Shown in pieces: positions 1 to 64,000 of a DNA stretch of 64,000 nt. The DNA is from Aldrovandia affinis (lineage: Eukaryota > Chordata > Actinopteri > Notacanthiformes > Halosauridae). The stretch spans positions 532,501 through 596,500 of the forward strand of contig JAINUG010000116.1 in the NCBI GenBank assembly GCA_029706075.1, written 5' to 3'. Made by a program: the position numbers and the translations under genes. The first letter of the stretch is position 1. Each line of letters starts with the position of its first letter. The notes beneath the pieces were generated by a model. The model saw nothing but the letters and a program-made list of their open reading frames with translations, did no database searches and was not told the origin of the DNA.

Positions 1-445
1 CACCTGGCCTGTCCTGTAATCAGCCCCTGCCTCGGAGGGTCACTCCGGACAGGAGGTGACAAGGGGGTGCGTGTGGCCGCTCAGAGCTGCAGCCACCTGT
101 ACAGTGGAGCCCCCCCCACTCCCCGCCCCCTCCGGTCCCCATAAATCTGCGTGATCATAATTACACACCGGGGTGCTGGGAGACGCCCCGTACTCCACTC
201 ATCCGCCCCGCCCCCTCTCTGCTCACACACTCATTAGCTGCACTGGGATCTGGAGTGTGTGTAAATCAGCACAGACTAATGACAGCGCCCTGAGCGATGG
301 CCAGCTCCCGCTGTCCTGTGATTGGTTAATGTGAGGAGAGAGGCGGGGCCAGCGCGCAGCCCGGCTCCACCCCCAACAGGTGCCCTCACAAATGAAACAC
401 TTTTCTCACATTCGTCTGCGCTTCGTCTGCGCTTTTTATCTTCCG

Positions 446-776
446 TTTGAGAACGTATTAGGCAGTGGGGAGAAAGGGGAGGAGCTCAAAGATGAATGCA
501 TAAACAGAAGCAACCTGTGATACAAAAAAGTGAGTTTATTGATATTTTTGGAGACGCGAAAGCTATGATCGCTTGTAAAGCGCTCAAAAGAATGGAACAG
601 AACAGTGACTTAGCTTCGTGTTCTGTGTTTGATGTTTAGCGCTTCATAGCTTTGGCGCCTCAAAAATATCAAAAACTCACTTTTTCGTATGACTAAGGTT
701 GCTGCTGCTTCTTTTTTGTTGATTCATTCAGCTTTGAGCACCTTCCCTTTCCCCCACTGCCTCATATTTTCTCAAA
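446..776. mobile_element. fold-back (long inverted repeat) element
   Basis: The left arm (446-584) and right arm (631-776) are imperfect inverted copies. Shared landmarks are GGCAGTGGGG/CCCCCACTGCC, GCTCAAAG/CTTTGAGC, AAGTGAGTTT/AAACTCACTT, GATATTTTTG/CAAAAATATC and AAAGCTATGA/TCATAGCTTT. The loop is about 45 bp. No coding capacity. It looks like a MITE or snap-back transposon relic. Confidence 0.75.
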
Positions 777-2855
777 TCAAATAAAAGATCAATAAACTAA
801 CACAAATATCGGTTTAGCATCAGCGTGACGCTGTAAGGAGAAGGATGAAGGGGAATGTTTGTTCGATGTAACAGCACACAATCCGTCTTGTGCTGAGATT
901 CACGTTTTTTACTTCATGTATTTACTCAACGTCCTGGTGTCACCGGGAACGTCGCTGAACATCGAACTACAAAAGGAACAAACAAGTGATCTCAGATAAA
1001 AGTAAAACATCTGTTGGACGGTGTGGTTGTGATTTTCAGACCTCGCTCAGAATCTCAGAACCACCCAGGAGCTCGAAGGCATGTCCTCCCACTCAGACAC
1101 TCAGCTCGCGCGTTGCGAAAAAAACACACAGAAAAAAGACGAGGCTGGAATCTGACCCGATGGGCCTCAGGACTCATCTTTCTAAACGAGCTCTTATGTC
1201 AGGATAACCACTGTCTGCACACTCCTCGATAAGCCCCGCGTTTACAGAGCTTCCCTGACAGACTCGCGCGCTCGCGTGTTGCGTCAGTGTGCCCTGCGGC
1301 CCGCTCAGGCGAAGGGGAACGGGAGAGAGAGCGTGGAGCTAGCGTCCCAGCACGCTCAGAGGCGCAGTAAGAGGGAGCGGCATCAACACACCGCAAGAAC
1401 AAGACCCTGCAGAGCCCTGGACAGGATCAGCTCAGACGGCCAGACGCGGTGTCGTAAACAGAGGCTTCGGCTCTTGCCCAATCAGGGGGTGCGGCCGCCT
1501 CCTCGCCCCCTCGCCCTGAGTAATCGACACACTCCTCCCCCGATCGGCTACCATCGTATTCTTCACATTCTTTTCTAAGTGTTTCGACGTCATCGGAGTA
1601 GACAAACCCTGGGAATCGGTCTCTTGTTGCCATAACAAAGTGCAGGACGGAGCCCCTTAGAACTGGGTATCTAACCACAACACTGTCTTTATATTTCAAA
1701 GACAGAGCGCTTGGTTTAATTACAGGACCAGGGGTCCAAGGGCCCTGCCCCTGACCCAACCCTCTTCCCTCTGCCCTGAAGCCAGTGGTGAATTCAGAAC
1801 TGCATCAGTCCCTTTGAACTCCGCACAGACTCTGGACAAAAGTGAGCAGGAAGGCAGGAGTTGACCTGGGAGTTGACCGAGAAGTCAAATGAACCCAGAC
1901 TTACGTGGCGCAAGTCATCCTGGCGAAGGCAAAAGTTGCAGATGTAGGCTGCACATAATCTTCCACACAGTAAGCTCTGGGATCTTAACCAGATTGTAAC
2001 TTATGTAACTGTGTGGTAATATGTCCAGGAGGCTAAAGCAACCAGAGGATTCAACAGGGCTGGGCTTGACCTAGAACAGCCAACGCAAACAACCTTTGTT
2101 TTGTTTTGACATAACTTTACAGGAGAAGGAGTAGAATACAGAAATGGGTCATTCAGGAAATCAGTTATCAAATGCTACAGACTGGTCATACATATGTCAG
2201 TTACTCATCTCGAAACAGTCAACAGCCAGCAGGCAGAGACCCAATGCCCATTGTTCAGGGTCAAGATCAGAGAATCTCCACTGCCGTGCTTCCCTGTTCT
2301 CTGAATTTGTCTGGATCGGAGATCTGGTTCACGGCATCAATTATAAGCAATACACTGATGACTGAGAACAAGAATATATCCCCTAAACAGAAGCTAGAAA
2401 ATACAGGGATCACAAGCCCACATGCTCAAACACAGACTTCAGCTGAGAAACAGCTCGGTTGATGAAGACTCATTACAGACTGGCTTTAGTGGGGTGCTTC
2501 ACTCAGAACCGTTACTGTGCCAAAGTTGGGATGACTTTATCACTCTTAGAGCAGGGGAAACAGCATGGCATTGGGGTGGCTGCTGCCACACCCTCTCACT
2601 GTGCTGCGCTTGGTCATTTCAGTGTGAAAGGGCCGCTCTCCCTGCGAGGGAGAGGGCAGGGGAGATGGGGGAGACACGGCCGGACCCAGATAAAGGGAAG
2701 GGAGAGAAAGAGAGAAGAGAGAGAGAGAGCTGAAGGATGGAGATTAAAGTCGACTCGCACGCGATTAACAGGGAGCGCCTGAAGTGGGAGGATGGAGGGA
2801 TTATCCCCAGAGCAAGTTGTGCTCAATATCAACTCCACTCAGACACTCTGACAGA

Positions 2856-2940
2856 AACTCTGAGAGAGGGAGAGAGGGAGAGAGAGGGAGAGAGGGAGGG
2901 AGAGGGAGAGAGGGAGAGAGAGAGAGAGGGAGAGGGGGAA
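2856..2940. repeat. GAGAGG-rich simple repeat
   Basis: Purine-only run of GAGAGG and GAGAGAGG units. Confidence 0.9.
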
Positions 2941-3411
2941 TGAAGGATCTGAGCTGGAGAGGAAAGCACCTGGAGTGTGTAGGACCATATATAGAGTACG
3001 ACGCTAAAAACTAACGCAAAGGAGGCACACAGAAAGCCCTGCTTTAACAAATGGATTCACTGCCGTGGACACAAATAAACTGACCACCGCTGTTTACGCC
3101 ATCCTGTTCCACTGACCACAACAATCACAAGTTCGGGGAGAGAGTGCACGTGCAATTAATCACAGGGGGGAAAGGCCTGTCTATATGAGTCTCCATTACT
3201 CACACGCGCACTAGCATTGAGCTCACCATCTGCACCCACGACAGAGGCAATCATCTCCTTTTCCCTGTCTAATCCTCCTGCTTAAGGAGAGCAGAATGTA
3301 CCGGGAGCGGGGGGATGGGAGACGTAACGAGAGGGAGGCGAAGTGAATCTGGAATGGCTGCGGCTTCAGACTGCGGCTCCTGTGAGACGGGGAGCCGACT
3401 TCCCCACACGG

Positions 3412-3453
3412 CGACACTGGGAGACACTGGGAGACACTGGGAGACACTGGGAG
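3412..3453. repeat. 10-bp tandem repeat, four copies
   Basis: The unit GACACTGGGA recurs four times in a CpG-rich patch. Confidence 0.85.
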
Positions 3454-4194
3454 ACGTCGCGCGGACAAAGCACTCTTATCCACCGCCAGATCACTTCTGT
3501 GTCACGCCACACGTTCCGGTAGAAATGCAAATGAAGGCGCAAACGGCCTGCTCCTCGCAACGAAAATAAAGAGCGCAGCTCCTTCTTGTGGTGGAGAAAC
3601 GGAACTGTAAATGATTATGAACGGGAGACAGGAGGAGAAGATCCTTCTGAAGCACTGTCCACATCAAGACTCTTCTCATTCGCACGCCGTTTGGGGACCA
3701 GACTCTCCCCAAATCTGTGAAATTCATTAAAGGAGTCCTCCTGCCTCCTTCGGCGCCTCCTTTTCTTCGAGGGAAACTTTTTTTTTTTTTTTTTACATCC
3801 ACATGTGCAAAAGTGGACTTTGTCAAATCCAATTTCATCTGCGCTGCAAACCAGCTTACGCATCGGAGACAAACAGCACTTCCGTCCACGGTTGCAGTTC
3901 ATTTTCATTCAAGGGACTTGGCGGCATGCCAGAGCAGCAATGCCACAGGGTATTATACAGAGGGGATAGCATTCTTCAGTTATCTGAGAGGCCAGTCAGC
4001 CCAATAATCTATACGGTATTGTCTACACTTTCTTATCGTATGAATCTGCCCCGAGTGGCAGGCTGGGCTCCTGCAGAGGCCCTCTGGAACACCAGATCCG
4101 GCTTGCAGAAGTCGTTCAGGGCGTTGAGGAATAGGACTAGAAAGAATAAAACACACCTGTATGACTAAATAAGTCCTGCCACTGCTACAAGGAC

Positions 4195-4275
4195 TTGATT
4201 TGCCACTTGCCTGAGCGGCACAGCCAATTCATGAAATGACCAGGAAGTCGGTGGGTTCGAATCCTGCCGATGACA
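4195..4275 (+). repeat. tRNA-like SINE head fragment
   Basis: It holds an A-box-like GCCTGAGCGGCACAGCC and a B box GGTTCGAATCC at roughly tRNA spacing, followed by no tRNA 3' stem. Read as an old SINE head rather than a functional tRNA. Confidence 0.4.
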
Positions 4276-4479
4276 ATGTTGTTGCGTCTTTTATTTGAAC
4301 CAGTCCAGTGGAGGGGTCCCAACAGAAGATGCCACATTACGGTTGATGTTGGGAGTTAATATGAACCCCAGAATTTGAAGACTGTAAAGCCATTGAGTAA
4401 AAAGGTAACAGTGACCTTCAAAAAGGTGAGTCACCTTGTTTTCTGAGTAAGTTCCGGACATCGATTTGGGGAGCGCTTC

Positions 4480-4740
4480 AGTCTTGCCCTGACACTGCAC
4501 GTTGGCACAGTCCACCGCTTACTGGAGATCTCTTTCCGTGCTTCACGGAGGACCCGAGCCGGCTCACCCTCCCTATTCCCCCCTCCCCCTGGGGAGGACA
4601 GCCAAATTCCGCCCCCGCTCGGGCTGATGACCAGGGTAGAGGAGCAGGTTTCAAACCGCGTCCCTGACAGGTAGCGCACACCACACCGGACCAGCCAAAG
4701 TATGGTGCGTTAGACCGCTACGCTATCTGCTGCCGTAGCC
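4480..4740 (-). mobile_element. tRNA-derived SINE, TAGCGTAGCGGTCTAACGC head
   Basis: On the minus strand it starts with an A-box region AGCGTAGCGGTCTAACGCAC and a B-box region CGGTTTGAAACC, followed by a GGGGCGGAATTTGGCTGTCC-type body. The same family recurs at 61354-61725. Confidence 0.7.
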
Positions 4741-5545
4741 TATAGCCTATATACAATGGAACTCACACCACTACCTGACAAACCCCTACACTACAGACAC
4801 TGTTTGTACTGAGCCATTCCAGTGACACAAAGAATTCAAATCATTCAACCCTATCCCATATTTGAAAAAAAGACGGTAAGAAAATTTGGCACCAGCAGGC
4901 ATCAAATACGATTTCAGAAGTATTCTTGCATAGCAAACTAAAATCTTTACACTGCTTAAAATCTTTAACTGCTTCACCCTGTGTTAAACAATGGCGCTAC
5001 ATCACCTTGTGGAATTTCTTTCATAAACGAGCATTGTCTCCAAGTAATAATTCTACCGAAGACGACCAGAATGACACCATTTTATAACAGAGGCAGATGG
5101 GCAGAGATCAATCAAATCCTTATCAGAGAGACACAGGTGTGTAAGGAGATTGTCTTTCTTAAAGGAATATATGCCCATGTTTCATGCATGGGGTATTAAA
5201 ATATTGAAATGGTTTGGGGGGGGAAATATATTTTTACACTCTGCTGAAGACCGCTTTGTTTTAGAAAATCTTTTTTTATTTTTCCAATCCAATTTTTTTC
5301 CACAAAAAACTATTAATTTTATCAAGCCTTTGCCAGTTCACACACAAAAGCAGAATTCTATGCTAACAGTGTCTGTTTTTGCCCACAACATACATCAAAC
5401 CCAGGCAACTTTCCTACTCATGTTTCTGGAGCAATTTCGTTTCTAGGCAATATTAGAATCTAATATGGCCTCTTTGACGAGGCATGGACTTTGGAAAATA
5501 TATAAACTAACATCCCTCTCTCGCCTGACACTATTGCATAATAGA

Positions 5546-5680
5546 ATATATATGCCATTTAGCAGATGCCTTTATCCAAAGCGACTTACAGTAGTGAATG
5601 CATACATTTTCAGTATATGTGGTCCCAGTGGGAATTGAACCCACAACGCCACGCTCTACCTACTGAGCCACACAGAACCA
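5546..5680 (-). mobile_element. tRNA-derived SINE (family S1)
   Basis: Minus-strand copy with B box GGTTCAATTCCCACTGGGACC, then TATGCATTCACTACTGTAAG and the tail TCGCTTTGGATAAAGGCATC. Its A-box end runs straight into the 29-bp array that follows. Confidence 0.85.
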
Positions 5681-6626
5681 CGCTCTACCTACTGAGACAC
5701 ACAGAACCACGCTCTACCTACTGAGACACACAGAATCACGCTCTACCTACTGAGACACACAGAACAACGCTCTACCTACTGAGACACACAGAACCACGCT
5801 CTACCTACTGAGCCACAGAACCACGCTCTACCTACTGAGCCACACAGAACCATGCTCTACCTACTGAGACACACAGAACCACGCTCTACCTACTGAGACA
5901 CACAGAACCACGCTCTACCTACTGAGCCACACAGAATCACGCTCTACCTACTGAGCCACACAGAACCACGCTCTACCTACTGAGACACACAGAACCACGC
6001 TCTACCTACTGAGACACACAGAACCACGCTCTACCTACTGAGCCACACAGAACCACGCTCTACCTACTGAGACACACAGAACCACGCTCTACCTACTGAG
6101 ACACACAGAACCACGCTCTACCTACTGAGCCACACAGAACCACGCTCTACCTACTGAGCCACACAGAACCACGCTCTACCTACTGAGACACACAGAACCA
6201 CGCTCTACCTACTGAGCCACACAGAACCACGCTCTACCTACTGAGCCACACAGAACCACGCTCTACCTACTGAGACACACAGAACCACGCTCTACCTACT
6301 GAGCCACACAGAACCACGCTCTACCTACTGAGACACACAGAACCACACTCTACCTACTGAGCCACACAGAACCACGCTCTACCTACTGAGCCACACAGAA
6401 CCATGCTCTACCTACTGAGCCACACAGAACCACGCTCTACCTACTGAGCCACACAGAACCACGCTCTACCTACTGAGCCACACAGAACCACACTCTACCT
6501 ACTGAGCCACACAGAACCACGCTCTACCTACTGAGCCACACAGAACCACGCTCTACCTACTGAGACACACAGAACCACGCTCTACCTACTGAGCCACACT
6601 ACCTACTGAGCCACACAGAACCACTG
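5650..6626. repeat. 29-bp minisatellite, about 33 copies, grown from a SINE A-box
   Basis: The unit ACCACGCTCTACCTACTGAG + CCACACAGA repeats with few changes (GAGCC/GAGAC, CACGC/CATGC). Its complement, TGTGTGGCTCAGTAGGTAGAG, is the A-box of the adjacent S1 SINE. Confidence 0.95.
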
Positions 6627-6989
6627 ATAGATGGGTCGTTGACTGCGGTGCGATACTGAGACATTCAGATGCTCCTCAATACTCAGCAGTGAAATGCTGT
6701 CTGTTATTTCCCAGCATTTCCTCTAATGACGCTTTGGGGCCAGTCGCCTCTCAGCCCTGGCCTTGCGCACATCTATAAAAAGGCACACTTCACATTTCAA
6801 AGTACAGAGCACATGCACTTCCCAGGTCTGTTTGTCCAGCTGAAGGGGTTCTTTGTTGTGAAGTGACAGCTTTCTCCTTTGCTTCTGCAAAATGCAGTGC
6901 GATGTTTACGCTTTCACACCCTCGTCACACAGGATTGAGGAGAAGACTGACGTGGCTGTGCTTGGCGGCATAGGGGTACAGTAATATAT

Positions 6990-7115
6990 ACGTAATATAA
7001 TATGTGCCATTTATCAGACGCTTTTATCCAAAGCGACTTACAGTAGTGAATGCATACATTTTTCAGTATATGTGGTCCCAGTGGGAACTGAACCCACAAC
7101 CTAAGCATTGCCAAC
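6990..7115 (-). mobile_element. tRNA-derived SINE (family S1)
   Basis: Tail GCCATTTATCAGACGCTTTT and B-box complement GGGAACTGAACCCACAACC on the plus strand; continues into a short 29-bp array. Confidence 0.85.
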
Positions 7116-7351
7116 GCCGTGCTCTACCTACTGAGACACACAGAACCACGCTCTACCTACTGAGACACACAGAACCATGCTCTACCTACTGAGACACACA
7201 GAATCACGCTCTACCTACTGAGCCACACAGAACCACGCTCTACCTACTGAGCCACACAGAACCACGCTCTACCTACTGAGCCACACAAAACCACGCTCTA
7301 CCTACTGAGCCACACAGAACCACGCTCCACCTACTGAGCCACACAGAACCA
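7115..7351. repeat. 29-bp A-box minisatellite, about 8 copies
   Basis: Same unit as the 5650-6626 array, again joined to the 5' end of an S1 SINE. Confidence 0.92.
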
Positions 7352-7971
7352 AAGTGATGTGCAGATTTAGACAGGCATGGATGCGGGTCCTCCGTTCAGT
7401 ACATCACCCTGCGCGTGTTTCACCCCCCGACCGCAAGCCTGCCACTGTGAGCACTCAAAATAAGCTCAGTCAACAGCTACTGAAAATACGCCACGCAGAA
7501 GAGTCAGGGTGGCATGTCAACTTCATCACATCTTCCAAGATGAGGACGACTGGGCGATGGGCATTCATTTCTGCACTGTAACATGCCAAAAGCAAATACC
7601 CACACAATGTCCCAGCCAAGCATGAACATCAGCAATTTTCAGCATAATGCGATTACAGTCAATTGTGCAGTGCGGAAACCACTCCAATGTGATCTGCGAG
7701 AGAGCGGTGGTGGTGGTGGTTATGGGCAGCTAATGGGGCGAAGGAGCCACCGCATCGCCAGCGGTACGGATCATTGTTCAGCGAGCCTCTCGATTATCGA
7801 CGGAGAAATGAGCTGTCGGTCTGCTCGCGTCGTGAAACGGCTCTTTATCCTTCACTCTGCTCGGCCAGAGATACTTAGCTAATTGTTCTGATCAAGCACG
7901 CACTACGTTAGCTATCCCATTTGGTTCAGGGTGATCAAACAGCTAACAAGCTCCTTCTCGGATATGGGAAG

Positions 7972-8047
7972 TCTATCATGTATTTATGCACATCTTGTAA
8001 GTCGCTCTGGATAAGAGCGTCTGCTAAATGCCTAAAATGTAAATGTA
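7972..8047 (+). mobile_element. SINE/LINE 3' tail fragment
   Basis: ATGTATTTATGCACATCTTG followed by the shared tail GTAAGTCGCTCTGGATAAGA and GCGTCTGCTAAATGCC. No tRNA head. Related copies lie at 17945, 30750, 31096, 36780 and 50100. Confidence 0.7.
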
Positions 8048-8365
8048 AGTTACAGTACATTGCACCGCTAACGTACGGCGTGCATCACACAGCGGATAAA
8101 CTATCACGTCAAATCATCATCATCATCTTTTCAAGTTTGTTACATCTTATTTGACACGCTGGGTCGTTTAGATGTCCTCTAGCTAGTACCAACCTACTCT
8201 ACTCTAGTCTAGCCTAGTAGCCCTTCTCAAGTGCCAAGGTAGCTACCTTGATGGTAGCCAAGTTATCTATCCGCCCGCTACTTATAAGTAACTCGGTCAC
8301 TCAATGCTAGTTTGCTAGTTAATTTAGCTCGCTATGGTGTACCAGTGGTTTGTTGAAGACAACAT

Positions 8366-8368
<3 letters not shown>

Positions 8369-8396
<28 letters not shown>
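8369..8396. repeat. (AC)n microsatellite
   Basis: Uninterrupted AC dinucleotide run. Confidence 0.95.
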
Positions 8397-8399
<3 letters not shown>

Positions 8400-9289
8400 T
8401 CATGTCAGTTTGTCCAGAGCGACTAGAGAGTTGGTGAATACAAAATTGCAACAATTAAAAAACGCAGTGAAGAGTTAGCTGACTAGCAAGCAAGCGAAAT
8501 TGTTACCTACAATATCACCAAGCTAACCAGTTAGCGAACATTAAGGCGCTTTGTGTTACTAATCTGATTTAACACTCAGCTAGCTAGCTAACCTTCTTAC
8601 AAAGCAAACGATAATCGCGACGTGCCATACAGCTAGCGACACACACAACGAACCAGCCACGTTAATGAGCAAACGAACTAAACATGTTTCAATGTGGCTA
8701 AAAGACGTAGGTAGTGTAGCACTGAGTAATACCTTGCGAGCCAGCTAGCGTAACGTTTAATCATGTCGTTAGCAAGCCAGATACTCCGGCTAGGTCAGAT
8801 AGCTGTAAGAGATTAACTAGACCAGTCGTTAACTAGACCAAACTATCTCGCAACTAGCTGACTGGATATCACTTGCTAACGTTACTAGTTACAACGTTTA
8901 ACGCCAGCCTTCCCCGCTAACTAACTAGAAAGTCGTTGAAAAAAACGCAAACATTCACGGCTAGCTAGCTAGCGTGCCAGCAGAATATTAACTTCACCAG
9001 CGTTAGGCTAACGAACACGAAAAGCATAGCTATGTAGCCACCTAGACAATACACGTTACACATGTTAATACATGTTTTAACACAAATCTGTTTTCGTGCA
9101 CAAATGATAACCAACGTTGGCTAGTTTGGATAGTTAGCCAGGTTGGATAGCTAGCAAACAAAGAATTAGCCTGCTAGCTGGCTGACTTAGCTACTCCACA
9201 AAGAACTAGCTACCCAGCTAACGGTGGCTAAGCAAATTCCTGGGACGCCATGGGATAACGGCGAGTTAGCTAGCGAGCCAGATGTCGCT

Positions 9290-9513
9290 CGCAGTGTAGT
9301 GTAATGGTTAGGGGAACTGGGCTTGCAACTCAGAGGTTGCAGGTTTGATTCCCAGGTGGGGCACTGCCGTTGTACCCTTGAGCTAAAGGCACTTAACCTG
9401 AACTGCTTCAGTAAAATATCCAGCTGTACAAATGGATTGTATGTAAAGAAATGTAAACTGTGCAAGTCGCTCTGGATAAGAGCGTCTGCTAAATGCCTAA
9501 AATGTAAATGTTA
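9290..9513 (+). mobile_element. tRNA-derived SINE (family S2)
   Basis: Head TAGTGTAATGGTTAGGGGAA, B box GGTTTGATTCCCAGG, body CACTTAACCTGAACTGCTTC, tail GTCGCTCTGGATAAGAGCGT. Full length. Confidence 0.85.
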
Positions 9514-9642
9514 GCTGCATCGACACTGGGTAGTGCTAGCCGCCTGGATAGAGCCTCAATCACCAGTTGCCTCCAAACATGAAGACTGTTCACGAATCGC
9601 ACAACTCCGCCAGCTGATAATTTAACGAGAACCGTGATTTAC

Positions 9643-9847
9643 CTGAATGCTGTGTGAATATATTGATCCCCGGATCGGGAACGTTGACAGCGACAGCCCT
9701 GCCCGGTGGCGTCCCGGTGGTGGCGGTCGCTTCCCTCGGTCTTCTCCCGGCGCTGCTCCCACGGTTCGTGCGTCCCTGGGGCTGCGGTTGGGGCGGTGGG
9801 AGCCCCGCGGAAGCCCCCTCCCCGACGCGGCCTACCTGTTGTCCCAT
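9643..9847 (-). CDS. abl2: ABL2 first coding exon, myristoylated 1b isoform (partial gene)
   Basis: ABL2 (ARG) is a non-receptor tyrosine kinase that links growth-factor and integrin signals to actin. This exon encodes only the N-terminal cap. Translation from the ATG at 9847 starts MGQQVGRVGEG and ends with the block INIFTQHS; both match the start and end of human ABL2 exon 1b as I know it. Gly2 after Met is the family's myristoylation site, used for kinase autoinhibition. The middle is a poorly conserved Pro/Arg/Gly-rich stretch with RGSSAGRRP-like sequence. The exon has 205 bases (68 codons plus one), ending CATTCAG before a GTAAAT donor, which fits the phase-1 junction to the next ABL2 exon (DHFASC in human). 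That exon was not found at 1-9642, so it lies beyond the low edge of the window. SH3, SH2 and kinase domains are therefore absent here. Confidence 0.9.
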
Positions 9848-9949
9848 ATTCCCGACCTCCCTGCTGGATCACATCGCCCGAAACGGCGGAATGGCCTATT
9901 CAGAATTGTATTCCTCAACCTCCTCCAGCCTCGCTAGCAACCAAGCTAG

Positions 9950-10045
9950 CTCGCTAACGTGTAGTCCCACCAGCTAGCTAGCTCGCTAACGTGTAGTCCC
10001 ACCAGCTAGCTAGCTCGCTAACGTGTAGTCCCACCAGCTAGCCAG
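9950..10045. repeat. 32-bp tandem repeat, three copies, upstream of ABL2 ATG
   Basis: The unit begins CTCGCTAACGTGTAGTCCCA and recurs at 9950, 9982 and 10014 with almost no change. It is about 100 bp upstream of the ABL2 start codon on the minus strand. Confidence 0.9.
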
Positions 10046-10311
10046 CGAGCGAGCTCCCCCCTCGCCCGACACAAGCCCACCTTGCTTCCAGCAGATACTA
10101 GCGATCGTGTGACAAATCGGTTTTATCCAGCGACACGGCTACGGTCAACGGTATCACGAGGCGGCCCGGTTTGGTTTTATTCCCTCGGCCCAGAATCTCT
10201 CATTCCTTCAGGGTCGCTCCGTCTCCCTCCGGCCACTACGCGCCCCCTCCGCAGCCGCCATCTTTACCGCAGAACAGCATCGGGGAGTCCACCATCCGGG
10301 TCACTGTACCC

Positions 10312-10455
10312 CCTCAGACCTCCGAGCCACTAGGTGGGGCAAAACCGCGGACGAGGAGGAAAATCACTGATCTGTGCGCCAGATCCGGCCAGGAGCCTCA
10401 GACCTCCGAGCCACAAGGTGGGGCAAAACCGCGGACGTGGAGGAAAATCACAACC
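10312..10455. repeat. 83-bp tandem duplication, two copies
   Basis: The stretch starting CCTCAGACCTCCGAGCCAC at about 10312 is repeated about 83 bp later (10395). Both copies contain GGTGGGGCAAAACCGCGGAC; few bases differ. Confidence 0.85.
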
Positions 10456-10480
10456 AAGCACTCCTTGAATGGGCGTTGTT

Positions 10481-11437
10481 TGATAGCTTCACAACTTTAA
10501 GATAAGATAACTCGCTTGGGTATGGACTCATGATGTGCTTATATTTGGTGACTTAATCACGCAGAATATCTACGACAGGGCAGTTTTGGTCAACACATTT
10601 TAAGGAAGTATTAATCATTTAATGCTATTACTCCTCGTGAGATGACACCAAGTAACGTCACACTGTATGCTTCCTCAAACTTTGTGGTTTTTGTCGATTT
10701 GTTGCTACTTATTTTTTTAAATGTTAAAATAGATTAAATCACTGCTCTGATGCAACCACCTCACATTGGTTCTGGGGAGATCAGAGATCACATCACAGCC
10801 GACTGATCATGACTGCGATACATGATCTTAGTCAAACTACCCTGGAGCAATCTTTAATCTACACACCAAAGAGACGCTCTTTAAAATGCTCTTTAGAATC
10901 TGGGACGAGATTCCAATATTCTCCGTTTGATCAAGCACGCCCACTTCGCGAGTGGGTCATCTCTAGTGGTTGTTCTCCACGGCAGTACTCAGCCACTTCA
11001 TTCATAACGGACACGCAAGACGATCAGCGTGGAATTAAATTATAAACCCATTTTAATCGCAGATTGAGCATTTTAATATAATCCTTAAAAAGGGGCAGGA
11101 AAACCACCGACTACAAAGATCAAGCAACCACCATGTCGTTGTGTGCACTGCATTTCCAAATCCCTCAAAGTTTAAGAGGGCAGGATTATATAAGAGTCAA
11201 TAAAACAAATTCTGCTCTTAATCCACGAGTGACTCTTTGGTTTTCACATGCAGTACAGAATTATTTCCGGACATTTTTGCCAACTCATCAAAACTTCAAT
11301 TTCCTTCTGCTTTGGACACAACGTAACCTTTGGACAGGGAATTAATGTTGACACAGACAATCCCAGATCTTCAACAACACATCCGCTGTCCCAGGGGGAA
11401 AAAAACAAGTCCAGTATTTGGGGCATAATTATTCTTT
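10481..11437. other. intergenic, ABL2 promoter to SOAT1 3' end
   Basis: AT-rich unique sequence with no recognised gene or repeat. Confidence 0.5.
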
Positions 11438-11443
11438 TTTATT
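11438..11443 (-). terminator. candidate distal poly(A) signal of SOAT1
   Basis: AATAAA on the minus strand, at the edge where repeat-free AT-rich sequence ends. Nearer signals could be used instead. Confidence 0.3.
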
Positions 11444-14193
11444 CAAAGAACACAATGTCTTTGGCCAAGATGTACCAAATGTGCGTTTCCCATTACATTT
11501 GTAATTGATCATACACAATTTATGCCTACGGATATATTCTTGACTTAATAGAAAACACTGACAAAACAATGCAGTTTATTATTTCCCCCAATTGTAAAGT
11601 GCAATGTTACAAATCAATACATATGCAGGTCCAGAACATTGCGATTGATAACTGAAATGAAAATCCATCCATCACAATTCTGACCTTATACAGTAACTCA
11701 AGTCTTATCAACAAAATAAAGATATTTTAGCTCTCGTAGTGGAATGCAATCTTTTTTCAGGCAGTTTAAAAATACATTTTTTTCTCCCATCTGAATATTA
11801 ACAAAAAATAATTCAATATCCTGGTTAATACCTTAATTTGACAAATACATTTCAAATCTAAGCTGCACAAATAAGTATCAGGGAAAAATGAGTTAGATAT
11901 ATTTTATATTGATGAATATCATTAGACAGTGGAATAAATTGGCAGTTTTGTTTTGCCCATGTTTGATGGGTATGGAAATAAAATAGAATTTGATATGGCA
12001 CCATCAAAGAGTTCTGCATTTTTTTCTGGAATGACCTACAATTTCTCTATTACACACATGACTGACTAAAAATGTACTGAAGTGCAGCTCTCCCACTAAT
12101 GCACATTTCAGGTCATGACAAACTAGGTAACCCTAGTTTTAGGATATACATTTAATTGAAGAATATCATAGAGAATAAGTCTTAGTATAAATGACAGGAC
12201 CTCGTGTGCTTATTATTGTAAAAATGAGGATGAGTTTGTGGGTGTCTCACTGAATATAGCTACTCATCACAAAAATTAACAGTACAGCAAAATAGATACA
12301 TATTGTTACACAGCACCCCCTGGTGGTTACTTTTTACACATCGCATTAACTGGTGCAGAGCAAGACACCAGAAATATAACAAGACACCCAAACAAATTGT
12401 TATCAATAGTCCGTTTCCCAAATGAAAAAGTAAACACTCAAATACTTCCCATGTATTTGGTAAAGAAACTCAGAAAACTCTGTCCCCTGACTTAAAAATT
12501 AAACAAAATTTTGCAGTGCAGTTTATATGAAAGCAAAGGTCAAGTAGTGCAATTCAGTTGAGATTTCATGAATATAAACAAAAAAGAAGGAAATGGGGAA
12601 ATCACCTCACAATTGTACAGTATTTGACTTCTGATTGCCTCACAATTTTTGAATTTTGTTGCTTACCAACAAATATACATTTGGTACTAATTCACAAACA
12701 TGAATGCAACAACTATGAGCCAAAATACATTCCCAATGGTAACATCGCTGCAGCCAGCTGCAATAGCATTACACAATATCCCAGAGCCTTCAGATACACG
12801 AGTGGAATAACACATTTTGATTCAACTGCCAGTACTGCATTGGAAGGGATCCAAACACCAGCTTCCATCTACCTGCACATGCAAGCAGTGCTCAAACTTC
12901 CCTGTCATTCCACAGGATTAGGTTAAATCACAGGAGAATAGTGATTTAATCAAATTCCAGGGAATTCATTCAATTCTGTGAATTTAACCTCACAAAAGAA
13001 AAATATCCAAATACGTGTATTCATTCTGACATCCATTTCAGCAAATAAGCACCTTGAAATGGGAAAGAGAAATATGCTGGTCCAAAGCCTCAAAAACGAT
13101 GAAAGATGGTAACTGAGTTTGAAAAAAACCCATTCCAAATTGCACTTAAGTTTAAGCACAAAAACTGGAGAATATGACACGACTGGGTCATAACTGAGAC
13201 CAGTGTGCAGACGGGGTTTAAGCGAGAATGAATACACTTAAGTGAGATGGAATGGATGAGGTTAAGCACAACACATGACACCACTGTATCATGAGGGAGT
13301 TGTAGGGCAGCGGTCTGGTACAAGTGAGGGGAGGGGCAAGACATGGGTTTGGCAACTCTGTTCATCAAGACTAAAAGGTTTAGTCAGCTTCTTCACAGTA
13401 ATATGACTAACAAAGCACCAGGCATTTATTTGCGAGTTGTCAGAGGAATGAGGAAGTCAGAGGACGGAACCAGTTGAACTCACACCATGTACATTTGGAT
13501 TTGTTCAGCTGATTCCAAAGGTCACCCCTCACTTAGTAAAATACTGTACATACACTTAAGAAAACAGCATTTACTTAATTTATTTTAAAACATTTAAGTG
13601 CCAACCCTGAGCCAAGGACTAATCTGGAAAAGATGCCTTTTAAAAGAGGCAAATATATTTGAGATTGCGTGCTGTATTGGGCTTTGATGCATTTTTTGAA
13701 ATGAAATAGAATTAAAGCTACCTGAGAAAATCCAATTTCTTGACCAGGACAAAATTAAATTCTTAAATAATTTCAATAATAAGGAAGAGGACAATAATAA
13801 AAAACAAACAAACAAACATACAAAAAAATAAATAATGTAAAAAGAACGTATAGTTTTCGGTCCCCACTTCAAATTGTTATACACGACTTGGTTTTAAAAG
13901 GGATACCATCATAAAACTAAAAATGAAAGAAAATATGTTAATCTTTTGCCTAAGTAAACTTGACTTCCTTCCTACATACAGCAAAGCCATTTATCGTATT
14001 GATCTCTCTTTGCCAACACACCCTCCTGATGGCCAACAATGCAAATGAGGCACAGTACAATAACAAAAAGCCCTCAAAGGAAAGTTAATGATTAAATGAA
14101 CTGAAACTACCAGGAAGCCCTACTCTCCTCTCCTCTCCCCCACACACTCATGTGGTTGGGGAGAGGAGTGTGCTGTGGACGGTCATCGCTGAC
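11438..14193 (-). other. soat1: probable long 3' UTR of SOAT1
   Basis: The 2.75 kb after the SOAT1 stop codon is AT-rich, unique and free of SINEs, unlike the introns. Minus-strand AATAAA signals include the distal one at 11438-11443 and others near 11575, 13425 and 13570. Extent is inferred, not observed. Confidence 0.45.
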
Positions 14194-14274
14194 TCAGGGG
14201 GGGTTCACAGTGGGGGGGGCTGTCTGCTGGTGACAGGTCCATGAGCGTGGCTTCAGTAGGTCCAGGAAGGAGGG
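14194..14274 (-). CDS. soat1: SOAT1 last coding exon
   Basis: 81 bp with TGA stop; reads [14 protein letters not shown] and then a fish-specific tail of 12 residues rich in Pro, in place of the human RYVF ending. Confidence 0.93.
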   Translation of the reverse strand, partial: PSFLDLLKPRSWTCHQQTAPPTVNPP

Positions 14275-17200
14275 CTGAAACACACACATGCACACACACA
14301 CACGCACACACACACACGCACGCACACAAGACAACAGGAAACAGATCAGATACAGTGGGTATCTCGGCTGAAACAGAATACAATACAACAGAATATACTA
14401 TATTCATCCCAAAAGGACAAAATGAATTTAGCCACCAGCAGCTGCCATACCCTTGACTCCACACATCCTTATAACCTGTTACATCCGACTCAAATAAACA
14501 AGAATCCACTGCAGCCTCCTGTCATCATTCCTATGATTGTTTTAATTTTTCAATTTTGTTCCTGATTTTCTCCCGTTTTTCTCCCAATTTGGTAGCCAAT
14601 TACACCCTCTCTTTTCAGGTCAACCCCTAGCGACCGGGACGACGAAGGCGAAGTATCATCTCCACCGAGACGGCACTCGCCAAGCTGACGACCACAACTC
14701 CGGCACCCTAGAGCCACTCCTGTGTGCAGTGAACATCTTGTTGGCTTCCCTCCCCCCTCCCTGGGGCGGACAGCCGATTTCCGCCCCTGGTGGCACTCCC
14801 GGCCAGAGCAGATTCTTGCACGACCAGTGGAATCGAACCCCGGTTACCATGGCCAGCATCAGACGTTGAAACCACTAGACCACACGGGAGGCCCATCATT
14901 CCCATGATTGTGACACATTCCTATCAGCAGCTTACTGACATCAGGGGTCCTTTAGTAATGGTCTTAAAGGCCTGGAATCTAGTTCCTCTCCAATGCATTT
15001 CTCAGTCAAACTGCTCACAAAAAGGATCAGTAATTGTGGAAATACAATAAATCACAGTTAAAGACCAACATCTTACATTGGTGGGGAACAATCCTAAATA
15101 TTTCCAGACAAAATGTGCCTTTAATCTCAGGTGCAATGAACAACAGAAAGAGAAACAGAAGATTGAAATCATGGTTTACCTCCAGCAGGGGGCAGGATTG
15201 TTGAGCATACCACTCCTGGGAGTAGAGGCAGATCAAGACGCCCTGGCCCAGGAAGAGCGAGGTCCACATGATCACGTTCCAGATCGGACCCTTCCTCCGA
15301 TCATGGAGGATGAAATTAAACAGCACTGAAGGGGGGGAACACAAAACTGGCTATTACTAATCAAGACAGCAGAGGGCGCTCTCTCACACCATTGTTAAAC
15401 AAATCCATAAGGTTCAGTGAAAGACCTCCCTAGCTCTGTCCACTATCCTCCATGTTAGACTGAATTGAACACAACATTACACTGCTGTTATACATCAGTC
15501 TGTACTAATCATTAAACTTGATCATGTTGTCATTTTCATATCATTTTTCAGTTCACACCTTAAATGAAAGACAGGCACGCACTCTACACCACTCTACACC
15601 ACTCTACATCACTCTACATCACTCTACATCACTCTACATCACTCTACATCACTCTACATCACTCTACATCACTCTACATCACTCTACACCACTCTACATC
15701 ACTCTACATCACTCTACATCACTCTACATCACTCTACATCACTCTACACCACTCTACACCACTCTACACCACTCTACACCACTCTACACCACTCTACACC
15801 ACTCTACATCACTCTACATCACTCTACATCACTCTACATCACTCTACATCACTCTACAACACTCTACACCACTCTACATCACTCTACATCACTCTACATC
15901 ACTCTACATCACTCTACATCACTCTACATCACTCTACATCACTCTACATCACTCTACATCACTCTACATCACTCTTCCTGTTTCTCTGATTGTGGTGAAA
16001 TGGAAAGGGGACAGGTCTTACTCCCGAAGCACATGAAGATGCAGAACAGGACGGGGTAGAAGAAGCCGAAGCAGATGGCCAGGACGTACTCGTGCACCAC
16101 TGCGGACACAGTGAACACAAAGAACATGGCCGCCGCCCGGAACCTCTTCCCTGACATCTGAGGAAGAGGAGAGGAGGGGTGTGGAGCCGTTTCACAATAG
16201 TGCACGTACAGTGTGCCAAATATGCGCTTGACTTGTGTTGCTAGTTGGATATGATCTCCAAAAAGACACCAAGGACAGTTTGTTTTAATGCTGTGAAACT
16301 GTTGAATGTGACAGAACACGTTTTGACAAGACAAAATTAACGGTTTTAACCTGTTTTACCAGAGAGGAAGAGGGACACAGAACTAAGGAAGTGAATTTGT
16401 ACGAATACTCAAATCTTTGTACATTGTTATTAACTTCTTTGCAGATTACCTTTATAGATATGAAAGTATAGCGTAAATACCAGTAGTAGGCGGAAGTAGT
16501 GTAATGGTTAGGGAGCTGGGCTTGTAACTCAGAGGTTGCAGGTTCAATTCCCAGGTGGCACACTGCTGTTGTACCCTTGAGCTAAAGGTACTTAACCTGA
16601 ATGCTTCAGTAAGAATATCCAGCTGTATAAATGGATTGTAAAGAAATGTGAAACTAAGTCGCTCTGGATAAGAGTGTCTGCTAAATGACTAATGTAATGT
16701 ACCAGCAACAAATACATCAGAATAAAAAACGATCAGGGTATGACCTTGCAGAAACTGATCACCAACAAAACACAAACCACTCACCCACAGGAAGTCCCGG
16801 TAGATGTAATTATACAGCCAATCATGTACTACCACATTCCAGGTCCGGTAGTAATTGGCAAAAGATGTTGAATTCCACCAATCCTGACAAGGAGAAAACA
16901 TTTGAATGTAAATGCAGAAATCAATAAATTGATAGATATCATTTTCTCTGCACTAACTTGCTCAATATAGAGCATGCTTATTATATGGGACTACTTCCTG
17001 CCTGACATTTAAATTTAAGCAGTGGAGTGCCCCCCTCCCAGCTGTATCTGATCAGGGACTAAATGAAGGACACAGCGCATGACTCCTCCCACCCTACCTT
17101 GTAGAACATCCTGTCAGCGAATCGCAGCATCTCAGCGAAGGCGTTGAGCCAGCAGTGCAGGAAGGCGAAGAAAGCCAGGAAGAGAACCAGCACTCCTACG

Positions 17201-20200
17201 GACAGAGAAACGGACAGGGAGGACTGACCACAGCCGCGCCTCACACACAAATATAAACTGAGATAATTACCAATATCATTCAAAATAGGTCTTCAACTTT
17301 TTTTTCTTTTTTTTCTTTAATTTAGATTTTCTCCCATTTTTCTCCCAATTTGGTAGCGAGTCAATCCAAGTCAATCCCTCCCTCATAGACAAAGGCAAAG
17401 TATTGTCTCCTCCGAGACAGCACTCGTCATGCTGTTGACCTTAACTCCGGCACCCCAGAGCCACTCCTGTGCGCAGCGAACATCTTGTCGGCTTCCCTCC
17501 CCCCTCCCTGGGGCGGACAGCCAATTGGTGGCATGCCCCGCTCCAGCCCTGCCCCGCTCCGCTCCAGCCACGCCCCGCTCCAGTGTAATATACGCCATTT
17601 AGCAGACGCTTTTATCCAAAGCGACTTACAGTAGTGAATGTATACATTTTCAGTGTATGTGGCCCCAGTGGGGATTGAACCCACAACCCAGTGTGGCTGG
17701 GTTCGAGTGGGTGCACTGGGAGCTCCATACCTGGGAGGATGGAGTTGAAGACACAGAGGACCATCACTCGCAGGTCAAACAGCTGCAGGTTGATGCTCCG
17801 GAACTGTGGGATGCAGAGCCGCACAAAGACGTAGTAGGCGTAGAACAGACAGCCCAGCACCTGCAACCAATCACACGTTCACTCTCCCGCTCCACAGCTG
17901 TCCTCTGCTTTAGGCCCGAGTGTGGCTGCTGCAGCGACGCGCATACACATTCTACATTTAAGCATTTAGCAGACGCTCTTATCCAGAGTGACTCACAAGA
18001 TGTGCATTAATACATGGTAAGATCAATCATAGTTAGCACACGAGATCAGTGCAGTAATACAGTGATAGACATCGGTGTTGGCAGCTGCACACCGTACCTG
18101 TAACACTGGGAAGGAAACACAAACCGTACCTGCAGAAACTGAGCGGCCACATAGCCCCATCGGATAACTGGGTTCCTGCAGAAAATAATAATAATAATCA
18201 TGGATGGTGATAATAGTAAGTATGAGTTTTACTGCGGTCTGTGTAACTGATGCACCTGACATTCAGCGATCATTGCATAGCGGTTACTGTGACAGACAGA
18301 GAGACAGACGTGAGTCACGCATAACGGCTGAATGGAGTGAAAATGTCATCAGCTGATTTTGAAGCTCTCAGACAAACGGGTTTCAACATAAACCTGTGAC
18401 CCAAACGGCAATCAGGACTGGCACCAAGGTCACGATGAAAACGATCGAGCAAAAAGTAGACATGGAGCAGCTGAATATGCATAAAGATATCATTAGAAAA
18501 TATATCAAAATGTTCCTGGTGGGAAGTTATAGCAAAGTCTTGAACTGAATGATCTGATTCAGCAGATGTGATTTTGTACTAAAGTCCTGCAGATTTCTTA
18601 GGTTTGGGCCTCAATGAACACATGGCACTGTGCCATCATAGGTTTCCATTTCTTCCCCCAGACTTGCTGGACAGAAAAACTACTTTCACACAAAGTGCAC
18701 CCATGGTTAGTACTGCCGAGTGTCTTGTGTAATAGGGTGGTTCCATGTTGTGCAAGTTTGGCTTTGAGGAATTGTGAATATGGGGAGCCCACAAACAGAT
18801 TCATTGCTTATTTGGCAAGAGCTTCATTTGGTGTTTTACGGTTGCTACTGTGTGTTTTTGGCACCTTCTATGCAAGTCACGGAGGAAATGTAAAGTCATT
18901 TCAGAGTGAAACTGTTTACTAGAGGTAAATGTTTACATTGTGTTGTTAGTCAATCTCTGTGTGTCCTCAAGTGCCTGGAAAGTGGCAGATGGGAGGTATG
19001 AAATGTGCCCTTGTATGAAAAACTACTTTCAATATCATCAGTGACAGACTTTGAGCAGCTGGCCTTTCAGGCAGGCCCAGTGCACGGAGGTCTGCTCACC
19101 TGGGGTAATGGTCTCTGTAGATCAGTGTCGGGGCGAAGAGGAAGTACAGGTAGTGCGTCACCTGGGGGATGAGCAGGGGAGCTGGGAAGTGAAATGCCAC
19201 CATGCCATAAACCACAAACTCTGACGTGAAAGTGAGAATTCAGCAGCTAGCCTCTGTTTGGGTTCTTACAACAGAGTAAAAGAAAATGGTGTGTGTTACT
19301 GAATGTCTTACTCTTCTTGTCTTGTGCAGAGTCGAGCACCCTTGGGACGTTCTCTCTGATGAAGGAATGTGCCTTCATCATCAGCCGGATCTGCAGGGCG
19401 CAGAGCGCGGTCTTCAAACCCCAAGAACAAACTGCCAACACCACACACCCACCCACTCCTACACCACCCACACACATGCCCTCCAACACCACCCACACAC
19501 ACAACCCTCCTACACCACCCACATACCCACACACCCCCTCCTACACCACCCAAACACACACACACACACACCCTCCAACTCCACCCACACCCACACACAC
19601 ACATGCCCACCAACACCACCCACACACCACCCACAATGCACCGAACACAACAGCACAAATAAACAGGAAACTCCTGAAGAAGCAGCGGGACCAGCAGTGC
19701 AGTACCTGCTCCAGAATGATGATGAATCGCGAGGCGGGGGGAAGCCGTTCCTCAGCACCACGTAGGTGGGCAGGAAGCCCAGGCCAACCCCCTGATACAG
19801 CAGGTAGAGCGACCCGGCCAGCAGGAGCGCAGGGCGGGGCGCCGGGACGTCCGGTACTGGCTGGCCCACAGGTGGAACAGGCCGTAGGGCACCACCAGCA
19901 CTGACAAGAACATGCACAGCCAGGTAGACACCACCAGGGGGAGCTGTCCAAATGCATAGACCAGCAGGTCGAAGTCCAGCACCAGTCTGGAAGGAATAAA
20001 GAATGAGGCAGGTGGGAGAAGCGACATGTTAATGTAATGGAGAATATTTATTAAGTGTCAACAGCTTAAAATGTTGTCCTGTTTTTTAAATTGCTGATAT
20101 ACACCCAGTGGCCACTTTATTTACACCTTTCTAGTACTGGGTAGGACCCCCTTTCCCCCAGAACAGCCTGAATTCTTTGTGGCATGGATTCAACAAGGTG

Positions 20201-23200
20201 CTGGAAACATTCCTTAAGAGATTCTGGTCCATGTTGACATGATAGCATCACGCAGTTGCTGCAGATGTGTTGGCTGCACATTCATGTTGTCAATCTCCCG
20301 TTCCACCACATCCCAAAGGTGCTCTATTGGACTGAGATCTGGTGACTGTGGAGGCCATTGGAGCACACTGAACTCATTGTCATGTTCGTGGAACCAGCTT
20401 GAGATGACTTTGTGACATGGCGATTAGAAGTAGCCATTAGAAGATGGGTAGACTGTGGCCATAAAGGGATGCACATGGTCAGCAACAAGACTCAGGTAGG
20501 CTGTGGCATCTAAACGATGCTCAATTGGTATTAAGAGATGGCATACTCTTCTGTTATAATGTTATTTTGAGTTTGTCGGCTTCCTGTCAGCACCAGTCTG
20601 GCTGTTTCTCTGACCTCTAAACAAGGTGTTTTTCTAGAGACTGCTCACTGGATGTTTTTATTTTGATTTAATTTTTTTCCCATTCTCTGAGATCTAGAGA
20701 GCGTGAGTTTCTGAGATACTCACACCACCCTGTCTGACACTAACAATCATTCCACGGTCAAAGTCACTTAGATCACATTTCTTCCCCATTCAGATTTTTG
20801 GCCTGAACAACAACTGAACCTCTTGACCATGTCTGCATGCTTTAATGCATCGAGTTGCTGCTACATGATTGGCTGAATAGATAATTGAATTAACGAGCAG
20901 GTGTACATAATAAAGTGGCCACAGTGTAAATATGCTTGCAGAAGTAGAAAGTTTAACCTGAATTTCAAGATTTGAAAAGAGAATTAAAACATTATCTCAT
21001 CGGATTTCTTCTACTTTCATGAACTGGATTGCTCATCGCATGAATCCCATAGTATTACTGTAGGTTAGGAATGTGCAGGTTCAGTTCTGGAGATCTACTG
21101 GCTGTGCAGGCTTTTGTTCCAGTCCAGCACCAACACACCTGAACATTATTTTTCTTGACAGCAGATGATTCATGAAATCGGGTGTGTTAGCGTCGGGCTG
21201 GAACAAAAGGCAGCACAGCCAGTAGATGTCAAGGACCAAACCTGAACACCCCTGCTGTAGGGGTAGTAAACGGTTTATTTGTTTATACAAAATAAGATAC
21301 CATCATGTGCATGTGGCAGCAACCAAGCTGAACTGAAAATACATTTTACATAGGTATAACCTATAAAATAAAATAAAAATAATAATCTAAAGTGTAAACT
21401 GCAACATTAAAAGCATAAAATAGACAAGACACAAAACAGACTAACCGACACACAATAACGTTACAGTGTTCACTTATTTAAGAGGCTGGTCATGTGCTGG
21501 TCCTGTGTGGGATAGCACTCCGCCAGTAGCGCTCAGTTCTACACTGGACCAGGTCCAGTTCTGCTGAGGCCCCATGTCTGGCGGTGGCTTACACAGGTGA
21601 GTCAGGTAGGAAGGGCCCCTCACCTGCCCTCATCGATGAAGTCCACCACAAAGGTGCTGAGGATGAAGAGGATGAGCAGGGCGATGAACATGTGGTAGAT
21701 GGTGCGGATGTGGTTCACCTCAAACAGCTCACTGCACGCAAGAATAACGAGAAACGAGAAGTCATTCAATTTGCGCGTGGGCTAGATTCACACCAGTGCT
21801 GTTCATGAACAGTGCTCTGGGAAAGCAGGTGCATGCTGGGGCTTGCGATCGCACAACCTGGTGATGTCACAACCGAGCTCAGGACTCACTCTAGCAGGGA
21901 TCGGCGAATCACAAACATCTTGCCTTGATCCTGAGGGGGCCGCAGCTGCCTGCAGAGGGGACAACAAAGAGCAGTGAACACCTCTCTCAACAGGGTCCGA
22001 GACCGGGGTGGCACAGAGTGAGATACAAAGAGACACACTGACAGAGTGAGATACAAAGAGTGAGGCAAAGAGTGAGACACACAGAGTGAGATGCAGAGAC
22101 ACACTGACAGAGTGAGATACAAAGAGTGAGGCAAAGAGTGAGACACACAAAGTGAGACACACAGAGTGAGATGCAGAGACACACTGACAGAGTGAGACTT
22201 GGCAAAGGCAGTTGGCAGACGCTAGGGCAAGAACAGGGGCAGATCAAAAAGAGGCGTGGTCGACTCAGTTTTGGTGTTTTCACATTTGCAATTTCAATCG
22301 CACACCAATAGGTAAGAGAAAGTGACAATTAATTTTACAAGGGACAGATCTCAGAAACCAGTCACTGAAAAACAGGTGGAGCTTGTACGTGTTCAGTTAT
22401 GTTGAAATATGAGAATGCTTGGATCATAAATGAATAACCTGGCTCTCGGACGTTGTCTGTGACATATTTGTTTAATTTGCGGGCAGCACTAATTTCTAGG
22501 GACTCGAGGGAGTGGTTTTGAGGGAATGGTCTGTCCTCGTGTCACCAGACTGTATATACAGAACATTTCACAGTTTCACAATCTCCGTTAGCAGGGGGGT
22601 TGCTTCCTCAAAATACAGCCCAAAGAGTGAGACAGCGGGACACACAGACGAAGAGCTACAAGCAGAAATGAAAGTGGGCAAGCCCATCAGCCAGTCCACC
22701 ACCATATCACTTCACAAGGAGCTGGAAATGTGCATTTCACTGAGAAAAACACTTTTTTGTGGAAGGAAGAAACCATGAAAATCGTTTGGCTTATAGTGGC
22801 TGTGTGGTTTCATGCATGAACACTTTTATAATGTCTATGTTACAAAGATGTAGTATTCCAAATTGTGCACAAATTCACCACACAGCTGAGGAGAGGATGA
22901 TGTTTAAATGTTCTACTCTGCTTATGCCAGCTGCACTACAATGACGCTGGTCTTTGCTGTGGAAAAATCGTATTTAACATCACTCTGATATTTGACAAAA
23001 CATGTCCAAAGAAAAAATAAATAAAATACTCAGTGAAAGTCAGAGATGTTCCAGCAGCATGAGAAGGAACACAGGTGTACCAAATCTCAGGTTTCTATTG
23101 CAAATATAATATACTGTATGGCATTTAGCAGACGCTTTTATCAAAAGCGACTTACAGTAGTGAATGCATACATTTTTCAGTATATGTGCTCCCAGTGGGA

Positions 23201-24447
23201 ATTGAACCCACAACCTAAGCATTGCCAACGCCGTGCTCTACCTACTGAGCCACACAGAACAGCAATTGTGTATGGTACATTTATTATGAGGGGTTTGGAC
23301 AAAAGCTAATGGCACCACCATGAGCCCAAACTTGACTACTCATGTAGCTCATAAACCTGCAGAATTTAATTTGTTCAAACGGTCTACATTTTACAGCAGT
23401 TTGTGTCCATGGTGGCAGAAAAAGGAAAAACGGAACAATAAGTGAGACAGAGAAAGACAGAGGGACACACAGACGGCGTGTGAGACACAGAGAGAGGGGG
23501 CTGCACCCAAACTGGAGCTTGCTCCTCTCCTTATCGGACAGCGGGGGCGTAGAGCAGCCCGAGGAGAGCGGGGGGGGGTCCAGAGAGGCGGACTCTTCCA
23601 GCAGGCTGTCCACAAACTCGTCCACCTGGGAGTCCAGCTGCTTCATCAGGTCTGCCTTCAGGTGCTGCAGGCCCGGGAGGGAGAGAGAGAGAGAGAGACG
23701 GTCTTTCAGCGGCCGCTGTGACCCTCTCCGACACTGGATCACAGCATGCATCACGAACAAGGACTATCTGTTTTTCTCTGTATCCCACCATTTTCCAGGA
23801 GTTCATCTTGATCGCCTTTTAAGGGGTCAGGGAATAATTTTCCAGTTTCCCCACATTGGCTCTAATGGTTTTCTGTTGTTTTTTTAATTCCCTCTGGAAA
23901 ATGTCAATTGTGAAGCGCTGTTTGTAAATGGCGCTACACAAAAATAAAGATTGAAGATTGATGACCAGAGAGACGATCACCTGGTCACCTCGGGGGATAG
24001 GCTGCTTTGCTGAAACACACCCAGTAAAACTAAATCTGATCTGAGAACAGAACGACCGGACACTGGCACCACTGTTGGGATGATTATCTTTAGTGTCTCA
24101 AACTGGGTTTGCATGGTCATGGTGAAACGATAATGTGCTCTTGTTTTCGTTCCATGTAGCCACTTTATATCTTAATATAACTACTGTGAAAACAAACACA
24201 CACCTCATGAGCTGAGTGTACCACATCTAGTGCTCAGAATGAACAATGCGTATCACCAGTTCTCATCTGCCCCTCTCACCTCAATTATTAGCTGAAAATT
24301 GAGAATGACTAAAATATATTTTGCAGAGCATAAGAACAACCATTGAGAAACCTTGCAGGGGTGGATGGCCAATCATCAGGTCATGGGATTGGAAATGAAC
24401 TCAAATGTAAAGAAGTAAGAGCACAACCATCATGCACAGCAGCTCCT

Positions 24448-24485
<38 letters not shown>

Positions 24486-24487
24486 CT

Positions 24488-24582
<95 letters not shown>

Positions 24583-27500
24583 GACTGGGACAATCTGGTC
24601 CAAGCAGCCTCACAGGTAGGATCAAAAATGACAGAATCATTTTTCCTACTGACAAATAGAGTTTGTGGTGACAAAAGTCAGGCAAAACACTGTCTATTCT
24701 CATGACAACAGCTTCCTGTCTATGCCGCAGTAGTCATCCTTCAACTCAAGACAGACAGAAGGAGGAGGTCAAAAGCTTTTTCCAACTACATATCAAAATC
24801 TCCTCTAATCCTACCCCACTCCAGCACACATAGGAGCAGCACAGATTGCAGCGCTCTGAAAAGATAATAATTCATCCTTTCACAAAGACTCACTGGTTAA
24901 ACACACTGATATCCGACAGGCTCCAAGGCAGCAGATAACTCCTCATCGTACAAGACTGTCAGTGTCACACACACGGGTTGGGGGAGGTTGTTCATTGCTC
25001 ATTTAACAACACATCTGCACTCATTTCAAATGCGTGGGCCGCTTTTGACCTCGGGCTCCCTGTCGAATATCAGGGTGGTGTGGGGGGCTTAATGGGCTTA
25101 AGCCCCAAATGTTTTTAGAAAAGCCCCAGATCTTCTTAAAAATGCTTTTTACATTTTTTATAACCACACAATGTGGCATTTTTCCTCCCTAGGCTTTCTT
25201 CTGACTCTGTAATCAGAACCGTAATGTAATGGAACAAAGTACCGCGATAAACCACTGGACACCACAGTCCCGCGTCGCATATGCCTGGTCTCTGTCCGTG
25301 GGCTAAGCCCCCTAGCGAATAGCCCTGATATGCGCCATGGATCACAAAGTCCTCGACGCGATATGGTTTCTCCCAAATATATACTTTCCCAGCCTCCCGG
25401 GTGGTCTAGTGGTTTCAATGTCCAACGCTGGCCACGGCGACCGGGGTTCGACGCCAGAGCCAGCTCTGGCCAGGAGTGCCACCAGGGTGGTAATTGGCTG
25501 TCCGCCCCAGGTTGGGGGAGGGAAGCCGACAGTTCGCTGCGCACAGGAGTGGTTCTGGGGTACCGAAAATACAGTCGACAGCAGACGAGTGCTGTCTCGG
25601 AGGAAGCAGCGCTTCGCCATTGTCACTGCCAGTCACAGGGCTACGGCAGTTAACTACGAGGGAGGGGATTGAACTAAGCACAGTGGGAGAAATTGGCTAC
25701 CAAATTGGGAATAAAACAGGTAAAAAAAAAAAATTATACTTCCCCAATCAATTACTGCAGTGTGCTAGTGAGTCACCTCTTCTGACCCCACACCAAAACG
25801 CTGCATTTCCTCACTGGCTGCCAGGCCAAAACCATTACCACAGGAAGCCAACCCCCCACCCACATCCCTGGATGATGCTACAGCAATTTATGCATTGTGC
25901 TGTGAAAACAGCCACAGCCAGAATTTTATTCTGGACAGGGGAATGCATCACTGCACCATTGACTAGTGACTAGTGCTTAAGCTGGCCGTGCCACCTGGGA
26001 GGCCATACCTGCACACAATTCTCTACTCCTAATTCACCCACGCACAGACCCACGCCCAGGCACAGGCCCACGCCCAGGCACAGACACAGACACAGACACA
26101 GACACAGACACAGACACAGACACACACCCAGGCACAGACACAGACACAGACACAGACACAGACACAGACACAGACACAGACACAACACACAAATACACAA
26201 ATACACAAAAACACAGAGACCCACATTCACGCAAACACACAAGCACAAACCGGCTTTCTGTTAGTTATTAGCCCTTAGCCTAACACACAATTAATGAGAG
26301 GCTTTTAAAACAAACAGGCCCTGGAAAGCATCTTATCAGAGGTTCAATATGATCAGATTAGGTTCATTAAGGCTTAGGGGAGCCAATCCAGCAGTAGGGA
26401 TTAAGCTCTTTGAAAGCAAAGCTCGGGCTACAGTGCGTTTAAACACATTAATCTCGACGGTCGCTGTAATATTACTCACTACTCGGCTGTGCCAAACTGG
26501 AGCTTACCAATGGCACAGGATTTGAAGACAGGTTTGGGCACTTTGCAAGCTGTAGTAGGACTGACTTGTGTCGAAATCTCAAAGAAAATGATACGTTTTT
26601 TCCAGATAAGAGGAAGGGCTGCATTTTAACTGGCTGTAGTATTAAATGTGTGCGCAGGTCAGTACCTCCACCTTCATCTTCAGCTGCAGTTTTTTGCTGA
26701 TGGCACGCTCCACCTCCATTGTTCCTGAAGTGAACAAGAGACTCATTATTGTTCATCCCCATTGTCTTCTTAAGAAAACCTTCTTCATACATACACATGG
26801 TAACCATGGTTCCCTTGGAATACCATCAATACCGTTTTGCAACCGGTTTAAACGCTGGTCTCATAATGTACAAATCTAGGCTCATAGTGGGTCATTTAAT
26901 CGGAGTGACACATGATAAAACCAGTGTGATACCATCCCTAAATTATAGAGTCATTGTGTGCCGTGGCAACAGGTTTTCGAAACTCTTGTTAATGAATGGG
27001 GACAGAGTGTGTGAGTGTAGACAGAGGAATGTCCCCATGACATTGAGAAACCCTGCTTTATCGCTGAAGACTAATCGCCTTGTGGGAGAGTCCGTCACCA
27101 CAGGAGCAGGCAGGGGCTCAAGGACCCAGGGTTCACGAGGGGCTACAGCAGTAATGGTGGGAGTAAAAGTTAAGATCAGGCTGAGGTTCACTCTCGGTCA
27201 AGGCACTGAGTATTCAGGAAAACCACAGGGGGGGGGTGGTCTTATAGTGACTTAGTCATTTGTCAACATTCAAAGACTGGGGGTACAATGTCCAGAAGCA
27301 GCAACTTCCTTTTCGGGAAGTAAAGTTGCACAACCTCAAAAGAGACTTTCTGAAGTTTTTAAGGAGTACACAAGGCAGGCTAATGCAGTGGTTACAGGAA
27401 ATTGTCATAAACATTAGAGAAACAGCACAATGTAAATGGTTGAAAATGTTGCAGGAGAAAGTCACTAAGCTCTCTATTGGACAGTATTGTGTTTGGTTTA

Positions 27501-29508
27501 ATTGTAGTTATAATTTAAAAATGATAGTTTACATTTTAAATTAATTTTAAATGAATTAAACCAGAATAATACAACTGATAATGCTGTAATATACTGTATT
27601 TTAATACCTCATTTCTCACAGATTTAAATTGAAACAAGTGAAGAGTATAATACATGGTAAAGAGATATTGGGTTGGGCTAGATATTGTCTTAGAAAAACC
27701 TGTCTGTTTGCCTCAACAGCAAGGCAGCCATTCCACACTGAACAGGCTCTCACACGCTCCACAAACCCCTTTTACAGGAGGCAAGAGGCACAGCTTACAA
27801 TGTAGAACTTTCCGTAAGGAGAAACCCGAGATAGCAAATGTCAAATCAACCAAGGTCTATAAAATTCTCTGTGACAAAGGTCTTCAGAGACGACAAAACG
27901 TCAAGATAAATATATATATTATATTTTTTTCCTTCAGGAGGATTTTCCTGAGTATATATTTAAGTGTTGAACAGTCAAACAGAGAAAGTCAATTTAGAAG
28001 TGGTATTAGAATGAGCAGAAAATGACTGAGCTTTAGCCATCGGTCTGGTTTCAGGCCGGATTTGCATCCTTGTTAATCCTGAGATAAGGCACAGCACTAC
28101 AGCCACATTGAATAATATAATAGCACTAATAAAGGCGAACGATTCCAGCTTACTGACAATACAAAGGGCATGTAGCAGCAGTGCACTACACACACAAGGT
28201 GGTAAAACCAGTTACACAGTCATCACATACGTACAATACACGTATCCGATATTGACTGTGACTGCTTGTCCTCGCCCAATTAATAAAACAGTGTGTCAAT
28301 CACACGGTCTGAGCATGAAAATTCACTTGTTGTCACTGACGGCAGCCCTACTCCCTGCCCAACCCTCATGATGTCAGAAACCAGCACCCAAGCGACTCCA
28401 TGACTCCCACATTATATATAATTATACTGTGATCCCGTGTGTGACCGACAGTGGCTCTGTGCTCAGTACTAATTTGATCTGTGCAGCAATTAGCTACACT
28501 TGGATCACAACAGCACTGTGAATGACTAGGGACCGCTATAGAAGTGATCAGCCCATCAGCAACATGAGGGGGCCCTCTTCTGTGGTTACCAGTAAAGCAA
28601 GTCCGTGGAATTATTTCCAGATCTACCAATTGTGGGGCAATTGTTGGGCGGCAGTGCAGTAGAATGGTTAGGGAGCTGGGCTTGTAACTCAGAGGTCGCT
28701 GGTTCGATTCCCAGGTGGGGCACTGCTGTTATACCCCTTAAGCAAGGCCCTTAACCTGAATTGCTTCAGTAAAATATCCAGCTGTATAAATGGATTTTAT
28801 GTAAAGAAATGTAAACTGTGTAAGTCGCTCTGGATAAGAGCGTCTGCTAAATGCCTAAAATATCAATGTAAAATGAAATGAGAAATACGGGGGGCGCCCA
28901 AAAAAACAGGAGAAACCCCCTCCTCAGTAATACTGGTCAGGGGAAATGATCCAGTTCCCAAAAACAATTAATCAGGCAGCATGGAACAGTGACAGTAGGA
29001 TCGGTTACAGAACTTCAGACCGCTGATCTTCTGAGAAGACAAGGATATATACATCTGTATGCCATTTAGCAGACGCGTTTATCCAAAGCGACTTACAGTA
29101 GTGAATGCATACATTTGTCAGTATATGTGGTCCCAGTGGGAATTGAACCCACAACCTAAGCGCTGCCAACGCCGTGCTCTACCTACTGAGCCACACAGAA
29201 CCACGCTCTACCTACTGAGCCACACAGAACCATGCTCTACCTACTGAGCCACACAGAACCACGCTCTACCTACTGAGCCACACAGAACCATGCTCTACCC
29301 TAGCTGAGAACCACACACAGAACCACACACTCTACCTACTGAGACACACAGAACCACGCTCTACCTACTGAGACACACAGAACCATGTATAGGACATTCC
29401 CTCACCGTTGCTGGTTATCCGGGGATCGCCGTTGCTAGCGCCGTTGCTGCCGTCCATCCTGGGAAGCGCCCGGCGGCTGCGTGGGGCCACGCTTTCGCCA
29501 CTCGCCAT
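14194..29508 (-). CDS. soat1: SOAT1 sterol O-acyltransferase (ACAT1), complete coding span, 15 exons
   Basis: SOAT1 is an ER multi-spanning MBOAT enzyme that esterifies cholesterol with fatty acyl-CoA for storage in lipid droplets. The exons join to about 555 codons (human about 550) in consistent phase, except exon 6. Visible landmarks: a low-complexity cytosolic N-terminus; the [18 protein letters not shown] membrane helix; the FYKDWWN active-site motif (split between exons 11 and 12); [20 protein letters not shown]; the catalytic histidine in [10 protein letters not shown] (exon 13); WTSLFLGQG; and the C-terminal PRSWTC. Exons (5' to 3'): 29406-29508, 26666-26724, 23507-23664, 21890-21949, 21624-21731, 19706-19986, 19312-19390, 19100-19181, 18130-18175, 17731-17860, 17098-17195, 16785-16883, 16022-16157, 15180-15325, 14194-14274. 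ABL2 next door argues for SOAT1, not SOAT2. Exon 6 has two apparent 1-base losses. Promoter is probably near 32.0 kb. Confidence 0.93.
14278..14332. repeat. (CA)n microsatellite
   Basis: CA run with CG interruptions, just upstream of the last SOAT1 exon. Confidence 0.95.
14545..14895 (-). mobile_element. tRNA-derived SINE (family S3), full length
   Basis: On the minus strand it starts GGCCTCCCGTGTGGTCTAGT, has B box GGGGTTCGATTCC, body CTGTCCGCCCCAGGGAGG, and ends in CCAAATTGGGAGAAAAACGG. Confidence 0.85.
15180..15325 (-). CDS. soat1: SOAT1 coding exon 14
   Basis: 146 bp; contains [20 protein letters not shown] then [18 protein letters not shown]. Phase 1 in, 0 out. Confidence 0.96.
15581..15970. 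repeat. 39-copy decamer array ACTCTACATC
   Basis: Exactly 39 units of ACTCTACA(T/C)C, with C variants clustered in blocks and one AAC unit. It sits in the SOAT1 intron before exon 14. It produces long chance reading frames on the plus strand. Confidence 0.97.
16022..16157 (-). CDS. soat1: SOAT1 coding exon 13, catalytic histidine
   Basis: 136 bp; contains [20 protein letters not shown]. The His of SAVVHEY is the MBOAT catalytic residue (human His460). Confidence 0.96.
16488..16705 (+). mobile_element. tRNA-derived SINE (family S2)
   Basis: TAGTGTAATGGTTAGGGAGC head, GGTTCAATTCCCAGGTGG B box, TAAGTCGCTCTGGATAAGAG tail. In a SOAT1 intron. Confidence 0.85.
16785..16883 (-). CDS. soat1: SOAT1 coding exon 12
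   Basis: 99 bp, phase 0 both sides; starts [20 protein letters not shown] and ends [13 protein letters not shown]. Completes FYKDWWN. Confidence 0.97.
17098..17195 (-). CDS. soat1: SOAT1 coding exon 11
   Basis: 98 bp; contains [20 protein letters not shown] and ends RMFYK, the first half of the FYxDWWN active-site motif. Confidence 0.96.
17300..17535 (-). mobile_element. tRNA-derived SINE (family S3), head lost
   Basis: Carries the CCAATTTGGTAGC end and the CCCTCCCTGGGGCGGACAGC body; the tRNA head is missing and CCCGCTCCAGCC-type repeats follow. Confidence 0.75.
17588..17692 (-). mobile_element. tRNA-derived SINE (family S1), truncated
   Basis: GCCATTTAGCAGACGCTTTT through GGATTGAACCCACAACCC on the plus strand; A-box end missing. 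Ends 39 bp from SOAT1 exon 10. Confidence 0.8.
17731..17860 (-). CDS. soat1: SOAT1 coding exon 10
   Basis: 130 bp; starts [20 protein letters not shown] and ends [11 protein letters not shown]. Membrane segments. Confidence 0.95.
17945..18040 (-). mobile_element. SINE/LINE 3' tail fragment
   Basis: Inverse of the tail found at 50100-50212: AGCATTTAGCAGACGCTCTT, then ACATGGTAAGATCAATCATA. Confidence 0.65.
18130..18175 (-). CDS. soat1: SOAT1 coding exon 9
   Basis: 46 bp; reads [15 protein letters not shown]. Confidence 0.92.
19100..19181 (-). CDS. soat1: SOAT1 coding exon 8
   Basis: 82 bp; contains [20 protein letters not shown], matching human [18 protein letters not shown]. Confidence 0.95.
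19312..19390 (-). CDS. soat1: SOAT1 coding exon 7
   Basis: 79 bp; reads [20 protein letters not shown] then SAQDKK. Phase 0 in, phase 1 out. Confidence 0.95.
19427..19640. repeat. CA/CCCA-rich low-complexity tract
   Basis: Irregular CACCCACACA, CTACACCACC units between SOAT1 exons 6 and 7. Confidence 0.9.
19706..19986 (-). CDS. soat1: SOAT1 coding exon 6, with two frame breaks
   Basis: 281 bp. Reads [20 protein letters not shown] and on to RRPALRS in one frame, then [20 protein letters not shown] in a second, then [13 protein letters not shown] in a third. All three pieces align with the family in order. Each switch fits one missing base (near 19832 and near 19740). Restoring two bases would give 283 bp, the length the flanking phases require. 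Confidence 0.85.
20106..20928. mobile_element. non-autonomous DNA transposon with inverted ends
   Basis: The ends are inverted: CAGTGGCCACTTTATTTACA on the left and ATAAAGTGGCCACAGTG on the right, both followed inward by an ACACCT-type motif. The interior (TCAACAAGGTGCTGGAAACA, CACATCCCAAAGGTGCTCTA) resembles a repeat common in fish genomes. No intact transposase. Confidence 0.7.
21067..21262. mobile_element. palindromic MITE
   Basis: Two inverted halves: CTACTGGCTGTGCAGGCTTT + TGTTCCAGTCCAGCACC against GGGCTGGAACAAAAGGCAGC + ACAGCCAGTAG. Together they form a near-complete hairpin. Confidence 0.8.
21624..21731 (-). CDS. soat1: SOAT1 coding exon 5, first membrane helix
   Basis: 108 bp; reads [20 protein letters not shown] then [15 protein letters not shown]. 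Hydrophobic first transmembrane segment. Confidence 0.95.
21890..21949 (-). CDS. soat1: SOAT1 coding exon 4
   Basis: 60 bp; reads [19 protein letters not shown], matching human LRAPPEQGKIFIARRSLL. Confidence 0.93.
22008..22197. repeat. GAGTGAGA-based minisatellite
   Basis: Roughly 66-bp units of GAGTGAGATACAAAGAGTGA / GACACACTGACAGAGTGAG, just upstream of SOAT1 exon 4. Confidence 0.85.
23108..23262 (-). mobile_element. tRNA-derived SINE (family S1)
   Basis: GGCATTTAGCAGACGCTTTT through GTGCTCTACCTACTGAGCC, full length, one A-box unit. Confidence 0.85.
23507..23664 (-). CDS. soat1: SOAT1 coding exon 3
   Basis: 158 bp; starts [20 protein letters not shown], then LLEESASLD and a Pro/Ser-rich insert ending KLQF. 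Ends in phase 2 at a GTGCAG donor. The donor is weak but gives the correct phase. Confidence 0.85.
23800..23965 (+). mobile_element. LINE 3' end fragment
   Basis: Ends GTGAAGCGCTGTTTGTAAAT + GGCGCTACACAAAAATAAAG, a 3' tail typical of L2-type LINEs in fish. Confidence 0.55.
24450..24581. repeat. (GT)n microsatellite
   Basis: About 130 bp of GT, broken once by ACTGGG near 24484. Confidence 0.97.
25393..25735 (+). mobile_element. tRNA-derived SINE (family S3), full length
   Basis: Head CCTCCCGGGTGGTCTAGTGG, B box GGGGTTCGACGCC, body TGTCCGCCCCAGGTTGGGGG, end AATTGGGAATAAAACAGG and an A-rich tail. Confidence 0.85.
26034..26183. repeat. CAGACA hexamer-type repeat
   Basis: ACAGACACAGACACAGACAC runs with CCCAGG interruptions. 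Confidence 0.95.
26666..26724 (-). CDS. soat1: SOAT1 coding exon 2
   Basis: 59 bp; reads [19 protein letters not shown], aligning with human [20 protein letters not shown]. Phase 1 in, phase 0 out. Confidence 0.85.
28650..28880 (+). mobile_element. tRNA-derived SINE (family S2), full length
   Basis: GCAGTAGAATGGTTAGGGAG head, GGTTCGATTCCCAGG B box, AAGCAAGGCCCTTAACCTGA body, GTCGCTCTGGATAAGAGCGT tail. Confidence 0.88.
29055..29180 (-). mobile_element. tRNA-derived SINE (family S1)
   Basis: GCCATTTAGCAGACGCGTTT through CTAAGCGCTGCCAACGCCG, then a 29-bp array. Confidence 0.85.
29175..29391. repeat. 29-bp A-box minisatellite, about 7 copies
   Basis: CTCTACCTACTGAGCCACAC units, one scrambled near 29300. 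Ends about 15 bp from SOAT1 coding exon 1. Confidence 0.9.
29406..29508 (-). CDS. soat1: SOAT1 coding exon 1
   Basis: ATG at 29508, one base after an AG acceptor, so the 5' UTR starts in an upstream exon. Reads [20 protein letters not shown] and ends ITSN plus one base. Variable cytosolic N-terminus; poorly conserved, so the start is chosen by frame and phase. A second in-frame Met lies 18 codons in. Confidence 0.75.
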
Positions 29509-29545
29509 CCTGCAGGGAACAGCACCAGCTCATCACACACGTCTA

Positions 29546-29742
29546 TTCAGTTTTTCTTTACACAGAGAGTGGTCAATGCCTGGAACAGCTTGCCAGGTCG
29601 GGTAGTAGAGGCAGAAACACTTGGGATATTCAAGTCCAGGCTAGATGCAGTACTGGATACTCTTTAGATGAGGACATGACGAGCCTAGATGGGCTGAACG
29701 GCCCCCGTTCTCGTCATTATGTATTCTTATGTTCTTATCTAC
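29546..29742 (+). mobile_element. LINE ORF C-terminus and 3' end fragment
   Basis: Reads as a degraded reverse-transcriptase C-terminus ([19 protein letters not shown], one stop-like change) followed by TAGATGGGCTGAACGGCC and TTCTTATGTTCTTA. The same piece occurs at 35455-35632 and inverted at 51284-51465. Confidence 0.65.
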
Positions 29743-29984
29743 ACCTCTGTTCTCTCACCCACGGGCCAGGCCGGTCAAAGCCGCCTCGACCCCACGCTGA
29801 TCCCGTTTAAACCCCACGTTATCACTGACGCCTCCTCAAGGTTACACACGGTTCTTCCCTTGACCGAACTTAAACCCAAATTATTTACATTGACAGACTG
29901 GTCAAAGTTCGGCTCCAAGTCATCCTCTCATGCTAAATTATTAACACATGTTTACCTGCTTCTAATTCTCGAAAACTGTACTCT

Positions 29985-30180
29985 ATGTTTGCCTCTCTCC
30001 TCACACCTCCTCCTCCACCCCCTTCCTCTCTAACCGCAGGTGACTCTGCATCCTTCTTTCGCAAGAAGGTCGATGACATTCCTAACTCCTTCCCCCATCC
30101 CCTCTCACACCTTACCCCCCTTGTTCTTGCTCTTGCTCTTCCTCCCCCTTCCCCTCCTCCTCCTCCTCTAGCCAAATGAT
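29985..30180 (+). mobile_element. L2-type LINE fragment
   Basis: Encodes AGDSASFFRKKVDDIPNSFP, resembling the inter-domain stretch of fish L2 ORF2, then a C/T-rich low-complexity run. Confidence 0.5.
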
Positions 30181-30749
30181 GAAGGACAAGTCTAGAAGCC
30201 CCCGCCCCACTCCCCACAGTCTTTCTGAACATCCCACTTTGAGCTTCAAGACTCCAAAGGTAACAGTAAAACAGATCTGTAGAGCATGGACAGAAAATGG
30301 CTAGTGCGTTCCTGGCCAAGGGGTGACTACAGATCAGTCACAAAGGCAATGCGGGTTAGATACAACGGGCAGGTGACAATGTCAATCAATCAATACCTTC
30401 CTTCTGAAGCAAGTGACCGAATGTCTAACAAGAAATCATTGCACAACAGCTACAGGCACAGGACAAACACTGACGGGTTCATGATTTTAACGTTTGCAGG
30501 CAAAACTTCGACAGACAAACATGACCACTGAAGAAGTCTTGGCCCCGGAGTAGCGGTAAAGACACCGTGTATATTAATACAGAACACCCGTATCAAACAC
30601 CCGTCGTATTACGCAACCCCAGTAATCAAAATGTCGGTCAATATTACCCTTTTCAACATGTATTTAAACAATTTCTGCAGATAAGAAACGTAATACAAAT
30701 ACAGTGTTACAGGTGTGGTATGCAGCTGCCTACAACGATGTCTATCACT

Positions 30750-30862
30750 GTATTACTGCACTGATCTCTTGCGCCAACTATGATTGTTCCTACCATGTAT
30801 TTATGCACATCTTGTAAGTCGCTCTAGATAAGAGCGTCTGCTAAATGCTTAAAATGTAAACA
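30750..30862 (+). mobile_element. SINE/LINE 3' tail family copy
   Basis: ACTGATCTCTTGCGCCAACT then GTAAGTCGCTCTAGATAAGA and GCGTCTGCTAAATGCTTAAA. Same layout as 50100-50212. Confidence 0.65.
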
Positions 30863-31095
30863 CCATACAAATTGAAAGACGGTACGAATATTAATATGAG
30901 CCAGTGCTCGACACGGTAGCAACACAACCCTGGATGAATTTGACTGATTGTATTATATTACATTTGAAACATTCGTCCAGCAGGATTAGAATTTCCTTCA
31001 AAAACCCTATAAATTCTGTCGCAAACACAACTAACCAGCAATCAGGCTATGTATAATAAATAACTTAACTGTCGAGATAGTCTGAACAATTAAGG

Positions 31096-31158
31096 CACAT
31101 CATGGAAGTCGCTCTGGATAAGAGCGTCTGCTAAATGCTTTTAAAATGTAAATGTAAA
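31096..31158 (+). mobile_element. SINE 3' tail fragment
   Basis: GGAAGTCGCTCTGGATAAGA, GCGTCTGCTAAATGC and a TAAATGTAA end; no head. Confidence 0.65.
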
Positions 31159-31179
31159 AAAATGTAAAAAGTCCGTTAT

Positions 31180-32030
31180 CCGGCGGATGCTAAATGCTGC
31201 TCCCGCGAGCAGCAAGGTGTTGCACGCGCAGATCAGCCGGACTTGTTGACAGTTCCATCCAGCTGCCCGCGAGCCAGACACCAGCATCGAACTCCAAAAC
31301 ATTAGGGTACAGCTAGCGAATTGTCTAGCTATCAGGCCTGTACAGACACGCAGGTAGCTAGTTATCTACAACTGAATTTGGGAAAACTGTAGAATTTAGC
31401 GAGCTGTAGAATTTCAAGTCGACCAAAGAACGCAGCGTATTTTTTCGTTAGCTTTACCACCACACCGCGCTAAACTGGCTGGTTACCAGCACCTCGTAGC
31501 TAGTACACACAACAGCACTTACTGGTATGACTGTCCAACCATCACTGACATCGTGTAAAGTGTGGTGTCTTATTCGGGGAACGTGTGAAGCAAATTTAAC
31601 CCTGGGCAAAACAGGTAAACACAAACGTCGCAAACAAAACAGCGTGTTCACGCCCCCCCAAAAAGCTGTTTTCGCTAGGTACCCAGGTAGCTCGCGGGCT
31701 AATAATGAGCTGTAGTTCGCTATCACTGCTGAGTATGTTCCGAAAACGATCCGAGCGTGCATGGGCAATCTTTTGCGAACGTTAGCGATCTAGTAGCCTA
31801 CAGTATAAATCGCACCAGTGTTCATACTCACGTTGCACAGTTCAGCGCGTTTGTAATTACCGCTCGGACAGAAGTAGCTAGCTGGACAATGAGTTCCAGC
31901 TCATCACTGGCACGTCTCTTGACTCCAATGACTTGAGACCACTAACAGCGGATTCCCTTTCCTCACTTACCGCTCCGCCTTCTACAACACCGAGCAATAC
32001 TTTCCGCTAGGAGGCGATAACCAATGCCAT
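31180..32030 (-). promoter_or_regulatory. soat1: CpG-rich probable SOAT1 promoter region
   Basis: CpG-rich with many GCTAGC/GTTAGC words, 1.7-2.5 kb upstream of the first coding exon. Because coding exon 1 begins right after an acceptor, an upstream noncoding exon is required, and this is the only CpG-rich block in range. Confidence 0.45.
31971..32030 (-). other. soat1: candidate SOAT1 noncoding exon 1
   Basis: The minus-strand sequence AGGCGGAGCG is followed by GTAAGTGAGG, a near-perfect donor. A second donor, CTGTGCAAC before GTGAGTA, sits at 31832. Upper end unknown. Confidence 0.3.
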
Positions 32031-33400
32031 AGACGAGGGCAAGGGTTCTCAAACTCGGACTGTGTAATGCTGTTATCGGTCCAAACACAATTGGAACCTG
32101 TAAATTGCAACGAGCTGTTAATTGTCCTCACTTAAACACGTGCCACATATGCCGAATGATGATTTACCCTCCTAAAGCCACCTGATGTCAGAAATAGCTA
32201 TGCATTCCATGAAGAATACATTTCCCACATTTACATCCCCAATAATTTTTAATCAGTCAGATCAACTAGCCTTTTTATTTAATGTTCTGTAATGCGTTAA
32301 AACCATCACTGACAATTGATTCCTTTATTAGAGTAAACATTTTGATTGGTTTAATTATAGACTGGCAGGTGAACTCAACGGGGTCCTAATTGGTGAAAGT
32401 GTGGACACCTGATCACAAACTAAGCTGAATACATGTTCAGGTCACTGCCTCGGTATTTATTTGCTGTTACACATCGCCCTTATATTCATTGCAAAGATGA
32501 AATCCCGCACAGAACACCATTATTATTACGAACCACTCATTATTACCGTCAGGTTAATTATAATGTCCGTGGACACATTGCACTGTATCAATGCCTGTAG
32601 ACGCAATCAGTAATAGTAGGATATAAACTTTTGTCATGTGATCCCTCCATTCCCAGGACTGTGTGGGCAGGGGGTTCATTACCTGAAGGTTATTGAAATC
32701 CCGCCTGGAGCTCCGCTGTTGTATGCTTTCGCAAATCGATTAACCCAAATGTATTCCCCGGACATCTAGCTGTACAAATGGTTAAGCACCTGCTCATTAA
32801 ATAAATAATAAAACATTTGTATTCTACACATAATAATTATGCTAGCATAAATATAAAATAAATATACCATTGTAAGTATACTAGGCGGGTTACCTATACC
32901 AATACCTCTTAATTAGCCACAAACGTGCAAACATTTTGAAGTGGTTTAAATTATCTTTATGAAAATGGTATCAGAGTAAGTCCTGTTTGCTAACAAGTGC
33001 GCGGATACAAAATACTAGACTAATCTTTGCATTTTTTTACGATTAAATCAGCATCTTAAAGCCATGACTATCCGTAATGGTCAAAAATTGAGTTAGAAAA
33101 CCGAGAACCTAAATTATATTCTACACAACGAACTTTATTTTGTGCCACTTACGCAAGAACTTGTGTTTACAAGAAATACGAGTTAAAGAGTTGAGGGGGA
33201 AAAAAGCCTTGTCATTGGTAGGGGAGTTTCCAATCTCATGGCCTCCATAGCGGAACACATTTCCAAATAAATACTTTCATAGAAATACAGAACAGTAATA
33301 CATGTTATAATTAAACGTTCTTAAGGATCAGGGAAATTGTATTAACTTATTTCGCCAGAAAGAATCTCCCATGTTGCCACTCAGTACTGCCCATTAAGAT
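32031..33400. other. intergenic AT-rich sequence
   Basis: No gene or clear repeat seen. Flank between SOAT1 and the collagen gene's 3' side. Confidence 0.5.
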
Positions 33401-33992
33401 TTTATTAGTTCCGATTGCCTTCTCAACCGTGCTCCGTCCTCACTACTCAAAACCTGCCTCGATGCCCTCTCTCTCGTTGTCAACATGTCACTCGAATCTG
33501 GTTATTTTTCTCTGTCAGTGAAAAATGCTGCTGACATGGGCGCCATTAAAAAAAAGAAAAAGCCTGGACTCGATATCAGCTCACTGAATAAATCTACACA
33601 CCCATCTCAAAGCTTCCTTCTCTGGCTAAAGTGCTCAAACAAGTGGTAGACTCAGCTTCAGGCCCATATTACCTCCTTTGACCCTTTTGAGACAATATGG
33701 CTTCCATTGCCTGAACAGCACCAAGATTGTGTGACTGAAGTTGACTAATGAGCCCCTCCTCTCTGCTTATTCAGGCGCCCTTAATATTTTCCCACGCCTT
33801 GATCTCAGTGCTGCATAACATTCTACGGACATTGATTGAACTCTCTGGGTCTGAACTTACCTGATTTCGGTCATACCTCTGAGCCCCTTTCATCACCGTA
33901 GGTACACACAAATCTCACTGTCACCCAAGGTATTCCCCAGGGATCTATGTTTGGACCCCTTTCTACTCATAAATATGTTTCATATATGTATC
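33400..33992 (+). mobile_element. degraded L2-type LINE reverse transcriptase fragment
   Basis: Frame-broken but ordered motifs: KKKKPGLD, a DLSAAF-like LISVLHN, then RSYL and TQGIPQGSMFGPLL, the reverse-transcriptase fingers/palm pattern. Many stops. Dead copy. Confidence 0.65.
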
Positions 33993-33996
33993 ATAT

Positions 33997-34140
33997 ACAG
34001 TGGGCATAAAAGGTATTCACCCCCATTTTTTCATTTTATTTTCTTACTTCATGGAATTAAAGTGTATTTAATTGGGATTTCTTGCCACTGATCAACACAA
34101 AATACTCCATTCTCAATATAATGCCAAATAAAAAACAACA
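33997..34140 (+). mobile_element. DNA transposon end fragment
   Basis: ATACAGTGGGCATAAAAGGT and ATTCACCCCC then GGAATTAAAGTGTATTTAAT, resembling the end of a fish DNA transposon family. One end only. Confidence 0.4.
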
Positions 34141-34850
34141 ACTCTAAAGCTTTTTTTGCTTTATTATTTTTTAATTATAATTTTATTTTGCTTTGTTATT
34201 ATTGTTGTTTTGCCTCTTGTTTTTGTACTAGTTTAATTTTGTAAATTATTAAAGTTTCTAAATAAATACTTATTTTACAAAATACATAATTCAAATAACC
34301 GATGACAAAAGACACATCACAATCTTACATCTTTTGTCCATACAATGACTCAGCGAGAATGGTTCGAAATGAGTTCTTAGGTTATTTAATCAAATAATAC
34401 AGCTAATGTGGAAGGAAGTTTTTCATGGAAGGAAAACTTCAACTTCACTATCAGCATAACTATCTACATGAATATAAAACTAAAAGATAATAGATCTGTG
34501 TGAGACATTCTTTAATCCATTATAGAACTCTGTTTATATAATTTGGGTACAAAAAAAACCCTGCATTTGTGCATACAATCTCTACAAGGTATTCAGAGAT
34601 AAAACACAATCACATCAAGCCGGGTTCTGGGAACATGGGAAACCAGATATTACTGAATGTCATGACAGAAAACTGGGCATAGCAGTACGTAGTTCCAGAA
34701 GGCCTTGGATGTGACACAGTGTCCAGTGCAAAGTGATATTTGGCCTTGGGCGCAAGGCCCGAGTCAGGCACCAACTCTGTGGGATGCAGAAGCAGCAATG
34801 GGACATCATCTAGATTACCTTGTTTATGCTGATGTGCACATGGCTAGAGA

Positions 34851-34895
34851 GCGAGAGACAGAGAGACAGAGAGAGACAGAGAGAGACAGAGGGGG
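34851..34895. repeat. GAGACA simple repeat
   Basis: AGAGACAGAGAGAGACAGAG run. Confidence 0.9.
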
Positions 34896-35454
34896 GATTG
34901 GAGTTAGGGTTCTGGAAAACTTGCTTACTAAGAGGGTCACTCTGATCCCTGGGGATGGGTGAGGCTAGTGGATGCTGGATCCTCCTTTAGGACACAGATA
35001 AAAGCTCTTTGTCCAGTTTGTCCAGAGGCCATAAGCACCATTCATGTGAGGACCCCAAACCGAGCAGAGAGATTATTCACCCCATTGCCCTGACCCACAG
35101 GGCCTCAGCAGGAAAGCAGGGTGTCATCATGGGGAAATATGTCACTCGTCACAACCAAAATCATCAGCTAGATACATATTACAAATACTACTGCACACTA
35201 TCACGTCCCTGTGAAAAACGTTTATTTAGTTTCACACATTCAGTGATAAAAGCAGCCTCCTTTGGGGATGATCTCCAAAAAAGCCCTTTGCTTATAAATG
35301 AAGTGTTTGGACAGCAAATGTGGAGAAGTTTATAAATTGACCGTGGCATATTTTCTATTGTCTATATGCCTAGTTTTTTTAAAGATAAATGGGGTCAGCA
35401 GAACAAGAGGCCACAGGTGGACATTAGTTAAGCAAATTCTGCACAGATATTAGG

Positions 35455-35632
35455 ACGTTTTTCTTTACACAGAGAGTTGTCAATGCCTGGAACAGCTTGC
35501 CAGGTCGGGTAGTAGAGGCAGAAACACTTGGGCTATTCAAGTCCAGGCTAGATGCAGTACTAGATACTCTTTAGATTAGGACATGACGAGCCTAGATGGG
35601 CTGAAAGGCCATTATGTATTCTTATGTTCTTA
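35455..35632 (+). mobile_element. LINE ORF C-terminus and 3' end fragment
   Basis: Encodes [20 protein letters not shown] then [13 protein letters not shown], the C-terminal pattern of CR1/L2-type LINE ORF2, followed by the TTCTTATGTTCTTA end. Confidence 0.7.
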
Positions 35633-35945
35633 AGTAGTATGCAATATTGGCTATAAGTCTTTAGAATGTATGCATCCAAGATCTTCCTTTCAGAAATGAC
35701 CAATTCACATCAGCAAATCAAAAACTCATCACACCTAAATACATACATACATTTCTGTTAATGACATGACACAAAAAATAGTGCACTACTGTGTATTACA
35801 TTTTTGCAATGTTTACAGTTTGCAACTCAAATAACAGTCAATGCTCTGTCAGAGGGGAAATGACTGACTCAGAGGCTGTGACATTTCTTCAATGATTTTG
35901 TTGAGTTATGGATGGTTAAATATGAAGAACGTAAATGTGTAAATC

Positions 35946-36333
35946 ATTTATTACCACTCAACAACACCGAGCTTCTACATAATTGTTATAAAACAAAAAT
36001 ATATTTAAAAAAGAGAGAAATGTCATCTAAAAAATAACACTGACTGGAAAGACATGCACATCTCACCTGGTATGCATCTATTCCACTGATCCCTGCCCCC
36101 AAATACTCACAACCATCGCACTGCAATATTAAAGACACACATACAATGCAGGTCGGGTTACTTGGCTCTTTCTCGCTCTCTGGCTGGGATTTCCTTGGTG
36201 CCTTTGCCTCTGGTCTTGCCAAGGAAACGCAATCCAGTGTTCACGCTCCACCCACTTCAGCATTGTCTCATCACAATGTCTCTAAAAGCAATGAGTCCTC
36301 ATGCTGGGCACTGTTTCTCCACTGGACACACAG
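35946..36333 (-). other. probable 3' UTR of the collagen gene
   Basis: Repeat-free sequence after the TAG at 36334; a minus-strand AATAAA lies at 35947-35952. Extent inferred. Confidence 0.4.
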
Positions 36334-36483
36334 CTACAGAAAGCACAAGGGTCCCAGGACAGCTCTGAGGTCATGCCCCCAGCGCTCTCCCCTGCCCCGT
36401 ACACTCAGGTCTCTGAGGGGCAGCAGGTCCATGTCGTTCCCCTCGATCTCTGGGCTGCTCCGAACAGACAGCTGCACCTCCAC
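36334..36483 (-). CDS. collagen C-propeptide last exon c5
   Basis: 150 bp with TAG stop: [29 protein letters not shown], and final LGPLCFL, equivalent to the family's GPVCFL end. Less conserved than elsewhere in COLFI. Confidence 0.9.
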   Translation of the reverse strand: MEVQLSVRSSPEIEGNDMDLLPLRDLSVRGRGERWGHDLRAVLGPLCFL

Positions 36484-39400
36484 CTGCAGACACAAGACCA
36501 CCGCACCAATCAGCATCCTGACGTCGCTATACCACTATCTCACTACCGTGGCATACCACTCGATACCACTGCCCATTGGCTCTCTCCATCCCTCCAATTG
36601 TTCCTTTTTGTGAGAAAAGCAGATAAAGGATATTTATATAAAAATGCCTTGATTCACTGTGCCTGCACTGACATCTAGTGGACACAAGATTAACTGCAAT
36701 AACTATGGAAAACACTGTAGTTACCCACACTCTACGTCTGGTATGCTCATGCTGGAGAAACAAGTAGCTTCAGTCTATACTGTCACATCTTGTCACAGCT
36801 TGTTTGTCACCCTGGATAAGAGGGTCTGCTAAATGCTTAAAATGTCAATGTAAATGTAAAAATGTAATACTGCAGCTGTACTGGATTCTGAAGCGGTCCA
36901 TAAAGAATCACCCAAAAACCTTGGACATATCAAGCTCTCGGAGGAACAGTCTTCAGTGCCTACCTCACAACCGTGCCGTGACAACGTGCTGTAGGCTGAA
37001 TCTGAGAGTCTGATTTCTTTTTTGGTGTCTCCCAGAAAGCGTATGATCCCCGAGTTGCAGTTCTCCCTGTAGATGTCCCATTGTGGGTGTCAGCAGCGGT
37101 AGGACAAGCTATGGCCACACGCTGAGAGGCAGAGTTACTATGGAACCTCAGAAACCGGAGCTGGACTGCACTGAGGCCTACATACTCAAACTGGGAGAAA
37201 GACATGCAAACCGTTAAGGACAATAAGGAAGGATCAGATGTTTACAGGAACATTGCTCCATGTATTCGTATGAAGTATCTGTAGGCCTTTCCTAGGACAC
37301 AGGCCTGAGTGTCTGCCTGGATCTTTTAACCACATTAAGAATAATTTACACAAATTGGTCATACGTGGTTAGTCAGCTCTTACCCAGAAGCCATTGCTAA
37401 GCTGACTGAACCACTGGACTGCGGCATTGGAGCTCTTCTGCTCTGATTCCCATCTTCCAGCGATCTGCAGAGAGAGGAATCAAATCTGGCTCCAAAAATA
37501 GCATGAAAATTGCCAGCAGAAAATGAAGGGTCTGAACCGTAACCATGGTAATAGACCTCATTCACTAGGCCCATATTCCATTATTATAATAATACAATTA
37601 TATTACTTCTAAGTTCTACAACTTCTACTACATCGCAGTTGTTTGTCATCATGTTCACGATTCTCCAAAGTAAAGAAAGAAAAAGTATTCACTCCAGGAA
37701 AAACTTAGGCAATTCATAATTGATACATTCATAATTCACACAATCTCTGCAATCCAATCAAGGTAGATCTCATTTATATGCCAGCAATAATGGAAATTAA
37801 TAGGTAATTATCACCAATCATGGCCTGAAAGGCCCGGTCAATAACAAGGTTGTTGAGAAACAAACCTTGATCACTGATAAGATCGAGTCTTACCCTCGTC
37901 CTTCATTACCCAAACCCAAATGTTGACCCCTGGAACACTGTACATTTACATTTTACATTTTACATTTTAGGCATTTAGCAGATGCTCTTATCCAGAGCGA
38001 CTTATACAGTTTACATTTCTTTACACACAATCCATTTATACAGCTGAAGCAATTCAGGTTAAGTACCTTGCTCAAGAGTACGACAGCAGTGGCCCCACCT
38101 GGGCATTGAACCTGCAACCTCTGAGGTTCAAGCCCAGTTCCCTAACCACTACACTACACTGCTGCCCGCCACCTAACAGACTGTGCTCCATGCTGAGGCA
38201 GAGTAGAGCTCGTCACCTGAGATCTGACAGGAGCCACACAGGTCAGCCCCCCTGCTGTGAAGTTACAGAAGACGTATAGGGCATCAAATGGGCAGCCCTG
38301 ATTAGGATCCATGTAGAAATGCCCTGCAAGCATAAAGTCAAATGTAAACAAACGGACACACCTGTGTGCTGCTGTCATTACAGAACATATATATTGCCAT
38401 TTAGCAGACGCTTTTATCCAAAGCGACTTTACAGTAGTGAATACAGTAGTGAATACATACATTTTTCAGTATATGTGGTCCCATTGGGAATCGAACCCAT
38501 AACCTGAACGCTATCAACGCCATGCTCTACCGACTGAGCCACACAGAACCACACATACATGTTACATACAATACAGATATACAGTGTTATTGACAATATG
38601 TGTATACAGTGCCCCCAGTAAGCAGTAATACACTGACTCACAAAGTGCCCCAGAAGGACCCTACTTGGATATTGGGCAGTTACTGGAAATCGGCACAGGA
38701 CTGGTGTAGTGGTGGAGCTCCGGTACGTGGGGTTAACACGTGAGCGTCCGCTACAGAATGTGACGTGGATAAGAGCGTGATTAGTTCCCAGAGTTAGAGA
38801 CTTGAGTCTTTAGCTCAGTTGGCTAAATCACTCTCTTGTTGTGTCGGGATCCTTGGTTGGAAACTCGCTGCAGGCGGAACCAGCTCCGTTACATTGCCAC
38901 CAGGCTCAAAGGTATAGCAGCAGTGTCCCTAGGGGGCACTGGAACCTTTGAATGGCTTTTGGGTGAACATTACATTACATTACAGGCATTTAGCAAATGC
39001 TCTTATCTAGAGCGACTTACATTACTTTACATACAGTACAATCCATTTATACAGCTGGATATTTTACCGAAGCAATTCAGGTTAAGTACCTTTAGCTCAA
39101 GGGTACAACGGCAGTGCCTCACCTGGGAATCGAACCTACGACCTTTCGGTTACAAGCACAGTTCCCTAACCATTATACTACACTGCTGCCCCAGTGACTG
39201 TGTGAAGGACAGGGTGAAGACCCTGGCCACTGCTTTCTCCTGCTGCCGATGGACCCATCACTCGCCAGACTCACCGTCCGACAGGTGTGGGTGGGTCATC
39301 ATGAGCTCTGCGCAGGTGGTGGCAGGGTTGTCCTTGGTGCCGTCCGGCCAGGTGAACTCGTCTGCGGCTCTGCGTTTCATCTGACTGAACTGGGAGCCAG

Positions 39401-41793
39401 GCCTCCTCCAGGTCACCCTGTATCTCTGAAGACACAGAGCCATCCCACAGCCCCCCAAAACACCCAGTCCCTTACCTCACAGCTTTAAACACGGAAAGAG
39501 AACACTAATATAATATATTGCCATTTAGCAGACGCTTTTATCCAAACATGACAGTAGTGAATACAGTAGTGAATACATACATTTTCAGTATATGTGGTCC
39601 CATTGGGAATCGAACCCATAACCTGAACGCTATCAACGCCATGCTCTACCTACTGAGCCACACAGAACCACACATACATGTTACATACAATACAGATATA
39701 CAGTGTTATTGACAATATGTGTATACAGTGCCCCCAGTAAGCAGTAATACACTGACTCACAAAGTGCCCCAGAAGGACCCTACTTGGATATTGGGCAGTT
39801 ACTGGAAATCGGCACAGGACTGGTGTAGTGGTGGAGCTCCGGTACGTGGGGTTAACACGTGAGCGTCCGCTACAAAATGTGACGTGGATAAGAGTGTGAT
39901 TAGTTCCCAGAGTTAGTGACTTGAGTCTTTAGCTCAGTGGGCTAACTCGCTCTCTTGTCACGTCGGGATCCTCGGTTGGAAACTCGCTGCAGGCAGAACC
40001 AGCTCCGTTACATTGCCACCAGGCTCAAAGGTATAGCAGCAGTGTCCCTAGGGGGCACTGGAACCTTTGAATGGCTTTTGGGTTAACATTAGATTACATT
40101 ACAGGCATTTAGTAGACGCTCGTATCCAGAGTGACTTACATTACTTTACATGCAATCCATTCATACAGATGGATATTAACTGAAGGTCAAGTACCTTGAT
40201 CGAGGGTACAACGGCAGTGCCTCACCTGGGAATCGAACCTACGACCTTTCGGTTACAAGCACAGTTCCCTAACCATTATACTACACTGCTGCCCCAGTGA
40301 CTGTGTGAAGGACAGGGTGAAGACCCTGGCCACTGCTTTCTCCTGCTGCCGATGGACCCATCACTCGCCAGACTCACCGTCCGACAGGTGTGGGTGGGTC
40401 ATCATGAGCTCTGCGCAGGTGGTGGCGGGGTTGTCCTTGGTGCCGTCCGGCCAGGTGAACTCGTCTGCGGCTCTGCGTTTCATCTGACTGAACTGGGAGC
40501 CAGGCCTCCTCCAGGTCACCCTGTATCTCTGGAGACACAGAGCCATCCCACAGCCCCCAAAAACACCCAGTCCCTTACCTCACAGCTTTAAACACGGAGA
40601 GAGAACACTAATATAATAATATAATATACGCCATTTAGCAGAGGCTTTTATCAAAAGCGACTTACAGTAGTGAATGCATACATTTTCAGTATATGTGGTC
40701 CCAATGGGAATCGAACCCACAACCTAAGCATTGTCAGCGCCGTGCTCTACCTACTGAGCCACACAGAACCACTAAACCACTAAACTTCCAAACATCAGCT
40801 AACTTCCAACCACATGTATCGGAATCAAGCTTATTATATTGAAAGGAAAAATAAGAAGCCAATAGCAAAAACAAACAGTAAAGAGTCTCCTCAATTTTCT
40901 GGAATCAACCGGACTTATGAAATGTGATTGTGCACCTACATTCTGGGGCCTTGTTTTCGGTCCCGAATGTCCAGGGGGACCTGGTCTTCCCTGTTATAAA
41001 ATAGAGTTTCTTCAATAACACTGGGAAGAACATTGTGCTGTCATTTATTTTACCTTTGCAAGTGCAAAATTAGACTTTTTGAAAGATTAGAAATAGAATG
41101 ATGCAGAAATGTTTGCTCTGGCTGGGTGTTGCTGTCAAATACTACGCTGACATCTATACATTTCTTTGTGTGCACAATGTGTCTCAAGATTTACAAAATA
41201 TATTTTCAGCACCAAGGATATTATAAACGGGGGTGTACATAAGTGGTACGCCAGTACGCATTTGCATCCTCAAACGTTAATCGCGTACCAAACAAGACGA
41301 CAAACTTTTGAAACATAGTTAGTTAGTTAGTTAACTTGCCAGTGATGGACTGATCAAACTTAAAGTCACATATGTTTCCAAAGGTTGCTCGCAATTAACA
41401 TTTGAGGACGCAAACTGTGTACTGTTTATATATGGACCTTTCTACAGAGTCTCATGATGGTTGAGATTAGTCAGTAATACGGACAGACAGAATAACAGCC
41501 TGAGCCACACATTCTCACCCGTGGTCCTCGCGGTCCTTTCACCCCCTTGGGCCCGGCTATCCCTCGCAGACCGCTCAAACCCTGTCAACATCAGCACCAC
41601 ATCACAGAGGAAGCTGCAAGGCTTTGCAAAATGTTCAGTCAAACCAAATACCAGAGTTACATGGCACCCACGTGCCCATCACTCTAAAGTGTTAACTTAC
41701 CTTCTTTCCAAGCAAACCCTGCAAAATAAAATACACGCATTTTTAATAGAGAACCTTCAAAAATACAAAGCATCATCATTATCTAGTCTCATG

Positions 41794-41828
<35 letters not shown>

Positions 41829-44800
41829 TTAAGTTGACATTTCAATGGTAATCTGACCCATTTATGGAGTTTTACAATAGCAATCAAGGCACTGGTACTA
41901 TCTCAAGGGCGCAGCAGATTTGAACCCAATGGCTCTACCACCACAGGCCATGCTGCCCATACATTTTAAACTTTAAATTGTGTATAGGGCATTACACAGC
42001 ACCTGACACACTTCATTTAAGTTTCCAAGTTTCATCAGCATTGAGGAAACAAAGCCACTTACAGGAGGACCAGGGAATCCCTTACGCCCAGCAGGACCAT
42101 GAGGGCCAGTTTCACCCTGAAAGAGATCAGCTTCAGAATGCTGGCCTTATATTGTCATTGTTTTAACAAAGTACATTCTATTAAGAGATTTCCATGAGAA
42201 ATGAACGCATACAGCCAATTAGCAAAACCGCCTTTATTTTACCAGGAAGTCCCATTGAGATTCAAAATCTCCTTTCAACATAAACATAAACATAAATATG
42301 GAACATAAACTCAAAAGCCTGCGGAGTAACAGCCACTCACCTGCATACCTTTTGACCCGGACTGTCCTTTGCGGCCCGTCAGTCCCTGATAGCCCTAAAA
42401 CAAACAGTACAGCTGTCTGTCTAACTGTCCTGTGCTCTGTGAATGCCACGGAAAGAGCAAGCACCCATCTCTGAACAAAGTATCTTACTTTAGCCCCCAG
42501 CGGCCCGTCTGGTCCTGGTAGACCTCTGATACCAGTCATACCCTGTAACACAAGGAAGAGACCAGTTAATATAGCAGACACAAAGTCTCTATGAGCACTG
42601 GGGAGCACTGTGATGTGCCATGGTTTGGTCACTGGGTATGCAGCTACAGTACACTGACTTAAATACACAGTGGGTTCCAAACAGCTGGTACCAACAAATC
42701 AGTTGGTATTAGCAGTAGTGAATGCATACATTATTCAGTATATGTGGCCCCAATGGGAATCGTACGCACAACCTAAACGTTGCCAATGCCATGCTATACC
42801 TACCGAGACACACAGAACCACGCTCTACCTACTGAGCCACACAGAACCATGCTCTACCTACTAAGCCACACAGAGCCACGCTCTATCTACTGAGCCACAC
42901 AGAACCATGCTCTATCTACTGAGCCACACAGAACCATGCTCTACCTACTAAGCCACACAGAACCACGCTCTACCTACTAAGCCACACAGAGCCACACTCT
43001 ACCTACTGAGCCACACAGAACCATGCTCTATCTACTGAGCCACACAGAACCATGCTCTATCTACTGAGCCACACAGAACCATGCTCTACCTACTAAGCCA
43101 CACAGAACCACGCTCTACCCACTGAGACACACAGAACCACATGCTGCATATATGATGTAAGTTTGTAATGTTACTAGTGACTGACAAGATGACTCATTGG
43201 CACAGGAAGTGAAGAAGTCCCTGCCCTACTCGGATCTGCTGGTGTTTGATGGCGGATAATACCTTCGGTCCTTGATCGTTGTCCATTCCCTTCTCCCCTC
43301 CTAGTCCAGGAATCCCCTGCACAAAAAAACAACATGTCAGCATTAAATCAGCCCAAATAAATCTAAAGTTAAATGACAGGACTCAATTGTGCATGGCTGG
43401 TCGTCCCGTCAGCAAGGACACCAACGTGAGGACCGGTGGAGAATGTTTACTCTACCCTTGGCCCGACGGGTCCTGGAGGTCCTTGAATCCCCCTTGGGCC
43501 AGGAACACCCTACGAAACCAAAAATGACAAATAAATGTGCTGAATAACACATACCAGCATGTAAAGCATGTAAAATGTAAACCATCACTACAATTTAGAA
43601 GCAAACATTTGTGTATAGATGGAAGAGTACAATACAATACAATAGAACTTTATTAATCCCCGAGGGGCAATTTGAATTTGGGCATGGTAAAAACGGACAG
43701 GAAGCAGACACAGAAGTGTAAAAAAATTATATTTAGTCCACATGCGCGGTAGGCATTTCACGTGCCAAGCTCCAGGTAGAGCCTAGGATCATCTTTTAGT
43801 GCCTTGTTCACCAGGCAGATGGCCTTGGATATGAAGGATGCTCTGCGTCGATTGGTAGAGCCCCTGGGGAGGTGCAGACGGCGCCCGAGAGGGAGCATTT
43901 GACATTGGGGATAGAGGACATGGGTGCTGTCCCCCAGGATGTCCTGGGCCTTCCTCCTGGCCTGCTGCTCATAGAATGAGACAAGGCTTCTGAGAGGCAC
44001 CCCAGTGATTTTGGAACAGGTGTTTACTACGGATTATGCGCAGCGAACGTCCGGTCGGCTTCCCTCCCCCCTCCCTGGGGCGGACAGCCAATCGCCGCCC
44101 CTGGTGACACTCCCGGCCAGAGCCGACTCTGGCGCGGTGGGGAATCAAACCCCGGTCACTGTGGCCGGTGTCGAACGGTGTAACCACTGGACCACGCGGA
44201 AGGCCTGTGCGGTTCGGGTTTTTAAGAGCAGGAGTACCTTATGTCCTGTGGCTCCTTGATCCCCCATGAGACCCGGTGCCCCAACTGAGCCCTGAGACAA
44301 ATCAAACTCAATTTCACTTTAAGGACAACTGATGGAAAATGTATCAATGGTGCAAGCCCCTGAGAGATGATCAATACACAGATTAAAAAATATACTAATG
44401 CAGCAAATACAACAAATGCAAACACAAATTAGGCTAATAAATGCCACTGTAACATTCATAAAATAAATCTCTCCCTTAAACAAGAAAATACATGTCTCAG
44501 GGATGTGATTTTTTTCCTGATTAATTAGGACATTTTTATTTTCAGACCATAGATATCTTGTGGACATGTGTATGTCCATAAGCATACACATTAAGAAATG
44601 TTGCACTCTTTGACAGCTGATAGCAGGAGAGAATGTTCAGCAAATAAATCCAAATAGCCAGAGATATTTAGCACCAGAAAATCTGCATTTCCTGAATAAT
44701 CAGGAAAAATCACATCCCTGCATCCTTATCAAATGAACACACTGAAGTGTGGTTTGCAGTGTCATGCTGTATTGGTGTATGTTGAGGCAAGAAAAATTGA

Positions 44801-47800
44801 TAAGGAAGTAAAATCAGAGTGAAGGTAGAGATAATGCAGTGTACTAACCTTCCTTCCAGCCTGGCCAGTTCTCCCAGGACTTCCCCTGTAACCAATGGCC
44901 CCCTAGAAATGCACAGTTTCCAAATCCAGTGAACCCAACACAGTGAGGCTTTCAATTACAAGAGATATACTGACATCTTCCTGCTGTAGGACACCTGTTA
45001 GATTAACAGTTCAGGTCTTGCATCACAGTTGATTTAGGATTGCCACCAGCCAAATGTCTGCCTGACTCAGCAGAATTAATGATTTATTATTAGTTTTAAT
45101 GAAGCCTGTTGTTACCTTTTGTACAACTTTAAAAGTCTTCATATAAAGCGTGTGTAGTCACTTGCCTCTACGGCCTCACCTTTTACTTATAACATTTTAA
45201 GGGGGCTATCGATTGCCATTTTAACTTAAACTTTATCTGAGATATTTAAAATTGCTCCTATTTACATATTTTGCAGTAGAGATGTGTGTCTTCAGGAGAA
45301 GGGACTTTGCATGGACGTGTCCAGATACAGAATAACCAAAACATTGATAAGCTGAGTACTGGGCAACCACATCACAAAAAAAGACATTAAAACTAAACAA
45401 AAAACTTACCGGATCTCCTTCATTTCCTACAACACCCAGAAGTCCATCTAAACCACTTTCTCCCTGAAACAGGGACACAGAAAATTGAATTGAGGTATGG
45501 TGCAAACATTTCCATACAATTGGGGAAGTGCATACATTTTGGATTCACATGGGGAGATACCAGGGACAGTGCCCTGAAAGCATCCCTATGGAAGTCTTGG
45601 CCTCCCCCAGTTTGGCAGCAAGTGCATAGCGTGCGGCACTATGGACAGCCTCCATTTACCTGAGTCACAGCATCACAGGCAGCACAAAGCCATCTCAAAG
45701 TACACGGCTGTCAGGTTTGGCTTTTTCATCTACATTGGCTGAACTGGCACTGAGTTATGCATTGAAAATCCAGCTAGCATTTTGCCTTTTTGTTTTCAAA
45801 GCAATCATATTGCCTTAACAAGAACACACATCTGAATTGAGAATCGCAAGAAGACTTATTTCCTGAAAGAAAGAAACAATCCTTCCTGGTCCTTTCCCCA
45901 GTGAATATAAAATGCCACTTTCCTAACATGAGCACTGTTGAGGGCACTTTGGGTTTCTATCTTGGCTGTGGAACATCGTTCTTTTCCTTCTCTGGAACAT
46001 CACTTTGAAATGGGTCGACATGAAGACCCTGCTGGTCTGCTGCTGTTTCACTTCAACCAAAATGCTTGAATCAAGTTAATTTAACAAACGTCTGTACCAT
46101 AGATGGTTTTATGTGGTTCTGTGTGGCTCAGGAGGTAGAGCATGGCGTTGGCAATGCTTAGGTTGTGGGTTCAACTCACATTGGGGCCACATACACTGAA
46201 AAATTTATGCATTCATTACTGTAAGATGCTTTGGATAAAAGCGTCTGCTAAATGGCATATATTATGTGAATTTAAGGAACGTTCAGTTGTTTGATAAAAC
46301 TACGAACCGCCTCATTTTGTGTGCACTTCTGGCTGTAACAAAGTCATCTGCATACAATGACATTATGGGATTTATCCTGATCCATGCAGAATAATGTCTG
46401 TCATACTTTAAAGGGCCGGAAATACTTACCATTAATCCAGGCCTCCCAATCGGTCCAGGCCTTCCCTTCAGACCTTCCATTCCCTGCTATTATGACAACA
46501 ATCAGAATAACAATTCAGCATAATAACAGAAAGCACAATTCTGATATCACTTTTGGTCTGTAAATTGGAAAGGATTGAAAAGGTTGTCTGGTGTTCGTTA
46601 TAATACAACCTGCTGTTCACGTCGTCTCAGTCCATAACTTATTTCAGATGTACAATATTTATCACAATTTATTTTACTTATTTTTTATCAAACGATTTGT
46701 TTCTTTGATCTCACAATTTAAAATGGGAGCCATATTTGTAGTCCCATCCCATTCATGCAACATCATCCAAAGTGTGTGCTGCTAGCCAATCACTACTTTT
46801 CACTCTGCAGTCCAGCAGCTGAGCTGTGCATTGGAGGACAACGCTTCAAGTGCAGCTGGTGCTGGCGCACTGGCATGATCAGGGTTTGATTCGTGACTGC
46901 CAGGAACATCACTGCTCTGTGGACTAGCGTTTTTAACTGATTGCAATAATTAACTCACCTGTTTGCCGACATCACCCCTGAGCCCTCTCCTTCCTTGGCT
47001 GCCTTTCAATCCCTCCATAAAACAGGAACAAGCAAAATGACAGTTTAGTCCAAAAATCTATTTAAAAAACAATCACCCATATTTTCTCAAAATTTGGAAT
47101 GCACAAATGGTGTGTATTCATGGTCATTGCTGTGACCTCCTCTGTCAATGCGGAAGAGCACAGACAAGCACACATTCTCCCGCAAAGAAAATGACGTCAG
47201 GCTTGCACTTCCTTTCACTCTGCAGTCCACCAGTTAAGCTTTGCATAGACATTGAGTCAGAGGAAGAACCTTCATGTGTAGCTTGTGCAGTCAGAGTGTG
47301 GGCCAACTCATTGACCAGAGGGGGGGTCGCTGATGTATGACGAGACACGCACGTCCCGCAGACTGAAATCCCGCCCTTACCCAGGTGATGCTGCAGGTAA
47401 AGCATGTTGGAGACCAGACCCTGACGCCCATCCGCCCACTATAACAATGCTTTAACAGGATGAGCCACCCAGCAGCCCTTAAAATCCCTTTATAATTATA
47501 CCCAAATAATAAAATACAAAACTTGGATGGACGGATAGGATGGATCTAACTCTAACCTCTCACCTTGGGCCCTTGTTTGCCTTTGTGTCCTTTGTAGCCC
47601 CGTAGCCCTGGGGTCCCAGTCCTGCCCTTGGGGCCTGGGCTCCCTTTTCTCCTAGGTGCCACTGGCCCCTGAAAAGCCACACGACAGAACATTCACTCAG
47701 ACGGTAGGAATGTTGATCTCAGACAACATTTAATTAATGCTGAAGCACGAAAACACAAACTGACCTTTTTGCCTGGATTTCCAGGCACTCCCTTGCTCCC

Positions 47801-50800
47801 TTTCAAACCATGCGGTCCCTTGAGAAGAACAGAAGACTAGATGAGCTCCAATAGGAACACCTACATGTAAAAAATCCTACAACATTTCCAAGGCCACTGG
47901 AGAGCCTACCTGTTGTCCTATGTCACCATGGATACCAGGTTTTCCAAGTTCCCCATAATCGCCCTGTGGAGAGATAAAAAAAAATATATATATTTTGTCC
48001 CATTTTCTCTCAATTTGGTAGCCAATCCCCCCCCCTCGTATTGTGAGTTCGCTGCCGTAGCCGTGACCAGTAGTGACGAAAGCGAAGTATCGACAGGCCG
48101 TCGACCGTAACTGGGTACTACAGAGCCACTCCTGTGGCACTCCACGGCCAGAGCTGACTCTGGCATGGCCAGTGGGATTGAACCCCGGTTGCCGTGGCCA
48201 GCATCGAACGTTGTAACCACTGGATCACGCGGGAGGCCCGTGGAGAGATATTAATGGCAGTTCCTTTTTCATTGTTTAAATGTGAATCAATGGTACATAG
48301 TGTATATTTTATGAATGGTAAATCCTATTATACAGAGCTAAAGCTCACACAGTGTAGAGTTACACGCAAGTGGATTCTCCCTAGAATGATGTAATGGCAC
48401 ACTATACCTTAGGTCCACGAGATCCAGGTTTCCCCACAGGACCAGTTGTATTTCCTGGCATACCCTGTTAGGGAAAGAAAAAAGTTATCTCATGCCCTTT
48501 ACGACCAAGTCAAAACTGACACTAACATCAAATAAAATAAGTTTACCAGGGAGTACCCTTCCATAACCCCATTACTTACTTACTTGAGCCCATCGCCCCT
48601 AGGGGAGCGTAGGCCATTGATGATGGTCCTCCACTGAGCTCTGTTCTGGGCAGTGTTCTCCAGCTCTGACCAGGTATGACCACACGTCTTGGCATGTGCC
48701 TCCAGGTCCTGCCTCCAGGTGTTTTTGGGGCGACCCCTCTTCCCTTTTTCCTTCTGGGTTCCAGATCAGGGCTTGGCGAGTGGTGTTGATCTAGGGGGCT
48801 TTCAGAGGGTGTGACCGACCCAGTTCCACCTCTGCCTTCGGAGCTCTTCCTCCACTGGGACCGGTCCAGTTCCTCTCCACAGGTCCATATCGCTGACCCG
48901 GTCCCTCCAGCTCAGGTGTAGGATTCTCCGTAGGCAGTTATTGATAAATGTCTGTGGCTTCTTCGTGTCTGCGTTTGTCTCTCTCCAGGTCTCAGAGTCG
49001 TACAGAAGCACAGACTCGACCGTGGAGTCGATCAGTCGCAGCTTCGGTTTGGTCTTGAGCCCCAAACATTTCACAATGTGATGATTGCCGTTCTCGCCTT
49101 TTGGATTCTTGCTTTGATGTCCTCGTCTGTAGCCACCGTATTTATTTATTATACCTCCCAGGTAAGTGATTGACTCTACGTCTTTCAGTGGCTCCCCTCT
49201 GAGAGTGGTCGGGTCATCACATAACCCCACGATTGTACCTTATTTTCACCACTGGACACACAAGCCATACATTTGATAATAATAAAGACAAGACAAACTC
49301 ACCATTGATCCTTTCGGTCCTGAAGGGCCAGGTGGTCCAACTTTTCCCTGTGCTCCCTAAACCATAAAAAGACAGGATGAGTAAAAAAGTTTACAGGATA
49401 AGTCCAAACTGTCTCTTGGTGGCCCATTCATCTGGGAGTACTGCATAGATAAACAATCAATTCATTCTCATAGGTAAATGTAATCTTCCCATAGCTCAGT
49501 GGGTAGAGCATGGCACTGGCAATGCCAAGGTTGTGGGTTCGATCGCGCGTAAAAAACGAGGTTCTGACTCTCTGTGGTCATAAAAGATCCCATGGCGTTT
49601 CTCAAAAAGAGTAAGGTGTTAACCCAGTGTCCTGGCCAAATTCCCAACCCAGACAATATATATACAATTAATTCCCTCCCTCCTTGCCTCTCCACTGTGT
49701 ATCTGATGTGTAGTGAGTTTGTGCCCTATGGCTGCCGTCGCATTCACACAGGTGGGTGATGCACATTGGTGGTGGCTTGAGGTGAGTTGTAAAGTGCTAT
49801 CATTGTAAAGTGCTTTGGGTTCCTTGACAAGTGCTATATAAATCCAATGTTCAATTCAATTCAATTCAATCGATATGATTTCGTGTCCAGGCAAGCAAAT
49901 GGTGGATCTTAGACCTTCTATGACAGCATACTCACAATGAGTCCTGCTACACCTTTCTCTCCTCTGGCGTCATCTGGTCCGGGATTCCCCACAGGACCGT
50001 ACTTTCCGGCCAGGCCTGAGGTACCTCTGACACCCGGCGGGCCCTGCAGACAGACGACCAAATGGCCAGAGGTTTCAGCTCTCTGCCCGTCTGACCTATT
50101 GCTTACACTGATCTCTTGCGCGAACTATGATTGATCTTACCATGTATTAATGCACATCTTGTAAGTCGCTCTGGATAAGAGCGTCTGCTAAATGCTTAAA
50201 ATGTCAATGTAAAAATTTACTTGAATTAAGAAATAGTTCAGAGTACAACTTGATCATTCACGCATTCAGCGATTAAGGTGTGATAGAAGACCATCTTCCG
50301 GCAGATAGCTCAGACTCCAGTGTAGTGACTCACTTTCTCTCCAGGGGGTCCAGGGTTTCCTTTCTCCCCTGGGGCCCCAGTGTAACCCTGAAACCAGGCA
50401 GACAAGGGAACAATTAACACTGGCTTTCTCTGCCCATGAACAACACTAACATATTGAGGCCTTACAGTCAACATTTACCAAAGACTTATGAGTGTTCAAG
50501 CACAATAGAATAAATGCTCTTAAAAAATATGGTCACCCACTTCCTTCCCTGGTGGTCCCTTTGGTCCTTGAAGTCCCTGAGTGCCTGGCTCTCCCAGGAC
50601 CCCCTTCAGCCCTCTGCCAATAAGAGGTCCATTCCTTCCTTTATCACCCTATGGTTAAAAAAACAAACCCAATAAACACCATTTCCCACTGTGCACCTCT
50701 TCACAGTCCGATATACTTTAAATCAGGACTGCTGGAAGTTCTTTATGCAAGTAGATCAACATCCTAATACTGTCAATATGTGTTATTGACAAAGTGATCA

Positions 50801-53800
50801 ATTGATCAGTTAAACCGATACTCACATGTTGCCCCTTCTGCCCTGGTGGCCCCAAAGCCCCCCTTAATCCAGTTGGGCCCTAAAACACAGCAACACAAGT
50901 CCTTTGCTTTGCAATAATACGAATCCTCTTCTACATTTGCAAATGATAATGGTTACTTTTTAGATTTATTGTTAAGACTAAGTACCATTAGAATGGTACA
51001 CTATATCTGGAATTTTGACCAAAAGCTTATTGATTCTAATTAGAATTGGATCTAACACTGCAGACATTCAGAATTTGCACAAATTCATATCCAAAATGTT
51101 GCATATGACAGCTACTACTGAAATACTGTAATAAATAATCAATACATTATAATCAATCTACCTCCTCACCATCGACACCAGCAACTCCCTTCTCCCCTGC
51201 AAGTCCCTGGAGCCCCTGTGTGAAGATGCAAAGGAACGCAAAGATGCAAAAAAGGTAAATATGAGCAATACTCATTGTTAATAAGAACATAAGAATACAT
51301 CATGACGAGAACAGGCTGTTCGGCCCATCTAGGCTCGTCATGTCCTAATCTAAAGAGTATCTAGTACTGCATCTAGCCTGGACTTGAATAGCCCCCAAGT
51401 GTTTCTGCCTCTACTACCCGACCTGGCAAGCTGTTCCAGGCATTGACAACTCATAAATATGTCTCTCTGCAGTTGTGTCAATGCTAAGAGTAGAGGTTGG
51501 GGTTATTCGTTGGTTGTTTAAAGGAGAATTGTATAACAAAAGGGAATGGCACCTAAAGACCAATGATTACCTTTTCCCCTGTGTCTCCGGGTGGGCCTGG
51601 GGGTCCTCCAGTCCCATCTTTGCCCTAAAAAAGTGAAAAAAGGTACTTCAACTTCAGTATTCAACTCCCTCTCAGGATTAACCTAACCATCCAAGATGAG
51701 CCACTCACAGGCTAGCCTCACTTGTCAGGTTCATAACTATGAGTCTGACTAGTTTCTCACTTTGGTTTATACATTCTGGGGATGTGGGCCTCACAGGTGG
51801 TCTAGTGGTTACAACGTGACCAGGGTTCAATTTCACCGGCCGCGCCAGGGTCATCTCTGGCCGGGAGTGCCAGGGGCGGCAATTGGCTGTCCGCCCCAGG
51901 GAGGGGGGAGAGAAGCCGACAGGAAGTTCGCTGCGCACAGGAGTGGCTCTGTAGTACCGGAGTTATGGTCGACAGCCTGGCGAGTGCCATCTCGGAGGAG
52001 ACAATACTTTGCCTTTGTCACTACCGGTCTCAGGGCTACGGCAGCGAAATCACAATACGAGGGGGGGGATTGACATGAAAAATAGAGGGTGTAATTGGCT
52101 ACTAAACTGGGAGAAAACAAATTATTGAAAAAATTATAATAAATCCGGGGATGTACTTTGCTAATAAAAAATGAATAGAGAGGGTGTGTGAAATGATAAA
52201 CCGTTTAGGCCAACAAAAATCCATCCTCAGAAATCTGCGGCCACCAATCAGATTGCAGAAAGCCTAGGCCAGAAAAGTTAACAAATTATCCAGTCGACAC
52301 AACTCACAGGGTAACCTGGCACACCATGGGGCCCCAGTGGTCCTGCTGGCCCCGGGTCCCCTGCTGGCCCTTGCAGGCCTATCTGCCCCCATAGCCCTAT
52401 ATTACCCTGTATACCCTAGAATGAAAAACAATGTTAACAGCCCCTTCAAAAATACATTACGACAATGCCATACATACTCAAAGGAAATGTATGCAGTAGC
52501 GGTATGTCAATGCGGTTCTGTGTGGCTCAGTAGGTAGAGTGTGGTTCTGTGTGGCTCAGTAGGTAGAGCGTGGTTCTGTGTGGCTCAGTAGGTAGAGCGT
52601 GGTTCTGTGTGGCTCAGTAGGTAGAGCATGGTTCTGTGTGGCTCAGTAGGTAGAGCGTGGTTCTGTGTGGCTCAGTAGGTAGAGCATGGTTCTGTGTGGC
52701 TCAGTAGGTAGAGTGTGGTTCTGTGTGGCTCAGTAGGTAGAGCGTGGTTCTGTGTGGCTCAGTAGGTAGAGCACAGCGATTGCCAACACTTAGGTTGTGG
52801 GTTCAATTCCCACTGGGGCCACATATACTGAAAAACGTGTGCATTCACTACTGCAAGTCTCTTTCGATAAAAGCGTCTGATAAATGGCATATATTATATT
52901 ATAATTAGGGCTGGGACTTTAACGCGTTAATTTCGATTAATTAATTACAGAAAAAATAACGCGTTAAAAAATTTACGCATTTTAATCGCACTATATTTTT
53001 GCACTCCAGACACCACGGAACGTTTCTCAATGCTAAACATGTTGCAGCTAGCGTGAAGCCAGAGCTAACGCTGATCAGGCTAACGTTAGTCCTAGTACGA
53101 GCAAGCAGAGTCGCCAAACCACACTCGACCAGATGACGGGGTTCAGAGCCAAGATGAGTAAGACCACGTCTAACAAAGTAACCAACTCACTGGCTCACTG
53201 ATTGCCGTGGACTGTAGACCACTTTCGGTGGTCGAAGATAAGGGGCTAGAAAAGGTGCTACAGATTGCGTCGTCTGACACAATTTATGAACTGCCATGCA
53301 GAAAGACAATTTCGAAAAAATCCAGCAGCTTCTTCCAAAGGTCCTTTGCACTATCATATTCCTAAAATTGCTGCACTTTGTTAAAAATTGCACTGGTCTG
53401 TGTAGTAGCTAAAATAAACAAGATTTTGCTGCTTAAACTTATGTATATGTCTATTCATTGATTCACTCATATACCAAAATCCATTTGAATTGAAAAATGT
53501 TGCTTCTCGTGTCAAATATTGATATGCGATTAAAATGCGATTAATTTCGATTAATTAATTACAAAGCCTCTAATTAATTAGATTAATTTTTTTAATCGAG
53601 TCCCACCACTAATTATAATCAATGCATTGAAGAGCATCATCAGTTTTGTGAAGCATTTACAGAAATGTCTCAGGTAGGTGTCGTGACTACTATTCGAGTC
53701 ATCTTCTTACGGGAGGTCCACGGTACCCCTTGGGCCCCGGTAAGCCTTGCAGGCCCTGCAACAGCGAGAGAAGAGATGGCCATGAGTGCCTGGAGATTTG

Positions 53801-56800
53801 GCCGGAGATCATCTTGTAGGAGAAGAAATCCCTGCAAGACTTAACACTTACTGGACTTCCAGGAATCCCCTTCGGTCCCCCTGGCGCCCTCTCTCCCTGA
53901 ACCAAAGGATGTGTAAATTAACCATTAATATTAATGAAACATTATTTATTCAGGGTTTTTAGCCAAGCAATGAACATCACCATTTACTATGCAGTCATCA
54001 CGTATTCAAGACATATTTCCTTACGAATCACCCGTTCGTACATCAGTGTTAATCTTCGAGCTCGTAAATATTCTATGGCATGTGCCATGCAAATCCAGTG
54101 AGTACAGCTTTGCTGGAATTTCTTGAAGGAAGATCAAAGTCAAATGAAATATTCCAGTTCTCATTACAACTTTCATTACACATTGCCGATAATGCACCTC
54201 ACTATCTGACTGCTTGCTTGCTAATTATATTTCAGCAAACTTCTCACACATGACACATACAAGTCAAAACTGGTTTTGGTAATTGCAACAAACAAGAGAC
54301 ACGGGCGTAAATGATCCAGTACCTTTTGGCCAGGACTCCCGGGTGGACCGTTCAGACCAGTTTTACCTTTAATGCCCTGAGCAAATATACACATCAATAC
54401 ATTTAAGAAAAACAAAGAGAGAGATCACAATAACTACATACTGAGATAGTATTACAGAACAAGGGCTCAGACATCAAACATTTAATAAGCAATAATTTTG
54501 CTTATTCTGTGTGGCTCAGCAGGTAGAGCATGGCGTTGGCAACGCTTAGGTTGTGGGTTCAATTCCCTCTCAATTCCCACTGGAACCACATACATACAGA
54601 AAAATGTATGCATTCATTACTGTAAGTTGCTTTGGATAAAAGCATCTGCTAAATGGCATATATTATTATATAAATTTTGCTTGCTTCTGACAAAAAAACA
54701 TATGATATTTTTGCTTACAACAATTAATGGATGACAGTATGCAGTGCATGATGGGACAGACCACCAACACAAGGGATGAACTCCGTTGTAGCTTTGAGTA
54801 AACCATAATACAACTTTGAGCCTAAACTGGAGGTCCTCTGCAGACAGTGAAGGCCTCTGGACTCACCCTGATCCCTGGACTTCCTTTGACACCAGTAAAC
54901 CCCCTGCTACCAGGATCTCCCTGTTTAAAAATAGCCACATAATGGAGATCATGTTACACACAGATAGGTCTTTTGCACGATCTTGACAGAAAATCTGGAT
55001 TATGTTGCATCTGGATCAGAGGGATTTTACTCGGCTAATGCTAAAGACAATGGATAATGCTAACGCTAATTCAATGGAAATATCAACTCTGGATATCATG
55101 GAATCACAGCTCATAACTAAACTAACTTAGACTAGTTCTCCAGCCTGCAGGATTCATTCAGTAATTTGGCTGCAACTATTCAATATTTAAGTCTTGAAAT
55201 AGTTCCTTGAATATTTCAGGGTTCTAGGAAACTAAAGGGTAGCATAGATGAGAGAGAGGGGGGCGTTCTTCCTGCAACACTTGATCAGGTATTTAGTTCA
55301 TTAGTTGAATTTCAATCAATGTGATCAAAAACTACAACTCCATTTCAGCAAATCCCTATAATATGATTGCAGATATAGAATATACTCACACTATTCCCAA
55401 CAGGACCTTGAATTCCTGGACCTCCATTCTTCCCCATTTGCCCCTGAGAAATGTAAATGGAGCCACACGTCAGACATTGATTCCGTGGTCCTGGAAGATC
55501 ATTCCACCACCGAGGGGTCAGGACAGAGAAGAGGCGAGACCGCGAGGAGTGGGTGCCGGGCGCCCAGAGGGATGGGACAGTCAGTTTGCCAGAGGAGGCG
55601 GAGTGGAGAGGTCTGGCTGGGGCGTAGGGTGTGATGAGTGTCTGGAGGCAAGGGGGAGCAGTTCCTCTAGCCGCTTGGTAAGCCAGCACCAGTGATTTGA
55701 ATTTAACGAGATAAATAAAAGCATGAAATAAAAATTCGAAATATAGTACCTTTTGCCCCCGGGGTCCAAAATTCCCATCTAATCCTGGTTTACCCATAGG
55801 CCCCTATGGAAAAGGCAGATATGATTAATCAAATTCAGTATGCAATACCCCATTCAATTCATTACACCAATGAAAAGGCAGGATCTTACAGGACCACCAT
55901 ATATTCCATCCACTCCTCGATTCCCTGGCAGGCCTTGCAATCCCTAAAGGAAGAAACAAAATTCTCAAATTAACAAATGACAATGGAATAAAATGATTGT
56001 ACTGTGCTGAATGTAATCAATCGCAACAAATATAACTAAATAAAGATATATATGAGTCAAATATGAATGTATCAAGTTGCCAAATAATCTGATCCCTTAA
56101 TTATAACTTTCAGGAAGGTCCCGTACTGTGGGTTTGGCCACATAGGTCACACACCTTCAAACGATAATCTCTGGCTACACCCCGACATTCGTAATGCAGT
56201 CAATTAATCTGTACTTCATCACTATCCACTGCAGTAGATCATTTATACCTTCATCCGCACTTTTCCATAAACATAAACTTTTCCGTGGTTCTGTGTGTCT
56301 CAGTAGGTAGAGCGTGGTTCTGTGTGTCTCAGTAGGTAGAGCGTGGTTATGTGTGTCTCAGTAGGTAGAGCGTGGTTCTGTGTGGCTCAGTAGGTAGAGC
56401 GTGGTTCTGTGTGGCTCAGTAGGTAGAGCGTGGTTCTGTGTGTCTCAGTAGGTAGAGCGTGGTTCTGTGTGGCTCAGTAGGTAGAGCGTGGTTCTGTGTG
56501 TCTCAGTAGGTAGAGCATGGCATTGGCAACGCTTAGGTTGTGGGTTCAATTCCCACTGGAACCACATATACTGAAAAATGTATGCATTCACTACTGTAAG
56601 TCGCTTTGGATAAAAGCATCTGATAAATGGCATATACTATACTATACTACACACTAAGATAATTATAACAAATTAGAATACACACCTTGGGACCCTGCGA
56701 TCCAGTTACACCCAGAACGCCAGGTCTTCCCTATGAGATACAACCATAAAGTTTCAATCCAGCAATAACTATCTCCACACAGCATATTTAAGCTTCTGTA

Positions 56801-59800
56801 TTCAAGCCATTATCTGGAATCAATGTTATAAGCCCATAAAAACATAATCTTTTAAGGATATAAAATAACATTTAAAATCGAGAAGCATGCTGTTAAACTT
56901 AGAATATAGAAAAGTGTACTTTAAAAAATATAGGAAACATCAAGAAGAATGCTATGATATGATATGTTTCGCCATAAAAAAAAGTTGGTGCTTTCCCTTC
57001 TGGATTTTTTTTGGGGGTACTTTTGATATTGGGCCAATAATAGTTATTACTGAATAAAGTCTTATCACGATATCTTGTAATGAACATGGATGTAGTGCTG
57101 AGGACTTCTGGTTACTGGGAGAAATTGGTGCTTTACTCGATTGACACAAAACATGAGAAAGGGTAAAAAGAAATTAGGTATGAAACAGCCTATTCAATTA
57201 CAATGTTCTTTAAAAAAGGCTCCAGGGTGGCGCAACGGTAAAGGCACTCGCCCGGAGTGCAGGTTGCCCATTGCAGCTGGGATTCGAACCCGGCTGCACC
57301 AGTCCGGCTCTAGTTGGGAGTGCTGCTAGGGGGTGGCAATTGGCTGTCCGCCCCAGGGAGGGGGGAAGGAAGGCGGCATGAGCTCGCTGCATGCATAGAA
57401 AGCTTCTCTGGCTGTTTGGAATCACGGTCGGCGCTGAACATGCTCCGTCTCGGAGGAGTTTGCCATTCCTACCACTACCAGTACCAGAGGAGTGGCTAGT
57501 CCTGTAGCTGCAGATGGTGGACTTGTGGGGGGGGATAGTTGGATTAATAGAGGGTACAATTCTGTGGTTCTGTGTGGCTCAGTAGGTAGAGCATGGCGTT
57601 GGCAACGCTTAGGTTGTGGGTTCAATCCCCACTGGGACCACATATACTGAAAAATGTATGCACTGTAAGTCGCTTTGGATAAAAGCGTCCGCTAAATGGC
57701 ATGTATTATTATTATCCGCTAAATGGCATGTATTACAATTGGCCACCCAAATTGGGAGGAAGAAAAACATGGAAAAAAATCTGAAAAATTCATCCCTCAT
57801 TTTAAAGAAATGAAATGAACAAAAGTACATTTGAGATAAAATAAAAATGTGAAATACACAAGAACCTTAATACCGGGTTCTCCTTCAGGTCCTTGTTCTC
57901 CAAATTTCCCACTTTTCCCCTGTAAACAACAACACACAAAGTCGGGTGGTTAATCAATTGTCCTGTTAGGGAGGGCTAATTGTTATAAGATAGAGATATG
58001 TCCACTGCTGTTGTAACTTTTTATTATGTTTTATCTAAAGAACACAGAAGCAACCCCTCTGAAAACTGGAATTCTACCAGCTGAAAAATGCAACATTGCA
58101 CATATCACTACCTTCAAGAACTATGGAAGGAGAGACTGCTTATTGGTTTGCATTGATCATGCTGACCCAATGAATGGTCACTGGTTTGGTCATTGATAAA
58201 AAGGAAAACGCTCCTTCTATTACCAGAGGGCCTGGCAAACCAACGAATCCTCCCCGCCCAGCACGACCCTTTGTGGAAATAATACACACATATTTTACTG
58301 CATTGTTACACAATGATAAATGCTGTGATAAATGATTCAAATCAATATAAAGATGTGCAAATGCATAACATGAATACATTTAGTGCATTATGTTTATGTG
58401 CGTTCTCTGCATCAGCCTTAATAAGGACTAGGGATGTTAATTATTATTGATGATCGATGAATCGCTGTTAAGAATTTGAGCAATCAAGCATATCAAATTA
58501 ATGATTAGGTATCACTTTTTTTAAGAAGCATCCACTGTCGGACAGCCTTCATTTCAAAAGGAATATTGTTTTCGTCGTTAGGCCTACTGACTGTCCTTTC
58601 AGTAGGCCTAACCATTTTTAATTCTCTGTTTTATGCTGTTAAAATAGGCCCGTGTCTCAAAAGTTTGAATAAGTTAATAATAAAATACACATTTTGTATT
58701 CTCTGTCATACGCTACATTTTTTGTTCTTTTCGTCTTTTTTTAAAGATGAATCAATTAATTGTTTGTTAACGTGGGCAACGATCAATCAATGAAATGTCT
58801 TAATATTAGCATCCCTAATAAGGAATAAGAAAGTTATTCATTCAAGTTATGAATGAATAACTTCACAGTTGACAACAAAGTCATGGTAATATCTGCCGCT
58901 ACCTTCATGCCTCTCGGCCCGACAGGTCCTTGTACACCAGGGGGTCCTCTGGCCCCCTACAGAGCACAGTGATTTACAGGTCATGAGAGATTAACCACAG
59001 GAAGCAAGCAGTACTTCATATGGAAATCGAGGTATAGTATCAGATGATTGATATGGAGTAATTCATATTGTATGTTTCGGCGTATAAAACCTCAGTGCGG
59101 ATAAACTCACCTTCAGCCCATCTTTCCCTTGCTTTGCCATCTCCCCCATTATCCCGTCATGACCCTTTCAGAACAGAACAAGAACAGAAGCCAGTCCCAT
59201 AAGGACTGAATAAAACCACCATCTCCCAACGGATTCAAATCTGAGCTACTCATATTCAATCATAATTAATGTTCAAGTTTATCAGATTATGCACTTAAAC
59301 GCACCAATGTTCAGGTGATGGTTGTTTTTAGGTTGTTAGGTTGTTTAGGTTTTTTAAGGTTGTTTGTGAAGACTTTAGGTTTGACTGTAAGGGACAATGT
59401 GTACAGTGCACAACAGGACATGAATGAGGAGACCCCACTCACTCTGTGGCCTTGATATCCTGGCGGGCCTGGTGGGCCTATTTCACCCTGAAGGCCTGGC
59501 AATCCACTTCGGCCTTTGAATCCCTGATTCCCTGGAGGCCCAGGGAGTCCCTGTTCAACAGACCACAGTCTCTTTAAACCTGAACGTTGCAGGTTTGATC
59601 CCAGGTGGGGCACTGCTGTTGTAGCCTTCAGCAAGGTACTTAACCTGAATTGCTTCAGTAAAATATCCAGCTGTATAAATGGTTTGTGTGTAAAGAAATG
59701 TAAACTGTGTAAGTCGCTCTGGATAAGAGCATCTGCTAAATGCCTGTAATGTAATGTAATGTTGAACTAACTCTTTAACTGAATCTGCATTCTGCTCAGT

Positions 59801-62800
59801 GGAACCTCTATATGCTTTTGCGTTGTAGAGTGTAGCCAGGAGTTCTTCAAACAGAACAAAACCGTGAAAATATTTTACCTTCAATATGCTTTAATATGCT
59901 TTGAAAACTTTCCCAAGGTGGAAGGCAAAGAGCAGGTAAAGAGAGACCACAATAAGCCAGTATGCGTGCCATTTAAGAGATGGATGCTTACAAATGTTGG
60001 GCAAAATTTGTGTTTTATGTTGAACATAATGTGCATTGCCTAGACTGGGGCCCAGAGCAATGAATACACAGTGCACAGACCTGGAGACCATTCCCAGTAA
60101 GTGTGCCAAATCCATAGCTGTAGCATAGTGAAGGCTGTCAGAAGTTACTTTAAAAAAGGTGAAACAATCTGGCAACTTTGTCTAAAAGGTTACAGATCCT
60201 GCCACAAAGCTTATGAATCAAACTGTAATAAATTCAGAATATAAGCATAAAACAGGAGCTGGAAAAAATAAGGCAGTTTGTTCCAATTTGAATAGGCAGT
60301 AACAAAATTAGAAAGGGTATTGCTGCCCCCTACTGGTCGATGCTTGAATTATAGATTTGAGAGATTAACTGTGATTGCTGTAATTCATGGTGAGATGACA
60401 ACATTTCCAGGTACACTAAGAAAGCCCCTTGGAAAAAGAACTGTAAAATCAACCACTATATGACTGAACAACCTGCAGGCAGGTTTTTCGGGCAGGCCTG
60501 CAGTTTCTTATACAAATCAGGCTCAACATCTTGGCCTTACATCACTAAATATGTTTGGGTCTGTTCTTATTTTTCAGGAGAGTCTGACCTTGCTCTGAGG
60601 TGCTCGGAGCCCGAGAAGAGTCTAAACCACAAAATCGTTTTTCATAAATATGACGTCTGGTTGACATCCTACAAAGTGTAAGGTTGCTTATTGCATTAAG
60701 TGCGCACAATTCCTGAGACTCTATGCTAATTGGCCACATTTTCCCTTTGATATTTAGTCTCATTAATAAAGCTAATCCTTAAAGATTTAAGAATCTGGAT
60801 ACACCGGATGATCCCCTTACCTCCAACCATTACCTCGTGATGAACCAGAAACGTTTCATTAACAAATATTTGAATGGATGGAAAGAGACAGAAATTCAGA
60901 ACGCCCAAGGTTTTACGCCCACCTCAAACAGGGAAAATATAATGAGGCTTGACAACTTGTTATTCAATCTTATGCTGGCACAGGCTACTGGCATGGTCTG
61001 TCCTACTTTTAGTCCACAATAATCTCATTATTTGGTACATACAGTATATTTTTCGAAAAATGATAAATGCTTGACTCACTAGAACCAATCTACACATATA
61101 ATAGTCCTGAAACTATTTACTTTTTATAATTTCAGATTTTTTTCCCATTTTTCTCCCAATTTGGTACCTTCTTCTAATTCAACTACCCCCCCTAGTGGTA
61201 TGACCTCACCACTGCAGCTCTGGGACTGGCAGTGACAGAAACAGGACCTCCTCTGAAACGCAACTCACCAAGCCATCGAGTGTGACTCACAGAGTCACAG
61301 CCAGGGATCGAACCCAGGCTGCAGTGGGCAACCTGCACTTAGAACAGGTGTCTTTAGGGGCGGTCGATAGCGTAGTGGTCTAACGCACCACACTTTGGCT
61401 GGTCTGGTGCGGTGTGTGCTGCCTGTCAGGGACGCGGTTCGAAACCCGCGTCTCTACCAGACCGACCCTGGTCATCAGCCCCGATCGGGGGCGGTGTTTG
61501 GCTGTCCGCCCCATTGGGAGGAGGGAGGGTGAACCAGCACAAGTCCGTCGAGGAGCAGGAAAAGGCGTCTGTGGTAGGGTTCCGTCATGGAAGAGGTGGA
61601 TCTATCGGCCCGGAAGTGTCTCAACCCAGAGGACGGGCGGCGGACTTGAGGGGGAGGGTGAATGGAAATAAATAGACGGTATAATTGGCAACCAAACTTG
61701 GAGAAAAACTGAAGAAAAAAATAAGAACAGGTGCCTTTACCATCTGGGGGCCCTGTGCCTGAAATTAATTTTAAGCTCGGCAGAAAACCTTGGATGATCC
61801 AAGGTCATTCGTCCAGCCAAACACACCCCAGGGCATAATTCAGTTTAAAAGGCTGGCTGTACATGAGTAAACTGCAAACTGATGTAATGTGGAAGCGTGG
61901 TACCAAAGTTTCACAGTGCGGTCATGACAAAGCCCTGTTTCTACTTACCCGGTCTCCGTTGAGCCCAGGATCACCCTTCTCACCCTTTTCAGCATTTTGC
62001 CCCTATAAAACATAAACAGACAGGGACAGACACATGCACAGATAAAGCTACAACAAAAGGAAAGACCTCACACTGAAAGAATGGGGTAAACAGAATTTGG
62101 CATTACTGTATTGCATGAGTAAATTATTGAACTATTAATAAATATATCACTCGAAACTTCAACAATGGAGTGACATGCAACAATTCCCCTGGCTGTTGGG
62201 AACAAAGCTCAAGCCAAATAGAGATAAAGGAATTTCTTTAAGAAATCTTACTGGATCACCTGAGGGTCCGGACTTTCCGGGCATTCCATTGGCTCCCTGA
62301 AAGACAAGAGGAGGCATGTTTAGTAAATCAATAAGTCCTAAAATAAAGTCAGTCAAAGAGTTTATTCAACAATCACGTGCATAAACTGTCTGAAATGTTT
62401 CTGTCCTGTTGAATTATAACAGTCCAAAGCTTTAACATAAAGACTCATCTAATGTGGCGGCAGTGTAGTGTAATGGTTAGGGAACTGGGCTTGTAACTCA
62501 GAGGTCGCTGGTTCAATTCCCAGGTGGGGCACTGCTGTTGTACCCTTGAGCTAAAGGTACTTAACCTGAATTGCTTCAGTAAAAATATCCAGCTGTATAA
62601 ATAGATTGTATGTAAAGAAATGTAAAACTGTATAAGTCACTCTGGATAAGAGCGTCTGCTAAATGCCTAAAATGTAAAATGTAAATGTAAAATGTAATCC
62701 TAAACGGTCACTTAACAATTGAAAGAGTCAGGTTGTGAGAGTGATCAGGCCTGATTGATTGGCCCTGTGTGTGAGTGATGAGTGATCAGGCCTGATTAAT

Positions 62801-64000
62801 TGGCCCTGTGTGTGAGTGATGAGTGATCAGGCCTGATTAATTGGCCCTGTGTGAGTGATGAGTCAGGATGAGTGATCAGGCCTGATTGATTGGCCCTGTG
62901 TGTGAGTGATGAGTGATCAGGCCTGATTAATTGGCCCTGTGTGTGAGTGATGAGTGATCAGGCCTGATTAATTGGCCCTGTGTGTGAGTGATGAGTGATC
63001 AGGCCTGATTGATTGGCCCTGTGTGTGAGTGATGAGTGATCAGGCCTGATTAATTGGCCCTGTGTGTGAGTGATGAGTGATCAGGCCTGATTAATTGGCC
63101 TGTGTGTGAGTGATATGGTGATCAGGCCTGATTAATTGGCCCTGTGTGTGTGTGAGTGATGTGAGTGATGGAAGATGGAAGGGAATCTCACGTTTGGTCC
63201 AGAGAGTCCGGGCTGGCCTATCTCACCCTCAATACCTGCTTCCCCCTGTTGTAGGAAGAGACACAAAACATTGAACATTGAACCATTGAAAGTGGTTCTC
63301 TGTGGCTCAGTTGGTAGAGCACAGTGTTGGCAACGCTTAGGTTGTGGGTTCAATTCCCACTGGGACCACATATACTGAAAAATGTATGCATTCACTACTG
63401 TAAGTCGCTTTGGATAAAAGCGTCTGCTAAATGGCATATATTATATATTATTGAACATAACCACAGTTTAAATAAACATTTTCTTATTTTAGTTCTTCAC
63501 ATGATTAAAGACAGAATTAACACAATGCTCTCAACAAATTTTAATCCAGTTTTTGTTCTTACTTTTACCCTTTTTCCTCCATTTTGAAACACCCAACTGT
63601 ATTTTCAAGCTGCACTTGCCGCAACCCTCTCCTCCAAAACATGTGATGACAGTCACCACTTATTCACACATAACACATAAGTTAAAGAATTTGTCTCTGA
63701 TTTTCTCCCAATTTAGTAGCCAATTACATCCTCTCTTTTCATGTCAATCCCCCTCTCGTATTGTGAGTTCACTGCTGTAGCCCTGAGACCGGCAGTGACA
63801 AAGGCAAAGTATCGTCTCCTCCGAGACAGCACTCACCAGGCCATCGACCATAACTCCGGTACTCCAGAGCCACTCCTATACGCAGCGAACTCATATCGGC
63901 TTCCCTCCCCCCCTCCCTGGGGCGGACAGCCAATCGCCGCCCCCTAGTGGCACTCCTGGCCAGAGCCGACTCTGGCGTGGCCGGTGGAATCGAACCCTGG
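36334..64000 (-). CDS. fibrillar-type collagen alpha chain, 3' part (41 helix exons + COLFI C-propeptide), divergent
   Basis: A secreted procollagen chain. In-window exons give 803 codons of mostly Gly-X-Y and about 238 codons of C-propeptide, which normally drives chain selection and trimer assembly in the ER. Exon sizes (54, 45, 108 bp, all phase 0) and uniform AG/GT sites are the fibrillar pattern. C-propeptide landmarks are [38 protein letters not shown] and final GPLCFL. NFTAGG and WFS suggest the V/XI branch; PDGT and GF-FEY suggest the I/II/III branch, so no symbol is given. COL24A1/COL27A1 fit less well. Oddities: eight breaks in Gly-X-Y, a duplicated C-propeptide exon, a short linker, Cys2 replaced by Thr, and a frame break at 36964-37190. 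No in-frame stop occurs in any helix exon. The N-terminus is outside the window. Confidence 0.88.
36780..36862 (+). mobile_element. SINE/LINE 3' tail fragment
   Basis: CCCTGGATAAGAGGGTCTGC, TAAATGCTTAAAATGTCAAT; no head. In intron c4-c5. Confidence 0.6.
36964..37190 (-). CDS. collagen C-propeptide exon c4, with a frame break
   Basis: 227 bp. Starts in frame as [20 protein letters not shown] then [14 protein letters not shown]. The family match then continues one frame over as [20 protein letters not shown] and ends STLSRHGCE. The second frame has a TGA just before the switch, so the change lies near 37080-37098. A length of 228 would fit the phase-0 neighbours. Confidence 0.85.
37384..37464 (-). 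CDS. collagen C-propeptide exon c3
   Basis: 81 bp, phase 0: [20 protein letters not shown] then QLSNGFW. Aligns with the WFS/WFG segment before FEY. Confidence 0.9.
37940..38166 (-). mobile_element. tRNA-derived SINE (family S2)
   Basis: Inverse of S2: GGCATTTAGCAGATGCTCTT, AATTCAGGTTAAGTACCTTG, CCTAACCACTACACTACACT. Confidence 0.85.
38217..38323 (-). CDS. collagen C-propeptide exon c2
   Basis: 107 bp, phase 1 in, 0 out: [20 protein letters not shown] then [15 protein letters not shown]. The Ca-binding and Cys3/Cys4 region of COLFI. Confidence 0.95.
38391..38560 (-). mobile_element. tRNA-derived SINE (family S1)
   Basis: Starts duplication unit A; carries a small internal repeat (GTAGTGAATACA twice). 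Confidence 0.85.
38970..39195 (-). mobile_element. tRNA-derived SINE (family S2)
   Basis: Inside unit A: CAGGCATTTAGCAAATGCTC through CCATTATACTACACTGCTGC. Confidence 0.85.
39275..39425 (-). CDS. collagen C-propeptide exon c1, copy A (duplicate)
   Basis: 151 bp with the same protein sequence as copy B; one synonymous change (CCT for CCC in Pro of NPATTC) and an acceptor TTCAG in place of TCCAG. Since 151 is not a multiple of three, splicing both copies in tandem would shift the frame. Confidence 0.85.
39515..39675 (-). mobile_element. tRNA-derived SINE (family S1)
   Basis: Starts duplication unit B; same internal GTAGTGAATACA repeat as unit A, with a small deletion in the tail. Confidence 0.85.
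40093..40297 (-). mobile_element. tRNA-derived SINE (family S2)
   Basis: Inside unit B, with a short deletion in the AACCTGAATTGCTTC part compared with unit A. Confidence 0.85.
40378..40528 (-). CDS. collagen C-propeptide exon c1, copy B (upstream copy)
   Basis: 151 bp, phase 0 in and 1 out: [20 protein letters not shown], then [17 protein letters not shown] and HPHLSD plus one base. Acceptor CTCCAG. This copy is the first met in transcription. The second cysteine of the family's TCxDLxxC block is Thr. Confidence 0.88.
40622..40770 (-). mobile_element. tRNA-derived SINE (family S1)
   Basis: Flanks the end of duplication unit B; closer to the family consensus than the two unit copies (ACCTAAGCATTGTCAGCGCC). 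Confidence 0.85.
40940..40990 (-). CDS. collagen helix end / linker exon h41
   Basis: 51 bp: [17 protein letters not shown]. The helix ends here; only about seven residues of telopeptide follow in this exon. Donor GTAGGT. Confidence 0.85.
41519..41581 (-). CDS. collagen helix exon h40
   Basis: 63 bp: [19 protein letters not shown] then PR. Arg/Lys-rich end of the helix. Confidence 0.92.
41701..41718 (-). CDS. collagen helix micro-exon h39
   Basis: 18 bp: GLLGKK, between a TTTTGCAG acceptor and a GTAAGTT donor. Phase 0 on both sides, so it can be skipped without frame loss. Confidence 0.8.
41797..41824. repeat. (AT)n microsatellite
   Basis: TATATATA run in intron h38-h39. Confidence 0.95.
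42063..42116 (-). CDS. collagen helix exon h38
   Basis: 54 bp: [18 protein letters not shown]. Confidence 0.94.
42341..42394 (-). CDS. collagen helix exon h37
   Basis: 54 bp: [18 protein letters not shown]. Confidence 0.94.
42489..42542 (-). CDS. collagen helix exon h36
   Basis: 54 bp: [18 protein letters not shown]. Confidence 0.94.
42714..42800 (-). mobile_element. tRNA-derived SINE (family S1), tail-truncated
   Basis: GTAGTGAATGCATACATTAT then GGGAATCGTACGCACAACC; passes into a 29-bp array. Confidence 0.75.
42795..43141. repeat. 29-bp A-box minisatellite, about 12 copies
   Basis: CTCTACCTACTAAGCCACAC / CTCTATCTACTGAGCCACAC variants; this array shows higher-order ordering of the variants. 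Confidence 0.92.
43263..43316 (-). CDS. collagen helix exon h35, Gly to Asn break
   Basis: 54 bp: [21 protein letters not shown] (Asn) at residue 13 in place of Gly. Confidence 0.93.
43456..43509 (-). CDS. collagen helix exon h34
   Basis: 54 bp: [18 protein letters not shown]. Confidence 0.94.
43630..44022 (-). mobile_element. LINE ORF2 C-terminus and 3' end fragment
   Basis: Minus strand encodes [20 protein letters not shown], then [20 protein letters not shown] and ends near GGGATTAATAAAGTTCTATT, a LINE-type 3' end. Confidence 0.7.
44027..44207 (-). mobile_element. tRNA-derived SINE (family S3), partial
   Basis: CCTCCCTGGGGCGGACAGCC body through GGCCTTCCGCGTGGTCCAGT head (minus). The A/T-rich end is missing and it abuts the LINE fragment. 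Confidence 0.8.
44238..44291 (-). CDS. collagen helix exon h33
   Basis: 54 bp: [18 protein letters not shown]. Confidence 0.94.
44849..44902 (-). CDS. collagen helix exon h32
   Basis: 54 bp: [18 protein letters not shown]. Confidence 0.94.
45410..45463 (-). CDS. collagen helix exon h31
   Basis: 54 bp: [18 protein letters not shown]. Confidence 0.94.
46110..46262 (+). mobile_element. tRNA-derived SINE (family S1)
   Basis: GTGTGGCTCAGGAGGTAGAG head, GGTTCAACTC B box, TAAAAGCGTCTGCTAAATGG tail. Confidence 0.85.
46430..46483 (-). CDS. collagen helix exon h30
   Basis: 54 bp: [18 protein letters not shown]. Confidence 0.94.
46959..47012 (-). CDS. collagen helix exon h29
   Basis: 54 bp: [18 protein letters not shown]. 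Confidence 0.94.
47564..47668 (-). CDS. collagen helix exon h28, non-Gly-X-Y start
   Basis: 105 bp rather than 108. Starts [18 protein letters not shown]: seven residues separate the first two glycines that keep register. Ends [10 protein letters not shown]. Confidence 0.92.
47765..47818 (-). CDS. collagen helix exon h27
   Basis: 54 bp: [18 protein letters not shown]. Confidence 0.94.
47910..47963 (-). CDS. collagen helix exon h26
   Basis: 54 bp: [18 protein letters not shown]. Confidence 0.94.
47965..48242 (-). mobile_element. tRNA-derived SINE (family S3), internal deletion
   Basis: CTCAATTTGGTAGCCAATCC end and GGCCTCCCGCGTGATCCAGT head; the CCCTCCCTGGGGCGG body is deleted. It begins at the splice acceptor edge of exon h26. 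Confidence 0.8.
48408..48464 (-). CDS. collagen helix exon h25, one-residue insertion
   Basis: 57 bp: [19 protein letters not shown]. The GNTTG step has an extra residue and makes an N-glycosylation sequon candidate (N-T-T). Confidence 0.93.
48565..49235 (-). mobile_element. non-LTR retrotransposon ORF2 3' fragment
   Basis: Minus strand encodes [60 protein letters not shown] and [20 protein letters not shown], then in another frame the GRPKNTW-type end. This is the C-terminus of an endonuclease/reverse-transcriptase LINE, with frame breaks. Confidence 0.85.
49303..49356 (-). CDS. collagen helix exon h24
   Basis: 54 bp: [18 protein letters not shown]. Confidence 0.94.
49483..49868 (+). mobile_element. 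tRNA-headed SINE with AATTC tail
   Basis: Head CATAGCTCAGTGGGTAGAGC, B box GGTTCGATC; ends AAAGTGCTTTGGGTTCCTTG, GCTATATAAATCC and repeated TTCAA units. Tail differs from S1/S2. Confidence 0.6.
49936..50043 (-). CDS. collagen helix exon h23, Gly to Asp break
   Basis: 108 bp, starts [19 protein letters not shown], then [15 protein letters not shown] (Asp) replaces Gly at residue 25. Confidence 0.94.
50100..50212 (+). mobile_element. SINE/LINE 3' tail family copy
   Basis: ACTGATCTCTTGCGCGAACT, ATGATTGATCTTACCATGTA, then GTAAGTCGCTCTGGATAAGA. Clearest copy of this headless family. Confidence 0.7.
50334..50387 (-). CDS. collagen helix exon h22
   Basis: 54 bp: [18 protein letters not shown]. 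Confidence 0.94.
50541..50648 (-). CDS. collagen helix exon h21, Gly to Ile break
   Basis: 108 bp, starts [22 protein letters not shown] (Ile) at residue 10 in place of Gly; ends GPKGPPGKE. Confidence 0.94.
50826..50879 (-). CDS. collagen helix exon h20
   Basis: 54 bp: [18 protein letters not shown]. Confidence 0.94.
51162..51215 (-). CDS. collagen helix exon h19
   Basis: 54 bp: [18 protein letters not shown]. Confidence 0.94.
51284..51465 (-). mobile_element. LINE 3' end fragment
   Basis: Inverse of the 35455-35632 piece: TAAGAACATAAGAATACATC then GCAAGCTGTTCCAGGCATTG. Confidence 0.7.
51571..51624 (-). CDS. collagen helix exon h18
   Basis: 54 bp: [18 protein letters not shown]. Confidence 0.94.
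51786..52135 (+). mobile_element. tRNA-derived SINE (family S3), full length
   Basis: GGTGGTCTAGTGGTTACAAC head, B box GGGTTCAATTTC, CTGTCCGCCCCAGGGAGGGG body, A/T-rich end. Confidence 0.85.
52308..52415 (-). CDS. collagen helix exon h17
   Basis: 108 bp, starts [19 protein letters not shown] and ends GPHGVPGYP. Contains a Trp, rare inside collagen helices. Confidence 0.95.
52505..52780. repeat. 29-bp A-box minisatellite, about 9 copies
   Basis: GGTTCTGTGTGGCTCAGTAG + GTAGAGCGT units, feeding into the S1 SINE that follows. Confidence 0.93.
52755..52900 (+). mobile_element. tRNA-derived SINE (family S1)
   Basis: GCTCAGTAGGTAGAGCACAG, B box GGTTCAATTCCCACTGGGGC, tail AAAAGCGTCTGATAAATGGC. Confidence 0.85.
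52907..53620. mobile_element. hAT-like non-autonomous DNA element
   Basis: Inverted ends AGGGCTGGGACTTTAACG and AGTGGTGGGACTCGATTAA (minus), with subterminal TTTCGATTAATTAATTACA at both sides. No intact transposase. It lies directly against an S1 SINE tail. Confidence 0.65.
53711..53755 (-). CDS. collagen helix exon h16
   Basis: 45 bp: [15 protein letters not shown]. Confidence 0.94.
53852..53896 (-). CDS. collagen helix exon h15, Gly to Ala break
   Basis: 45 bp: [18 protein letters not shown] (Ala) at residue 4. Confidence 0.92.
54323..54376 (-). CDS. collagen helix exon h14
   Basis: 54 bp: [18 protein letters not shown]. Confidence 0.94.
54508..54668 (+). mobile_element. tRNA-derived SINE (family S1)
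   Basis: TGTGTGGCTCAGCAGGTAGA head; B-box part is duplicated (CAATTCCCTCTCAATTCCC). Confidence 0.85.
54867..54920 (-). CDS. collagen helix exon h13
   Basis: 54 bp: [18 protein letters not shown]. Confidence 0.94.
55390..55443 (-). CDS. collagen helix exon h12
   Basis: 54 bp: [18 protein letters not shown]. Confidence 0.94.
55750..55803 (-). CDS. collagen helix exon h11
   Basis: 54 bp: [18 protein letters not shown]. Confidence 0.94.
55890..55943 (-). CDS. collagen helix exon h10
   Basis: 54 bp: [18 protein letters not shown]. Confidence 0.94.
56285..56520. repeat. 29-bp A-box minisatellite, about 8 copies
   Basis: GTGGTTCTGTGTGTCTCAGT / GTGTGGCTCAGTAGGTAGAG variants leading into an S1 SINE. 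Confidence 0.93.
56495..56640 (+). mobile_element. tRNA-derived SINE (family S1)
   Basis: GGCATTGGCAACGCTTAGGT, B box GGTTCAATTCCCACTGG, tail AAAAGCATCTGATAAATGGC. Confidence 0.85.
56686..56730 (-). CDS. collagen helix exon h9
   Basis: 45 bp: [15 protein letters not shown]. Confidence 0.93.
57215..57545 (+). mobile_element. tRNA-headed SINE (S3-like body, different head)
   Basis: Head GGGTGGCGCAACGGTAAAGG, B box GGGATTCGAACCC, then the S3-type body CTGTCCGCCCCAGGGAGGGG. Confidence 0.7.
57562..57720 (+). mobile_element. tRNA-derived SINE (family S1)
   Basis: GTGTGGCTCAGTAGGTAGAG head to AAAAGCGTCCGCTAAATGGC, with the last 30 bp doubled. Confidence 0.85.
57866..57919 (-). CDS. collagen helix exon h8
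   Basis: 54 bp: [18 protein letters not shown]. Donor is GTTCTT, the weakest in the set. Confidence 0.92.
58224..58268 (-). CDS. collagen helix exon h7
   Basis: 45 bp: [15 protein letters not shown]. Confidence 0.92.
58432..58820. mobile_element. hAT-like MITE
   Basis: Ends TAGGGATGTTAATTATTATT and, inverted, TTAGGGATGCTAATATTAAG; interior rich in ATCGATGAATC / GATGAATCAATTAATTG. No coding. Confidence 0.55.
58903..58956 (-). CDS. collagen helix exon h6
   Basis: 54 bp: [18 protein letters not shown]. Confidence 0.94.
59111..59164 (-). CDS. collagen helix exon h5, Gly to Ala break
   Basis: 54 bp: [21 protein letters not shown] (Ala) at residue 10 in place of Gly. Confidence 0.93.
59443..59550 (-). 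CDS. collagen helix exon h4
   Basis: 108 bp, starts [19 protein letters not shown] and ends [12 protein letters not shown]. Unbroken. Confidence 0.95.
59582..59762 (+). mobile_element. tRNA-derived SINE (family S2), head-truncated
   Basis: GTTGCAGGTTTGATCCCAGG onward with full S2 body and tail; abuts the acceptor side of exon h4. Confidence 0.8.
59765..61130 (-). other. collagen intron h3-h4, unique part
   Basis: No exon, RNA gene or clear repeat seen. One donor-like CCTTAC near 60815 does not open a Gly-X-Y frame. Confidence 0.5.
61140..61350 (-). mobile_element. tRNA-headed SINE (57215 type), inverted
   Basis: TCTCCCAATTTGGTACCTTC end, AGGGATCGAACCCAGGCTGC B-box complement, CAACCTGCACTTAGAAC head side. 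Confidence 0.6.
61354..61725 (+). mobile_element. tRNA-derived SINE, TAGCGTAGTGGTCTAACGC head, full length
   Basis: Head GGTCGATAGCGTAGTGGTCT, B box GGTTCGAAACC, body TTTGGCTGTCCGCCCCATTG, end CCAAACTTGGAGAAAAACTG. It supplies two overlapping 85-87-codon chance frames. Confidence 0.75.
61949..62002 (-). CDS. collagen helix exon h3, Gly to Ala break
   Basis: 54 bp: [18 protein letters not shown]. Residue 4 should be Gly but codon GCT gives Ala. Confidence 0.93.
62252..62296 (-). CDS. collagen helix exon h2
   Basis: 45 bp: [15 protein letters not shown]. Confidence 0.93.
62455..62697 (+). mobile_element. tRNA-derived SINE (family S2), full length
   Basis: GTGTAGTGTAATGGTTAGGG head, GGTTCAATTCCCAGGTGGGG, AGCTAAAGGTACTTAACCTG, tail ending TGTAAATGTAAAATGTAA. 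Confidence 0.88.
62735..63150. repeat. 41-bp minisatellite, about 10 copies
   Basis: Unit GTGTGTGAGTGATGAGTGAT + CAGGCCTGATTAATTGGCCCT, with ATTAATT/ATTGATT variants. Each unit contains the 12-bp palindrome ATCAGGCCTGAT. It ends about 40 bp from exon h1. Confidence 0.95.
63192..63245 (-). CDS. collagen helix exon h1
   Basis: 54 bp, phase 0: [18 protein letters not shown]. First helix exon inside the window. Confidence 0.92.
63295..63450 (+). mobile_element. tRNA-derived SINE (family S1), full length
   Basis: TGTGGCTCAGTTGGTAGAGC head, B box GGTTCAATTCCCACTGGGAC, tail AAAAGCGTCTGCTAAATGGC. Confidence 0.87.
63690..64000 (-). mobile_element. tRNA-derived SINE (family S3), cut by window end
   Basis: TCTCCCAATTTAGTAGCCAA end through CTGGGGCGGACAGCCAATCG body and B-box complement GGAATCGAACCCTGG at the last bases. 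Confidence 0.83.

Follow-up and report, generated by a model that had tools for sequence, protein, structure and literature searches.

What kind of gene encodes a fibrillar-type collagen whose helix is broken at many places? The preliminary description of this stretch of DNA from Aldrovandia affinis left two readings, an interrupted COLFI collagen not yet described or a gene in early decay. We analyzed the whole stretch (64,000 nucleotides; the window), in which the gene, designated T, lies on the minus strand; it continues outside the window and is nearly complete. Its major helix comprises 1011 residues in 52 exons, in keeping with the roughly 1000 residues in 45-, 54-, and 108-base exons that characterize fibrillar procollagens. 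The helix exon series described previously is real, but the number of helix-bearing exons in the window is 40 and not 41. They consist of 39 wholly helical Gly-X-Y exons (41519..63245, minus strand; 45, 54, 57, 63, 105, and 108 bases, phase 0) and a junction exon (40940..40990, minus strand), which contains the helix end and the telopeptide start (TRPQN) and whose donor is also GT. Twelve further major-helix exons, carrying one further break, lie outside the window. No stop and no frameshift was found across the 52 exons. All 52 acceptors were AG and 51 of the 52 donors were GT, the remaining piece having no scored donor because we cut it at the helix end. The claims that the helix exons contain no stop and have AG/GT splice sites were thus borne out. 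Since dozens of ordered, in-phase Gly-X-Y exons precede a COLFI domain encoded by C-propeptide exons A to D (Pfam E 1.1e-29), chance is no explanation for this gene.

Upstream of the major helix, T contains a short collagenous stretch, and no N-propeptide domain was recognized. For a 440-codon open frame upstream of T (C180:613782-612463), Pfam returned nothing; this frame may encode the variable N-propeptide region. A second upstream open frame, a candidate exon for the TSPN domain found in clade B N-propeptides, had no Pfam match and had PDB matches only to designed proteins or by chance, and it is not part of our claims. The neighbor gene (14233..23667, minus strand) is separate from the collagen and was named sterol O-acyltransferase 1-like on the basis of a PDB search, in which SOAT1 (6.4e-15) and SOAT2 (2.2e-14) nearly tied, and a comparison with a human sequence.

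All eight breaks reported previously were confirmed within the window on the minus strand, but the positions given for them were exon ends, and the altered codons lie elsewhere in the exons. Gly is replaced by Ala in break 1 (GCT, GQN AEK GEK, 61991..61993, codon start 61993), break 2 (GCA, GEM AKQ GKD, 59135..59137, codon start 59137), and break 3 (GCG, GER APG GPK, 53885..53887, codon start 53887), the last of which is located in the first of two consecutive 45-base exons. The replacing residue is Asp in break 5 (GAC, GPD DAR GEK, 49969..49971, codon start 49971), and two bases are changed in break 4, Gly to Ile (ATT, GPL IGR GLK, 50619..50621, codon start 50621), and in break 8, Gly to Asn (AAC, GMD NDQ GPK, 43278..43280, codon start 43280). 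Break 6 is one additional residue, GNTT-G (48444..48455), in a 57-base exon (48464-48408). Break 7, GPVAPRRKG (47642..47668), has Ala for Gly at 47659 and lacks one residue, its exon being 105 bases long and not 108; another way to read it is two successive substitutions plus a deletion. Outside the window, Gly is replaced by Ala in GSDANSG (C180:603060-602953). The whole helix is therefore broken at nine places: 8 of 336 expected Gly are replaced, and there is a single-residue insertion and a single-residue deletion. The "essentially unbroken Gly-X-Y" of fibrillar procollagens is absent.

Relatives of T were sought in one genome, that of A. affinis itself. Two were found, on contigs C446 and C136, with readable C-propeptides (COLFI E 6.4e-39 and 4.2e-38, respectively). 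In all three cases (T, C446, and C136), a channel gene lies on the same contig and strand on the 5' side; Pfam gives Ion_trans only, and we take the channel to be Cav2-like. Among the 13 readable helix exons of C446, Ala replaces Gly at two breaks, and the dN/dS between C446 and C136 was 0.21 (190 codons). When helices were aligned exon by exon, T scored 81 with C446 (shuffled mean 48.5, sd 11.7, highest 79), 139 with C1851 (82.3, 20.0, and 128), 113 with C1856 (78.5, 24.1, and 133), and 66 with C2033 (50.4, 12.8, and 80). Because the helix alignment is weak, individual breaks are not claimed as common to T and C446. A genome search with the joined C446 helix exons as the query returned 43 matches, all generic collagen, and T was not among them.

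In three trees, T, C446, and C136 grouped together (100/99), apart from clades A, B, and C, which likewise formed one group each. The trees were built without L004 (clade A; exon B not read), L006 (clade A; frame fault), L008 (same gene as L001), L003, L005, and L007 (exon A missing), and five clade B-like contigs, C2033 among them (no letters or only part of the domain). T was excluded from the clade C pair C1851 and C1856 (100/100), from the five rows (97/96) of clade A, which comprises types I, II, III, and V alpha 2, and from the three clade B rows (98/97). T lies on a long branch, and the choice of sister among B, C, and A was undecided by the tree: the best tree places the T family as sister of clade B (78/76), and positions beside clade C (p 0.28) or as sister of clade A (p 0.19) were not rejected.

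T could instead belong to a known clade as a strongly diverged copy, with C (XXIV/XXVII) or the stem of B and C as the most probable candidates, a reading that we consider unlikely. Besides the position of the T family in the trees, which agrees with either B or C, the exon structure speaks for it. Clade C genes share with T a COLFI domain and an interrupted helix, and C1851 shares a run of about eleven exons in the same order (45-45 to 108-54-108), a 63-base exon near the 3' end, and a 57-base imperfection exon. This last exon, apparently present in C1856 too, is at the equal place in the exon order, which in C1851 differs from that of T by one 54-base exon. The GNTT-G exon of T thus matches the known imperfection of types XXIV and XXVII, a clade C feature. 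Clade C, with its 997-residue helix and two interruptions, is a known exception to unbroken Gly-X-Y in the part of PMC2852846 available to us. The same part describes a clade C-related fibrillar chain of Ciona, the 906 chain, which like T has numerous imperfections, including Gly substitutions, but is from an ascidian and is likened to T here by description, not by sequence. Similarly, in the accessible portion of PMC2794549, the helix of a fibrillar collagen of a fish, zebrafish col27a1b, is interrupted more often than that of the human counterpart, but by one extra interruption only, and the gene is type XXVII in its authors' tree. These precedents, one of the eight breaks being a known clade C feature and extra breaks having already been described in clade C-related chains, qualify the reading of T as an undescribed interrupted collagen. 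By contrast, the helix of T has 1011 residues and departs from Gly-X-Y about ten times, its major helix is preceded by a short collagenous stretch (a candidate for the minor helix that clade C lacks), Cys2 is absent, and C-propeptide exon C is retained, whereas the parts of C1851 and C1856 that were read did not show this exon. Moreover, T alone with clade C (p 0.004) and C446 plus C136 with clade C (p 0.005) were both rejected. Clade B (V and XI; here L036) resembles T in its fibrillar-length helix and separate exon C and is a weak best sister, but the helix of T is interrupted, and nesting of the T family with the COL5A1 or COL11A1-like rows was rejected (p 0.04 and 0.046).

The C-propeptide of T is encoded on the minus strand. 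Exon A (40378..40528) contains Cys1 and has Met in place of Cys2, and a tandem duplicate of it (39275..39425, minus strand) lies within an ~1.1 kb repeat. Exon B (38217..38323) encodes the DPNQGC..D stretch with Cys3 to Cys5, exon C (37384..37464) is separate, as it is in L036 of clade B, and exon E (36334..36483) encodes the terminal GPLCFL and the stop. Exon D (36964..37190), of 227 bases, has a net frameshift, and its counterpart in C446 and C136 is 183 bases long and in frame. Neither the frameshift nor the duplicate of exon A appeared in the preliminary description. Owing to the frameshift, the second half of COLFI lies in another frame (E 0.075, below the cut-off), and no relative of this half was found in the PDB. 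An own-genome DNA search with 36300-38400, in which the best candidates were scored, recovered exon E in an inverted copy but exons B to D nowhere else. Similar frame faults affect conserved exons elsewhere in the assembly, among them exons of the neighboring gene and another collagen, so the frameshift in exon D is most likely an assembly error.

That T is a fibrillar collagen gene in decay, with constraint lost on both helix and C-propeptide, appears improbable to us. The exon D frameshift, the duplicated exon A, the nine broken helix places, the loss of Cys2, and the long branch are what such a gene might show, and for zebrafish col27a1b, Christiansen and colleagues speculated on incipient non-functionalization (PMC2794549, in the portion available). 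However, the frame faults in other conserved exons weaken the first of these points, and the 52 helix exons are free of stops, frameshifts, and lost splice sites. In a neutral decay model of the helix, the probability of zero frameshifts was 0.017 at an indel ratio of 0.1 and 0.13 at 0.05, that of no splice hit was 0.08, and that of no stop was 0.17, which is weak evidence alone. Two double-hit Gly codons, the number present in T, arose in 0 of 2,000 runs. Ala, the mildest replacement for Gly, accounts for 5 of the 8 replacements in T (neutral P 0.0014) and for 7 of 10 in T and C446 together (neutral P 5e-5; transition rate ratio 2 for both). Among 41 columns invariant in the clade A, B, and C rows, T keeps 27, as many as C446 (27/41), and C136 keeps 30. 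Recent neutral decay fits T poorly, because under it frameshifts and lost splice sites should be present and double-hit Gly codons nearly absent, contrary to what is observed; a very recent loss of function may have occurred. Together with the sisters and the Cav2-like neighbor, the constraint favors the interrupted COLFI collagen over early decay, and these results suggest that T and its sisters are a branch of the fibrillar family that is old and remains under constraint, rather than that T is a newly dead gene. Assembly error as the source of the breaks is hardly credible: single-base faults do occur in coding exons of this assembly, but those seen elsewhere shift the frame, whereas six of the eight breaks in the window exchange one codon cleanly for another and the other two alter whole codons without loss of the frame, and C446 also has breaks.

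We thus favor, as the reading that is rather probable, that T is a full-length, fast-evolving procollagen of an old, interrupted fibrillar lineage outside clades A, B, and C, and that it is probably heterotrimer-only. The last point draws on the cysteine code. Human fibrillar chains without Cys2 or Cys3 are heterotrimer-only, and homotrimers need both (PMC6181919); in earlier work cited in the available part of PMC2852846, chain association did not require Cys2. T has Met in place of Cys2 and keeps Cys3, and C446 and C136 keep Cys2 and have Ser in place of Cys3. Because T is without Cys2 and its sisters are without Cys3, disulfide-linked homotrimers would not be expected from any of the three. 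Judged from its sequence, the T chain would be secreted and would fold from its C-propeptide, and it would work in heterotrimers with its sisters or another fibrillar chain as partners. The breaks, mostly Gly to Ala, may be tolerated flexible points in a minor collagen, which by analogy with what is reported for type XXVII would probably form thin fibrils. In A. affinis, three loci would preserve this lineage, and a Cav2-like gene accompanies each of them on its contig.

More tentatively, and with doubts that leave it short of an even chance, T, C446, and C136 could represent a fourth ancient chordate fibrillar lineage, putatively lost in tetrapods and kept in some fishes beside Cav2 genes. 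Such a lineage might be the vertebrate counterpart of the 906 chain of Ciona, or might correspond to the second clade C gene of hagfish, which is unplaced. By the cysteine code, all of its chains would be heterotrimer-only, and they would form a flexible, interrupted collagen. In a limited literature search, no description of a fourth vertebrate fibrillar clade was found, and in the part of PMC8887668 available, the vertebrate fibrillar set consists of three clades with eleven or twelve genes in all. If true, the vertebrate fibrillar gene count would have to be revised to include a fourth lineage, with an interrupted helix and three duplicated loci, and a fibrillar-length chain would be seen to carry roughly ten departures from Gly-X-Y while under long-term constraint. 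T and its sisters would then offer natural systems in which to test the cysteine code of chain assembly and the tolerance of Gly replacement, which bears on brittle bone disease.

Between window positions 63245 and 36334 (minus strand) lies the 3' portion of a fibrillar procollagen gene, here called T. Thirty-nine of its exons here are purely helical (45, 54, 57, 63, 105, or 108 bases each); all are phase 0, have AG/GT splice sites, and lack stops. They are followed by a junction exon (40990-40940) and C-propeptide exons A to E, which terminate in GPLCFL and a stop. The window corresponds to C180:532501-596500 in the genome of the fish (1.22 Gb, 2576 contigs), and 12 further major-helix exons were found 5' of it; the major helix spans 1011 residues, encoded by 3033 bases in 52 exons, with a short collagenous stretch upstream. 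The eight helix breaks named in the preliminary description were all present as stated. Over the whole helix, eight of the 336 expected glycines are replaced (Ala five times; Ile, Asp, and Asn once each), one residue is inserted and one deleted, and the broken places total nine. The C-propeptide domain COLFI was matched by Pfam from exon A to midway through exon D (1.1e-29), the remaining portion, in another frame, reaching only 0.075. The DPNQGC..D stretch of exon B could be aligned with solved C-propeptides of types I and III. Pfam and PDB searches of candidate upstream frames gave no nameable N-propeptide domain; a 440-codon open frame upstream of the helix without a Pfam match (L010, C180:613782-612463) is possibly the N-propeptide variable region. 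Introns of T contain arrays of a 29-base unit, GGTTCTGTGTGGCTCAGTAGGTAGAGC (window 42789-43139, 52514-52772, and 56284-56520), whose letters are the start of a tRNA-like repeat found through the region, and a 41-base array is located at 62735-63164. An inverted copy of window 36713-35829 (exon E with its 3' flank) was observed at C180:505861-507164, in two pieces of 95-97% identity, and contains a tandem array of ~38-base units.

The genome yielded 59 COLFI matches spread over 18 contigs. In two related genes, named C446 and C136 after their contigs, the C-propeptides were readable in frame (COLFI 6.4e-39 and 4.2e-38), and 13 and two helix exons, respectively, were found in the 20 kb examined of each. 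T, C446, and C136 formed one group (100/99) across three C-propeptide trees of 11, 11, and 13 rows. In the 13-row tree, clade A (types I, II, III, and V alpha 2; five rows, 97/96), clade B (V and XI; three rows, two of them human sequences, 98/97), and clade C (XXIV and XXVII; two rows, 100/100) were separate groups, the clade names of fish rows being assigned by reading their sequence. The best tree placed the T group as sister to clade B (78/76), and a sister place to clade C (p 0.28) or clade A (p 0.19) was not rejected, whereas nesting of the group with COL5A1 (p 0.04) or with COL11A1-like rows (p 0.046) was. Because T lies on a long branch, these placements are tentative. All three genes carry PATTC in exon A, and exon E of each contains D(L/M)DLLP(L/I)RDL.

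Each of the three contigs also carries a calcium-channel gene (Pfam Ion_trans), which we take to be Cav2-like, located 5' of the collagen gene on the same strand and roughly 30 to 165 kb from it. The three channel loci are C180:646-655 kb, C446:2.354-2.372 Mb, and C136:2.236-2.266 Mb. These are three of six loci matching the first part of the channel query at no less than 74% identity, and a genome-wide COLFI search gave no match on the contigs of the other three (C1796, C1786, and C1546). A SOAT1-like gene flanks T on the opposite side. In human, SOAT1 and CACNA1E map to 1q25, CACNA1B to 9q34, and CACNA1A to 19p13. These map places fit an origin of the three collagen loci as copies from early vertebrate genome duplications, in which C446 and C136 would form a younger pair, a dating that we infer. 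According to passages of PMC8887668, jawed vertebrates have eleven or twelve fibrillar genes, divided among three clades, and invertebrate chordates have four, while a second clade C gene of hagfish is unplaced. In a limited literature search, no report of a fourth vertebrate fibrillar lineage was found; other fish annotations may list such genes under another name.

The helix layout of T was compared with that of clade C genes. In both T and C1851, a col24/27-like gene, the exons run 45-45-(54+54)-54-54-54-108-54-108; next, after one 54-base exon in T and two in C1851, comes a 57-base exon that encodes an extra residue. A comparable exon appears to be present in a second clade C gene, C1856, as judged from translation. 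This points to the GNTTG break of T as probably a family feature shared with clade C genes. Both T and C1851 also have Gly to Ala in the first of the paired 45-base exons, but in different triplets. By contrast, helix length differs, and T retains C-propeptide exon C, which is also separate in the clade B gene L036. In C1851 (42 exons), the exon finder recorded the 57-base exon and a single Gly to Ala; in C1856 (34 exons) it recorded one Gly to Ala, and in a further collagen contig, C2033 (14 exons), no break. These counts are lower bounds, since the finder prefers unbroken exons. For types XXIV and XXVII, two successive Gly substitutions and one Gly-X-Y-Z imperfection are described in part of PMC2852846, as are numerous imperfections in the Ciona 906 chain, a clade C relative; a passage of PMC2794549 gives a third helix interruption for zebrafish col27a1b. 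Directly before the 57-base exon of T, an intron insert (window 48580-49240, minus strand), which looks like a LINE retrotransposon piece from its open frames, sits at the place where C1851 has an additional 54-base exon.

That T is a gene in decay appears unlikely, though its function may have been lost very recently. Between COLFI columns 141 and 158, the reading frame of exon D of T (227 bases) undergoes a net shift, whereas exon D of C446 and C136 is 183 bases and in frame, and exon A of T is duplicated in tandem, with copies 99% identical in the two 300-base stretches compared. This ~1.1 kb duplication (window 38443-40772) would shift the frame if both copies of exon A entered one transcript. 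However, frame faults like that of exon D also occur in other conserved exons of the assembly. An exon of the sole SOAT1-like copy found (window 19700-19850, minus strand) runs through three frames in succession without room for introns, and its two frame changes, close to runs of C, look like single-base assembly faults; the frame change in a conserved exon stretch of the clade A collagen L006 (bases ~1475-1530) is likely another. Under a neutral model, eight glycine losses correspond to ~51 substitutions over the helix together with 399 codons of the upstream frame. The probability of no stops would then be 0.17 and that of no splice hits 0.08; for no frameshifts it would be 0.13, 0.017, and 0.002 with indel ratios of 0.05, 0.1, and 0.15, respectively. 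In none of 2000 neutral runs were both positions hit in two or more glycine codons, as seen for Ile and Asn in T. Ala, the mildest replacement in the order Ala < Ser < Arg < Val < Asp given in part of PMC9405839, accounts for five of eight replacements in T and seven of ten in T and C446 together, the C446 helix having two Gly to Ala among 84 glycine places. With the transition rate ratio set to 2, the neutral probability of this excess was 0.0014 for T and 5e-5 for both genes; with the ratio set to 1, the values were 0.0056 and 0.00035, respectively. Among 41 columns invariant in clade A, B, and C rows, T retains 27, C446 27, and C136 30, and C446 versus C136 gave a dN/dS of 0.21 at dS 0.80 (190 codons; exons A, B, D, and E). 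Together with the frame faults elsewhere, these results, drawn from the sequence of one genome, lead us to favor long constraint on T with some breaks tolerated.

In the C-propeptide of T, Cys2 is replaced by Met and Cys3 is kept, whereas in C446 and C136 Cys2 is retained and Ser stands in place of Cys3. Elsewhere in the genome, Cys3 is Ser in the fibrillar genes L005 and L007, and Cys2 is Ser in the clade A locus L004 and Gly in L036. According to passages of PMC6181919, human homotrimer-forming fibrillar chains keep both cysteines, and chains without one of them were heterotrimer-only when C-propeptides were expressed; earlier work cited in PMC2852846 held that chain association does not need Cys2. 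With Cys2 absent from T and Cys3 from its sisters, each of the three chains would need a partner, T being complementary to the other two, and an extra partner with both cysteines may be required too. Type XXVII, with two interruptions, is described in part of PMC2852846 as forming non-striated 10 nm fibrils and, by another group, filament networks and thin banded fibrils, and a Gly to Cys change in this chain was tolerated in mice with mild effect, according to a passage of PMC3242791. By analogy with type XXVII, the likeliest product of T would be a thin, flexible minor fibril.
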